This document shows positions 1 through 42,114 of a DNA stretch of 42,114 bases, in pieces. The stretch covers positions 1 through 42,114 of the forward strand of contig WRAC01000020.1 of the NCBI GenBank assembly GCA_009780415.1, read 5' to 3'. Source of the DNA: Defluviitaleaceae bacterium (GTDB taxonomy: Bacteria; Bacillota; Clostridia; Lachnospirales; WRAX01). Within the stretch, counting starts at the first letter, position 1; every line of letters starts with the position of its first letter. The position numbers and the translations under genes were made by a program. The notes beneath the pieces are model-generated. The model saw only the letters and a program-made list of their open reading frames with translations. It was not told the DNA's origin and ran no database searches.

Positions 1-1
1 C

Positions 2-670
2 AAACCGCGCGGGTATTTTTCACTTGGCGCGGTCGGGGTGGATTACCATATCACGCTTAGGGCGATTTTGAAGGACCTTGACGCGCTTCTGCGCCGGAAG
101 GGCTTTGTTTTTGACAGCCATATCTCCGTCGATACGGGGCCGCTGCCGGAAAAATTACTGGCGGTTAAAGCCGGCTTGGGTTTTATCGGGAAGAACGGGC
201 TGTGCATATCGGATGCGTTCGGTTCCTTTTTTAATATCGGATATATGATTACAACGCTGAGAATAGAGCCTTGGCACAGCACGAATACGGAAAGCTGCGG
301 CGAATGCGACAGATGCGTAATGGCCTGCCCGGGCGGAGCGCTTGACGGAGTGTACGACTTCACGCGCTGCATATCTTACCTGACGCAAAAAAAGGAGGAA
401 CCGGGCGTTTCCGAACGCCGCCTTATGGGGCTTTGCCTGTACGGGTGCGATATCTGCCAAAAGGCCTGTCCGTATAACGCGAACACATACGTAGGAAAAA
501 TTGAGTCTCAGGACTACATCGCGCCGGAATTAAGCGAGCTGCTCGCGCTTACAAAGAAGGATTTCGATTTTAAATATAAGTCTACGGCCATATATTGGCG
601 CGGGCTTGAGAACCTTAAACGGAACGCCGCGATTGCGCTGGAAAATTATAATGTAGAAGGAGAGAGCTGA
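2..670 (+). CDS. queG: QueG-like epoxyqueuosine reductase, 5' end missing
   Basis: The frame is already open at the window edge, and the first residues read as the interior of a QueG-type protein, so the true start lies upstream. Visible are the VDTGP motif, whose Asp is the proposed catalytic acid in QueG, the AGLGFIGKN motif, and two 4Fe-4S cluster motifs: CGECDRCVMACP, and CLYGCDICQKACP. In QueG the enzyme uses cobalamin and two 4Fe-4S clusters to reduce epoxyqueuosine to queuosine in tRNA. This copy ends about 60 residues after the second cluster and has no C-terminal HEAT-like region, as in short clostridial forms. The stop is 1 bp before recU, so the two are probably co-transcribed. A related 4Fe-4S reductase of other function is possible. 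Confidence 0.8.
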   Translation, partial: KPRGYFSLGAVGVDYHITLRAILKDLDALLRRKGFVFDSHISVDTGPLPEKLLAVKAGLGFIGKNGLCISDAFGSFFNIGYMITTLRIEPWHSTNTESCGECDRCVMACPGGALDGVYDFTRCISYLTQKKEEPGVSERRLMGLCLYGCDICQKACPYNANTYVGKIESQDYIAPELSELLALTKKDFDFKYKSTAIYWRGLENLKRNAAIALENYNVEGES

Positions 671-671
671 A

Positions 672-1199
672 ATGGCGTGGAATTCCGGGGGATTGCGCGG
701 CGGGACGCTGGAGGAGCTTATAAACCTTACAAACGAGGGTTACCGCGCAAAGGGGCTGGCGGTAGTCCAAAAAATACCTACGCCCATTACCCCCGTTAAG
801 CTGGACAGCGAGAGCCATACGATCACTCTGGCGTATTTTGAGCAAAAAAGCACCGTTGACTACATCGGCGCGGCGCAGGGGCTGCCCATCTGCTTCGACG
901 CTAAGCAAACGGGCCGTAAAAGCCTGCCCATTCAGAACATACACGAACACCAAATACAGTTTATGCGCGAGTTTGAGAACCAAAAGGGCGTTGCGTTCCT
1001 GCTGGTGCATTTCACGGAGCCCGACCAATATTTTATGCTGCCATACGGTACGCTGGTCAGGTTTTGGGACGCGGCAAGGCGCGGCGGGCGCAAGAGCATC
1101 CCCTTTGACGACTTTGACCAGCGCTTGCGTATATATAATAAGGACGGTTTTTATATACATTATCTGGAAGCGATTAACACGTATTTTGATATTAAATAA
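672..1199 (+). CDS. recU: Holliday junction resolvase RecU
   Basis: A 175-residue protein matching RecU from Bacillus in length and motif order. RecU is the Gram-positive enzyme that cuts four-way DNA junctions during recombinational repair and chromosome segregation. The N-terminal part has the TLEELINLTNEGY segment. The nuclease core reads STVDYIGAAQG followed by CFDAKQT, corresponding to the TDYxG and FEAKE motifs, with the metal-binding Glu replaced by Asp and the Lys kept. LPIQNIHEHQI and the C-terminal FWD plus GRKSIPFDDF segments also fit. The ATG is 1 bp after the upstream stop, with AGAAGGAGAG as ribosome binding site inside the end of the upstream gene. Confidence 0.93.
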   Translation: MAWNSGGLRGGTLEELINLTNEGYRAKGLAVVQKIPTPITPVKLDSESHTITLAYFEQKSTVDYIGAAQGLPICFDAKQTGRKSLPIQNIHEHQIQFMREFENQKGVAFLLVHFTEPDQYFMLPYGTLVRFWDAARRGGRKSIPFDDFDQRLRIYNKDGFYIHYLEAINTYFDIK

Positions 1200-1224
1200 G
1201 GCTTTTATAATTGGAGGTTTTGAC

Positions 1225-2031
1225 GTGATTAAAGATGATATCATTACACTGGCGGAGAAGTTTATAGAAAATTCCCCCAATAATTACATAACCGAAGAAA
1301 TCGCTCTGCATCCAAGATGCGCGGGCATGAAAATATATGAAGCCCCTATATTCGCTTTTGGGTCGGCGGATGACGGGCTTTATAATGAATATAAATCATT
1401 TGATGTAATCGGCAGCCACTTTTTAAGCCCTGCCGAATGGCTGCGGAATGCCAAAACAGTCATATCTTTTTTTCTCCCTTATACCGAAAAAATTAAAACC
1501 GCCAATTCACTGGACTGTCAGTGGCCTGCCGATGAATGGCTGCACGGAAGATATGAAGGGCAGATTTTATTAAAACAGCTGTTAGAGTATATTGTGAAAT
1601 TTTTATCGGAAGCGGGCTTTAAGTCCATCGCCCCTTCAAATGACCAGCGGTTTAGAACAGGCGACGAAAATATTAAGTTCACATCAAACTGGTCTGAACG
1701 GCATGTCGCATATGCATGCGGATTAGGGACTTTTGGGCTGTCAAAAGGAATTATTACGAAAAAAGGAATGAGCGGAAGGCTTGGAAGCGTTCTGACAGAG
1801 CTTGATTTACCGAAAGACAGCAGGGATTACAATGATATATATGAATATTGCGCCATGTGCGGAATATGTATTGACCGCTGCCCCGTTCACGCAATATCTT
1901 TTGAGGACGGAAAAAACCACCCAATTTGCGGCGATTTCTTGGGTGAGGTAATGGAAAAGCAAAAGCCTCGGTATGGATGCGGAAAATGCCAAGCCGGCGT
2001 ACCCTGCGAAAGCGGAATTCCAATGAAATAA
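1225..2031 (+). CDS. 4Fe-4S double-cluster protein related to epoxyqueuosine reductases
   Basis: A 268-residue protein. The GTG at 1225 is chosen because TTGGAGG sits 8 to 14 bases upstream; the frame is open further upstream but that part overlaps recU in another frame. The middle contains LGTFGLSKGIITKKGMSG, the counterpart of the GLGWIGKN region of QueG. The C-terminus holds CAMCGICIDRCPVHAI, a 4Fe-4S motif, followed by CGKCQAGVPCE, a shortened second cysteine group. Proteins of this type are often labelled epoxyqueuosine reductase, but the QueG catalytic VDTGP motif is not present, so the substrate is unknown. It probably belongs to the same transcript as recU. The sequence is more AT-rich than recU, which may indicate a separate origin. 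Confidence 0.75.
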   Translation: MIKDDIITLAEKFIENSPNNYITEEIALHPRCAGMKIYEAPIFAFGSADDGLYNEYKSFDVIGSHFLSPAEWLRNAKTVISFFLPYTEKIKTANSLDCQWPADEWLHGRYEGQILLKQLLEYIVKFLSEAGFKSIAPSNDQRFRTGDENIKFTSNWSERHVAYACGLGTFGLSKGIITKKGMSGRLGSVLTELDLPKDSRDYNDIYEYCAMCGICIDRCPVHAISFEDGKNHPICGDFLGEVMEKQKPRYGCGKCQAGVPCESGIPMK

Positions 2032-2033
2032 GC

Positions 2034-2411
2034 TCAGCCAAATGCGCGGCGCATTTTTTCACAGTAATACCGCACGTTTTCCCATATCGCGTCGGGCGCT
2101 ATCAGATGGTCGGGGCAGGGGATATATCCGCCCAGCTCCACTATAGGGCGCAGCCGTTCAATCTCGCGGTCAACCGCGGCGTAATCCGCGGCAAAGGCCC
2201 TCTTATCCATTCCGCCTATACCAAGCAAGGCTTTTCCGTGTTTTTCGCGCCAGGGAGCGAAACTGCCGTCACAGTCCTCCCAGAAATGCGCGAAATCGAA
2301 TTGCGCGCCCGATGAAAGAACCCGCTCCGCCACTTTGATTTGCAAATCGGCGGTAACGCGGAGGATTTCGTCATATAAACCTTCAGCCATAAATCCGTAA
2401 AAGGAATCAGC
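2034..2411 (-). pseudogene. Uroporphyrinogen decarboxylase-family fragment
   Basis: The minus frame carries a C-terminal UroD/MtaA-type sequence. AERVLSSGAQFDFAHFWED matches the region around the family's HFWED segment. IGGMDKRAFA and the tail LVELGGYIPCPDH-like segment match the last 80 residues of corrinoid-methyltransferase-associated UroD-like proteins. About 70 residues normally found between HFWED and the GG(I/M)DKR motif are missing, replaced by about a dozen, and the N-terminal 200 residues are absent. The piece is therefore an internally deleted remnant. The reading frame runs on upstream to about 2456 but stops looking like UroD near 2390. It is convergent with the 4Fe-4S gene, whose stop is 2 bp away. 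Confidence 0.65.
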
Positions 2412-2512
2412 ATGTCCAAGGCTTCCGGGCTTCCCATACCGGATGTTTCCACACATGCGCGCACGCCTTCGGCTTTAGCGAGTTTTAATACCTCGCGGCA
2501 AAAATCCGCCTG
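2381..2512 (-). pseudogene. Fragment of a glycyl-radical-enzyme activase (radical SAM)
   Basis: In a different minus frame from the UroD fragment, this stretch encodes ADFCREVLKLAKAEGVRACVETSG followed by a segment like LDMLIPFTDLWL. This strongly resembles the middle of pyruvate formate-lyase-type activating enzymes (FC..VLK..K..GI...IET.G ... PYVDLFL). The CxxxCxxC cluster motif and the C-terminal half are absent, so it cannot be functional. It abuts the UroD fragment, which suggests the two fragments were fused by deletions. The identification rests on about 40 residues, so the exact activase subgroup cannot be given. Confidence 0.5.
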
Positions 2513-2531
2513 TGCCAACGATTTGACGCGG

Positions 2532-2660
2532 ATCAGGGATATATGCAAGCGGTACGGACACCCTCTGGAGTTGATCCAGAAGGACATCAGCACGGTTAAG
2601 TACAAGCCGCAGAGATTGTGGGAGTGGGTTAGGATAGCGAAGGAGGTTGCGTTAAGTTAA
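2532..2660 (+). pseudogene. Orphan C-terminal coding fragment
   Basis: The plus strand encodes about 42 residues ending in a stop: RDICKRYGHPLELIQKDIS, then a segment with KPQRLWEWVRIAKEVA. It reads like a genuine protein tail, not random translation, and I have a loose memory of similar tails in uncharacterised clostridial proteins near corrinoid or UroD-type genes. There is no start or ribosome binding site directly upstream, and the open frame further upstream is antisense to the activase fragment. It is best seen as a third relic in a 630-bp patch of broken genes. Confidence 0.35.
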
Positions 2661-2693
2661 ACTATATCCCATGCTTTATATACGGCGCGGATC

Positions 2694-5600
2694 CTAATCC
2701 AATACCAGCCGCAGTTCGCGCGCTTCGTTGTTCCATGTTACCGTGCCGTATTTCTCCAGCAGCTCAAAGTCGATCAGGGTTTGCCCGTCAATGACGAAGC
2801 ATCTGACCGCCTCGCCTGACAGGTATGTCTGTATTCTGGTTGAGTAATAATTACTCTTAAACTCCCCGGCGGGTACGGCGTATCTGTTCCAGGACAGGGG
2901 GGTTATGGTTTTATGCGGGCTCCGCTCAACGCTCAGCGTCATGTTATCGCCGTCCCAGAACACGTCAAACCCGTAATTCGCCAAATCCTCAACGGCTACC
3001 GCCGGGCGCCCGTACGCGTTGTACGTCGGCATGGCGTGGCCGTTTACCGTCGCCTGTATGTCGGTGTGCGTCACAAAGCCCAGTACGCCTTGCTGTGTGC
3101 CGCGCTGGCGGTTGCCGCTTACAAACGCGCCGTCTGCGGGGCTGGGGGTAATAGCGGGGGGTAAGGTAGGCTCCGGGGTAGGGCGCGGGGTATAGAATCC
3201 GGTTGTATGATGCCCCGGCGTAAGCGTGGGGGTCGGGAACGGCGTGTGGACCGGCGTGGGCGTAGCGGGCTCGTAGACCGATAACGCGGCGGAGTCCGAG
3301 GTGTCCGTACCCTCGCTGTTCCTGACGACGCAGCGGTACCGGTTGCCGCTGTCGGAGAGCCTGACGTTTGAAACCGTCAGCGTATCGCTTGTGGCGCGGG
3401 CAATGTTTGACCAGCCGGAGCCGTTGTTTACCTGCCATTGATAAGACGGCGCGGGAATGCCGTTAGCCATAACGGTGAAGGTGGCGCTTTGCCCAACCAT
3501 AACGTTTTGGTTGAATGGGTGGCTGATGATTGACGGGGCGGTGCCGTCTTCGCCGCTTACAGCCAGCCAGGCCTCGTTTGAGGTTACGGAACCGTGGTTG
3601 TTGGTTACGACGCAGCGGTAGCGGTTGCCGTCGTCGGAGGCCGTGACGCTGCGTACCGTCAGCGTGGTGTTCCTTGCGCCGGATATGTTTGACCAGCCGG
3701 AGCCCGTATTGACCTGCCACTGGAAAACGGGCGCGGGGCTGCCTACGGCTTCGATTGAGAAAGTCGCGCTGCGGCCCGGGTCTGTGCTTACGTTCAGCGG
3801 GTGGGACGTGATTACCGGGACGGTTGGGTCTGGGCCGCCCGGGCCGCCGGTTGTGCTGACCGTTAACGTGGCGGCGTTAGATTCGGCTTTACCCAAGTTA
3901 TTTGAGGCGACGCAGCGGTATTGGTTGCCGCTCAGGGATTCGGCGACGCTTTGGAGCGTCAGGGTGGTGCCGGTCGCGCCGGGTATGTCGCTCCAGCCGG
4001 AGCCGGAGTTGACCTGCCATTGGTACGTTGGCGCGGGGTTCCCGGCAGCCGTTGCGGTAAACGAGGCGTTTTCGCCGGGCGCGACGGTACGGTTCAGCGG
4101 ATGGGTCGTAAATGCGGGTTCCGCTGGCGCGGCGCTTACCGTTAGGGTGAACGTATGCGTGCTGTTAGGGGGAACGCCGTTTCCGGCCGTTAACACGACG
4201 GCATATGTGCCTGTTGGGAGGCCCTCGCCGATGTCCAGCCATTTATCCTCGGCGTTCCATACGATTCTGTTGCCGTGGTTGGTATTCCCGGCCACTACGG
4301 GGGCGGGGATGCCCGTTAAAGTGAAGGCGGATGTGTTTGTGGCCTCATATCCCACTGCCAGTGACATTGCCGCCGGGCCTGTGATGGTTGGGGCCACGGG
4401 AGCTTCGCTTACCGTCAATACGGCGGCGCTTGATACGATTTTACCCGCGTCATTCTCTATAATACAGCGATACTGGCTGCCGTCCATGGAAGGTGTGGCG
4501 CCAGATACCGTAAACGAGGCGTTTTTCGCGTCGTAGATATCATTCCAGGTAGTGCCGCCGTCGGCGCTGTCCTGCCATTGGTATGTCAGCGTGGGCGTGC
4601 CCGCCGCGATTACGGTAAAGGTGGCGTTTCCTCCGGGCACCGCAGACTGGTTCGCGGGCTGGGTGGTTATCGAGGGCGGTGTTATAATGACGTTAAAGGT
4701 TACGGTAAGCACCACATCGGGGATGTTGGTGCCGGACACGGTTATTTCCTCACTGTAGTTTCCATCATCTAAACCCGCCTTGGGACGGATGGTGAACGTC
4801 GCCTGTGCGTTTGTCGCCGCGAGGTTGGTTGTAGAAAGAGGCGTTATGTCGAATATTGAATTAGGTGCTGGCGGCGTAAGTGTAATTGACCCCGTCCCTG
4901 TGTTTTTTATCGTAACGGTACGCGCCGCGGGCTGGGTATAGGGCCTTCCCAAGGCGCCGAAAGATATGGGTTGCGCCGGGTCTGGATTTACCTCAACCGA
5001 GTACGTCAGCGGGGGAATTATGGAAAAGTTCGCCTGAACCTGAGCGGTTGCGCCGTTGCTGCCCGATATGGTTATCGTTTCGTTGCGGTTTCCAATCAGC
5101 AAATCCGATCTGGGCCTGATGGTGAATGTGGCTGTGGAGTCGGTTGAGGGGAGGGAAGTTGTTGAGAGAGCCCCTATCATATAATTGGTTGAAGTTGGCT
5201 GTACAAGCGTGATTTCTTCCGAACCAACGTTTGTAATAGTAACGGTCACTTCCGCCGGCTGGGTATATGTATAGGGCGCGGTGGCGGAATCCGCTTCAAC
5301 GGAACCGAATTGAACGGGGCTCGGGCTTGCGCTTATCAGGTAGGTGGGGCCGGCCGTCACGCTGAATTGCAAATCAACCGTTGTGCTGACCGCGCCGCTA
5401 TTGCCCGATATCGTCAGCGTTTCGTTATAGTTTCCGGGAGTCAAACCCGGTTTGGGCCGTATTGTAAGTGTAGACGTCGGGTTGACCGCCGTAACGGGAT
5501 TTCGGTCAAGCGTCCCTATGTTAAAGTTAACCGGAAGGTGCGGTAAAAGCGTAACCGCGCCGGTACCCGTGTTGGTTACCGTAAGCATCTGTGTGGCGGG

Positions 5601-6953
5601 CGGGACGGCGTAACCCTCTTCAACGCTGCCGAAGTCCATGGGAGACGGGGACGCGCTTATGCCAAACGTGGGCGCGGGGCTGACCGTCACCTTGAATTTA
5701 TTCGATGTTACGCCGCTTACAGTGTTAAATGTCAACGTATGCTTCGTTGTGTCATCCGCAGACATAAAGGTTCCGTTGCCGTTTAAGGTTAATGTCCCCA
5801 CACCGGCGCTGTTGATTGATACATTGCCTTGAACCGAAACGCCGGTCGGAAGGCTTGGCGTTATCGTCACGGTGTAGGAACCCTGCGCTATCGCGGTTGT
5901 TTGGATGGGGAATGTAACGGTGCCGGATTGGTTTACCGTCAGCGTACCGGCCTGTGCGCCGACCGTAATAGTCCTTGGCGTCCTTGTAACGGTTATGTGG
6001 TAGTAAAGGAACACATTGCTGTCTTCGGTGTGAGATACCTTTATGTAAAGCGAATTGGGTCCTTCCGCCAAGTTAAACGTGGTTACGCTGTTTGAAAAGC
6101 CGGCATCGGTATACATAACGACAGTAGGGTCTGAACCCACGGTAAAAATATCCTCCCGCCGTATTTCCGTTGTTAAATTACCCACAGTTATGCCGGCTTG
6201 CAACGGCGCGGTGGTTGACCTCCCGTCATTATCCCCCGTCGTAGTTATAGTTTCCCAAAAAATGCGCGTAAGCCTGGCGCTGAGCCTGCGAACACTGGGA
6301 CTGGGGCTTCCCCACGCGTTGGTTGGCAATAAAGGATCGTTCCAACGGGCTTTATTTTCGTAGTAATATATGATTGACGATGAATGCGAGTTATGGAAAA
6401 TAAAGGAACCCAGAGTACTGGGCCTGTCACCTTTAAAAATAACAATACGCGTGGCGGCTGCCGAACTGGCATAGTGAAACGCCTCATGTCCAATATTGTT
6501 AACATTTTCACCGATAACAACCATTCCAAGGCTTAGGGTGTTTCGAAACGCTCCCGGGCCGATTGAGGTAACGCTGTCGGGAATATTAATGCTTTGAAGC
6601 CCGCTGCCTGCGAATGCCCCTCCATCTATCGAGGTAACGGTACTGGGGATTGTAATGCTTTGCAAACTGGTGGCTTCAATAAATGCCCCACTTCCGATAT
6701 TCGTTATATTTCCTACGAAATTAACGGATGTTATATTGGCGCGGTTAGAAAACCACGGAGGGTTGCCTGTCCATTCCATGACTCCCGGCCCAGTACCCGT
6801 TTGCGTAATTGTAAGCACGCCGCCGCCAAACGCCCATGTCAGATTTTCGCCAAAAGCTGCGGCAAATACCTCAACAGGCGATATAACAACAACAATGGCG
6901 GCGGATAACAGTACCGCCACCAGCCATATGCGCAGTTTCGCAATATTTATCAT
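2694..6953 (-). CDS. Large secreted LRR / Ig-like mosaic surface protein
   Basis: A 1419-residue protein. The start at 6953 is preferred over an in-frame codon at 7001 because AAGGAG lies 8 bases ahead and a signal peptide begins there (LWL-type hydrophobic run, probable cleavage after VFA, about residue 31). Domains, approximately: BspA-type leucine-rich repeats 75-200 (repeated SITIPxxVTSI and GAF units); cadherin-like beta sandwich 220-325; a beta domain 326-430; three ASH/HYDIN-like repeats 430-775 (SASPSPMDFGSV type); four Ig-like domains with YQWQ and YRCV plus one putative-Ig domain 775-1225; a Pro/Thr linker 1228-1280; and a copper-amine-oxidase-N-like domain 1290-1419. No LPXTG or SLH anchor is visible. 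A role in adhesion or envelope binding is an inference. It is divergent from a secreted protease. Confidence 0.85.
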   Translation of the reverse strand: MINIAKLRIWLVAVLLSAAIVVVISPVEVFAAAFGENLTWAFGGGVLTITQTGTGPGVMEWTGNPPWFSNRANITSVNFVGNITNIGSGAFIEATSLQSITIPSTVTSIDGGAFAGSGLQSINIPDSVTSIGPGAFRNTLSLGMVVIGENVNNIGHEAFHYASSAAATRIVIFKGDRPSTLGSFIFHNSHSSSIIYYYENKARWNDPLLPTNAWGSPSPSVRRLSARLTRIFWETITTTGDNDGRSTTAPLQAGITVGNLTTEIRREDIFTVGSDPTVVMYTDAGFSNSVTTFNLAEGPNSLYIKVSHTEDSNVFLYYHITVTRTPRTITVGAQAGTLTVNQSGTVTFPIQTTAIAQGSYTVTITPSLPTGVSVQGNVSINSAGVGTLTLNGNGTFMSADDTTKHTLTFNTVSGVTSNKFKVTVSPAPTFGISASPSPMDFGSVEEGYAVPPATQMLTVTNTGTGAVTLLPHLPVNFNIGTLDRNPVTAVNPTSTLTIRPKPGLTPGNYNETLTISGNSGAVSTTVDLQFSVTAGPTYLISASPSPVQFGSVEADSATAPYTYTQPAEVTVTITNVGSEEITLVQPTSTNYMIGALSTTSLPSTDSTATFTIRPRSDLLIGNRNETITISGSNGATAQVQANFSIIPPLTYSVEVNPDPAQPISFGALGRPYTQPAARTVTIKNTGTGSITLTPPAPNSIFDITPLSTTNLAATNAQATFTIRPKAGLDDGNYSEEITVSGTNIPDVVLTVTFNVIITPPSITTQPANQSAVPGGNATFTVIAAGTPTLTYQWQDSADGGTTWNDIYDAKNASFTVSGATPSMDGSQYRCIIENDAGKIVSSAAVLTVSEAPVAPTITGPAAMSLAVGYEATNTSAFTLTGIPAPVVAGNTNHGNRIVWNAEDKWLDIGEGLPTGTYAVVLTAGNGVPPNSTHTFTLTVSAAPAEPAFTTHPLNRTVAPGENASFTATAAGNPAPTYQWQVNSGSGWSDIPGATGTTLTLQSVAESLSGNQYRCVASNNLGKAESNAATLTVSTTGGPGGPDPTVPVITSHPLNVSTDPGRSATFSIEAVGSPAPVFQWQVNTGSGWSNISGARNTTLTVRSVTASDDGNRYRCVVTNNHGSVTSNEAWLAVSGEDGTAPSIISHPFNQNVMVGQSATFTVMANGIPAPSYQWQVNNGSGWSNIARATSDTLTVSNVRLSDSGNRYRCVVRNSEGTDTSDSAALSVYEPATPTPVHTPFPTPTLTPGHHTTGFYTPRPTPEPTLPPAITPSPADGAFVSGNRQRGTQQGVLGFVTHTDIQATVNGHAMPTYNAYGRPAVAVEDLANYGFDVFWDGDNMTLSVERSPHKTITPLSWNRYAVPAGEFKSNYYSTRIQTYLSGEAVRCFVIDGQTLIDFELLEKYGTVTWNNEARELRLVLD

Positions 6954-6991
6954 TGATACCACTCCTTCGCGGGGTGTATTCCTTTTTACTA

Positions 6992-7020
6992 AGAATAGCA
7001 TAAATCATTGCTTCATTCAA
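6992..7020 (-). promoter_or_regulatory. Promoter of the LRR/Ig surface protein gene
   Basis: On the minus strand TTGAAT (7015-7020) and TATTCT (6992-6997) are separated by exactly 17 bases, with TGC directly before the -10 (extended -10). This is a good sigma-A type promoter, about 40 bases upstream of the ATG at 6953. Confidence 0.65.
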
Positions 7021-7072
7021 GTATTTTTCCCTGAGTTTATGGAATACTAGTAAAAAATGCGTGGGAGGGTAT

Positions 7073-8890
7073 ATGATTAAGAAGAATCTATTGCGTGCCG
7101 GGGTTTTGCTGGCTGCGCTGCTGCTGGCTTGGGGGATTTTCAGCGTTGAAAGCGCGGCGGAGGTTAAGCCTTATACGATAATGGTGTACATGAACGGGTC
7201 GGATTTGGAAACCGAGCATGGTATGGCCACGGATGATATCATTGAGATGCTGGAGTCGGGGCTGGATTCGCGCGCGGCGAATCTGGTGCTTTTGACGGGC
7301 GGGACGCTTCGGTGGCTAAACGATGTTGTGCCGGATGTTAAGTGCGTTATATGGGAGCTTAGGGACGGGTATATATACGAGGTTGAGAATTTGGGCGTGT
7401 GGAATATGGGGGACCCCGGGACGCTTGTTTATTTTCTGAATTTCTGTAAGGATAATTACCCGGCGGAGAAGTACGGGCTCATCATGTGGGATCACGGCGG
7501 GGGTTCTATCGCCGGGTTTGGGCATGACGAGGTGTTTGACGAGGATAACCTGAGCTTGCTGGATATGAGGCTGGCGTTTGAGGCGGCGGGGCTGGCGGCG
7601 GATAAGCTTGAGTTTTTGGGGTTTGATTCGTGCCTTATGGCAACCGTGGAGATGGGGGTAATCGGTTCACGGTACGCCAAATTTATGATTGCGTCGGAGG
7701 ATTTGGAACCGGGCGAGGGGTGGGATTATAGTTTTTTGAGAGAGCTGAATAAAAATCCCGGCATTGGCGGGGATGAGCTGGGAATTTATATTGTTGATTA
7801 TTTTATGAGGTTTTTCGATGGCATTGACGATGAACCGCTGCATTTATCCGTTATTGATTTAAATAAAACGGGCGAGGTGATGGCGGAGCTTGGCGGGCTT
7901 ATGGAGGTGTGCCGCGACAGCATGGGCCGGGATCAGATGCCGGCGTTCAGGAACTTGGCCAGCAGACGGGGCGCGACAAAAACCTTCGGCGTCGGCAGCC
8001 CGAGGGATAATGAGAGCGACATGGTGGATATCGGGGATATGGCGATGAAGCTGTATGATTTGTTTCCCGAACGGTCCGAGGCGGTTTTAAAGGCTTTGGA
8101 CGAAGCGGTGCTGTACAGCAGGGATAATTCCGACATAAACCTGCGCGGGCTTAGCACATACTATATTTACGGCGGGCGCGACACGGCGGATGTTTCGCTT
8201 GAAACGTACGCTTCGCTTGGGATGAGCGGTGATTACACTTTATATTTAAAGGATTTTGCCGCGATTTTGCTGGGCCGGGGCAATGCGAGGGTTACGCGCG
8301 GCGGGGCGGCAAGCGGCGGCGGCAATGCGTTTGATTATGATAACCTGCTGCGGGTTGACGCGGCGCTTTATCAGAGGATGGTGAACGGAGAGCTTGTCAT
8401 CGTCGGAATTCAACGGAACGATCCGTTCCCGATGCCGGATTGGACTCTTTGGCCTACGTTAAACGGCATGTACGCCTGCCTGTACGAAGCGGGCCGCACC
8501 GCAAACGCCGTACAATACGCGATACCGGCGCGGCATAACGGGAATGACTGCGATATTATCGTGTCCTTTGGCGTTGGCAGCCCGGAAGGTAACATCCTTG
8601 GCGTGCGGAACGAGGACGGTTTTGTTATCCAAAAGGGAACCATGGACATTGAGCCCGGCGATAAATTGGCCTTTTATTACCAAATACCGCGTAATAACGG
8701 CGAATCAAGCTGGATTTTAGGGCAGGAGTTTACCGCCGGAGCCAATCTGACGCTTGACTGGGTGGAGCCTAACGAGGACGATACAGCGGTTGGGTTGATT
8801 CTTACGGATATATATAACAACCGCCTGTTTATCGGGAAAGTGGATATTGAAAGCGCGCAGGGCGAAAATGTTGCAGACAATGCCGCGTAG
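7073..8890 (+). CDS. Secreted clostripain-family (C11) cysteine peptidase
   Basis: A 605-residue protein with an N-terminal signal peptide (KKN basic start, hydrophobic residues 7-24, probable cleavage after ESA). The catalytic core follows directly: PYTIMVYMNGSDLE, then WDHGGG with the catalytic His at residue 141, then FDSCLM with the nucleophilic Cys at residue 187, the layout of C11 peptidases related to gingipains and clostripain. Clostripain cleaves after arginine; the specificity here is unknown. The C-terminal 200 residues form a beta-rich region without a recognised domain. ATG 7073 is used because GGGAGGG (7063-7069) lies just upstream and the GTG at 7061 overlaps it. No lipobox or cell-wall anchor is seen, so it is probably released or bound non-covalently. 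Confidence 0.85.
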   Translation: MIKKNLLRAGVLLAALLLAWGIFSVESAAEVKPYTIMVYMNGSDLETEHGMATDDIIEMLESGLDSRAANLVLLTGGTLRWLNDVVPDVKCVIWELRDGYIYEVENLGVWNMGDPGTLVYFLNFCKDNYPAEKYGLIMWDHGGGSIAGFGHDEVFDEDNLSLLDMRLAFEAAGLAADKLEFLGFDSCLMATVEMGVIGSRYAKFMIASEDLEPGEGWDYSFLRELNKNPGIGGDELGIYIVDYFMRFFDGIDDEPLHLSVIDLNKTGEVMAELGGLMEVCRDSMGRDQMPAFRNLASRRGATKTFGVGSPRDNESDMVDIGDMAMKLYDLFPERSEAVLKALDEAVLYSRDNSDINLRGLSTYYIYGGRDTADVSLETYASLGMSGDYTLYLKDFAAILLGRGNARVTRGGAASGGGNAFDYDNLLRVDAALYQRMVNGELVIVGIQRNDPFPMPDWTLWPTLNGMYACLYEAGRTANAVQYAIPARHNGNDCDIIVSFGVGSPEGNILGVRNEDGFVIQKGTMDIEPGDKLAFYYQIPRNNGESSWILGQEFTAGANLTLDWVEPNEDDTAVGLILTDIYNNRLFIGKVDIESAQGENVADNAA

Positions 8891-8913
8891 ATAGGGAAAT
8901 CATGTCAATCTGA

Positions 8914-10019
8914 CTACTCCGCCGCTTTGAAATTGTAGATGGGCTTAATTTTTTCTATGACTTCGACCGTTTCGGTGATGTTTGCCAAAATCTCCGCCAT
9001 GGGTTTATAGGCGAACGCGGCTTCATCCAGCGTGCTTTCGTTCACCGTTGTTGAAAAAATCCCTTGCATGGATTTTTTATAGTCGGACAGGGTTATGCTT
9101 TTTTTGCCTCGGTGCGGCTCATTATCCTGCCCGCGCCGTGGGGGGCCGAAAAATTCCAGTCCGGGTTTCCAAGGCCTTTGCAAATGAGGCTGCCGTCACG
9201 CATGTTTATCGGGATAAGGAGCTTCTCGCCTTTCTTTGCGGAAACCGCGCCTTTGCGCAGGATTTTACTGTCCGTATCAATATAGTTGTGGATGGTGGTG
9301 AAGTTGTCCGACGGCTTGAACTTCATCTTTTTAATGATGGCGCCGGTTATGGCCTTGCGGTTCAGGGAAGCGTATTCCTGAGCGACGGACATGTCGTGCA
9401 GGTAATCGTTAAGGAGCCGGCCCTCCGCGTATGCAAGGGCATGGGCGATTTTCACGCCGTTCTTCTTCAGCGCGCTGTACGCGGCGTTTTGGTAAAAATC
9501 CGCTATTTGCTTGCCGAGGTGGCGGCTGCCGGTGTGGACGGTCAGGTAGAGCCTGCTTTCCCCGTCCTTAGCCAATTCGATAAAATGGTTGCCGCCGCCG
9601 AGGGTTCCTATGCTGCGCATTGCGCGTTCGTAATTAACGTGGCGGACGCAGCGCAGGGATTCCAGATTGGCTTCGTCCGCGTATTTATGCGCGTTTTTTC
9701 TTATGTCAAAGCCCGCCGGAATATTTTCCCGCACGGCTTTGTCAAGCTCCGGCAGATTTACCCGTGTATCTTGCAGCTCAACCGTCTCCATGCCGCAGCC
9801 GATGTCAACGCCAACCATATTGGGAACGGCCTTGTCCGTTACGGTCATCGACGTGCCGATTACGCATCCCATACCGGCGTGGGCGTCGGGCATGATGCGG
9901 ATTTTGCTGCCAACGGTAAACTCCTGATCCAGCAGGGCTTGGATTTGGCCCAAGGATGCGCTGTCCAGCGTATCCGTAAAGATTTTGGCTTCGTTGTATA
10001 TGCCTTTCAGTATTTGCAT
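8914..10019 (-). CDS. rtcB: RtcB-family RNA ligase, interrupted by a one-base frameshift
   Basis: RtcB joins RNA 2',3'-cyclic phosphate (or 3'-phosphate) ends to 5'-hydroxyl ends using GTP and Mn2+. The first 308 residues (10019-9093) contain the metal and guanylate-binding motifs PDAHAGMG, VGVDIGCGM, GGGNHFIEL, VHTGSRHLGKQ and SAPHGAGR. The frame then stops right after RTEAKKA. The rest of the family sequence (SITLSDYKKSMQGIFSTTV through KPIYNFKA) continues in the -1 frame down to 8914. The break lies in a run of seven A (minus strand); one extra A, or a -1 slip on A-AAA-AAA, restores EAKKSITL exactly. It may be a sequencing error, a mutation or programmed frameshifting. The start has GGAAAGGTG just upstream. 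Confidence 0.85.
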
Positions 10020-10159
10020 ATTAATTCACCTTTCCGTCATTTCATACGGTACGCCAACAAACCCGTTTACCATTTTTCCGTATATAGTATACATCATTTT
10101 GAGGAAAAGAAAAAGAAACTTTTTGTCATATAGTTTTTGTTTCCATTTTTGTTTGGACA

Positions 10160-10168
10160 TGTTATAAT
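10160..10168 (+). promoter_or_regulatory. Extended -10 promoter of the Hsp70 cluster
   Basis: TG-T-TATAAT: a perfect -10 hexamer at 10163-10168 with a TGn extension at 10160-10162, 27 bases before the TTG start at 10195. The -35 region is poor (a TTGTTT at 10137 would give a 20-base spacer). No CIRCE-type inverted repeat (TTAGCACTC/GAGTGCTAA) is seen, so classical HrcA control is not supported. Confidence 0.55.
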
Positions 10169-10194
10169 AGACGATTAGAAAGGGGGCAATTCGG

Positions 10195-11643
10195 TTGCCT
10201 GATTTTATTAACGCGTTTCTGCGGGATTTTGGGATAGCCGGCGAATATGAACGCATACTGGTTTTCGGGCTTATTGTCGCGTGGCTTGTTGTTTTGATTT
10301 TCCGGCTGTTTTTGGCTGTGGGATATAAGGGGCAGCTCCAGCTTGTCAGGGCCTCGGTTAAGAAGGGGATACCCGATATGGACACGGCGCGCAAGCTGAA
10401 ACCGCCTTTGTTGAAGCGCGCCGCTTTGGATTACGCGGAGCTTGGCGAGCGCGGCATTGTACGCATTGATTCCCGCGACCTTGTACGCAAAAGCGCGGGG
10501 AAACTGCGGTTGCTGTGGTGGAGCTGGGAGAGCGCCGGGAGGTTTCTGGATGCTGTTGAGCCGGCGCTGTTTATCGCCGGGGCGCTGTTTACCGTCGTTG
10601 CCGAGGGGCGCGACGTTTTCGCGGCGTTGACGTTGATTTTGTTTGGCGTGGGCAAGCTGTTTTCAACATTTTTTGATTATAAGCAAACGCGGCAGGAGCT
10701 GATTGACGAAACCGCGTTTTTACTGGATAAAGAGCTTGGAAAAATGTACGTGACCGACGCGGCGGGCGCGATTAATAATTTGCGCGGCGAGCTGAAGGGT
10801 TTGATGACTTATCAGGCTAAGTATCTGGGCGATACCATCCACGAGCTGAAGGATAAGCTTACTGCCGTATCCGAGAAAACACTCGGGGACACGGCGGCGG
10901 CCGTTGAGAAAACGCTGAAGAGCGTCGCCGCCGGAGCGGATACGGTTTTAAAGCCGCTGGAGGAATGGCGGCTTGCCATTACGGATTCCAAGAAGGCTCA
11001 CGAGGAGCTTAACCTTTCGCTGGTAAAAATGAGCACCGCCACCGACGGGTTTAAGGAACGTATTGCCGAGCTGGACCGTCTTATAGACGGATACAAGGCC
11101 GAGTTTCTGGCTAACAACAAAAACGTTGAGAACGCGCTGGTACGGCTTAACGCCCTTACCGAAAGCGTTACGGACATATGCAGGCAGTCCGGCTCGCAAA
11201 CCGAGGCGGTTCAGGGGATGCTTGAATTTGTCCGCAGCAATCAGGGCGTGCTGAAAGAGAGCATGAACCAGTATGAAATCGCGCTGAAGGACATTTCGGC
11301 GCAGGCCGGCGCGGGGCTTGGCAAAATCATTGAGTACCACGCGCAGACCTCTTACAAGGCGCTTGCCGAAAACGCCGCCAAGAGCATACGCGAGGCCGGC
11401 GCTGTTAACGCCGACCTGATGGGCAAGATGCAGAACCTGTTTGACCGAATACTTGAACAAAGCAAAAACGAGACGGCGCTTATTATGAATTTAAAAGAGC
11501 AGATGGAGCTGGAGCTGTCGGATTTAAGGGCTAAAATTGTCGCCAAGGATCACGCGGCGCCGTCCGAACCCTTTGCGTTCCGCGAGGAGCGCGTGATGAT
11601 GCCGGATGAACCCCTTGACTTGACTGCCGGGGATTTAGGTTAA
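10195..11643 (+). CDS. Membrane protein with long cytoplasmic coiled coil
   Basis: First gene of the cluster, 482 residues. It starts with TTG, preceded by AAAGGGGG at 7 to 14 bases. Hydrophobic segments lie at about residues 20-42, 116-136 and 140-160; the last two form a hairpin. From about 163 to 460 the protein is almost entirely helical with many heptad-like Leu/Ala patterns (for example HELKDKLTAVSEKTLG), so a long coiled-coil tail is likely. The tail ends in a flexible acidic stretch. The three-segment-plus-tail plan resembles MotA/TolQ/ZorA-type proteins, but I see no diagnostic motif of these. The next gene begins at the base after the stop, so translation is probably coupled. Inference: it may tether the chaperone machinery to the membrane. 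Function unknown. Confidence 0.8.
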   Translation: MPDFINAFLRDFGIAGEYERILVFGLIVAWLVVLIFRLFLAVGYKGQLQLVRASVKKGIPDMDTARKLKPPLLKRAALDYAELGERGIVRIDSRDLVRKSAGKLRLLWWSWESAGRFLDAVEPALFIAGALFTVVAEGRDVFAALTLILFGVGKLFSTFFDYKQTRQELIDETAFLLDKELGKMYVTDAAGAINNLRGELKGLMTYQAKYLGDTIHELKDKLTAVSEKTLGDTAAAVEKTLKSVAAGADTVLKPLEEWRLAITDSKKAHEELNLSLVKMSTATDGFKERIAELDRLIDGYKAEFLANNKNVENALVRLNALTESVTDICRQSGSQTEAVQGMLEFVRSNQGVLKESMNQYEIALKDISAQAGAGLGKIIEYHAQTSYKALAENAAKSIREAGAVNADLMGKMQNLFDRILEQSKNETALIMNLKEQMELELSDLRAKIVAKDHAAPSEPFAFREERVMMPDEPLDLTAGDLG

Positions 11644-12846
11644 ATGGACTTGACAAGAGAATTGTTGGAACAATATGAATATTCGCTGCCTGTAATAAAG
11701 GCGGATAAGAGCGAGATACGCCTTGAAACGTCGCGGGACGCGCGGGGCAGTATTGAGCTGCGCAACTCCGGCGGCGGCGCGCTTGAGGGGAGCGTTGCGT
11801 CGAACCTGCCCGCCCTTGCCTTTGCTCCCAAGCAGTTTGCGGGCAACAAGGCGCGGATTGAGTTCAAGTTTAACCTTGGCGCGTATGAAGCCGGGGATGT
11901 TATTGACGGGCGCGTTTTTATCGTTTCAAACGGCGGCGAGCTTATTCTGCCCGTACATATAACGATTACGTCGCGTACGCTTACTACGGATGACGGCACG
12001 GCGCTGTCCACGCTTGAGGATTTTCTGGCCTATACCCAGGCGAACGCGCCGGAAGCCGCGCGTACCTTCGCGCGCAAGGATTTCGGCGAGTGGCTTCTGA
12101 CCATGCCCGGAAACGTGAACCTGGAGCTGTATGAGCATTTTAAGTTTGATTCCAATAAAGAACGCGCGGTTGACAACTTCCTTATCTGCCATGGGCTGAA
12201 GCGGAAATCGGAGCTTGCGCTTGAAAGCTCAAGTACGGATATTCAGGTTATACCGGGGCAGAAGGACGGGATAAGCGGTGTGATCGGCGTGCGGCGCTGT
12301 GTTGACGGTTTTGTGGAGGCTGCGGTGAGTACGGCTGGCGCGGCCCCTTGGCTGCGGTTGATTACGAACAGGCTGACGGCGTCTTCGTTTGATAAAAACG
12401 GGGTTTCATGCATTGATTATGTTATAAATCCCCTGATTCTGGACAGCCGCCGCGTTATGGCGGATGTCGCGGTGAAAACGGCGGGCGGGCAGCTCGTCCA
12501 CAGGCTGTTTGTGCGGACGCTGCCGGTTATGAGCGTAAGCCTTAATAAAAACGCTTACGTGATGTCCGATACGGGCAAGGTGATGCTTGAAAACAACACC
12601 GGCGGCGACCTTGTGGTTGAGATTATGCCCAAGCACGATTTTATGAAGTTTGAGGGCAAACGGTACCTGATCGGCGCGCGGGCGGATATACCTTTCGAGA
12701 TTAAGCTGACACCGCAAAAATTGGCGCTGCTTGCCGACCGCGATGTTTTTTACGCGCGGACGGAAATTATGGTTAAAACGGTTTACGGCAGTACGGTATT
12801 TACAAGGGCGCTTGAACTGGGCGTTTCCACGCATAAAGGATTTTAA
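11644..12846 (+). CDS. Beta-sandwich-like protein of unknown function
   Basis: A 400-residue protein starting directly after the stop of the membrane protein gene. It has no signal peptide or membrane segment. The N-terminal 110 residues look like an Ig/ASH-type beta sandwich (IELRNSGGGALEGSVASN and INGRVFIVSNGGELILPVHI-type strands). A helical patch follows at 115-195 (EDFLAYTQANAPEAARTF), and the last 190 residues are again alternating beta strands. With the next gene it resembles, from memory and tentatively, the two halves of DUF5717-type proteins that occur beside Hsp70 genes in Lachnospiraceae. If that is right, the protein is split here. The cytoplasmic location is inferred from the lack of an export signal. 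Confidence 0.75.
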   Translation: MDLTRELLEQYEYSLPVIKADKSEIRLETSRDARGSIELRNSGGGALEGSVASNLPALAFAPKQFAGNKARIEFKFNLGAYEAGDVIDGRVFIVSNGGELILPVHITITSRTLTTDDGTALSTLEDFLAYTQANAPEAARTFARKDFGEWLLTMPGNVNLELYEHFKFDSNKERAVDNFLICHGLKRKSELALESSSTDIQVIPGQKDGISGVIGVRRCVDGFVEAAVSTAGAAPWLRLITNRLTASSFDKNGVSCIDYVINPLILDSRRVMADVAVKTAGGQLVHRLFVRTLPVMSVSLNKNAYVMSDTGKVMLENNTGGDLVVEIMPKHDFMKFEGKRYLIGARADIPFEIKLTPQKLALLADRDVFYARTEIMVKTVYGSTVFTRALELGVSTHKGF

Positions 12847-12851
12847 TTTAA

Positions 12852-15569
12852 ATGGCGGGTAAATCGATTCTGAACAAAATAGCGAGGCTGGAGAATATGC
12901 ACCGCGGCAACAACGCGCCCCGCGCGGCTTGGGCGCTTATTTTGCGATATTACCAGCACTACAGGCTCACGGGCGACAGACAGAGCCTTGAGCGCGCCGC
13001 GCATCTGTGCCAGACGTATTTTGCTATAAATTACCATTTCATCTGGGCTTATTTTTTGAATATATATATGGAGCTGGAGCAGGGGCACACGCCTAAGGCT
13101 CAAATAATGCTGGAGAAGCTGAAGCCTTTCCGCGGAGACATGAAGATGCGGCCCATGGCGTACGCGGCGTATTTGTTCCTGTACGCCGCAACGGACTTAA
13201 AAAGGGGGAAGGCGAGGGGAGCGAGGAAATCCGTCTCGCTTCTGACGTCGCTTGCTTCCAATTTACATGATCCGCGTATTTACGCGCTTTTGGGCGGGTA
13301 TCATATCCTGTCGCATGAGCGTGAGCCGGCGTTGAAATATTTGCTTGCCGCATTGAACGGCGGCGGGATGTTTTTGTATATCTTTGCCCATGACTTTTTC
13401 ATGAAGGAGCGGTTTGAGGGCGAGGAATCCTCCGCGCTGCTGGCGGCGTACGCCCGGTTTGCGCTGGCGCACGGTATGAATAATGATTTGAGCGTTGCGG
13501 CCGGGCGCAACAGGCAAGCCGTTCTGATGTTCGCGCAAAAAGACCGGGCGCTGGGGTACGCGGTTTATGACGCGCTGGAGCCGGACTGGCTGCTGGAAGG
13601 TCTTGTAAACCGGCAGATAAACGACAGGGAAAACAGTAAAATCGCTTTGAAGTACTATATAGCGGCGGAACAGCGGCAGATATCCGTTCCGGGGCTGGCG
13701 GAGGCGCTGGTTACGGCGGCGAGGGTTAACGAGCATTTTGACATCAGCCGGTATACGCTGGAGCGGTACTTTAAGGAATCCGACGGCGAAGACCTTAAAA
13801 CCGGGATGTTTGCTTATTATATCATTGAGGGGTTCGGGGGCATTGTTCCGGGGCCCGGGGCCGTGCGGTTCCTGCTTAGGATGCTGGAGGTGGGGGCAAG
13901 CTCGCCTTATATGCCGGCGTTATGCATGTTATTGCTGCGCGGGCTGGATGACAAGGACGGGCGGTACGCGGCGTATACGGGCAAGGCTTCGCAGATTGTG
14001 AAGGAAGCCGTGTTCCTGCATGACGTAAAGGTTGAAAACCCTGCCGCGCGGTATATTTGGGTGTTTGAGGATGAGAAGGCTTTTTCGAAGATTTACGAGC
14101 TGAACAGCGGCAGGACGGTTGTGTCCGCCGTCAAACCGGATTTTACGTATATTTTGTTTGACGATTCGATGAAGAATATTATCGGCGGGAATGTATCAGT
14201 TCAGTGCAAAGTGGGGGGGATGCCGGATTCCGGCTTCCTGAGCAAGCTTTATGAGAGCGGGTTTGCGCCGCCGGAGCTGCTTATCGCGCTGTCGAAGCAT
14301 TATATTGAAAAAAACGGGGTGGATGCCGGGGGATTGGAGCTTTTGCATAAAACCGCCGGGCATAAGGATATATCGGCGCGGTTCAAGGCGCGGGTGCGCG
14401 CGGCGCTGGGCAGTTACCACGCGTCCGGGGGGAATTATGCCGAGGCCGTGAAATATTATGAAGCCACGCCGCCGGGGTTTTTGGACGCCGCCGGGGTGGA
14501 GAGGATGCTGCTGGCGTATGTAAACGGCGGAATGCTGAAGCACGCGGCGGATATCCTTGCCAAGCGCCCGGTGATATCGGATAAGGCTTTGTTTTACTGC
14601 GTTCGGAAGCTTACGGCAGATAAGAAGCTGCATAAAGACGTAGCTGCCGCGGCGTATGAGCTGGTGCAGAAAAGCTGGTACGATAAAAGCCTTGTTACAA
14701 TATCGCTGGAGCATGCTCATGCCAGCCAGCGCGAGTGGCAGGAATTTTCGCGCACGCTGATAAGCCTTAACGCGCCGAGTGAGATTTTGGATGAGAACAT
14801 AATAAATAACGCGATTTGGACGCGCCGCTTTGACCCGGGCGCGCAGAAGGTTTTTGCCGCGTTTTTCAGCCGCTCCCCGCAGAACCCGTATATTATGGCT
14901 TTTGCGCTGTACGCGGCGTTCGAGGCGATTATTAACCACGCCAAACCGGAGTATGAAACCATTGAGGTGCTTGAAAAACTGGCGCTGGGCCCTATGCCGG
15001 AGGACGCGGGCGGCGCGGCGGACATACGTTTTATACATTACGCGCTGTGCCACATTTATCTGGGGCATGGCATAACGACGTTTTCATCGGGGGAAATTTT
15101 ACGGCAGGCCATAGCTTTTTGTGAGACGGACGGCATTATTTTCCCTGTTTTTAAGGAGATTAAAGACAAAAGCCTGCTTACCCCGTATATTGAGAAAAAT
15201 CAGACCTTTATATACAGGGGCGGAAAGGGGAAGCGCGTAAAGCTGTTATATAAGCCGGCGAACGCGTCCGAGTTCGCGCAGAAGAGTATGCGTTATATCC
15301 GTTTCGGGCTGTATGCCGCCGGTATACCCGTGTTTTATGGGGAAAAACTGAATTATGCGGTATCCGAGGAAAGCGCCACGGGCAGTATTATGACAAAGGA
15401 AGCGGAAACTCAAAACAGTGTGATGCGTATAGTTGAAAATACCGGCGATATGTATTATGTTATAAATAACGCTATAATTTATGAAAGCATGTTTAAGTAT
15501 GAGGCGGTTGAGGAGATTATTAACGGGCATTTGAAAGAAGTGCCGAGGGTTAAGGCCTGGCTGATGTGA
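12852..15569 (+). CDS. Large helical-repeat (TPR-like) protein of unknown function
   Basis: A 905-residue protein beginning 5 bp after the previous stop; AAAGGA lies about 12 bases upstream of the ATG, a weak site. Most of the length is made of paired helices in the style of TPR or HEAT solenoids (ALGSYHASGGNYAEAVKYYE is the clearest unit, about residues 515-535). There are no membrane segments, and no catalytic motif is recognised. The C-terminal 150 residues change to a beta-rich domain (QTFIYRGGKGKRVKLLYK onward). It probably works with the preceding beta-sandwich protein as one unit, and by tentative recall the pair corresponds to a DUF5717-type protein. A scaffold role for the Hsp70 proteins encoded downstream is an inference from position and repeat content. 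Confidence 0.75.
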   Translation: MAGKSILNKIARLENMHRGNNAPRAAWALILRYYQHYRLTGDRQSLERAAHLCQTYFAINYHFIWAYFLNIYMELEQGHTPKAQIMLEKLKPFRGDMKMRPMAYAAYLFLYAATDLKRGKARGARKSVSLLTSLASNLHDPRIYALLGGYHILSHEREPALKYLLAALNGGGMFLYIFAHDFFMKERFEGEESSALLAAYARFALAHGMNNDLSVAAGRNRQAVLMFAQKDRALGYAVYDALEPDWLLEGLVNRQINDRENSKIALKYYIAAEQRQISVPGLAEALVTAARVNEHFDISRYTLERYFKESDGEDLKTGMFAYYIIEGFGGIVPGPGAVRFLLRMLEVGASSPYMPALCMLLLRGLDDKDGRYAAYTGKASQIVKEAVFLHDVKVENPAARYIWVFEDEKAFSKIYELNSGRTVVSAVKPDFTYILFDDSMKNIIGGNVSVQCKVGGMPDSGFLSKLYESGFAPPELLIALSKHYIEKNGVDAGGLELLHKTAGHKDISARFKARVRAALGSYHASGGNYAEAVKYYEATPPGFLDAAGVERMLLAYVNGGMLKHAADILAKRPVISDKALFYCVRKLTADKKLHKDVAAAAYELVQKSWYDKSLVTISLEHAHASQREWQEFSRTLISLNAPSEILDENIINNAIWTRRFDPGAQKVFAAFFSRSPQNPYIMAFALYAAFEAIINHAKPEYETIEVLEKLALGPMPEDAGGAADIRFIHYALCHIYLGHGITTFSSGEILRQAIAFCETDGIIFPVFKEIKDKSLLTPYIEKNQTFIYRGGKGKRVKLLYKPANASEFAQKSMRYIRFGLYAAGIPVFYGEKLNYAVSEESATGSIMTKEAETQNSVMRIVENTGDMYYVINNAIIYESMFKYEAVEEIINGHLKEVPRVKAWLM

Positions 15570-15595
15570 TATTATATTGAGAGGATGTTGCGTTG

Positions 15596-16060
15596 ATGGA
15601 GAGCGTAATCGGAAGCAGTACCGTTACGCAAATCGCGTTTATTGTGCGGGATGTGGCGGAAACAAAGAAAAAGTTCGCGGAGTTTTTAGGGGTTCCCGAA
15701 CCTCCCGCGGTCGGAAGCGGCGAGTATGAGGCGACCCGTACCGTGTACAAAGGTAATCCCGCGCCTGAGGCGGCGTGTAAGATGGCTTTTTTCAACATCG
15801 GCGCGGATGTTTCGATTGAGTTGATTGAGCCGAATGAGGTCCCCAGCGTTTGGCGCGATTTTCTGGAGGAGCGCGGAGAGGGCCTTCATCATATCGCGTT
15901 TAACGTTAAGGGTATGGATATGAAGATAAAGGCCTGTGAGGGATTTGGCATGGCGTTGTCGCAGCGCGGCAAATACGGCGACCGGAGCGGCGAGTACGCG
16001 TATCTTGACGCGACTAAGGATTTGAAATGTTTTATCGAGCTGCTTGAGAATTACTCGTAA
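15596..16060 (+). CDS. VOC-fold (glyoxalase/epimerase-type) protein
   Basis: A 154-residue single-module protein of the vicinal-oxygen-chelate superfamily, closest in feel to methylmalonyl-CoA epimerases. The two beta-alpha-beta repeats start at VTQIAFIVRDV and GLHHIAFNVKGM, and the protein ends in CFIELLE. Metal ligands in this family come from the first strand (usually His, here Gln), the LHHIAF His, and the final Glu. The ligand set is therefore possible but altered. The ATG at 15596 is preferred; a TTG 3 bases upstream is at a better distance from GAGAGG. It lies between a TPR-like gene and an Hsp70 gene in the same direction. Why an epimerase-like protein sits in this cluster is not clear. 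Confidence 0.8.
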   Translation: MESVIGSSTVTQIAFIVRDVAETKKKFAEFLGVPEPPAVGSGEYEATRTVYKGNPAPEAACKMAFFNIGADVSIELIEPNEVPSVWRDFLEERGEGLHHIAFNVKGMDMKIKACEGFGMALSQRGKYGDRSGEYAYLDATKDLKCFIELLENYS

Positions 16061-16076
16061 GAAAGGAGTAAAATAC

Positions 16077-17759
16077 ATGGGAACATTGGGTTTGGATTTA
16101 GAACGCGGGTTGTTTTTGGGCATAGACTTCGGGACGACCAACTCTGTAATCAGCATTTATAATTTCAAGGACGGCGAGGCGCAGACCATCCCGATAGACG
16201 GGTCTAATATTTTTCCGACCGCCGTGCAGTTTGAAGTTGACCCTGACGACGAGAAGAAGCTGAGCCGCGTCTTTGGCGTGCAGGCGAAGGAAGCCGCGGT
16301 TATTTATCCCGGCAGCACGGTGCTGAGCATTAAAAGGCTGCTTGGCAGCGAGGAAAAGGTTAATATTACGGTGGATGAGAAGGAGTTTTCTTTTACGCCG
16401 GAGCAGATCGCGGGCGAGATTTTGGGGTATCTTAAAACGAAGGCCGACGAGTACGCTCAGGAGGAGCTGGCTTTGCCCGGCGAGTTTTCGGGCTGTGTGA
16501 TTACGGTTCCCGCGAACTCGACGGACAAGCAGAAGAAGATGACCAAGCAGGCCGCGGTACTGGCGGGTTTTGACGAAGACAGCGTTTATCTGAGGCTGGA
16601 GCCCGCGGCGGCGGCAATCAGCTACGCGGTGAACGAGACAAGGGATAAAAATGTGCTGGTCTACGACTTCGGCGGCGGTACCTTTGACGCCTGTATGCTT
16701 AAAATCAAGGCCGACGAGGAAAACGCGGGCGAGCCTACCATTTCGATTTTATCAACTTACGGCGACAATGATTTGGGCGGCAACGATATTGACAAAATTA
16801 TTATGGGTATTATTTATGAGGAATTCCGGAAGCTTACGGACAATGAGATAGATTTGTTTGACGCGGAAGCCGACGACGGCATTTCAAGGCGTCAGAAGAA
16901 GGTTGCGCTGGTGCGCTTGCAGCAGATGGCGAATCAGGCCAAGGAACGGCTTTCGCAGGCAAAGACGACGAAGATCGTGCTGGCGCCGTTTATTCAGGAG
17001 CCGAGGATTATTAACATCAACATGGAAATATCGCGCGAGGATTTCATTAACCACAGGCGCGTGAACGTTTTGGGCGACGACCCCGCGGTGTTTGAGAAGT
17101 TTAACGGCAAGAACCTGTATGAGATTATTGATATTACGCTGAATTGCGTCGATAGATGCCTTGAGGCGGCGGGTTTGGCGGCGGGCGATGTGGATGAGAT
17201 TTTCCTTGTGGGCGGCAGCTCCTCCGTTACGATGGTGGGCGAGCGCATACGGGAGAAGTTCGGCAAGGAGCCGTTTAAATCGAAGATAAGCCCCGCGTTG
17301 TCGATATCCCAGGGCGCGGCGTATTATTGCAATATGATTATGATGCCCACGCTGAAAGGCCCGACGGTGCAGGAAAGGACGATACACCCGCTGGGTCTTG
17401 AGATTGCCGGGCGGCGCTTTTTGCAAATCGTTTCTCAGGGCGTTGACATACCGAGGGAGGGCCTTGTGGTTGAGGCTTCGGACTTGCTTACAACTAACTT
17501 TGACGGCGTGACGAGCATGGCAATCGTTGTGTATGAAAACACGAACCCGCCGGCGGCGGGGCGCGATGCGAGCGTGTCGCAGGATGGCATGAAACGCCTT
17601 TCCGGCACGCAGCTGCGCGGCATACCCGCCGGGCCGAGAGGTCAGGAAAAGGTGCGGGTTATCTTCACCGTGGGGCAGGATAATATGCTGAAGGTTACGG
17701 CGCAAAGCACCTCCACAACCGGGGCGGTTACGGAGCTGACGGTAGACGAATTATATTAG
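16077..17759 (+). CDS. Hsp70-family protein 1 (ATPase motifs intact, no lid)
   Basis: A 560-residue DnaK-like protein. ATG 16077 has GAAAGGAG upstream at 7 to 14 bases, so an earlier in-frame codon is rejected. The nucleotide-binding domain (about 13-395) has phosphate-1 GIDFGTTNSV, the conserved Lys in SIKRLLG, the proton-handling LEPAAAAISY, phosphate-2 VYDFGGGTFDACML and the adenosine motif FLVGGSSSVTMVG. A substrate-binding beta domain follows (PLGLEIAG to the end, including GIPAGPRGQEKVRV). The alpha-helical lid of about 100 residues found in DnaK is absent. This is therefore a specialised Hsp70, not the housekeeping DnaK. It is the first of four Hsp70-type genes here and is followed 15 bp later by the GrpE-like gene. 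Confidence 0.92.
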   Translation: MGTLGLDLERGLFLGIDFGTTNSVISIYNFKDGEAQTIPIDGSNIFPTAVQFEVDPDDEKKLSRVFGVQAKEAAVIYPGSTVLSIKRLLGSEEKVNITVDEKEFSFTPEQIAGEILGYLKTKADEYAQEELALPGEFSGCVITVPANSTDKQKKMTKQAAVLAGFDEDSVYLRLEPAAAAISYAVNETRDKNVLVYDFGGGTFDACMLKIKADEENAGEPTISILSTYGDNDLGGNDIDKIIMGIIYEEFRKLTDNEIDLFDAEADDGISRRQKKVALVRLQQMANQAKERLSQAKTTKIVLAPFIQEPRIININMEISREDFINHRRVNVLGDDPAVFEKFNGKNLYEIIDITLNCVDRCLEAAGLAAGDVDEIFLVGGSSSVTMVGERIREKFGKEPFKSKISPALSISQGAAYYCNMIMMPTLKGPTVQERTIHPLGLEIAGRRFLQIVSQGVDIPREGLVVEASDLLTTNFDGVTSMAIVVYENTNPPAAGRDASVSQDGMKRLSGTQLRGIPAGPRGQEKVRVIFTVGQDNMLKVTAQSTSTTGAVTELTVDELY

Positions 17760-17774
17760 TGCTGGGATAATAAA

Positions 17775-19709
17775 ATGGCAAAATTCGCAAGCAGGTATCA
17801 AAGGCATGTAAATGATCGCGAAACGCGGATGCTGAGGCTTTGGCAGGCCGCTGTTTCGCCTGTGGACGCCTTTTACGCCCAAATGGCGGAAGGGCTGTTC
17901 CGCGCCGTAAAATGGGCGGTGGCGCAGAAGCTTGACCGCCTGCTTATGGACGACGGGCGTTTTTCCCATTGCGATACGCGGATTAACGATTATTACAAAA
18001 AGCTGATGTTTTATTACGCGAACGCGTTACGGCTGCTTAACCAAGCGGCTGAATACGCGAAGGCCGGCGGGATGGATAAAATCACGGGGATTGTCGGCGG
18101 GATGTCGGCTGTGGTGATGTCGCGGCTCAAGGCTTATGAGGATAATAACAGGGCCGGGAGCAGGGAAGGGGATTCACGCGAATTGGAAGCGGCCCCGAAT
18201 CAGGCCATGTCCGAAAAGCAAATGCTGGTTTCCCGGCATATCCTTGTTTTTTCGGATAACTTCGGCATGGTTTCGTACAGGCCGCGTTCGGAGCTGTACG
18301 CGGAGATGTTCCATGCCACGCGGATGAGGTTTATTAATTATGAGGGCGTGGATTTCGCAAAGGAGCTATACGGGCAGGCGATTCGTATTATATGCGAAAA
18401 GGGATTCCCGAATTTTTACGAGCTGTATAAACAGAGCCTACAATCCGCCGGGCTTGAGCTGTGCGGGTTTTATCACAGGAACGCCGCAGCGTATTACGGC
18501 GCGGAGCTGCTGGGAGAGCATGAGATTCTGCGTAACCTTGCCACCGTGCAGGTTCCGGCGCTGGCCCGGGTGAATGACCGGATACCGTATACGGATAACG
18601 TTAAACGCGCGGCTGACGAAGCTATAAACGGCGTAATGGCGGCGTATCAGTCGCTTTCCCGCGATGTGGCGGAGATTTCCGAGGCCTTGCAACAGGCGGG
18701 GTTGGCAACGGCGGAGCCCGAGGAATATGAAGCCTTTGCCGGCAGTCTGCTGGATGCCGTTGCAGAGGAAACTTACGCGGATAATGCCGTATCGGACGCG
18801 GTTTCCGGGTTTGAGACGCGGTTTGAGGCTATGCGCCAGGCTTTTGGCAAGGAGCTGTCCGACGCGGTTATTGGCTGGCAGGATTTGGATAAAAATGCCA
18901 AAGACCCGGCGGAAGCCGCAAGCGAGATGATAGATGCGGAGATTGCCTTAGCTGCGGGGATACGCGATATTTTCGAGGGGATACACCGGTATTTTGACGA
19001 AGACGAGCGGCTTAAAACCGACGATAGCGCGGACGGGCGTATTTCCCAGGGAATTGCCGAGACGGTTTTTATAAAGGTTGAGAGTTTAAACGAAGCGGCG
19101 GCGGGGCTGCGGGCGGATATGGAGGCGTTGCGGGAAAAGCTCTCAACGGAGGAGCGGAAAGAGTTTCCATGGCTGGACGAGCTTGCGGCAAGCGCTTTTG
19201 AGGGAATGATCGGAGAAGTGGCGCGGTTTCAGAAAGAAGACCGCCGCGCTTTGTCCGCTATAATGAAATATATGAATTTTCGGACGGACAACGAGTTTTA
19301 CGCGCCTTATGCCGCGCGTGTGCCGCGGCCCGGGGTAAAAACCCTTGAACAGATTGAAATGAAGCTGTTAAAGTTTAAGAAGGAACAGACACTTTACGAA
19401 GTCAGCACGTTTGAGGAAATACAGCTTTATTCGGTGACGCGGCTGCGTGAGTCCGGGGCCGGCCATATAAAGGATTTTGTGAGGTTGCTTGACGAAGCCG
19501 CCGGGCGGATTTCGGAAATCCTTGCCGGGTACGGCATACAGGCCATCAGGCCCGATACGCGCGATATGTTCAACGGGCGCGAACATGAGGTATTAATGGC
19601 CGAACAGAATGAGAGTTTCAAAAAAGGTGAGATTATCAAGCTTTTGAACAGCGGATACAGGCAGGGCGAGGTAATCCTGCTGAGGGCGAATGTGATTGCG
19701 GCAAGGTGA
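17775..19709 (+). CDS. Large helical protein with a GrpE-like C-terminal domain
   Basis: A 644-residue soluble, mainly helical protein. Residues 1-580 have no recognised domain; the helices between about 350 and 560 are charged and coiled-coil-like. The last 62 residues (583-644) follow the pattern of the GrpE beta domain: LAGYGIQAIRP corresponds to the GV..I.P.G segment, MFNGREHEVLM to FDPNLHEAVM, then KGEIIKLLNSGY and GEVILLRANVIA match the closing G.V...L..GY...G.vLRPA.V.V strands. The preceding helices would act as the GrpE long helix. GrpE releases ADP from Hsp70, so this is probably a nucleotide exchange factor for the neighbouring Hsp70s. It might correspond to DUF5716-type proteins (uncertain memory). 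Confidence 0.75.
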   Translation: MAKFASRYQRHVNDRETRMLRLWQAAVSPVDAFYAQMAEGLFRAVKWAVAQKLDRLLMDDGRFSHCDTRINDYYKKLMFYYANALRLLNQAAEYAKAGGMDKITGIVGGMSAVVMSRLKAYEDNNRAGSREGDSRELEAAPNQAMSEKQMLVSRHILVFSDNFGMVSYRPRSELYAEMFHATRMRFINYEGVDFAKELYGQAIRIICEKGFPNFYELYKQSLQSAGLELCGFYHRNAAAYYGAELLGEHEILRNLATVQVPALARVNDRIPYTDNVKRAADEAINGVMAAYQSLSRDVAEISEALQQAGLATAEPEEYEAFAGSLLDAVAEETYADNAVSDAVSGFETRFEAMRQAFGKELSDAVIGWQDLDKNAKDPAEAASEMIDAEIALAAGIRDIFEGIHRYFDEDERLKTDDSADGRISQGIAETVFIKVESLNEAAAGLRADMEALREKLSTEERKEFPWLDELAASAFEGMIGEVARFQKEDRRALSAIMKYMNFRTDNEFYAPYAARVPRPGVKTLEQIEMKLLKFKKEQTLYEVSTFEEIQLYSVTRLRESGAGHIKDFVRLLDEAAGRISEILAGYGIQAIRPDTRDMFNGREHEVLMAEQNESFKKGEIIKLLNSGYRQGEVILLRANVIAAR

Positions 19710-19713
19710 TTTG

Positions 19714-21324
19714 ATGACGTATAGCTGGAAACTGTACCGTAAACGGCTTAATGAAGGTTTCCTTGACGCCAAGGCGAGGGAGTCGCTGTTTGTGCTGGGG
19801 CTCGATTTGGGGAACCACAGCTCGTCGCTGGCTTTTTATGATATTAACCGGAATATGCCGGAGGTTATTGATGTAAGCGGCGGGTACGGCAAACCCAGTA
19901 TGCCCACGGCTTTGCAATATGTGAGGGAATCGCGCGAGTGGGTTTTCGGCGAATACGCCCTGCTGAACCGCGGTACGACGTCTGACACGATATATACGGG
20001 GCTGCTTGAAAAATTGCCCAAAAAGGAATATCTTGACGTGGACGGCAAACCCGTCGCCACGGAGCAGGTAATGGGCACATATCTGCGGGAGTTTCTGGCA
20101 AACTGCCGGAATATAAACCCCAAAGCCGAATTTGCGGGCATAACGCTGTCCGTTCCCGGCTATACCTCTGACGAGAGTAAAGAGGCGATTTTACAGGTTT
20201 TTAAGCTGTCGGGATATGAAAAACCCCTGATTTCCATGGATTCGGACAGGGAGTGCATTTTCTCCTGGTATTTTCACAGGAAGCCTCCCAAGGCGGAAAA
20301 GGTCGCCTTGCTGGATTTTGGGTCGCGGGAGCTGCGCGGCGGGCTTTATGATATCGTCCCCGGCAAGAACGGGGAGCCGGCATTGATTAGGTGCTGTTCA
20401 TCGCTGTTTGATAAAAGCTGCGGCACCGATGTGGTGGATTCGCATGTGACTCGGTTTTTAACCGATTTTTACCTGTCAGAAACCAATACCCCCGCAAACC
20501 GCCTTGACCCGCGTATTGCCAGCCAGATACAAGCCTTCGCGTATCAGCACAAAGACCTTTTGTTCCAGCAGGCAAGCGGGTCGCGCCCGGTGAAGCTTTA
20601 TTATAATTTTGTGTATCCGCCCATTGTTTGCAGCGTTACGGAAAAAATAATGACCGATTTTCTAAGCCCGCACAGGGAGAGGTTTACGGATTTTTTGAAC
20701 CGGCTGTTTAAAAAGTCCATAACCGATTCCAATTTGTCGAAGGACGATATCGATGCGGTAATTTGCACGGGCGGCGGGTTTGAGATGCTTTGGGCAAGGA
20801 ACCTCGCGGCGGAGTTCTTCAGCGGAGCGGAGATCCTTGTGGGTAAAAACCCAAAGTCCGCGGCGGCAAGCGGCGCGTCCGTACGCTCGGCGCAGGCGCT
20901 TGGTATTACGGAAGCCGTCCCTTTCCACATTGAGGACAGCCATATGCTGAAGGTGGATATCGGCGTAAGCGTGCGCACGAAGAGCCAAAACCACAAGCGC
21001 GAGCGGTTCTTCCCCATTGCCGAAAACGGAAGCTTCTGGTGGCAGGAGCGTGAGCCCGTCACGTTTATCTACGGCGGTGAAACCGGTGAGGCCGAGAATT
21101 CAGGCGGTATATCGTTCTTTAGCCGGAACGCGGAGGGTGAGCAAAGCGAATTGGGTATAATATCATTGGACGGCCTGCCCAAGCGGCCCGCCGGGACGAC
21201 GCGCCTGAACCTTGGGCTGACGTTTACCCAGCCGGGGCGCATTACGGCGACACTGCGGGACGTTGGGTTCGGGGAGCTGTTCCCGACGGCTGATTTTGAG
21301 CGCAGGGTTGAGCTGGTGATTTAA
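19714..21324 (+). CDS. Hsp70-family protein 2, pseudo-ATPase
   Basis: A 536-residue protein with the Hsp70 fold but degenerate ATP motifs. The ATG is 4 bp after the previous stop, with AAGGTGA just upstream. Phosphate-1 reads LDLGNHSSS (Asn34-His35 instead of Thr-Thr), and phosphate-2 reads LDFGSREL (Asp201, with GGGT lost). The VKRL lysine segment is replaced by TGLLEKL and the SEPxAAA segment by SMDSDRECI. The adenosine motif ICTGGGFEML is partly kept. The C-terminal beta domain, GLPKRPAGTTRL, closely matches protein 3 (GLPRRPSGKTRL), and both have similar N-terminal extensions, so these two look like a tandem duplication with one copy having lost catalysis. The helical lid is absent. A structural or regulatory role is likely. 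Confidence 0.85.
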   Translation: MTYSWKLYRKRLNEGFLDAKARESLFVLGLDLGNHSSSLAFYDINRNMPEVIDVSGGYGKPSMPTALQYVRESREWVFGEYALLNRGTTSDTIYTGLLEKLPKKEYLDVDGKPVATEQVMGTYLREFLANCRNINPKAEFAGITLSVPGYTSDESKEAILQVFKLSGYEKPLISMDSDRECIFSWYFHRKPPKAEKVALLDFGSRELRGGLYDIVPGKNGEPALIRCCSSLFDKSCGTDVVDSHVTRFLTDFYLSETNTPANRLDPRIASQIQAFAYQHKDLLFQQASGSRPVKLYYNFVYPPIVCSVTEKIMTDFLSPHRERFTDFLNRLFKKSITDSNLSKDDIDAVICTGGGFEMLWARNLAAEFFSGAEILVGKNPKSAAASGASVRSAQALGITEAVPFHIEDSHMLKVDIGVSVRTKSQNHKRERFFPIAENGSFWWQEREPVTFIYGGETGEAENSGGISFFSRNAEGEQSELGIISLDGLPKRPAGTTRLNLGLTFTQPGRITATLRDVGFGELFPTADFERRVELVI

Positions 21325-21340
21325 ATTTTTGAGGATCTTA

Positions 21341-21502
21341 GAGCCTGTCTAGTATCTCGCTTTCGGTGGATTTTCGCGTAGATTTTTCGTTAAGCTAGGA
21401 ACGGAAAAACGCGCGTGCCCGAAGGCACGGAAGGTTTTTCGTGACGACGCATAACGGAAAATTTACCGAAAAGACGCCGGAATGGAGATACTAGACAGGC
21501 TC
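21341..21502 (+). mobile_element. MITE-like foldback element, 162 bp
   Basis: Perfect 18-bp terminal inverted repeats, GAGCCTGTCTAGTATCTC at 21341-21358 and its complement at 21485-21502, are flanked on both sides by TTA (21338-21340 and 21503-21505), a likely 3-bp target duplication. The arms continue as an imperfect foldback through the whole element, with a central CGTGCC/GGCACG hairpin. It has no coding capacity. The GAGCCTGT ends suggest mobilisation by a transposase of the IS5/IS1182 type, an inference. It sits between the genes for Hsp70 proteins 2 and 3, 22 bp before the ATG, and leaves the ribosome binding site of the next gene intact. Confidence 0.8.
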
Positions 21503-21524
21503 TTATACAAAGGACGGCATTTAT

Positions 21525-23174
21525 ATGAACTGGGAAGAATATCGCAAGGAAATTGAGGCGCGCGGGAATTTGCCGGAAGAATGGTATATTTTGGGCATAG
21601 ATTTGGGTACGACCAATTCGGTCATCAGCTATTGGGACAACCATGGCAGGCAGCCCGTGCCGGTGGATATCTCCAACGGCTTTGGTAAAATTCCGCTGCC
21701 CAGCGTTGTGCAGTTCCGGGCGGGGGAAGCCAATCTGGCGGCCCACAGTTCGGGCGCGCCGGGCGAATGGGTTATAGGCGAGGAAGCCTACCGCTCGTTC
21801 AAGCTTTATCCCGAAACGACGGTGCGCTCGGTAAAGCGCAAAATGGGTACGGATGAGCGGATAAAGCTTGGAAGCAAGGATTATTTGCCTGAGGAGATAT
21901 CGGCGCTTATATTGAAGGAGCTTGCCGGGCATGTGCAGAATCTGAACCCCAAAGCTGAGATTGCCGGGCTTGTTGTGTCGGTGCCGTATGATTTTGACGA
22001 CGCGTCAAAGAAGGCGACTATGCGCGCGGTGGAGCTTGCCGGGCTTGGGGACAAGCTTATCTGCCTGATTGAGGAGCCTAAGGCCGCGGCGCTTGCCTAT
22101 AACTTCCGGCGCGAGCTGAGCGCGGACGAGCGTATCCTGGTGTTTGACTTCGGCGGCGGAACCCTTGATATTACGCTGTTCCATGTGACGGAAAAAACAG
22201 AGGAGAAGCTGACGCTACAGGTGATTTCCGAGGGCGGCGAGGCCAGCCACGGCGGCGATATTATCGATGAGCTGCTGACCGAGCGCTGTTACGGTTATAT
22301 TCAGCATAAAACCGGCGTTGAGGCTTCGGATATCGCGCCGGAGAACCAGGCCGAGCTCATCACCCGCGCGAGGGAGGCTAAGGAGCGGCTCAGCGGCGTT
22401 AAGAGCTTCCGCATACCGTTTACGTTCTGTATCCCGCCGTTCGTGGAGCAGATAACGCGCGAGGATTTTGAGGCGCTTGCCGGGAATTTTATCGAAAAGA
22501 CGCGGAAGCTTACGTTGAAAACGCTGCGCGAGGCTTATACCGGCGCTATTTCGGCCGATATGGTGGACCGTGTGCTGCTTGAGGGCGGCTCGTCCCAGAT
22601 GCCTTGGGTCAAAAATATGCTGATCGGAATTTTTAACGACGAAAATAAGATTTATGTGAGCGAGCGGCCCGCGCTGGATATATCGCTTGGCGCTACGTAC
22701 TACGCCGCCATGAAGATGGGGCTTTTGCAAAACCCCGATATGCAGACCGACCGCTATAACGTGGAATTTTTAGTCACTGTGCCGCATGATATCGGCATAG
22801 AGCTTGATGGCGCGAAAAAGAGTTTCTTCCCCATGATCAGGCGCGGGACGCCCTATGAGTTTGCGAAAAAAAGCCAGGTGTTTACGCTGTCCGGGAATTC
22901 GCCCGAGGATATGACGGAATTTTACCTTAAAATACTTGAGCGGATCGACAAGGAGCATAGGCTTGAGGATTGCAAGCTGATTGGCGAGGTGGAGATCTCC
23001 GGCCTGCCAAGGAGGCCCAGCGGTAAGACGCGGCTCAAGATTACGCTGATGGTGGAGGAAGAGGGCGGATTGGTTAAGGGGAGCGTCAGTGATTTGGGGT
23101 TTAACGGTGAGTTTGAGCCGAGCGGGTTTAATGAGGACTTTTCGCCGGAGAGGTACAAAAAGATTAAATTGTGA
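21525..23174 (+). CDS. Hsp70-family protein 3 (ATPase motifs intact, no lid)
   Basis: A 549-residue protein with a short N-terminal extension (residues 1-22) before the nucleotide-binding domain. Motifs: phosphate-1 GIDLGTTNSVIS (Asp26, Thr29, Thr30), SVKRKMG with the conserved Lys, IEEPKAAALAY, phosphate-2 VFDFGGGTLDITLF and the adenosine motif LLEGGSSQMPWV. The beta-type substrate-binding domain ends with GLPRRPSGKTRL and a short acidic tail, with no helical lid. Resemblance to pseudo-ATPase protein 2 in both termini points to tandem duplication. AAAGGA lies about 10 bases ahead of the ATG, downstream of the MITE-like element, so translation starts normally. Whether transcription reads through the foldback element from the upstream genes is open. 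Confidence 0.92.
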   Translation: MNWEEYRKEIEARGNLPEEWYILGIDLGTTNSVISYWDNHGRQPVPVDISNGFGKIPLPSVVQFRAGEANLAAHSSGAPGEWVIGEEAYRSFKLYPETTVRSVKRKMGTDERIKLGSKDYLPEEISALILKELAGHVQNLNPKAEIAGLVVSVPYDFDDASKKATMRAVELAGLGDKLICLIEEPKAAALAYNFRRELSADERILVFDFGGGTLDITLFHVTEKTEEKLTLQVISEGGEASHGGDIIDELLTERCYGYIQHKTGVEASDIAPENQAELITRAREAKERLSGVKSFRIPFTFCIPPFVEQITREDFEALAGNFIEKTRKLTLKTLREAYTGAISADMVDRVLLEGGSSQMPWVKNMLIGIFNDENKIYVSERPALDISLGATYYAAMKMGLLQNPDMQTDRYNVEFLVTVPHDIGIELDGAKKSFFPMIRRGTPYEFAKKSQVFTLSGNSPEDMTEFYLKILERIDKEHRLEDCKLIGEVEISGLPRRPSGKTRLKITLMVEEEGGLVKGSVSDLGFNGEFEPSGFNEDFSPERYKKIKL

Positions 23175-23184
23175 GTGATTTATT

Positions 23185-23424
23185 AATTGAATTGAAGCTA
23201 TTTCCGGTACCGGAAATAACTAAAAAGGTACCGGAAACAGTTTAAAAGGTACCGGAAGTACACAAAGTAAAGTAAAGGAAAGTAAAGTAAATGAAAGTAT
23301 AGTAGTCTTCTTCTTCGAAGAAGACCCGGCGCGTGAACGCGCGGAGGACGATGACGACGACAAACACATTCGGGTAAATTATATTTACCTAAAAACTGTG
23401 AAGCCGCTGTGGGAGCGGGTTTGA
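23185..23424 (+). pseudogene. Probable remnant of a phage/plasmid replication protein gene
   Basis: This gap carries three copies of GGTACCGGAA at 23206, 23227 and 23248, spaced exactly 21 bp apart. From 23224 to the stop at 23422-23424 one frame is open, encoding a KGTGNSL-type seven-residue repeat, then SKVKESKVNESIVV, an acidic EEDPARERAEDDDDD stretch and a tail ending KPLWERV. Low-complexity linkers of the GTGNSLKGTG and SKVKESKVNE kind are typical of DnaD-like phage replisome organizers (recall, not a search). There is no start codon context, and the first repeat is cut off by a TAA at 23221. Two tight hairpins lie here: 23305-23325 (9-bp stem, TTC loop) and a GCGCGT/ACGCGC palindrome just after. 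Iterons are the alternative reading of the repeats. Confidence 0.4.
23206..23257 (+). repeat. Three direct GGTACCGGAA repeats at 21-bp spacing
   Basis: Exact 10-bp copies start at 23206, 23227 and 23248. The spacers are A-rich and similar (for example ATAACTAAAAA and ACAGTTTAAAA). The 21-bp period equals seven codons and the open frame continues downstream, which favours a degenerate coding repeat over protein-binding iterons. Confidence 0.7.
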
Positions 23425-23462
23425 AGGGCGTAGAAATTTGCCCAAAAAACCGCATTGAAGTG

Positions 23463-23471
23463 TGTTATAAT
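23463..23471 (+). promoter_or_regulatory. Extended -10 element before the Uma2 gene
   Basis: TGT-TATAAT at 23463-23471 is an extended -10 element, 35 bases ahead of the ATG at 23506. There is no good -35 at 17 bases. It suggests the Uma2 gene can be transcribed separately from the Hsp70 genes around it. Confidence 0.45.
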
Positions 23472-23505
23472 AATGTTAAAGGGATTTAGATGAGGAGGGA
23501 ATTTT

Positions 23506-24093
23506 ATGTCGGAACCGGCATTGGATTATGTTAAACAAAGAACAAGGGTTGAGCTGCATGACGGGCGGATTGTGGCGATGTCGCCGGGGCATTCCACGAA
23601 TCATGGCGCGGTGTCTTTTAATATTTCAAGCATTTTCCGCCGTTATTTGAAAGGGAAACCGTGCCGCATTGTGCCGGATGGTATCTATTTGCGTTTATCC
23701 GAGAAAGACCGATTCTTGCCGGATGTGATGATTGTTTGCGATAAAGAGAAGTATAAAACCGACGCTGTTTATGGCGCGCCGGATTTGGTGGTTGAGGTGC
23801 TTTCGCCCAGTACCAAGAATTACGATAGGGGTTATAAAAAAAGTGTTTACGAAAAATTCGGCGTTAAGGAGTATTGGCTGGTAAATACGGACAGCCGCTC
23901 CGTTGAGGTGCATTTGCTGAGGGACGGGCGGCTTGAGTTTGATAATGAATACGCGGTTTATCCCGATTATTACTTGGAAAGTGATCTGCTGCTGACGGAT
24001 GAGGAAAAAGAACGGATTGTGAAAGAGTTTTCACCGTCTATATTCCCGGAAATGGTGATATCGATTGAGGAAATCTTCGAGGGAATGATATAA
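23506..24093 (+). CDS. Uma2-family (DUF820) PD-(D/E)XK nuclease-like protein
   Basis: A 195-residue protein with the standard Uma2 length and motif order: MSPGHSTNHGAV, LPDVMIVCD (Asp73), then APDLVVEVLSPST (Glu97), and KKSVYEKFGVKEYWLVN with the conserved Lys near residue 112. Uma2 proteins have a restriction-endonuclease-like fold; their cellular role is unknown, though their frequency in multi-copy genomes is well known. GAGGAGGG is a strong ribosome binding site. It interrupts the Hsp70 series and may be an insertion unrelated to it, since it lies next to a probable replication-gene remnant and carries its own -10 element. A second Uma2 gene at 34274-34849 (-) has the same MSEPA start. 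Confidence 0.88.
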   Translation: MSEPALDYVKQRTRVELHDGRIVAMSPGHSTNHGAVSFNISSIFRRYLKGKPCRIVPDGIYLRLSEKDRFLPDVMIVCDKEKYKTDAVYGAPDLVVEVLSPSTKNYDRGYKKSVYEKFGVKEYWLVNTDSRSVEVHLLRDGRLEFDNEYAVYPDYYLESDLLLTDEEKERIVKEFSPSIFPEMVISIEEIFEGMI

Positions 24094-24144
24094 AAATTAT
24101 TCAAATTGATATATATTATACATTAACATAGAGGAGATGCGGCA

Positions 24145-26217
24145 ATGAGTTACTTAGGAATAGACCTTGGCACCACTAACTCGGTGGCTATTATTTACAA
24201 GGACAAGACGGATCAGCTTGAAGTGGTTAAAATTGACGGCACGGATGAAATACTGCCCAGTGTAGTAACCTTTGCCGAGGAAGGCGTTATCGTTGGATCC
24301 GAAGCGAAGAGCGGCGCGATAATTTATCCCGAAAACACGGTGATTTCGGTGAAGCGGCTGATGGGCGGCACGGAGAAGCTGAACATCGGCGAGCTGGCTA
24401 AGTCGCCCGAGGAAATCAGCGCGGAGATCCTGCGCAAGCTCAAGCATTGCGCCGAGGAGCAGGCCGGGGAGATTTTTGACGAGGTTGTGATAACCCATCC
24501 CGCGTACTTCAACGACCGGCAGATTTTCGCCACGAAACAGGCCGGCGCGCTTGCCGGGTTTAAGGAGGTTTTCCTGCTTTCCGAACCGCTGGGCGCGGCG
24601 ATTGAATACGGTTTCCGTCAGGCTTACGCGCAAACCTTACTGGTTTATGATCTGGGCGGAGGTACGTTTGACGCCTGTGTGCTGGAGGTTGGCAAGGACG
24701 AAAACGGGCAGGAGATTTTTCAGGAGCTTAGCGACGTCGGCGATATGAATCTGGGCGGCGACGACTTCGATTCCGAACTTATCCGCTGGATGAAGGAGAA
24801 ATTCAAGGAGGATACGCAGTTTGACCTGGACGATTTACAGGAGCCGGAACGCAAGCGGGTTTTGCAAAAGCTTAAACTGGAAGCCGAGCAGACCAAGAAA
24901 AAGCTGAGCGGCGCGAACAAGGCCAGCGTGCGGGTAAACCCCATAACCATCCTTGACGGCGTGCCGATGAACCTGAGCCTTGAGATTACCCGCGAGGAAT
25001 TCGAGGCAATGATCCGTAAGTATGTTGACCGTTCACGCGATATCATTGAGGAAGCGCTGAACAGAGCGGGAAAGGCCGCCGATGAGATTTCCAAGGTCAT
25101 TTTGGTGGGCGGTTCGACCTTGATCCCGATGGTGCGGCGTATGGTCGCCGGATTTATAAAGGAACCGTACCGCGCGACTGACCCGGCGAAATCCGTGGCC
25201 ATGGGCGCGGCTATATATAATTATTTGATACATCTGCCGGGCTCGAACGTTAAGGTCGGACAGATTACGCGGCAGATTTTCGGCACCGAGGCCGTTACGA
25301 ACGTCAGCACCAAGGAACGCAGCCTGATCCCGATTATTCCGATGGGAAGCCCGATACCGTCGCGTTTTTCCGACGCGAACTTCGCGTCAAGCGGCGCGCC
25401 CGTGGTTAATGTTGACGTGTTCCAGTGGGAGAGCGGGCATGAGGCCGATAAGAAGTACATCGGCAGCGTCGTCTTAACGGGCCTGAAGGGCACAACGCAA
25501 ATCGAAATCACGTACGCCATTGACAAAAACAACCTTTTCGAGGTTTATGTCAAGGATATCTCCACCGGGCATACCGAGCGCGCGGAGTTTGACCGTACAA
25601 AGGAAAACGCGCCGCCCAAGCGTGAAATCGGGGCTTTCGGGGCTGCGGTGAACATTGTTTTCGTTATCGATACAACAGGCTCTATGGATACCTATATCAA
25701 CGGCGTGAAGGACCGCGCCATCGAATTTTCGAACATCCTTGCGGATAAGGGCTGCGTGTTTAAGCTGGGGCTTATCGGTTTCGGCGACCTTGGCGAGAAG
25801 GAGAAGCCCAGCGTCTATAACTTTACCGACGACGTAACCCGCTTCCAGAAACAGGTTAAGAATATACCGCGCACCTATGGCGGCGACATACCGGAATCCA
25901 GCCTTGAGGCCCTTGAAACCGGCGTGCAGTTGCTGGAATCCGCGCGGGTTGATCCGGGCTCAAAGAACATTTTCATCCTTATCACCGACGCGCCGCCGCA
26001 TGTCCCCACCTATGACGGCAAGAGCGTGCGCGATATCTGCAATATACTGGCTTCGCGCGATGTAACGACATATGTTGTGGCGAGAAAAGACCGCGAATCC
26101 ATTGACGCTTACGATCCGCTGACCAAGCCCAGCGGCAAGTATTATGACCTGAATGATAAGTTTTATGATATTCTGGATAATATCGCTATCAGTATCGCGG
26201 AGCTGATAAGGCTTTAA
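24145..26217 (+). CDS. Hsp70-VWA fusion protein (Hsp70-family protein 4)
   Basis: A 690-residue protein. Residues 1-370 are an intact Hsp70 ATPase: GIDLGTTNSV, SVKRLMGG, SEPLGAAIEYGF, VYDLGGGTFDACVL, LVGGSTLIPMV. A substrate-binding beta domain follows to about 495, including VLTGLKGTTQIEITYAID and YVKDIST. Where DnaK has its helical lid, this protein has a von Willebrand A domain (about 503-690). Its metal-ion-dependent adhesion site reads DTTGSM (Asp509, Ser513), with Thr577 in TYGGDIPES and Asp615 in ITDAPPH. VWA domains bind protein ligands through Mg2+ and often partner MoxR-type or chelatase ATPases. The fusion suggests ATP-driven handling of specific protein partners. GAGGAG precedes the ATG. 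Confidence 0.93.
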   Translation: MSYLGIDLGTTNSVAIIYKDKTDQLEVVKIDGTDEILPSVVTFAEEGVIVGSEAKSGAIIYPENTVISVKRLMGGTEKLNIGELAKSPEEISAEILRKLKHCAEEQAGEIFDEVVITHPAYFNDRQIFATKQAGALAGFKEVFLLSEPLGAAIEYGFRQAYAQTLLVYDLGGGTFDACVLEVGKDENGQEIFQELSDVGDMNLGGDDFDSELIRWMKEKFKEDTQFDLDDLQEPERKRVLQKLKLEAEQTKKKLSGANKASVRVNPITILDGVPMNLSLEITREEFEAMIRKYVDRSRDIIEEALNRAGKAADEISKVILVGGSTLIPMVRRMVAGFIKEPYRATDPAKSVAMGAAIYNYLIHLPGSNVKVGQITRQIFGTEAVTNVSTKERSLIPIIPMGSPIPSRFSDANFASSGAPVVNVDVFQWESGHEADKKYIGSVVLTGLKGTTQIEITYAIDKNNLFEVYVKDISTGHTERAEFDRTKENAPPKREIGAFGAAVNIVFVIDTTGSMDTYINGVKDRAIEFSNILADKGCVFKLGLIGFGDLGEKEKPSVYNFTDDVTRFQKQVKNIPRTYGGDIPESSLEALETGVQLLESARVDPGSKNIFILITDAPPHVPTYDGKSVRDICNILASRDVTTYVVARKDRESIDAYDPLTKPSGKYYDLNDKFYDILDNIAISIAELIRL

Positions 26218-26245
26218 ACCAACTAAACGAAAGGGTCGGGGAACC

Positions 26246-27400
26246 GTGCTAATAATCCCGGTATCCGCGCAGGACGCGGCTGTTGCGTATAAGTTCAAGG
26301 CTACGGGCGTTGGAGTTTTCTCGTTTGAGGAGGCGCTGTACCACTGTATGCATTTTTGGAAGCAGAGCGTGGACGATTTTATGTGCGAGGAGTTCGTTAG
26401 TTGGGTTAAGAACGAGCTGGGGCTTAGCTTTATATCGTCGAAGATACGGGAACTGGAAAAGATTCAGGGGTTCGCCGAGCGGTTATTGAGGTTTCTTTCG
26501 CTGACGGATTATTTGGATTTCAGTGATGTTGAGGGACTTCGCGGGGAGCTTGCGGAATGGGAAAGCCGGAAGGAATGGGAGAAGCTAAAGGAACGCGGCG
26601 ACGATTTGATGGACAAGAGCGAGCCGGAGAAGGCGTTCGCGCTGTACAGCAGAGCGTTGGTATTCGCCAATAATGTGGCGCTTTATAATAACGCGGCTAT
26701 CGCGCTGATGAAACAGGGGGATTTCGCCGGCGCGGTGGAGTATTTGAAGAAGGCGCTGTATCTGGAGCCGGATAATGTGGAGGTTTTGCTGCATTTGGCG
26801 GAGGCTAATATATTAAACGGGTCGTTTGAAGCGGCTGGGAAGCTGCTGGACGCCGCTCAGGTTTACGGGGAGCGCGCCGAGATTTATTTTTTCCGTGCCG
26901 AGATACAGGAGAGAGCGGGGAATGTGCATGGTTCCGTGCCGCTGTTTGAAAAGGCCATTGAGCTCGACGCGAATCCGCATTATGTGTACAGGCTGGCCGA
27001 TGTGTATGTGAAGCTGCGCCAGTACGAGCGGGCCACGAAGATTATGGAGGGCGCCCCGGTTAAGGATAAGGCTTACTTGAAGAAACAAGCGGAGCTGCAT
27101 GTTGAGAATAACAATATTCCGGCGGCGATAAAATGTATCGAGCAGGCGATTGTTAAAAATAGGGGCGATGCGGGCCTTTGGGCGCGGCTGGCTTCATACC
27201 ACCGGAGTAATTATGACCACGACAAGGCCCACAGCGCCATTACGACGGCCATTGCCATAGATCCGGCAAGCGCGCGGGTAAACCTTGAATACGCGCGGGT
27301 ACGTAAGGCACAAGGGCGCATAAAGGATTATCAGGTAATTCTGAACCGCGTATTGGATGGGCTGAAAAACCGTTACAGGGAAAATGTGAACTACGAGTAA
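26246..27400 (+). CDS. TPR-repeat protein, last gene of the Hsp70 cluster
   Basis: A 384-residue soluble protein starting with GTG, 28 bp after the Hsp70-VWA stop, with AAAGGG about 11 bases upstream. Residues 1-110 are helical without a known domain. From about 110 a series of TPR motifs runs to the end (ERGDDLMDKSEPEKAFALYS, NNAAIALMKQGDFAGAVEYL, and at least five more). TPR proteins are common Hsp70 co-chaperones or scaffolds that bind partner tails, and the position supports such a role here (inference). No J-domain HPD motif is present. It is followed by a change to small, probably unrelated genes, so the cluster appears to end here. Confidence 0.85.
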   Translation: MLIIPVSAQDAAVAYKFKATGVGVFSFEEALYHCMHFWKQSVDDFMCEEFVSWVKNELGLSFISSKIRELEKIQGFAERLLRFLSLTDYLDFSDVEGLRGELAEWESRKEWEKLKERGDDLMDKSEPEKAFALYSRALVFANNVALYNNAAIALMKQGDFAGAVEYLKKALYLEPDNVEVLLHLAEANILNGSFEAAGKLLDAAQVYGERAEIYFFRAEIQERAGNVHGSVPLFEKAIELDANPHYVYRLADVYVKLRQYERATKIMEGAPVKDKAYLKKQAELHVENNNIPAAIKCIEQAIVKNRGDAGLWARLASYHRSNYDHDKAHSAITTAIAIDPASARVNLEYARVRKAQGRIKDYQVILNRVLDGLKNRYRENVNYE

Positions 27401-27470
27401 AAGTATGTTTATACAAACAAGCCGTTGCTGCATAAACTAGTATATAGCTTTATGTGGCGGTGGCTTTCTT

Positions 27471-27638
27471 ATGGGAAGAAGATTTAGGAAAATAGCGCAT
27501 ATGCGCGTCCTTGCCGGGATTGTATGCATATCGATGGGATTTGGGATGCTGGTGGTGTTGTTCATTCCCGGCTGGGGCTTTTTCGCGGCGGCTTTCCTTG
27601 TTATAATAGGATTCTGGAATCTTTACATGTGCTACTAA
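27471..27638 (+). CDS. Small membrane protein, 55 aa
   Basis: A basic start (MGRRFRKIAHMR) is followed by two closely spaced hydrophobic segments, about residues 12-31 and 34-50, broken by PGW. The composition is clearly that of a two-helix mini membrane protein, and similar short proteins are common in Clostridia, but I cannot name a family. The ribosome binding site is weak (GGCGGTGG), which lowers confidence. Confidence 0.5.
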   Translation: MGRRFRKIAHMRVLAGIVCISMGFGMLVVLFIPGWGFFAAAFLVIIGFWNLYMCY

Positions 27639-27646
27639 GCCGGGCT

Positions 27647-27682
27647 CAACTATTCGCGAAAGATACATTTCGCGAATAGTTG
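27647..27682. repeat. Perfect 15-bp inverted repeat
   Basis: CAACTATTCGCGAAA at 27647-27661 and its exact complement at 27668-27682, with the 6-base loop GATACA. It lies 8 bp after the small membrane gene. No T-run follows on either strand, so it is not a canonical terminator; a binding site, a transcript-end stabiliser or an integration scar are all possible. Confidence 0.7.
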
Positions 27683-27708
27683 CAAGTCACCCTTCCCCGT
27701 ATTTTTTA

Positions 27709-27840
27709 TTATTTCTTTATCAGTTTAGGGTTTTTCATGCCCGCCGGGATGTTGGGCTTTTCATTAATACCTTGTTTTTCCTTGGAATATTTTATACCAT
27801 CGGTATCTATTGTTTTACCGGATGTGTTCAATTCATCCAC
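27709..27840 (-). CDS. Possible 43-aa peptide or C-terminal gene fragment
   Basis: The minus strand encodes a lysine-rich hydrophilic sequence ending in GINEKPNIPAGMKNPKLIKK. A GTG at 27840 is preceded by GAGGTGAGG. It reads like the C-terminus of a larger lost protein, and I do not recognise it. The surrounding 27841-28043 holds nothing I can support on either strand. Confidence 0.25.
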   Translation of the reverse strand: MDELNTSGKTIDTDGIKYSKEKQGINEKPNIPAGMKNPKLIKK

Positions 27841-28043
27841 TAACCTCACCTCAGGTTTATTATCCGCAAATTATGATTTTTTATAATGGCTTGTATGAAA
27901 TCAAGCGTCAAATGAATGTTGGAAAATTTTACCGGCACGTATAATCGATTTAGCGAAGCGAAATATCAAACCCAACAAACCAGCGCCCTACCCTTTTCCC
28001 CAAAGTGTGAAAGCGTGGTTATTGTCAGCATGCCCCATAGATT

Positions 28044-28292
28044 TTACTTAACCCAAAGCGTCAGTAACCAACCCAATAGCCCAATTAAAACCGAAAAAGC
28101 TAATGCCCATGGTAAGATTACAAAAAATGCGGCGCCGCAAAGGCCTATGAATTCAGAAAATCCAAGCCTATCCTGCGAATCCTCTGCCTGAATTATTTTT
28201 TCCTCTGTATCCTTTTCTAAGGCAGCTGGATTTAAAAAGGAGCGCCGTATTATTTTTAAGTCCTCTTCAATTCGATTTTTACTTATAAACAC
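28044..28292 (-). CDS. Small membrane protein, 82 aa
   Basis: The GTG at 28292 is chosen because GGGGGTG lies 5 to 11 bases upstream; an earlier in-frame codon lies on this site. Residues 1-45 are charged and helical (RIEEDLKIIRRSFLNP and EKDTEEKIIQAED). Residues 45-82 are hydrophobic, with two probable membrane helices separated by a Pro-Trp pair, ending LTLWVK. The family is unknown. It lies downstream of the ABC transporter operon on the same strand, 105 bp after it, and might be co-transcribed with it. Confidence 0.5.
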   Translation of the reverse strand: MFISKNRIEEDLKIIRRSFLNPAALEKDTEEKIIQAEDSQDRLGFSEFIGLCGAAFFVILPWALAFSVLIGLLGWLLTLWVK

Positions 28293-28312
28293 ATTTACAC
28301 CCCCAGTAGACA

Positions 28313-28339
28313 CGAGAGGCGGCGCAACCAGCCCTCTCG
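28313..28339. repeat. Hairpin between the ABC operon and the small membrane gene
   Basis: CGAGAGG (28313-28319) pairs with CCTCTCG (28333-28339), with further partial GC pairing inside. It lies between the end of the last ABC transporter gene and the 82-aa gene, both on the minus strand. No U-tract follows. It could reduce read-through or mark a transcript end. Confidence 0.4.
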
Positions 28340-28397
28340 CAAGTTATGTTAACATTATGCCGGCAGCAAACGTTAACGTGAAATAAATTTTGCTTTT

Positions 28398-29390
28398 TTA
28401 AAATAAATCATTAACCTTATGGCACATTGCAAAATGCCCTGTATCAATCTCTTTATTTTCCGGTACAGCTTCCTTGCAGATATCCTTAGCGTGTATACAG
28501 CGGGTATGGAAGCGGCAGCCGCTCGGCGGATTTGCCGGAGAAGGGATATCCCCTTCAAGTAATGTTCTCTTGCGATTTGCCCTATTGCGCGGATCATAAT
28601 GAGGCGCGGCTTCGAGCAAGACTCTTGTATATGGATGGCGCGGGTTCGTGAAAATCTGTTGTTTAGAGCCCATTTCCACAAGCTGTCCAAGATACATAAC
28701 CCCGACATCGTCACTTATTAATTTTATGACGGTAAGGTCATGAGAAATGAACAGATAACTCAGCCCCATTTCATCTTGCATATCTTTTAGTAAGTTAATT
28801 ATCTGCGATTGTATTGAAACATCAAGGGCGGAAACGGCCTCATCGCACACAACAAACTCCGGATTAAGAGCGAGCGCGCGTGAAATGCCAATTCTTTGAC
28901 GCTGACCTCCGGAAAATTGGTGCGGATAACGTGTGGCTTGTTCTTTCGTCAAACCGCATTTTGTGATAATTTCTATAACCTTTTCCTGCATCTCGCGGTT
29001 GTTTCTAACAATTTTATGCTCCCTAAGCGCTTCGCCCACAAGTTCAAACACGGGAAGACGAGGGTTAAGGGAAGAGTACGGGTCTTGAAAAATAATTTGC
29101 ATTTTTGTACGCAAATTCTTCAATTCACCGCGTGACTTTTCATATACGTTTTCACCATTAAAAATGGTCTCGCCGGAGGTAGGGTCGTGAAGTTTAAGGA
29201 TTGTACGGCCGGCAGTGGTTTTTCCGCATCCGGACTCTCCAACCAGCCCTAAGGTTTTACCTTTCTTGATTTTAAAACTAATGTCATCGACAGCCTTTAC
29301 ATGCCCAACCACACGCCTAAGCGCTCCCTTTTTTATAGGAAAGTGTTTTTTCAAATTACGGACTTCTAACAAATATTCGCTGTTATTCAT
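28398..29390 (-). CDS. dppF: Peptide/nickel-type ABC transporter ATP-binding protein (DppF/OppF type)
   Basis: A 330-residue ATPase and the last gene of the importer operon. Walker A is GESGCGKTTAG, the Q-loop segment FQDPYSSLNPR, the signature FSGGQRQR, and Walker B VVCDEAVSALD. The usual Pro after Glu is Ala here. The C-terminal oligopeptide/dipeptide region has CRFHTRCIHAKDIC, a cysteine pattern that binds a 4Fe-4S cluster in some relatives. The ATG overlaps the stop of the preceding ATPase gene by 8 bp (AATGAATAA), with GGAGGGG upstream, so translation is coupled. It powers uptake of peptides or a similar solute together with the other ATPase and two permeases. The substrate cannot be read from the sequence. 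Confidence 0.92.
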   Translation of the reverse strand: MNNSEYLLEVRNLKKHFPIKKGALRRVVGHVKAVDDISFKIKKGKTLGLVGESGCGKTTAGRTILKLHDPTSGETIFNGENVYEKSRGELKNLRTKMQIIFQDPYSSLNPRLPVFELVGEALREHKIVRNNREMQEKVIEIITKCGLTKEQATRYPHQFSGGQRQRIGISRALALNPEFVVCDEAVSALDVSIQSQIINLLKDMQDEMGLSYLFISHDLTVIKLISDDVGVMYLGQLVEMGSKQQIFTNPRHPYTRVLLEAAPHYDPRNRANRKRTLLEGDIPSPANPPSGCRFHTRCIHAKDICKEAVPENKEIDTGHFAMCHKVNDLF

Positions 29391-30372
29391 TGCCGACCCC
29401 TCCTTCCGAATATAACCAGCAAGCTACAATTTGGCCCTCTGAAAATACCTTTTCCGGCGGAAACTCCTTGCCGCATCGCGGCCCGGCCTTTTCGCATCTG
29501 GGATGGAACGGGCAGCCGCTGGGTTTGGAATTAAGGTCAGGAACATTACCAGAGATAACTTCCAATCTTCCGGTATCCGTTTCCAAATCAGGCCTGGAGC
29601 GGATAAGGCCTATTGTGTATGGATGTTTTGCTTGTTCAAAAATATCCACAACATTTGCCACTTCCACCACCTTACCGGCATACATCACTAAAACCCTGTC
29701 CGCCATTTCGGCAATAACGCCCAAATCGTGGGTAATAAATATTATTGATGCGTTTATGCTTGATTTCAGCTCATTCATCAATTGTAAAACCTGTGCCTGA
29801 ATAGTGACGTCCAATGCCGTTGTAGGCTCGTCCGCTATTAATAATTTTGGCTTACATGCAAGCGCAAGAGCAATCATGCAGCGCTGACACATGCCTCCCG
29901 ATAAGGTAAAGGGATATTCATCCACGATACGCTCCGCGTTGGGAATCCGAACGAGCTTTAGCAGCGATATAACTTCCGTTTTGGCTTCCTTTTTACTTAA
30001 CCCTTGGTGCAGAATCATAGCCTCGGCAATTTGCGCGCCAACGGTTTTAATAGGGTTAAGAGATGTCATCGGCTCTTGGAAGATAACTGATATCTCATTG
30101 CCACGCACCTTGCGCATTTCATCATTGGATATTTTCAGCATATCCTTACCTTCGAACAATATCTCTCCTCCCGCGTATTTTGCGGGCGGACTGTCTAAAA
30201 GGCGCAGTATGGCCATGCTGGACACAGACTTGCCGCATCCCGATTCGCCGACTATACCCAGCGTTTCGCCTTCGTTCACATAGTAGGATATATCATCAAC
30301 GGCTTTAAGCTCCATGCCGTCTTGCATAAAATATACTTTTAAGTTTTTTATTTCCAGCAGCTTATTTGCCAT
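29383..30372 (-). CDS. dppD: Peptide/nickel-type ABC transporter ATP-binding protein (DppD/OppD type)
   Basis: A 329-residue ATPase. The ATG at 30372 has GGGAGG about 10 bases upstream; a codon 20 residues earlier would overlap the permease gene and is rejected. Walker A is GESGCGKSVSS, the Q-loop FQEPMTSLNP and Walker B LIADEPTTALD. The signature is LSGGMCQRCMIALAL, where relatives normally have LSGGMRQR, so an Arg in the signature region is replaced by Cys. The C-terminus carries CPFHPRCEKAGPRC. It forms the heterodimeric motor with the DppF-type protein, encoded 3' and overlapping by 8 bp. Confidence 0.92.
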   Translation of the reverse strand: MANKLLEIKNLKVYFMQDGMELKAVDDISYYVNEGETLGIVGESGCGKSVSSMAILRLLDSPPAKYAGGEILFEGKDMLKISNDEMRKVRGNEISVIFQEPMTSLNPIKTVGAQIAEAMILHQGLSKKEAKTEVISLLKLVRIPNAERIVDEYPFTLSGGMCQRCMIALALACKPKLLIADEPTTALDVTIQAQVLQLMNELKSSINASIIFITHDLGVIAEMADRVLVMYAGKVVEVANVVDIFEQAKHPYTIGLIRSRPDLETDTGRLEVISGNVPDLNSKPSGCPFHPRCEKAGPRCGKEFPPEKVFSEGQIVACWLYSEGGVGNE

Positions 30373-30379
30373 AGTTTCT

Positions 30380-31288
30380 CTACCTCCCTCTGCTCTTTGG
30401 GTCAACCGCATCCCTAAGGCCGTCACCGACAATATTAAAGCACATAACGGTAAGGAAAATCATAATCCCGGGCGGAATAAAGAGCCATGCTCTGTTCATC
30501 AGATTAACCATTTGCCGCGCAGGCTCAATTAGATTACCCCAAGTCGGCGTAGGCGGTGAAACGCCCATCCCTAAAAATGATAAGGCGGCCTCCATCAATA
30601 TAACCGAAGCTATATTTAAAGTGGCGTAAACAATAATGAAAGGCAGCAGGTTCGGAAGAAGATGACGTGTAATTCTCTTAAAATGGTTTATGCCTAAGGC
30701 TTCGCAAGCCTTCATATACTCCGCTTCGCGAAGCATCAATATCTGGCCGCGGATAATCCTTGTGATGCCCGGCCAGGTCAAAGCCGCGAAGGTAGCGATC
30801 AACGTCGGTATGCTGTTGCCAAATAAAGCCACGATAACTATTGCCGTAAACATAAAAGGCAGGGATGAAATCATTTCCGATAAACGCATGATAATAGCGT
30901 CTACCCACTTTCCGTAAAAACCGGAAAGGCTTCCTAAAGTAAAGCCCACCAAGGTATTTATGAATGTGACCAAAAGCCCTATCCCAAGCGATATCCTTCC
31001 CCCTACGAAAAGCCTTGTGAACAAGTCACGCCCAATTACGTCCGTTCCCAGCCAGTGCTGCGGCGAGGGGGGTATAAGCCTGTTTTCCGCAAAATATATT
31101 TGCATGGAGTACGGAGAGAAAATCGGTACGAAAATACACAGAAGAATTATAAAGCCGAGTACGCAAAACGCGCCGACAGCAAGCTTATTTTTCATAAACT
31201 GCCGTCTTACCACGGCGAAATAATTTTCATTTTTATTTGCCTTTAAAATTATATTATTCTTTACCATTCCATCGTTCACATTCTTCAC
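30380..31288 (-). CDS. dppC: ABC transporter permease (DppC/OppC type)
   Basis: A 302-residue inner-membrane permease with six predicted helices. An N-terminal helix (about 36-58, FCVLGFIILLCIFVPIF) is followed by the family's periplasm-type loop with HWLGTDVIGRDLFTR, a hallmark of the DppC/OppC family. The coupling (EAA) segment is EALGINHFKRITRHLLPN, which contacts the ATPases. The GTG at 31288 is used, 3 bp after the previous stop, with only a weak AGGCGG upstream; an ATG 7 codons later is a possible alternative. It ends in DPKSRGR, also typical of the family. Confidence 0.9.
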   Translation of the reverse strand: MKNVNDGMVKNNIILKANKNENYFAVVRRQFMKNKLAVGAFCVLGFIILLCIFVPIFSPYSMQIYFAENRLIPPSPQHWLGTDVIGRDLFTRLFVGGRISLGIGLLVTFINTLVGFTLGSLSGFYGKWVDAIIMRLSEMISSLPFMFTAIVIVALFGNSIPTLIATFAALTWPGITRIIRGQILMLREAEYMKACEALGINHFKRITRHLLPNLLPFIIVYATLNIASVILMEAALSFLGMGVSPPTPTWGNLIEPARQMVNLMNRAWLFIPPGIMIFLTVMCFNIVGDGLRDAVDPKSRGR

Positions 31289-31291
31289 CGC

Positions 31292-32263
31292 CTAGTCATA
31301 TTTAATCCGCGGGTCGGCTACCGCATACAGAATTTCAGCAATAAGCGCCGACGCCAGGGTAACTATCGCAATTATGGTCATCATACCTATAATAATAGGG
31401 TAATTCCGCCCGCCGACGGCTTGAAGCAAAAGCCCTCCCAGCCCCGGCAGCCCGAAAACCGCCTCCGTTATGGCCGATCCGGAAAACAAACCCGGAAGCT
31501 GTAAGCCCATAATGGTAATGATGGGAATCAACGCGTTGCGCATTGCGTGACGAAAAATAATTCTGCTTTCCTTTAATCCTTTTGCCCGTGCCGTCCTTAT
31601 GTAATCGGAGTGGATAACCTCCAGCATAGACGCCCGGGTATACCGCATATATGATGCCGCCCCGCTCAACCCCAAGGCGGAAACGGGAAGTATCAAATGC
31701 CATGCCCTGTCCGCCCAGATCTGCATTAACGTTTCGTTTCTGCCAAATGGCGGCGGCGACCCATAACCCATAACGGGGGTCAACCCCAGATTAACGCTGA
31801 ATATTAAGATAAGTAAAACCCCAAAGAAAAATATCGGCATGCTTATCCCGATAAACGCAAATATGGTAAATACCGTATCTATTCCTTTGCCCTTGTAAAC
31901 AGCGCTTAGGATTCCTAACGGAATGCCTATAAGCATTGATACAAGCATGGCGCTAATTGACAATGTTAATGTTGCGGGCAGCGCCGTAGTAATAAGTTCT
32001 GACACAGGGCGCCTATGTGTGATGGATTCCCCGAAATCGCCCCTGACGGCATCCGCAATCCAATTAAAAAACCTTTGACGAACAGGCAGATCCAGATTGA
32101 ATCTTGCGAGCATCCTTTCCCTGTGCGCGGCGGTAATGCGCGGGTCTTGCAAATCTGAAAGAGGCTGGCCCGGCGAAAGCTCCATAAGTATGAAAAGAAG
32201 AAGCAATATGCCAAAAAAAACAGGTATTATCTGTAAAATGCGGCGAATTATAAAACCTCTCAC
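31292..32263 (-). CDS. dppB: ABC transporter permease (DppB/OppB type)
   Basis: A 323-residue permease with an N-terminal helix typical of the family (IIRRILQIIPVFFGILLLLF), the SPGQPLSDL loop, and five more helices. The EAA coupling segment is ARAKGLKESRIIFRHAMRNA, and the family tail ADPRIKYD closes the protein. GAGGAGG lies 5 to 11 bases ahead of the GTG start. It pairs with the DppC-type permease to form the transmembrane path. The gene follows the binding-protein gene after 120 bp containing a strong hairpin, which probably lowers its expression relative to that gene. Confidence 0.92.
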   Translation of the reverse strand: MRGFIIRRILQIIPVFFGILLLLFILMELSPGQPLSDLQDPRITAAHRERMLARFNLDLPVRQRFFNWIADAVRGDFGESITHRRPVSELITTALPATLTLSISAMLVSMLIGIPLGILSAVYKGKGIDTVFTIFAFIGISMPIFFFGVLLILIFSVNLGLTPVMGYGSPPPFGRNETLMQIWADRAWHLILPVSALGLSGAASYMRYTRASMLEVIHSDYIRTARAKGLKESRIIFRHAMRNALIPIITIMGLQLPGLFSGSAITEAVFGLPGLGGLLLQAVGGRNYPIIIGMMTIIAIVTLASALIAEILYAVADPRIKYD

Positions 32264-32298
32264 TATATCCTCCTCATTTCTTTATTTTCATTTTAGAG

Positions 32299-32339
32299 AG
32301 AGCCCCGTTAGTTACCTACAGGTTAGCTAACGGGGCTCT
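32299..32339 (-). terminator. Intercistronic hairpin after the binding-protein gene
   Basis: Arms AGAGCCCCGTTAG (32299-32311) and CTAACGGGGCTCT (32327-32339), 13 bp and perfect, with an inner CCT/AGG pair. In transcript order it lies between the binding-protein gene and the first permease gene, and no U-run follows. In importer operons such hairpins act as partial terminators or 3'-end stabilisers that raise binding-protein levels. Confidence 0.65.
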
Positions 32340-32383
32340 TCAGGCGCTTTGATGTTAAAGCACAAACTTACATTATAAACATG

Positions 32384-34057
32384 TTAGTCCATCCAAGGCC
32401 CTTGCAGCTTAACAGCCAGAGCAAAGCCTACGAAAGGCGAAATCTCCATGCCGTTGACACTGTTTGAATAGCCCCAAAGGATTGTGCCGTTTGAAAGGAC
32501 CCATACGGGAAGATAGTAGTTCGTTATTGCCGCAATCTCATGATAGATTGCGGTGCGTTCGGCCTGATCCATCGTTTCCGCTCCAAGCTCAATCAGCTCC
32601 ATAAGCCTGTCATGATAGAAAGCGCTGTTAAAGAAGGAACCGGCTGAGTCATTTCTGGCATCCCATAAACCGCCTGATAAATCCGGGTCAACGCTCATGC
32701 TCCAGCCCATTTGGAAAATGTCAAACTGCTTCTCTCCCACGGGCAAGGCATTGGTTCTGGACTGAACTGTCGCGAAATCCATCATTTCAATATCAAGCTC
32801 AACGCCAAGCTCGCCCCATGTGTGTGCTGCCATACCTGTGACGATGGAGGGCCATTGCGCTTCGTGATAGATAAGCCAGTGTAACTTCATTTTCTCGCCG
32901 TCTTTGTAACGGAACCCGTCCGCAGCCATAAGCCAGCCGGCTTCATCCATCAATTCGTGCGCTTTGTCCATATCAAACTCATAATTATTAAGAGCGTCCA
33001 CGCCCGGGAATGCCCAGGAAACGGGCGAGAACGGGGAGTTTCCGACGGCAATGAGGTCGGGGCTGCCCGAGTCGGCCACAATATAAGCCTCGGTATCAAA
33101 GGCGTAGGCAAGCGCCTGACGCACCCTATAATCCTCAAGCTGCGGGCGCAGTGTGTTAAACGTAATCTGTCTCAAGCTATTTCCCACAAATAATTGCTCG
33201 TAAAGATTCGGGTCAGCCTGCAGCCACTCCAGATTATCAAGATTGGACTGTGCTTCCCCGACATGTATCTGTCCGCTGACAAGCGCCGGGACAATGTTGG
33301 CTTGCGGCACGTCACGCATTATGATTCCGGCAAGGTTTACGTCAAAGTCGGTGTTCCAGTAATTGTCATTTCTCTCCAGCTCAATCCATTGCTGGAACAC
33401 GTATTCCACAAACACAAACTGGCCGTTGCCGAAGGGTTTGTCAATCAAAGCCAAAAAGTCATCCCATTTGGTAAAAGCGTAATACTCGCGGCACAGTATG
33501 CCATAGGTGAAGTCCACCATGCGCGCCGGGCTGGCGGTGTGGTAGTCAAAGGCGATGGTATGGTCGTCAATTATGCGTATACCCGTAATGCGTTCAACCT
33601 GACCGGCCTTATACGCTTCAAAACCAACTATATCCTGTACGGCGCTTGTACGCGGGCCGTCATAATGGGGATGCGCGATTGTATGGTAGGTAAACGAAAC
33701 GTCATGAGCCGTCAGCGGCCTGCCATCCGAAAAACAAGCCCTCGGGTCAATAGAGAATGTGTACGTAAGATCATCATTTGACATCTCCCAGGTAGCGAGA
33801 AGAGGGATGTACTCAGCGGCGGCGTTGTTTATAACCAGACCGTCAAAAACAAGGAGATTTACCATCTGGTCATAAATATTATTTGCCATTATGGGATTAA
33901 AGAGACCCTGCCATCCCTGGCCGCCAAAAACCATAACCCCGTCGCGGTTAATATCTCCGGCAGGAGCGCTTGCGGCCGCAGTACCGGCGGCGCCAAATAA
34001 CATGACGCACATAACAGTCAAAGCCAGTGCTTTTTGCAGCATTTTCTTGGCTTTCAT
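32384..34057 (-). CDS. dppA: Extracellular solute-binding protein, family 5 (DppA/OppA type)
   Basis: A 557-residue substrate-binding protein of the SBP_bac_5 family and the first gene of the importer operon, with AAGGAGG about 10 bases ahead of the ATG. The N-terminus is a signal peptide (KAKKMLQKALALTVMCVML), with probable cleavage near AAA-SA. Family features include LLATWEMSNDDLTYTFSI, the FSDGRPLTAHDVSFTY segment, and LRQITFNTLRPQLEDYRVRQA. A Gram-positive binding protein is normally a lipoprotein, but the only Cys in the signal region is preceded by VM and does not form a lipobox. It may therefore be held in the membrane by an uncleaved signal or be released. The ligand (peptide, nickel chelate, sugar) cannot be read from sequence. 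Confidence 0.92.
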   Translation of the reverse strand: MKAKKMLQKALALTVMCVMLFGAAGTAAASAPAGDINRDGVMVFGGQGWQGLFNPIMANNIYDQMVNLLVFDGLVINNAAAEYIPLLATWEMSNDDLTYTFSIDPRACFSDGRPLTAHDVSFTYHTIAHPHYDGPRTSAVQDIVGFEAYKAGQVERITGIRIIDDHTIAFDYHTASPARMVDFTYGILCREYYAFTKWDDFLALIDKPFGNGQFVFVEYVFQQWIELERNDNYWNTDFDVNLAGIIMRDVPQANIVPALVSGQIHVGEAQSNLDNLEWLQADPNLYEQLFVGNSLRQITFNTLRPQLEDYRVRQALAYAFDTEAYIVADSGSPDLIAVGNSPFSPVSWAFPGVDALNNYEFDMDKAHELMDEAGWLMAADGFRYKDGEKMKLHWLIYHEAQWPSIVTGMAAHTWGELGVELDIEMMDFATVQSRTNALPVGEKQFDIFQMGWSMSVDPDLSGGLWDARNDSAGSFFNSAFYHDRLMELIELGAETMDQAERTAIYHEIAAITNYYLPVWVLSNGTILWGYSNSVNGMEISPFVGFALAVKLQGPWMD

Positions 34058-34094
34058 AAAAGTAATTCCTCCTTCAAATTCTCTTTATTGATTG

Positions 34095-34122
34095 TTGATA
34101 AAACCAAGTATTGTTTTATCAA
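34095..34122. promoter_or_regulatory. Operator-like palindrome at the importer operon start
   Basis: TTGATAAAAC (34095-34104) and GTTTTATCAA (34113-34122) form a perfect 10-bp inverted repeat with an 8-base spacer. It begins a few bases after the -10 of the operon promoter, so it covers the probable transcription start. Its position suits a repressor; as RNA it would be a weak AU-rich stem. Confidence 0.55.
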
Positions 34123-34126
34123 AGCA

Positions 34127-34155
34127 ATAATACCACAGCCATTAAGAATATTCAA
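34127..34155 (-). promoter_or_regulatory. Promoter of the ABC importer operon
   Basis: On the minus strand TTGAAT (34150-34155) and TATTAT (34127-34132) are exactly 17 bases apart, about 70 bases before the ATG of the binding-protein gene. The surrounding 34160-34273 is AT-rich with no gene. Confidence 0.7.
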
Positions 34156-34273
34156 GCCTCTTTTTATAAATATTTATTCTAGAATTGTAAACAAATGTTA
34201 AATCCCTGAAATATTAGCTGTTTTATAGCTTTAAGCACGCCAAATCCCTGCATTATGCCATCAGTTTCTTGTT

Positions 34274-34849
34274 TTACGATAACCTTTCAAATATTTCAAA
34301 AAGCGAAATCTTTAGGTCCGGGAATATGGATGGCGAAAATTCGGTTATAAGCTGGCTTTTTTGATCCTCTGTCATGCCTTCAATAAGGAAATCCGGGTAA
34401 ATCTGATAAATATATTCCAGTTCATATTTACCGTCTATAGGTAAATAGACTTCAATAGCGCGGTTTTTAATATCAACTATCCAATATTCCCTTACCCCGC
34501 ATTTTTCATAAACCTTTTTTTTATATTTCCTGTCATAATTGCTGGTGCTTGGCGAAAGAACCTCAACCACCAGATCCGGAGCGCCGTGTATTCCATTCTC
34601 CTTGATGATCTCCGGATTGCACACAACCGTCATATCCGGGACAAATGTATCCTTTTTCGTTAGAAAAACATCGACGCTGTCGTGAAAGACTTCGCATTTT
34701 TTCCCTTGCAGATAGCGGTTGAAGACGTTTATTATTCTCGCTATCGCCCTGGTATGATTCACTCCCGGGCTTGGCGCCATATAAACTATTTTTCCATCGT
34801 GAATTTCATACTTTTGCGTATATTCGTATTTGTACGCCGGTTCTGACAT
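34274..34849 (-). CDS. Uma2-family (DUF820) PD-(D/E)XK nuclease-like protein, second copy
   Basis: A 191-residue protein with the Uma2 motifs: YMAPSPGVNHTRA, FVPDMTVVCN (Asp72), APDLVVEVLSPSTSNYD (Glu97), then KKVYEKCGVREYWIVD. Its start, MSEPAYKYEY, and its tail, FSPSIFPDLKISLFEIFE, parallel the copy at 23506 (FSPSIFPEMVISIEEIFE), so the two are paralogues that diverged considerably. GGAGGG lies upstream of the ATG. The cellular function of Uma2 proteins is not established. It lies 22 bp downstream of the FliL-like gene, on the same strand, and may be in the same transcript. Confidence 0.88.
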   Translation of the reverse strand: MSEPAYKYEYTQKYEIHDGKIVYMAPSPGVNHTRAIARIINVFNRYLQGKKCEVFHDSVDVFLTKKDTFVPDMTVVCNPEIIKENGIHGAPDLVVEVLSPSTSNYDRKYKKKVYEKCGVREYWIVDIKNRAIEVYLPIDGKYELEYIYQIYPDFLIEGMTEDQKSQLITEFSPSIFPDLKISLFEIFERLS

Positions 34850-34871
34850 TTTTCATCCCTCCGCGAGTTAG

Positions 34872-35375
34872 TTATCTCCAATTTCCAAATAAACGGTCGA
34901 ATGCCTGATTGCGCGGGTCATCATTGGTCGGCATAGGCTCTGCGGGCAGTGAAAAGTCGGAGGCGAAACCCGTTATATAGATTGCCTCGACCGCTTCCGC
35001 GTTGATGCCGGGGTCGGCGCGCAAGGTTTGCATTAGCTCGCTCCTGATATAATCCATGCCGTCCAAAGCCCTGATTTCCTCATAATCAAGCCGGCTCAGC
35101 GTCGCCTGTATCGCGCGCTCAAGCTGTTCCTGGCTTATACCCCCGCCGCCCTCGCGCTCAACCTCAAAGGCTACCTGCGCCTCAACCGGGCGTATCCTGC
35201 CGGTTGCGTCCCTCATGTCTTGCCGAAGTATCTGGCTGCGGATAATGCGCGTGGGGCTAGTTTCATCGGGTGTAATCATGTTCAGCGCCCAGTAAATACT
35301 TCCCGCCGTTATAAGTAGCACTGTAAGAATAATTATAACAGTGCCATGAATATTGTTTTTTCCGAATCTTCTCAT
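34872..35375 (-). CDS. FliL-like single-pass membrane protein
   Basis: A 167-residue protein. The ATG at 35375 has AAAGGAGGGG 7 to 16 bases upstream, so an earlier in-frame start at 35429, inside the promoter, is rejected. One membrane helix at about 11-32 (VIIILTVLLITAGSIYWAL) follows a short basic cytoplasmic end. The extracytoplasmic part has a FliL/stomatin-like pattern: PVEAQVAFEVE, then LERAIQATLSRLDYEEIRALDGMDYIRSELMQTL, and near the end an AIYITGFASDF segment matching the V..VYFTDFV tail of FliL. FliL associates with the flagellar stator, but no flagellar gene is present here, so another membrane-complex role is possible. The resemblance is moderate. Confidence 0.5.
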   Translation of the reverse strand: MRRFGKNNIHGTVIIILTVLLITAGSIYWALNMITPDETSPTRIIRSQILRQDMRDATGRIRPVEAQVAFEVEREGGGGISQEQLERAIQATLSRLDYEEIRALDGMDYIRSELMQTLRADPGINAEAVEAIYITGFASDFSLPAEPMPTNDDPRNQAFDRLFGNWR

Positions 35376-35400
35376 CGTATTATCCCCTCCTTTAAATCCG

Positions 35401-35429
35401 ATTATAGCACATACCGCGGCTTTTGTCAC
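35401..35429 (-). promoter_or_regulatory. Promoter of the FliL-like gene
   Basis: On the minus strand GTGACA (35424-35429) and TATAAT (35401-35406), exactly 17 bases apart with a TGC extension before the -10. It is divergent from, and 8 bases away from, the -35 of the promoter for the TPR gene. Confidence 0.65.
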
Positions 35430-35437
35430 GATAATCC

Positions 35438-35466
35438 TTGTAATCGGCTGTTAATGTTGTTATAAT
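35438..35466 (+). promoter_or_regulatory. Promoter of the TPR membrane protein and purC
   Basis: TTGTAA (35438-35443) and TATAAT (35461-35466), 17 bases apart, 23 bases before the ATG at 35490. It probably serves the TPR gene, purC and perhaps the small gene after it. Confidence 0.65.
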
Positions 35467-35489
35467 ATCAGCGAGAAAGGGGATTTGTT

Positions 35490-36356
35490 ATGGAAAAGTC
35501 GCGGAAATACAGAAACCTTATTGTTATAGCGTTTTTAGCGGTCACGTATTATGCGGGGACAGTTGTGATGGGCTTATCGTTTCCCGTAATGCTGTTGATT
35601 TATGCCGCTATGATTACGGCCCTCTGCGTTATATTCAAGGCAGGGTTCTTTTACTGGCTTGCGAATCTGAATTATTCAACAGGGAAAAAAGACAAGGCAA
35701 GGCAGTTTTTCGAGCTGTCAATCAGGCACGGCTCAAAAAACCCGATGACATATTTGAATTATGCCGTTATGCTTGTACAAAACAACGAGGCCGTGGAAGC
35801 CTTGAAATACGCGCAAAAAGCGATGGATATGAACCCGGGTATCGCGGCTGACAAAAACGCGAGGCTAACCGTCAGCAGCGCGTACTGGTTGATGGGTGAG
35901 ATTGACAAGGCTGTGGAGACCCTTGAGGAACTGGTTGAGAAATATGAGTATGTAAACACCCATGTGTTAACCTCTCTGGGGTATCTGTACATTTTAAAGG
36001 GCAATTTAGAAAAGGCGCGGCTGACGTCGGAAAAGGCTATTGAGGACGACCCCGCTTCCGCCGCCGCATGGGATAATTTGGGGCAGATTTTCCTCCGTGA
36101 AGGCGACGTGGAAAAAGCTGAGGAAACCTTCCTTAAAGCGATGTCGTTCAAGGACAATCTTGTGGACAGCGCGTACTTCCTTGGGCAGATATACGAGGAT
36201 GCCGGGAAAACCGAACAAGCCCGCGAGTATTTCCTGCGCGCGAGGGGTTGCAAGCTCTCCAGCCTCAACACCGTAACCGAGGCAATGGTTGAGGAAAAAT
36301 ACCGCAAATATCTGGATATGGGGTTTGACGAAAATGACGGCGATGAAGCTGATTAA
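35490..36356 (+). CDS. TPR-repeat membrane protein
   Basis: A 288-residue protein with GAAAGGGGA ahead of the ATG. Two N-terminal membrane helices (about 9-27 and 30-53, IVIAFLAVTYYAGTVVMGL and MLLIYAAMITALCVIF) are followed by a cytoplasmic or extracytoplasmic domain of tandem TPR repeats (for example ARQFFELSIRHGSKNPMTY, VSSAYWLMGEIDKAVETL, WDNLGQIFLREGDVEKAEET) up to about residue 255. The tail is acidic (DENDGDEAD). TPR domains bind proteins; the partner is unknown. Its end overlaps the start of purC by 14 bp, which links their translation, though no functional link is known. Confidence 0.85.
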   Translation: MEKSRKYRNLIVIAFLAVTYYAGTVVMGLSFPVMLLIYAAMITALCVIFKAGFFYWLANLNYSTGKKDKARQFFELSIRHGSKNPMTYLNYAVMLVQNNEAVEALKYAQKAMDMNPGIAADKNARLTVSSAYWLMGEIDKAVETLEELVEKYEYVNTHVLTSLGYLYILKGNLEKARLTSEKAIEDDPASAAAWDNLGQIFLREGDVEKAEETFLKAMSFKDNLVDSAYFLGQIYEDAGKTEQAREYFLRARGCKLSSLNTVTEAMVEEKYRKYLDMGFDENDGDEAD

Positions 36357-37020
36357 AGAAGGCAAAACCAAGGATGTTTACGCGCTGGGAAACGGGAACT
36401 GCCTGCTGCGGTTCAAGGACGACGCTACGGGTGAAAACGGTGTTTTCGACCCCGGCGCAAACCGGGTGGGGCTTTCCATTGAGGGCCTTGGTAAAAGCGG
36501 CTTGCGGCTTACGGAATTTTTTTTCAAGATGCTGGAGGGTAAAGGGATTCCCACGCATTTTATCAGCGCTGATATCGGCAAAGCCGAAATGACTGTACGG
36601 GAAGCCGAATTCTTCGGTCAGGGGCTGGAGATAATTTGCCGTTACCGCGCCGTTGGCAGCTTTATACGCCGGTATGGCTCCATTGCGGAGGAGGGGCAAG
36701 AGCTTTTTGCGTTGACGGAGTTTACGCTGAAAGACGACGGGCGCGGAGATCCCCTCATTACAAAGGATGCGCTGTGTATGCTGGGTATAATGTCCGAAGC
36801 GGAGTACGAAACATTGAAGGGTCATGCCAAACAAATTTCTGGCTATATAGCCGAAGAGCTGGAAAAAAAGGGTATGGAGCTTTACGATATAAAACTGGAA
36901 TTTGGGCGCGCGGACGGTGAAATCGTGCTGATTGACGAAATATCCGCGGGGAACATGCGTGTTTACAAAGACGGAAAACAAGTTGAGCCGTTAGAGCTGG
37001 CACGGTTGTTATTGATATAA
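36343..37020 (+). CDS. purC: SAICAR synthetase
   Basis: Phosphoribosylaminoimidazole-succinocarboxamide synthase catalyses the ATP-dependent joining of aspartate to CAIR in purine synthesis. At 225 residues it has the length of the short bacterial form. Motifs: MKLIKEGKTKDVYAL at the N-terminus, the nucleotide-binding LLRFKDDATG, ICRYRAVGSFIRRYG, the substrate-binding DPLITKD and IDEISAGNMRV. ATG 36343 is preferred as it gives the family's standard start; another ATG 3 codons earlier is possible. It begins inside the end of the TPR gene with no strong ribosome binding site, so it probably relies on coupled translation. No other pur genes are in the window, so it is an isolated copy here. Confidence 0.93.
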   Translation: MKLIKEGKTKDVYALGNGNCLLRFKDDATGENGVFDPGANRVGLSIEGLGKSGLRLTEFFFKMLEGKGIPTHFISADIGKAEMTVREAEFFGQGLEIICRYRAVGSFIRRYGSIAEEGQELFALTEFTLKDDGRGDPLITKDALCMLGIMSEAEYETLKGHAKQISGYIAEELEKKGMELYDIKLEFGRADGEIVLIDEISAGNMRVYKDGKQVEPLELARLLLI

Positions 37021-37069
37021 ATGCATAAAAAAATCATACCGAACAAATCATATTGTTGGGGTGATTAAT

Positions 37070-37261
37070 ATGGCGGAATATCCGCATTTATCGGAAATAC
37101 CGATGGGTCTTGGCATGGCATTGATGCAGAACAAGGCGGCGATGGATTACTATTCCGGGCTGCCCGAAGAAGCCAAACAGCGAATAATCGACCATACGCA
37201 TACGATCCAGTCCAAAGAAGAAATGCAAATGTTTGTCGATTCGCTGGGCAGCGGTAAATAA
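37070..37261 (+). CDS. Small conserved-looking protein, 63 aa
   Basis: The ATG at 37070 has GGGGTG about 8 bases upstream; a GTG 3 codons earlier overlaps that site. The sequence (AEYPHLSEIPMGLGMALMQN through YYSGLPEEAKQRIIDHTH, then SKEEMQMFVDSL) is helical and soluble. I recall similar 60-70-residue proteins in Clostridia without a function, which supports its being real. It is 49 bp after purC and probably in the same transcript. A short hairpin follows the stop (ATGGCGC/GCGCCAT, 37272-37296). Confidence 0.7.
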   Translation: MAEYPHLSEIPMGLGMALMQNKAAMDYYSGLPEEAKQRIIDHTHTIQSKEEMQMFVDSLGSGK

Positions 37262-37271
37262 CACGGGTTTC

Positions 37272-37296
37272 ATGGCGCGCCTGTGATGGGCGCCAT
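37272..37296. repeat. Hairpin after the small gene
   Basis: ATGGCGC (37272-37278) and GCGCCAT (37290-37296) with an 11-base loop, starting 10 bp after the stop of the 63-aa gene. No T-run follows, so it is a weak or factor-dependent stop at best. Confidence 0.4.
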
Positions 37297-37402
37297 ACAT
37301 AACCGATTCTATCCACAACGGCCAAATCGGCATTATTATGTTGAATTAGAGCGTTTCAAAACACGCATTAATTATTCAATTTCTATTACGGAGGGCGCAT
37401 CA

Positions 37403-37477
37403 ATGATTAACGGAATCGGTGTGCCGTCGTTTAAACATGGAAAAACCCTTGACTTAGGGTTTTTGCCGCGTTCATGA
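37403..37477 (+). CDS. Possible 24-aa micropeptide overlapping a terminator
   Basis: ATG 37403 is preceded by GGAGGG at a good distance (about 8 bases) and opens a 24-codon frame beginning INGIGVPSFKHGKTLDL. Its end runs through a terminator hairpin, so the frame may be accidental. No family is recognised; the good ribosome binding site is the only support. Confidence 0.25.
   Translation: MINGIGVPSFKHGKTLDLGFLPRS
37441..37464. terminator. Bidirectional rho-independent terminator
   Basis: AAAAACCCT (37441-37449) and AGGGTTTTT (37456-37464) enclose a 6-base loop; the A-run and T-run serve both strands. It lies between the convergent purC-side genes (+) and the GH88 gene, whose minus-strand stop is at 37490. 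Confidence 0.75.
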
Positions 37478-37489
37478 GGTTTCACTTAT

Positions 37490-38629
37490 CTACCATATTA
37501 AAAAATCTTTCTCCAGCAATCTCAGGATAGCCTCGACAAAAAAGTAATCTCCGTAGATGATTGGCACATGAAGCTGGTCTTCCTTGCCGTGATATTGACT
37601 CGTGCCTTGGCCCATAATCCCGTCACGGTTAGAATCCCAATCACAAAACGCATCAACGCAAGCTTTCAGGGTATTCAGCGCCGCTCGGAAATACAGCGCT
37701 TTTTCATGCTCCCCAACATGCTTGGTAATTTCCAGCATTCCGCAGCAGGCGCACATGGCGGCTGTAGTGTCATGCTTAACAGGTTCGGAAGGCGCGCGGA
37801 AGTCCGCCGGCGGCAGCCAATCGTTCATGGCTAAATTAGCAATGAAGTAGTGCGCTATCCGTTTAGCAATGTCTAAGTACCGCCGCTCCCCGCTGTGCAG
37901 GTAACTAAGCGCAAACCCATACAATGCCCACGCTTGCCCCCTTGACCATGATGAGCCGGATTCATAACCCTGGCCTGCTGGGTTTTCCAGACATTCGCCG
38001 GTAATCGGATCCATAATTGAAATATGGTTGCATGAACCATCCGGGCGTACCCCATAAGCTATTACGGTATCGGCATGACTTTCGGCGATATAGGCAAAAC
38101 GGGGGTCACCCAGTTCTTTGCCCGCCCAATACAGGATTGGAAGGTTCATCATACAGTCGATAATCATCCATCCCGTCATATCTTTGTTCCACGCGCGGAT
38201 GAATTTGCCAGCCGGATTATACCGTCCGGCAAGCAGAGTGGCGGCGTGCAGCCCGCGGGCTTTGGATTGTTCATTGCCGGTAAGGCGGTAATTTGCTACG
38301 GCTGTATGCAGCCATTGAAAACCGACATCGTGGTGAAGGCCCATAAAACCGGCTAACGCATCGTCCATGCGTTTCTCTACGCCCTCAGCCGCCGTACGAT
38401 AGCACCCTTCCCCTGTGGCATGGTGCATCTGCCACAGGATACCGCTCCAAAAGCCGTTTGTCCACCAGAAAATACCGGTGGGCGTATCCAAATCCTTATA
38501 CCGTCCATCACGCGGGATGAAAGGGATCATATCGCCAATTCGCCGGCATTGAATTTGCATCTTTTCCTGGATTTTATAATATGTTTGCCGCACCCATTGC
38601 CGGTCGTCCTCCGGCAGAAAATTAAGCAT
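37490..38629 (-). CDS. GH88 unsaturated glucuronyl hydrolase
   Basis: A 379-residue cytoplasmic enzyme, no signal peptide, close to the family's usual 370-400 residues. GH88 enzymes add water across the C4-C5 double bond left by polysaccharide lyases and so release unsaturated uronic acids. The two family Asp residues are in HHDVGFQW (Asp101) and GWMIIDCMMNLP (Asp158), matching the spacing of the Bacillus enzyme (Asp88/Asp149). GSSWSRGQAWALYGF and the C-terminal DQLHVPIIYGDYFFVEA segments are also typical. GGGGAGG precedes the ATG. The gene is divergent from three genes for lyase, glycosidase and isomerase-like enzymes, which fits a uronate polysaccharide pathway. It could act on rhamnogalacturonan-type disaccharides instead. 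Confidence 0.9.
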   Translation of the reverse strand: MLNFLPEDDRQWVRQTYYKIQEKMQIQCRRIGDMIPFIPRDGRYKDLDTPTGIFWWTNGFWSGILWQMHHATGEGCYRTAAEGVEKRMDDALAGFMGLHHDVGFQWLHTAVANYRLTGNEQSKARGLHAATLLAGRYNPAGKFIRAWNKDMTGWMIIDCMMNLPILYWAGKELGDPRFAYIAESHADTVIAYGVRPDGSCNHISIMDPITGECLENPAGQGYESGSSWSRGQAWALYGFALSYLHSGERRYLDIAKRIAHYFIANLAMNDWLPPADFRAPSEPVKHDTTAAMCACCGMLEITKHVGEHEKALYFRAALNTLKACVDAFCDWDSNRDGIMGQGTSQYHGKEDQLHVPIIYGDYFFVEAILRLLEKDFLIW

Positions 38630-38656
38630 GTAATGACCTCCCCTGCTCTGCTTAAT

Positions 38657-38686
38657 ATTATACCATTTTTCTTTCTCCCATGTCCA
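38657..38686 (-). promoter_or_regulatory. Promoter of the GH88 gene
   Basis: On the minus strand TGGACA (38681-38686) and TATAAT (38657-38662), 18 bases apart, with a TGG extension before the -10. It lies back to back with the promoter of the divergent genes, so one regulator bound between them could control both sides. Confidence 0.6.
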
Positions 38687-38690
38687 CTAT

Positions 38691-38719
38691 TTGCCTTTTA
38701 ATTATAATCATGATATACT
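38691..38719 (+). promoter_or_regulatory. Promoter of the uronate-enzyme genes
   Basis: TTGCCT (38691-38696) and TATACT (38714-38719), exactly 17 bases apart, 24 bases before the TTG start at 38744. Its -35 begins 5 bases after the -35 of the divergent GH88 promoter ends. Confidence 0.6.
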
Positions 38720-38743
38720 AATGCCCATGAAAGGGGTGTTTCT

Positions 38744-39919
38744 TTGAACAAGGATACTTTTATGGAAGCAGTCCGTAATCTTCAGGTGTTCGATGCCCAT
38801 ACGCACCTTGCCGGAGAAAAATTGCAAGCGTCGGATTTCTGGGAGATAGTCCACTACTTCTGGTTTCTTCGTGAGCTGCGAACCGCCGGTTATTCAGACA
38901 ACCCCGAATTCATGCCTGAGGATAACCGCATCGAATTGTTTCTTGACGCATACAAGGCAGCCGCCGGAACAGGAATGCATTATGCGGTAAAATATATATT
39001 TAACGATTTATACGGTTTAAAGCTTGATGACATCGCTTCTGTACGCGAAGCCATTGACCGCGTGAAACAATGCTCCGCAGACGGCAGATGGGTTGAATCC
39101 GTATCCGGCAAGGCAAACCTTACAAAAACCGTTGTAAATAACGAATCTCATAAAAATTTCATTGGCCTTAACGATACATGTATATGGTTTCCGCGCCTTG
39201 ATGGAATGCTGCATGACGGCGCGCGGCGCATTGCGGCGGAAAACCCAAGCAAAAGAGCCGTTACAGCGAATGACACGGCAGAGCAATTGCGGAAAACTAT
39301 CGACGGTTATGTATCCCAGGGTGTACGAGCCTTTATGACCTCGCTGGGAGGCCTCGACACCAAAACATATCGGAACAGCGGCGAATCCTTCCGCGCATTT
39401 GACGACGGCCTGATTTTCCTGCTGCGCATCCTTTGCCAAGCCGCGTCGTCAAATAACCTTACCATCCAACTTTTTATGGGCATGGAACACGGGCATTGCT
39501 CGGTTGCCGTACCCGTAAACCGTACGGGGAGGGTTGTGAATCTTTACGGTCTTTTCGAGGATTATCCGTGTAAATTCGACCTTGTAACATCCTGCGGCAT
39601 CAATAATATGGATATCGCAAACGCCGCCCAAATATTCCCTAATGTCTACGCCGGAGGCATGTGGTGGTTCAACTTCCGCCCCAGTACATACCTCAGCGCC
39701 ATGGCTCAGCGTTTTGAGGCGTTGTCATCACGAAAAAGCTACCTGACAATCTCGGATTCCCGATGTATCGAGTGGTGCTATGGCAAAATCGCATTAATCA
39801 AAAAGCTGACAGGCGATTTCCTGTGTAAAAAAGTGTCCGATGGGTACGTAGACACTGATGAAGCGCTGATCATCGCTAAGGATTGGCTTTATAGCACCCC
39901 GGCAAAACTGTATACTTAA
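38744..39919 (+). CDS. Uronate isomerase-like metal-dependent hydrolase-superfamily enzyme
   Basis: A 391-residue protein of the amidohydrolase superfamily. It starts with TTG, with AAAGGGG 7 bases upstream; ATG 38762 is an alternative. The metal-binding DAHTHL (His19, His21) opens the barrel. Near the C-terminus GGMWWFNFRPSTY, and then TISDSRCIEW with the metal-type Asp, correspond to the WWFNFxxS and TDSRS segments of glucuronate isomerase (UxaC). Overall length is about 80 residues shorter than UxaC, and much of the middle is divergent. It may isomerise a uronate or act on a related sugar acid. It is the first gene of a three-gene plus-strand unit with glycosidase and lyase genes. Confidence 0.7.
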   Translation: MNKDTFMEAVRNLQVFDAHTHLAGEKLQASDFWEIVHYFWFLRELRTAGYSDNPEFMPEDNRIELFLDAYKAAAGTGMHYAVKYIFNDLYGLKLDDIASVREAIDRVKQCSADGRWVESVSGKANLTKTVVNNESHKNFIGLNDTCIWFPRLDGMLHDGARRIAAENPSKRAVTANDTAEQLRKTIDGYVSQGVRAFMTSLGGLDTKTYRNSGESFRAFDDGLIFLLRILCQAASSNNLTIQLFMGMEHGHCSVAVPVNRTGRVVNLYGLFEDYPCKFDLVTSCGINNMDIANAAQIFPNVYAGGMWWFNFRPSTYLSAMAQRFEALSSRKSYLTISDSRCIEWCYGKIALIKKLTGDFLCKKVSDGYVDTDEALIIAKDWLYSTPAKLYT

Positions 39920-39936
39920 AGGAGGGCATTTTAAAC

Positions 39937-40941
39937 ATGAAAAGAGCAGCATTCATGCGCGGAAACTTCGGCATTATGACCCACTGGCTGCACACCCCCG
40001 TGGGAACCGACCCCCTGACCGGCGGCATTTCTGAGCTTGCCGCCGAATGGAACGCGCGGGTGGACGCTTTCGATGTGGCATCGCTTGCTTCACAAGTAAA
40101 CCGGACAGGCGCAAAATGGTTCATCCTGACTATCGGGCAAAACAGCGGTTTTTACTGCGCGCCCAACCCGGTTTACGATGAATTGGTTGGATATCCCAAG
40201 TCAAAATGCTCCAGACGCGACTTATTCCGTGACCTGGCGATTGAACTTAATAAATACGGTATCAAAGCCATTGCGTATCTGCCCAGCGGCGCGCCGGAAT
40301 ATGACTTACAGGCTGTTGAACGGCTTGAATGGAAAGACGGCGTAATGCGGGACGAAAAGGGTGAAATGCTGCGCGCCCAGTTCGGGTTCCGGCTTTATGA
40401 TACAACGCACAGACTGGAGAACTTCCAAAGAAAATGGGAGGATGTCATAACCTCATGGGCTAAAAGCTGGGGTAACCTGTGCGCCGGATGGTGGGTAGAC
40501 GGCATGTACTATATTGAAAATATGTACAGGACCGAAGCGGAGCCAAACTATACAAGCCTTGCCCGGGCTTTGCGCTCCGGTAACCCGGATGCCGCGCTGG
40601 CCTTCAACCACGGCATCCAGCGTATGGACGCGCCCTTTGTGCTGAGCGCGGAGGAGGACTATTCGCCGGGTGAACTCAATTCGTACATGTTCACTCCGTT
40701 TGGCCGCAAAAAGATTCCGTCGGATATGGCGGAGGGACGCATCGGGCATACACAGTTCCACCTGCTTAATTACCTTGGGACAAACTGGGGCGAAGGGAAC
40801 GAACCGCGCTTCCCCGATGAGCTGACCGTCTCTTGGACGAAGTATATCCTTGCGGCGGGCGGCGCGGTTACATGGGATGTTCCTACCGGCGCGGCAGGAA
40901 TCATACCTGAAAGAATTGTTGATACACTATCTAAATTGTAA
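39937..40941 (+). CDS. GH29-like (alpha-L-fucosidase-superfamily) glycosidase
   Basis: A 334-residue protein with GGAGGG ahead of its ATG, 17 bp after the previous stop. The barrel looks like the GH29 catalytic domain: FGIMTHW near the start, AKWFILTIGQNSGFYC, a region with DLFRDLAIELNKYGIKAIAY, and AGWWVDGMYY with Asp188 at the position of the GH29 nucleophile. There is no C-terminal beta-sandwich domain, and no signal peptide, so it acts in the cytoplasm. Real GH29 enzymes are normally over 400 residues, so this is a short and divergent member whose substrate need not be fucose. Its neighbours point to degradation of a uronic-acid-rich glycan. Confidence 0.65.
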   Translation: MKRAAFMRGNFGIMTHWLHTPVGTDPLTGGISELAAEWNARVDAFDVASLASQVNRTGAKWFILTIGQNSGFYCAPNPVYDELVGYPKSKCSRRDLFRDLAIELNKYGIKAIAYLPSGAPEYDLQAVERLEWKDGVMRDEKGEMLRAQFGFRLYDTTHRLENFQRKWEDVITSWAKSWGNLCAGWWVDGMYYIENMYRTEAEPNYTSLARALRSGNPDAALAFNHGIQRMDAPFVLSAEEDYSPGELNSYMFTPFGRKKIPSDMAEGRIGHTQFHLLNYLGTNWGEGNEPRFPDELTVSWTKYILAAGGAVTWDVPTGAAGIIPERIVDTLSKL

Positions 40942-40956
40942 GATTGAGGTATACAT

Positions 40957-42102
40957 ATGCTAACCTTTGTAAACCGGGATACGATTGATGATTTAAAACG
41001 CCGGCTCACGTCCGCAACCGGAGAATATGCATATTTACGTTTTGAAATGGAACAGGCGGCCGCAGTTAGATTTGCGCAAGGGCCGCGGAGCGTAACCTGC
41101 TCAAAGTCCGGCGCCGTGAGCGGCAACCCTCACGATTATTACAGTATAGGGCCTTACTGGTGGCCTGACCCGAATGCCGACGATCCTAAGACAGCGCCAT
41201 ACATCAGGCGCGACGGCGAGGTAAATCCTGAGTATAACGACTGCCGCCACAAACAGGATTTCGATGATTTATCCATTGCCGTACACACCTTGGTTACGGC
41301 TGGCTTTTATCTTAGCAAAAGAGCTTATTTAGACAGAGCGGCCGAGCTAATACATGTGTGGTTTCTTAACGAAGAAACTAAAATGAACCCTCATTTGGAA
41401 TACGCGCAAGCTATTCAGGGCATCTGCGCCGGACGGGGCATCGGTATAATCGAGCTGAGCGCTCTTGACCGCATCGTACATAGTCTGGGCTATCTTGAGG
41501 AAGCAGGAGGTTACGAACAGCTCATAGCCGCGTTTAACATGTGGCTTAATCAGATGTTGGATTGGTTATTGACGAGTAAAAATGGAATTGACGAATCAAA
41601 GAACGGCAACAACCATGAAACCTATTACTGGATGCGTGCCGGCCTATACGGTTTCTGGCTGGGGCGGCCGGATTCCGTCAATCTGATGTGTAAAAATTAT
41701 ACCGAGCGTATCATACCCTTACAGATAGAACCTGATGGAGCTATGATCCGAGAGCTGGGCCGCACCCGCTCTTTGCGCTATTCGCTGTATAACTTGGACG
41801 CAATGGCAATGACCTGCGAAATCGCGCGCGTCAATGGTGTGGATTTATGGCGTTTTAATGATGGGGAGCGTTCCATCGAAACTGCGATACGTTATCTTAT
41901 TCCGGCGCTGAAGAATCCGTATGATTGGCGGTTTCGGGAAATCAGCAGCGATGTGCCGCCGGATACCTTCGCCATGCAATTCGCCGCCCTGCGCCTGAAC
42001 AGGCCCGACCTTACAGCAATCAACCGTTTACGCCGAGACCAGATGCGGTTGTGGCGATATCAAGCTATAAGCCCGCCGGCATTGCTTGAGGGATATAGCT
42101 AG
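40957..42102 (+). CDS. Alginate-lyase-family polysaccharide lyase
   Basis: A 381-residue protein with the alginate lyase superfamily pattern (alpha/alpha toroid): GPYWWPDPN (about 65-73), IRRDGEVNPEY, then NNHETYY with a likely catalytic His220 and Tyr223/Tyr224. Enzymes of this type cleave beta-linked uronic acid chains by beta elimination and leave an unsaturated sugar, exactly the substrate of a GH88 hydrolase. No signal peptide is visible (start MLTFVNRDT), so it probably acts on imported oligosaccharides. The ATG has TGAGGT 7 bases upstream and lies 15 bp after the glycosidase gene. It ends 12 bp from the window edge. The precise polymer (alginate, glucuronan, other) is uncertain. Confidence 0.78.
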   Translation: MLTFVNRDTIDDLKRRLTSATGEYAYLRFEMEQAAAVRFAQGPRSVTCSKSGAVSGNPHDYYSIGPYWWPDPNADDPKTAPYIRRDGEVNPEYNDCRHKQDFDDLSIAVHTLVTAGFYLSKRAYLDRAAELIHVWFLNEETKMNPHLEYAQAIQGICAGRGIGIIELSALDRIVHSLGYLEEAGGYEQLIAAFNMWLNQMLDWLLTSKNGIDESKNGNNHETYYWMRAGLYGFWLGRPDSVNLMCKNYTERIIPLQIEPDGAMIRELGRTRSLRYSLYNLDAMAMTCEIARVNGVDLWRFNDGERSIETAIRYLIPALKNPYDWRFREISSDVPPDTFAMQFAALRLNRPDLTAINRLRRDQMRLWRYQAISPPALLEGYS

Positions 42103-42114
42103 CATTACCGGCAC

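Follow-up and report, generated by a model that had tools for sequence, protein, structure and literature searches.

In the usual account, an Hsp70 needs its lid to capture clients stably and J-proteins to choose them, and to our knowledge remodelling guided by von Willebrand A (VWA) domains has so far been tied to AAA+ motors. In the MoxR AAA+/VWA pairs (CbbQ-CbbO, NorQ-NorD, RavA-ViaA and Rea1), an ATP motor is combined with a VWA client adaptor that bears a metal site (MIDAS). CbbQO acts on rubisco and NorQD on NO reductase, and CbbO and NorD need their MIDAS residues for client action, not for motor assembly (PMC4660213, PMC9976466). The HSP70/GrpE theme of the GAP1-N2 GTPase-centred conflict systems, according to the passages devoted to it in Kaur et al. 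2020 (PMC7159879), comprises extra HSP70s with their own GrpE and with TPR proteins, includes some shortened HSP70s and occurs in Firmicutes; those passages contain no Hsp70-VWA fusion. In CoCoNuT systems, CnuD and CnuCD repurpose a module of the Hsp70 nucleotide-binding domain (NBD) and substrate-binding domain (SBD) within a multi-gene bacterial system, in which VWA proteins are sometimes encoded nearby (PMC11090510). In open-licence PMC text we found neither a description of an Hsp70-VWA fusion nor a functional paper on DUF5716 or DUF5717.

Here we report an Hsp70-VWA fusion, and the operon around it, from a Defluviitaleaceae bacterium. The window, that is, the whole stretch of DNA analysed, comprises 42,114 nucleotides of contig WRAC01000020.1. 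The fusion recurs in many gut bacteria, in a conserved operon with other lidless Hsp70s, and for that reason is probably no sequencing accident but a protein-remodelling machine of a dedicated and so far undescribed kind. Hsp70-VWA shares the fold of the NBD and the SBD-beta and the ATPase motifs with canonical DnaK, but it lacks the lid, carries a VWA domain, has an altered linker and is not encoded beside dnaJ. It resembles the MoxR/VWA pairs in joining an ATP motor to a MIDAS-bearing VWA domain, whereas its motor is an Hsp70 and both parts are fused in one chain. The operon shares with the GAP1-N2 theme the additional HSP70s that come with a GrpE of their own and with TPR proteins, but neither GAP1 nor a GTPase nor a component fused to DnaJ was found in it, and unlike CoCoNuT, where the NBD/SBD module is fused to McrC/McrB parts and TerY-like VWA proteins are on separate genes, McrB and McrC were absent among the cluster proteins scanned. 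Pfam searches detected no MoxR gene among the cluster proteins scanned (AAA_3, MoxR-type, genes lie on other contigs) and no GAP1 or GTPase match in the operon proteins, even at E values up to 10 for the unassigned ones. Each of these three closest described systems is thus without its defining match here, and membership in the MoxR-vWA, GAP1-N2 or CoCoNuT systems was rejected on that ground.

The fusion gene and its parts are as follows.

24145 to 26217, + strand: Hsp70-VWA fusion gene, an open reading frame with an ATG start encoding 690 aa
24145 to 25230, + strand: Hsp70 NBD, residues 1-362, with invariant catalytic motifs, also seen in the model
25231 to 25278, + strand: interdomain linker, residues 363-378, with V-K-V-G-Q conserved and Q373 and R376 invariant
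25279 to 25602, + strand: peptide-binding beta domain (SBD-beta), residues 379-486, from alignment and model
25603 to 25644, + strand: variable flexible joint, residues 487-500, with 26% mean pairwise identity, also flexible in the model
25645 to 26214, + strand: VWA domain, residues 501-690, at the position of the alpha-helical lid, from Pfam and model

Pfam assigned the protein to HSP70 (E 7.8e-96) and, above cut-off, to VWA_4 (residues 504-619, E 4e-11) and VWA (residues 503-650, E 2e-7). The NCBIfam DnaK models cover residues 4-480, equivalent to profile positions up to about 490 of 596-625, so that the match ends at the lid start; the score of 348 bits lies below the equivalog cut-offs of 648 and 823. 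Identity to canonical DnaK is about 34-41% over residues 3-481. An AlphaFold2 model built on the orthologues alone reached a pLDDT of 68.6, and with DnaK, Hsp70-C and VWA relatives added (a 59-row alignment) the mean pLDDT was 87.8, with values below 50 only at residues 493-499. In this model the Hsp70 NBD leads into the SBD-beta sandwich, which a short flexible joint connects to a VWA-type domain with a complete alpha/beta fold. Against E. coli DnaK in the ATP-open state (4b9q), residues 1-487 of the model match DnaK residues 2-505 with a Z score of 49.8 and an rmsd of 3.3 A over 470 residues. In DnaK the lid begins after about residue 505; in Hsp70-VWA the DnaK homology ends at 480-487 and is followed by the VWA domain, the alpha-helical lid being absent. 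A fold search of the PDB with the whole model gave, among the matches listed, Hsp70 chains only, which bears on the Hsp70 part and not on the VWA fold. By its NBD and SBD-beta the protein is therefore a member of the Hsp70 superfamily, as a variant with an altered linker. The preliminary description had named an intact Hsp70 ATPase and beta domain followed by a VWA domain in place of the lid, and had suggested structure prediction as a check; the Pfam assignments, the invariant motifs and the structural match to DnaK uphold the first point, and the model placed a VWA-type domain after the SBD-beta, with no lid.

The same domain order was found in other genomes, the second check proposed there. 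A scan of species genomes yielded 60 Hsp70-VWA loci, from which 60 distinct full-length orthologues were extracted; these are 72-88% identical to Hsp70-VWA, and further orthologues extend down to 56%. Of 146 genomes sampled from the order Lachnospirales, 59 contain the SBD-VWA junction as a single match, with identity over the junction down to 51%, and the fusion is unbroken in the single-contig genomes G051, G405 and G412. The 60 intact orthologues and the single-contig genomes rule out an assembly artefact. No Hsp70-VWA was found outside the order in a class sample of 291 genomes and a phylum sample of 398, both of which include some order members. Viral contigs contained no copy, nor did plasmids at a coverage of at least 80%, nor phages, where only crAss-type VWA proteins matched at about 30%; a mobile or viral origin was rejected on these grounds. 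At one locus (L109 5340-7384 of genome G018), Hsp70-VWA is split into two overlapping frames of 198 aa and 494 aa, owing to a frameshift or to an error in sequencing.

Every ATPase motif checked is kept and matches DnaK. Among 28 orthologues, divergent ones included, the invariant NBD residues are D7, T10-T11, K70, P119, E147, D169-GGGT174-x-D176 and G322-G323, from which we infer ATPase activity. The linker reads V-K-V-G-Q in the Hsp70-VWA orthologues versus I-L-L-L-D in DnaK, and in place of the hydrophobic LLL type this sequence means that NBD-SBD allostery may differ from that of the chaperone cycle. Mean pairwise identity is 75% for the NBD, 74% for the VWA domain and 66% for the SBD-beta, which makes the last the fastest-changing folded domain. 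An invariant Thr occupies the place of the DnaK peptide-pocket residue I401, in a region where the alignment is approximate. Lid-truncated C. elegans Hsc70 keeps ATP hydrolysis and loses refolding activity (PMC3315512), and classical folding is accordingly unlikely for the lidless Hsp70-VWA.

The VWA domain carries three conserved segments.

25669 to 25683, + strand: MIDAS motif 1, D509-T-T511-G-S513, with D509, T511 and S513 invariant
25879 to 25896, + strand: MIDAS loop 2, G579-G-D581-I-P583-E584, an integrin-beta-like DxPE, invariant except at 582
25984 to 26010, + strand: MIDAS loop 3, T614-D615-A-P-P-H-V-P-T622, by conservation

The metal site had first been drawn from Asp509, Ser513, Thr577 and Asp615. 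D509, S513 and D615, together with T511, proved invariant in the 28 orthologues. Position 577 is T in 25 of the 28, N in two and F in one, and S, D, G or N in VWA relatives outside Hsp70; this poor conservation makes T577 very probably not a metal ligand. G579-G580-D581-x-P583-E584 is invariant in all 28, and D581 and E584 are, by sequence, the more likely candidates for the third-loop ligand. The stretch is the counterpart of DxPE in integrin beta I-like domains; HMMER brings up these domains too, with weak matches. The Glu of DxPE is a ligand of the MIDAS metal in integrins, and by analogy E584 may be one in Hsp70-VWA. The domain shares the motifs DxTxS, DxPE and TDA with integrin beta I-like domains and with secreted bacterial VWA proteins (DTTGSM...GGGDTPE), with weak Pfam and PDB sequence matches. 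The latter signature also marks its nearest relatives outside the order in the class and phylum samples, which are predicted to be surface proteins. The integrin and secreted bacterial domains are extracellular, whereas Hsp70-VWA is fused to an Hsp70 and has no strongly hydrophobic segment by hydropathy. In the MIDAS-face loops, a set picked by the analyst from predicted secondary structure and known VWA topology, 29 of 48 positions are invariant versus 28 of 142 elsewhere in the domain (Fisher p 3e-7) and two of 28 in the other VWA loops. This pattern points to a conserved contact face. The conserved MIDAS residues thus support a putative metal site. It is plausible that the VWA domain binds one specific partner through the metal, perhaps, as originally proposed, another protein of the cluster; the strong conservation of the MIDAS face and the role of VWA domains in AAA+ systems (PMC4660213, PMC9976466) agree with this. 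The view that Hsp70-VWA is an ordinary accessory DnaK paralogue with the VWA domain as an inert passenger, for which one may cite the mobility of VWA domains and the predicted surface proteins nearest in sequence, is very improbable, given that the VWA domain is as well conserved as the NBD, that its MIDAS is invariant and that conservation is high across the MIDAS face.

The remaining members of the operon are given below.

10195 to 11643, + strand: coiled-coil protein with a hydrophobic (transmembrane-like) N-terminal segment, at the upstream end of the operon
11644 to 12846, + strand: DUF5717 N-terminal part (Pfam E 7.7e-38), a conserved neighbour
12852 to 15569, + strand: DUF5717 C-terminal part, with weak TPR-like matches
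16077 to 17759, + strand: Hsp70-B, lidless, with intact ATPase motifs
17775 to 19709, + strand: GrpE-headed protein, 644 aa, with the GrpE head at residues 569-641 (Pfam GrpE E 3.3e-9; alignment)
19696 to 21324, + strand: DUF5716, a lidless Hsp70 relative with degenerate ATPase motifs
21525 to 23174, + strand: Hsp70-C, lidless, with intact ATPase motifs
26246 to 27400, + strand: TPR-repeat protein, a conserved downstream neighbour 28 bp past Hsp70-VWA

Comparison of loci gave the conserved order coiled-coil, DUF5717, Hsp70-B, GrpE-headed, DUF5716, Hsp70-C, Hsp70-VWA and TPR, and this order is kept down to 51-56% identity. The hydrophobic N-terminal segment of the coiled-coil protein is conserved in its relatives. 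DUF5716 carries DFGSRELRG at the site of the DLGGGTFD motif. The GrpE-headed protein, a putative dedicated nucleotide exchange factor, is fast-evolving; its first 560 residues match no family and the GrpE head stands at its end. None of Hsp70-B, Hsp70-C and DUF5716 continues past the beta domain into a lid, so the VWA domain may have joined an Hsp70 that had no lid to begin with, instead of being exchanged for one. The idea that the lid had been replaced thus holds anatomically, the VWA domain being in the lid position, while a swap may not have taken place. In a tree, Hsp70-VWA, Hsp70-B, Hsp70-C and DnaK form one clade each with high support; the branching order among the four is not safe, because long branches meet.

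The canonical grpE-dnaK-dnaJ set is on another contig (C25), separate from the operon, so the GrpE head of the operon is additional to it. The operon encodes no J-domain protein, and the only J-domain match in the genome is the one next to dnaK. All 59 Hsp70-VWA genomes have Hsp70-B (present in 60 of the 146) and DUF5717 (75 of 146), and 56 of the 59 have Hsp70-C (57 of 146 overall), as raw counts that ignore kinship. The three without Hsp70-C (G001, G407 and G421) are 88-94% complete, and in G011 Hsp70-C is present and the fusion is cut short. Genomes with DUF5717 beyond the Hsp70-VWA set are mostly from family f6. The four f6 loci read consist of DUF5717 and DUF5716, joined in two cases by a weakly TPR-like gene, with no Hsp70s beside them.

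Several other genes lie in or next to the operon. A Uma2-type endonuclease gene (23506-24093) sits inside it between Hsp70-C and Hsp70-VWA, and a 45% relative separates Hsp70-B from the GrpE-like gene at another locus (L123), which suggests a passenger gene that inserts into this operon. A clostripain-family protease with a hydrophobic N-terminus (7061-8890) adjoins the operon. The Uma2, clostripain and glyoxalase genes are not conserved neighbours across loci and were rejected as parts of the system. On the - strand, positions 2694-7001 encode a protein of 1435 aa in which BspA-type leucine-rich repeats are combined with four stretches that match Ig/I-set domains (Ig_3 E 1.9e-47); these domains are eukaryote-like and unusual for a bacterial protein.

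We consider it about an even call that Hsp70-VWA remodels specific clients in an ATP-driven cycle on a lidless Hsp70 framework, with the VWA domain capturing one particular partner. The Hsp70 ATPase would drive opening and closing of the beta domain, and the lidless protein would hold clients briefly, with the VWA domain supplying specificity and residence time. In place of lid closure, the MIDAS metal would bind a surface carboxylate on one particular partner, captured as VWA domains capture partners for AAA+ motors (CbbQO, NorQD). Hsp70-VWA would work with the two lidless Hsp70s, DUF5716, the GrpE-headed exchange factor and the TPR/helical-repeat scaffolds, and the membrane coiled-coil protein may tether the set to the membrane. 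This reading is favoured because of the invariant ATPase residues, the GrpE head in the operon, the conservation of the MIDAS face, the co-occurrence, the kept gene order and the role of the MIDAS in CbbO and NorD; it is weakened by the altered linker, the lack of a J-domain protein in the operon and the loss of refolding in lid-truncated Hsc70. More specifically, and only tentatively, we suggest a dedicated machine, tethered to the membrane, in which three active Hsp70s without lids and a pseudo-Hsp70 act with a GrpE of their own and without a J-protein of their own. The VWA domain fused to one of these Hsp70s would serve as a metal-dependent adaptor for clients, which would make the machine the Hsp70 equivalent of the MoxR-VWA systems.

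The main rival to a remodelling factor is a structural assembly, in which the Hsp70s would be nucleotide-switched parts of the actin/Hsp70 fold in a membrane-tethered DUF5717/DUF5716/TPR complex and the VWA domain would join subunits, with no chaperone-type client. DUF5716, which has lost the ATPase motifs and by sequence kept the fold, fits such a role, as do the lidless state of all operon Hsp70s, the frequent helical-repeat and membrane coiled-coil neighbours, and an SBD-beta that is the least conserved domain and has, in an approximate alignment, the invariant Thr at the I401 position. However, three Hsp70s with full ATPase motifs and a retained GrpE head suggest active nucleotide cycling, and we regard the structural role as somewhat unlikely. 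Less probable still is a role of the operon in defence or conflict, along the lines of the HSP70/GrpE theme and with the VWA domain serving in threshold sensing. HSP70, GrpE, TPR and VWA parts do recur in the conflict systems covered by the relevant passages of PMC7159879, the operon is patchy (about 40% of sampled order genomes) and a clostripain-type protease lies upstream in the window, but that protease is not a conserved neighbour, Pfam found no GTPase, GAP1 or MoxR in the cluster, the Hsp70s are slow-evolving with one clade each, PADLOC gave only weak general Hsp70 or coiled-coil matches, and the searches of plasmids (at least 80% coverage), phages and viral contigs found no copy of the fusion.

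A remodelling role for Hsp70-VWA would link Hsp70s to the VWA-guided remodelling strategy. As a natural Hsp70 with a VWA domain at the lid site, in an operon whose Hsp70s are all lidless and which has no J-protein, it offers a direct test of alternative means of client choice and residence time, and its operon would open a first way into the functions of DUF5716 and DUF5717.
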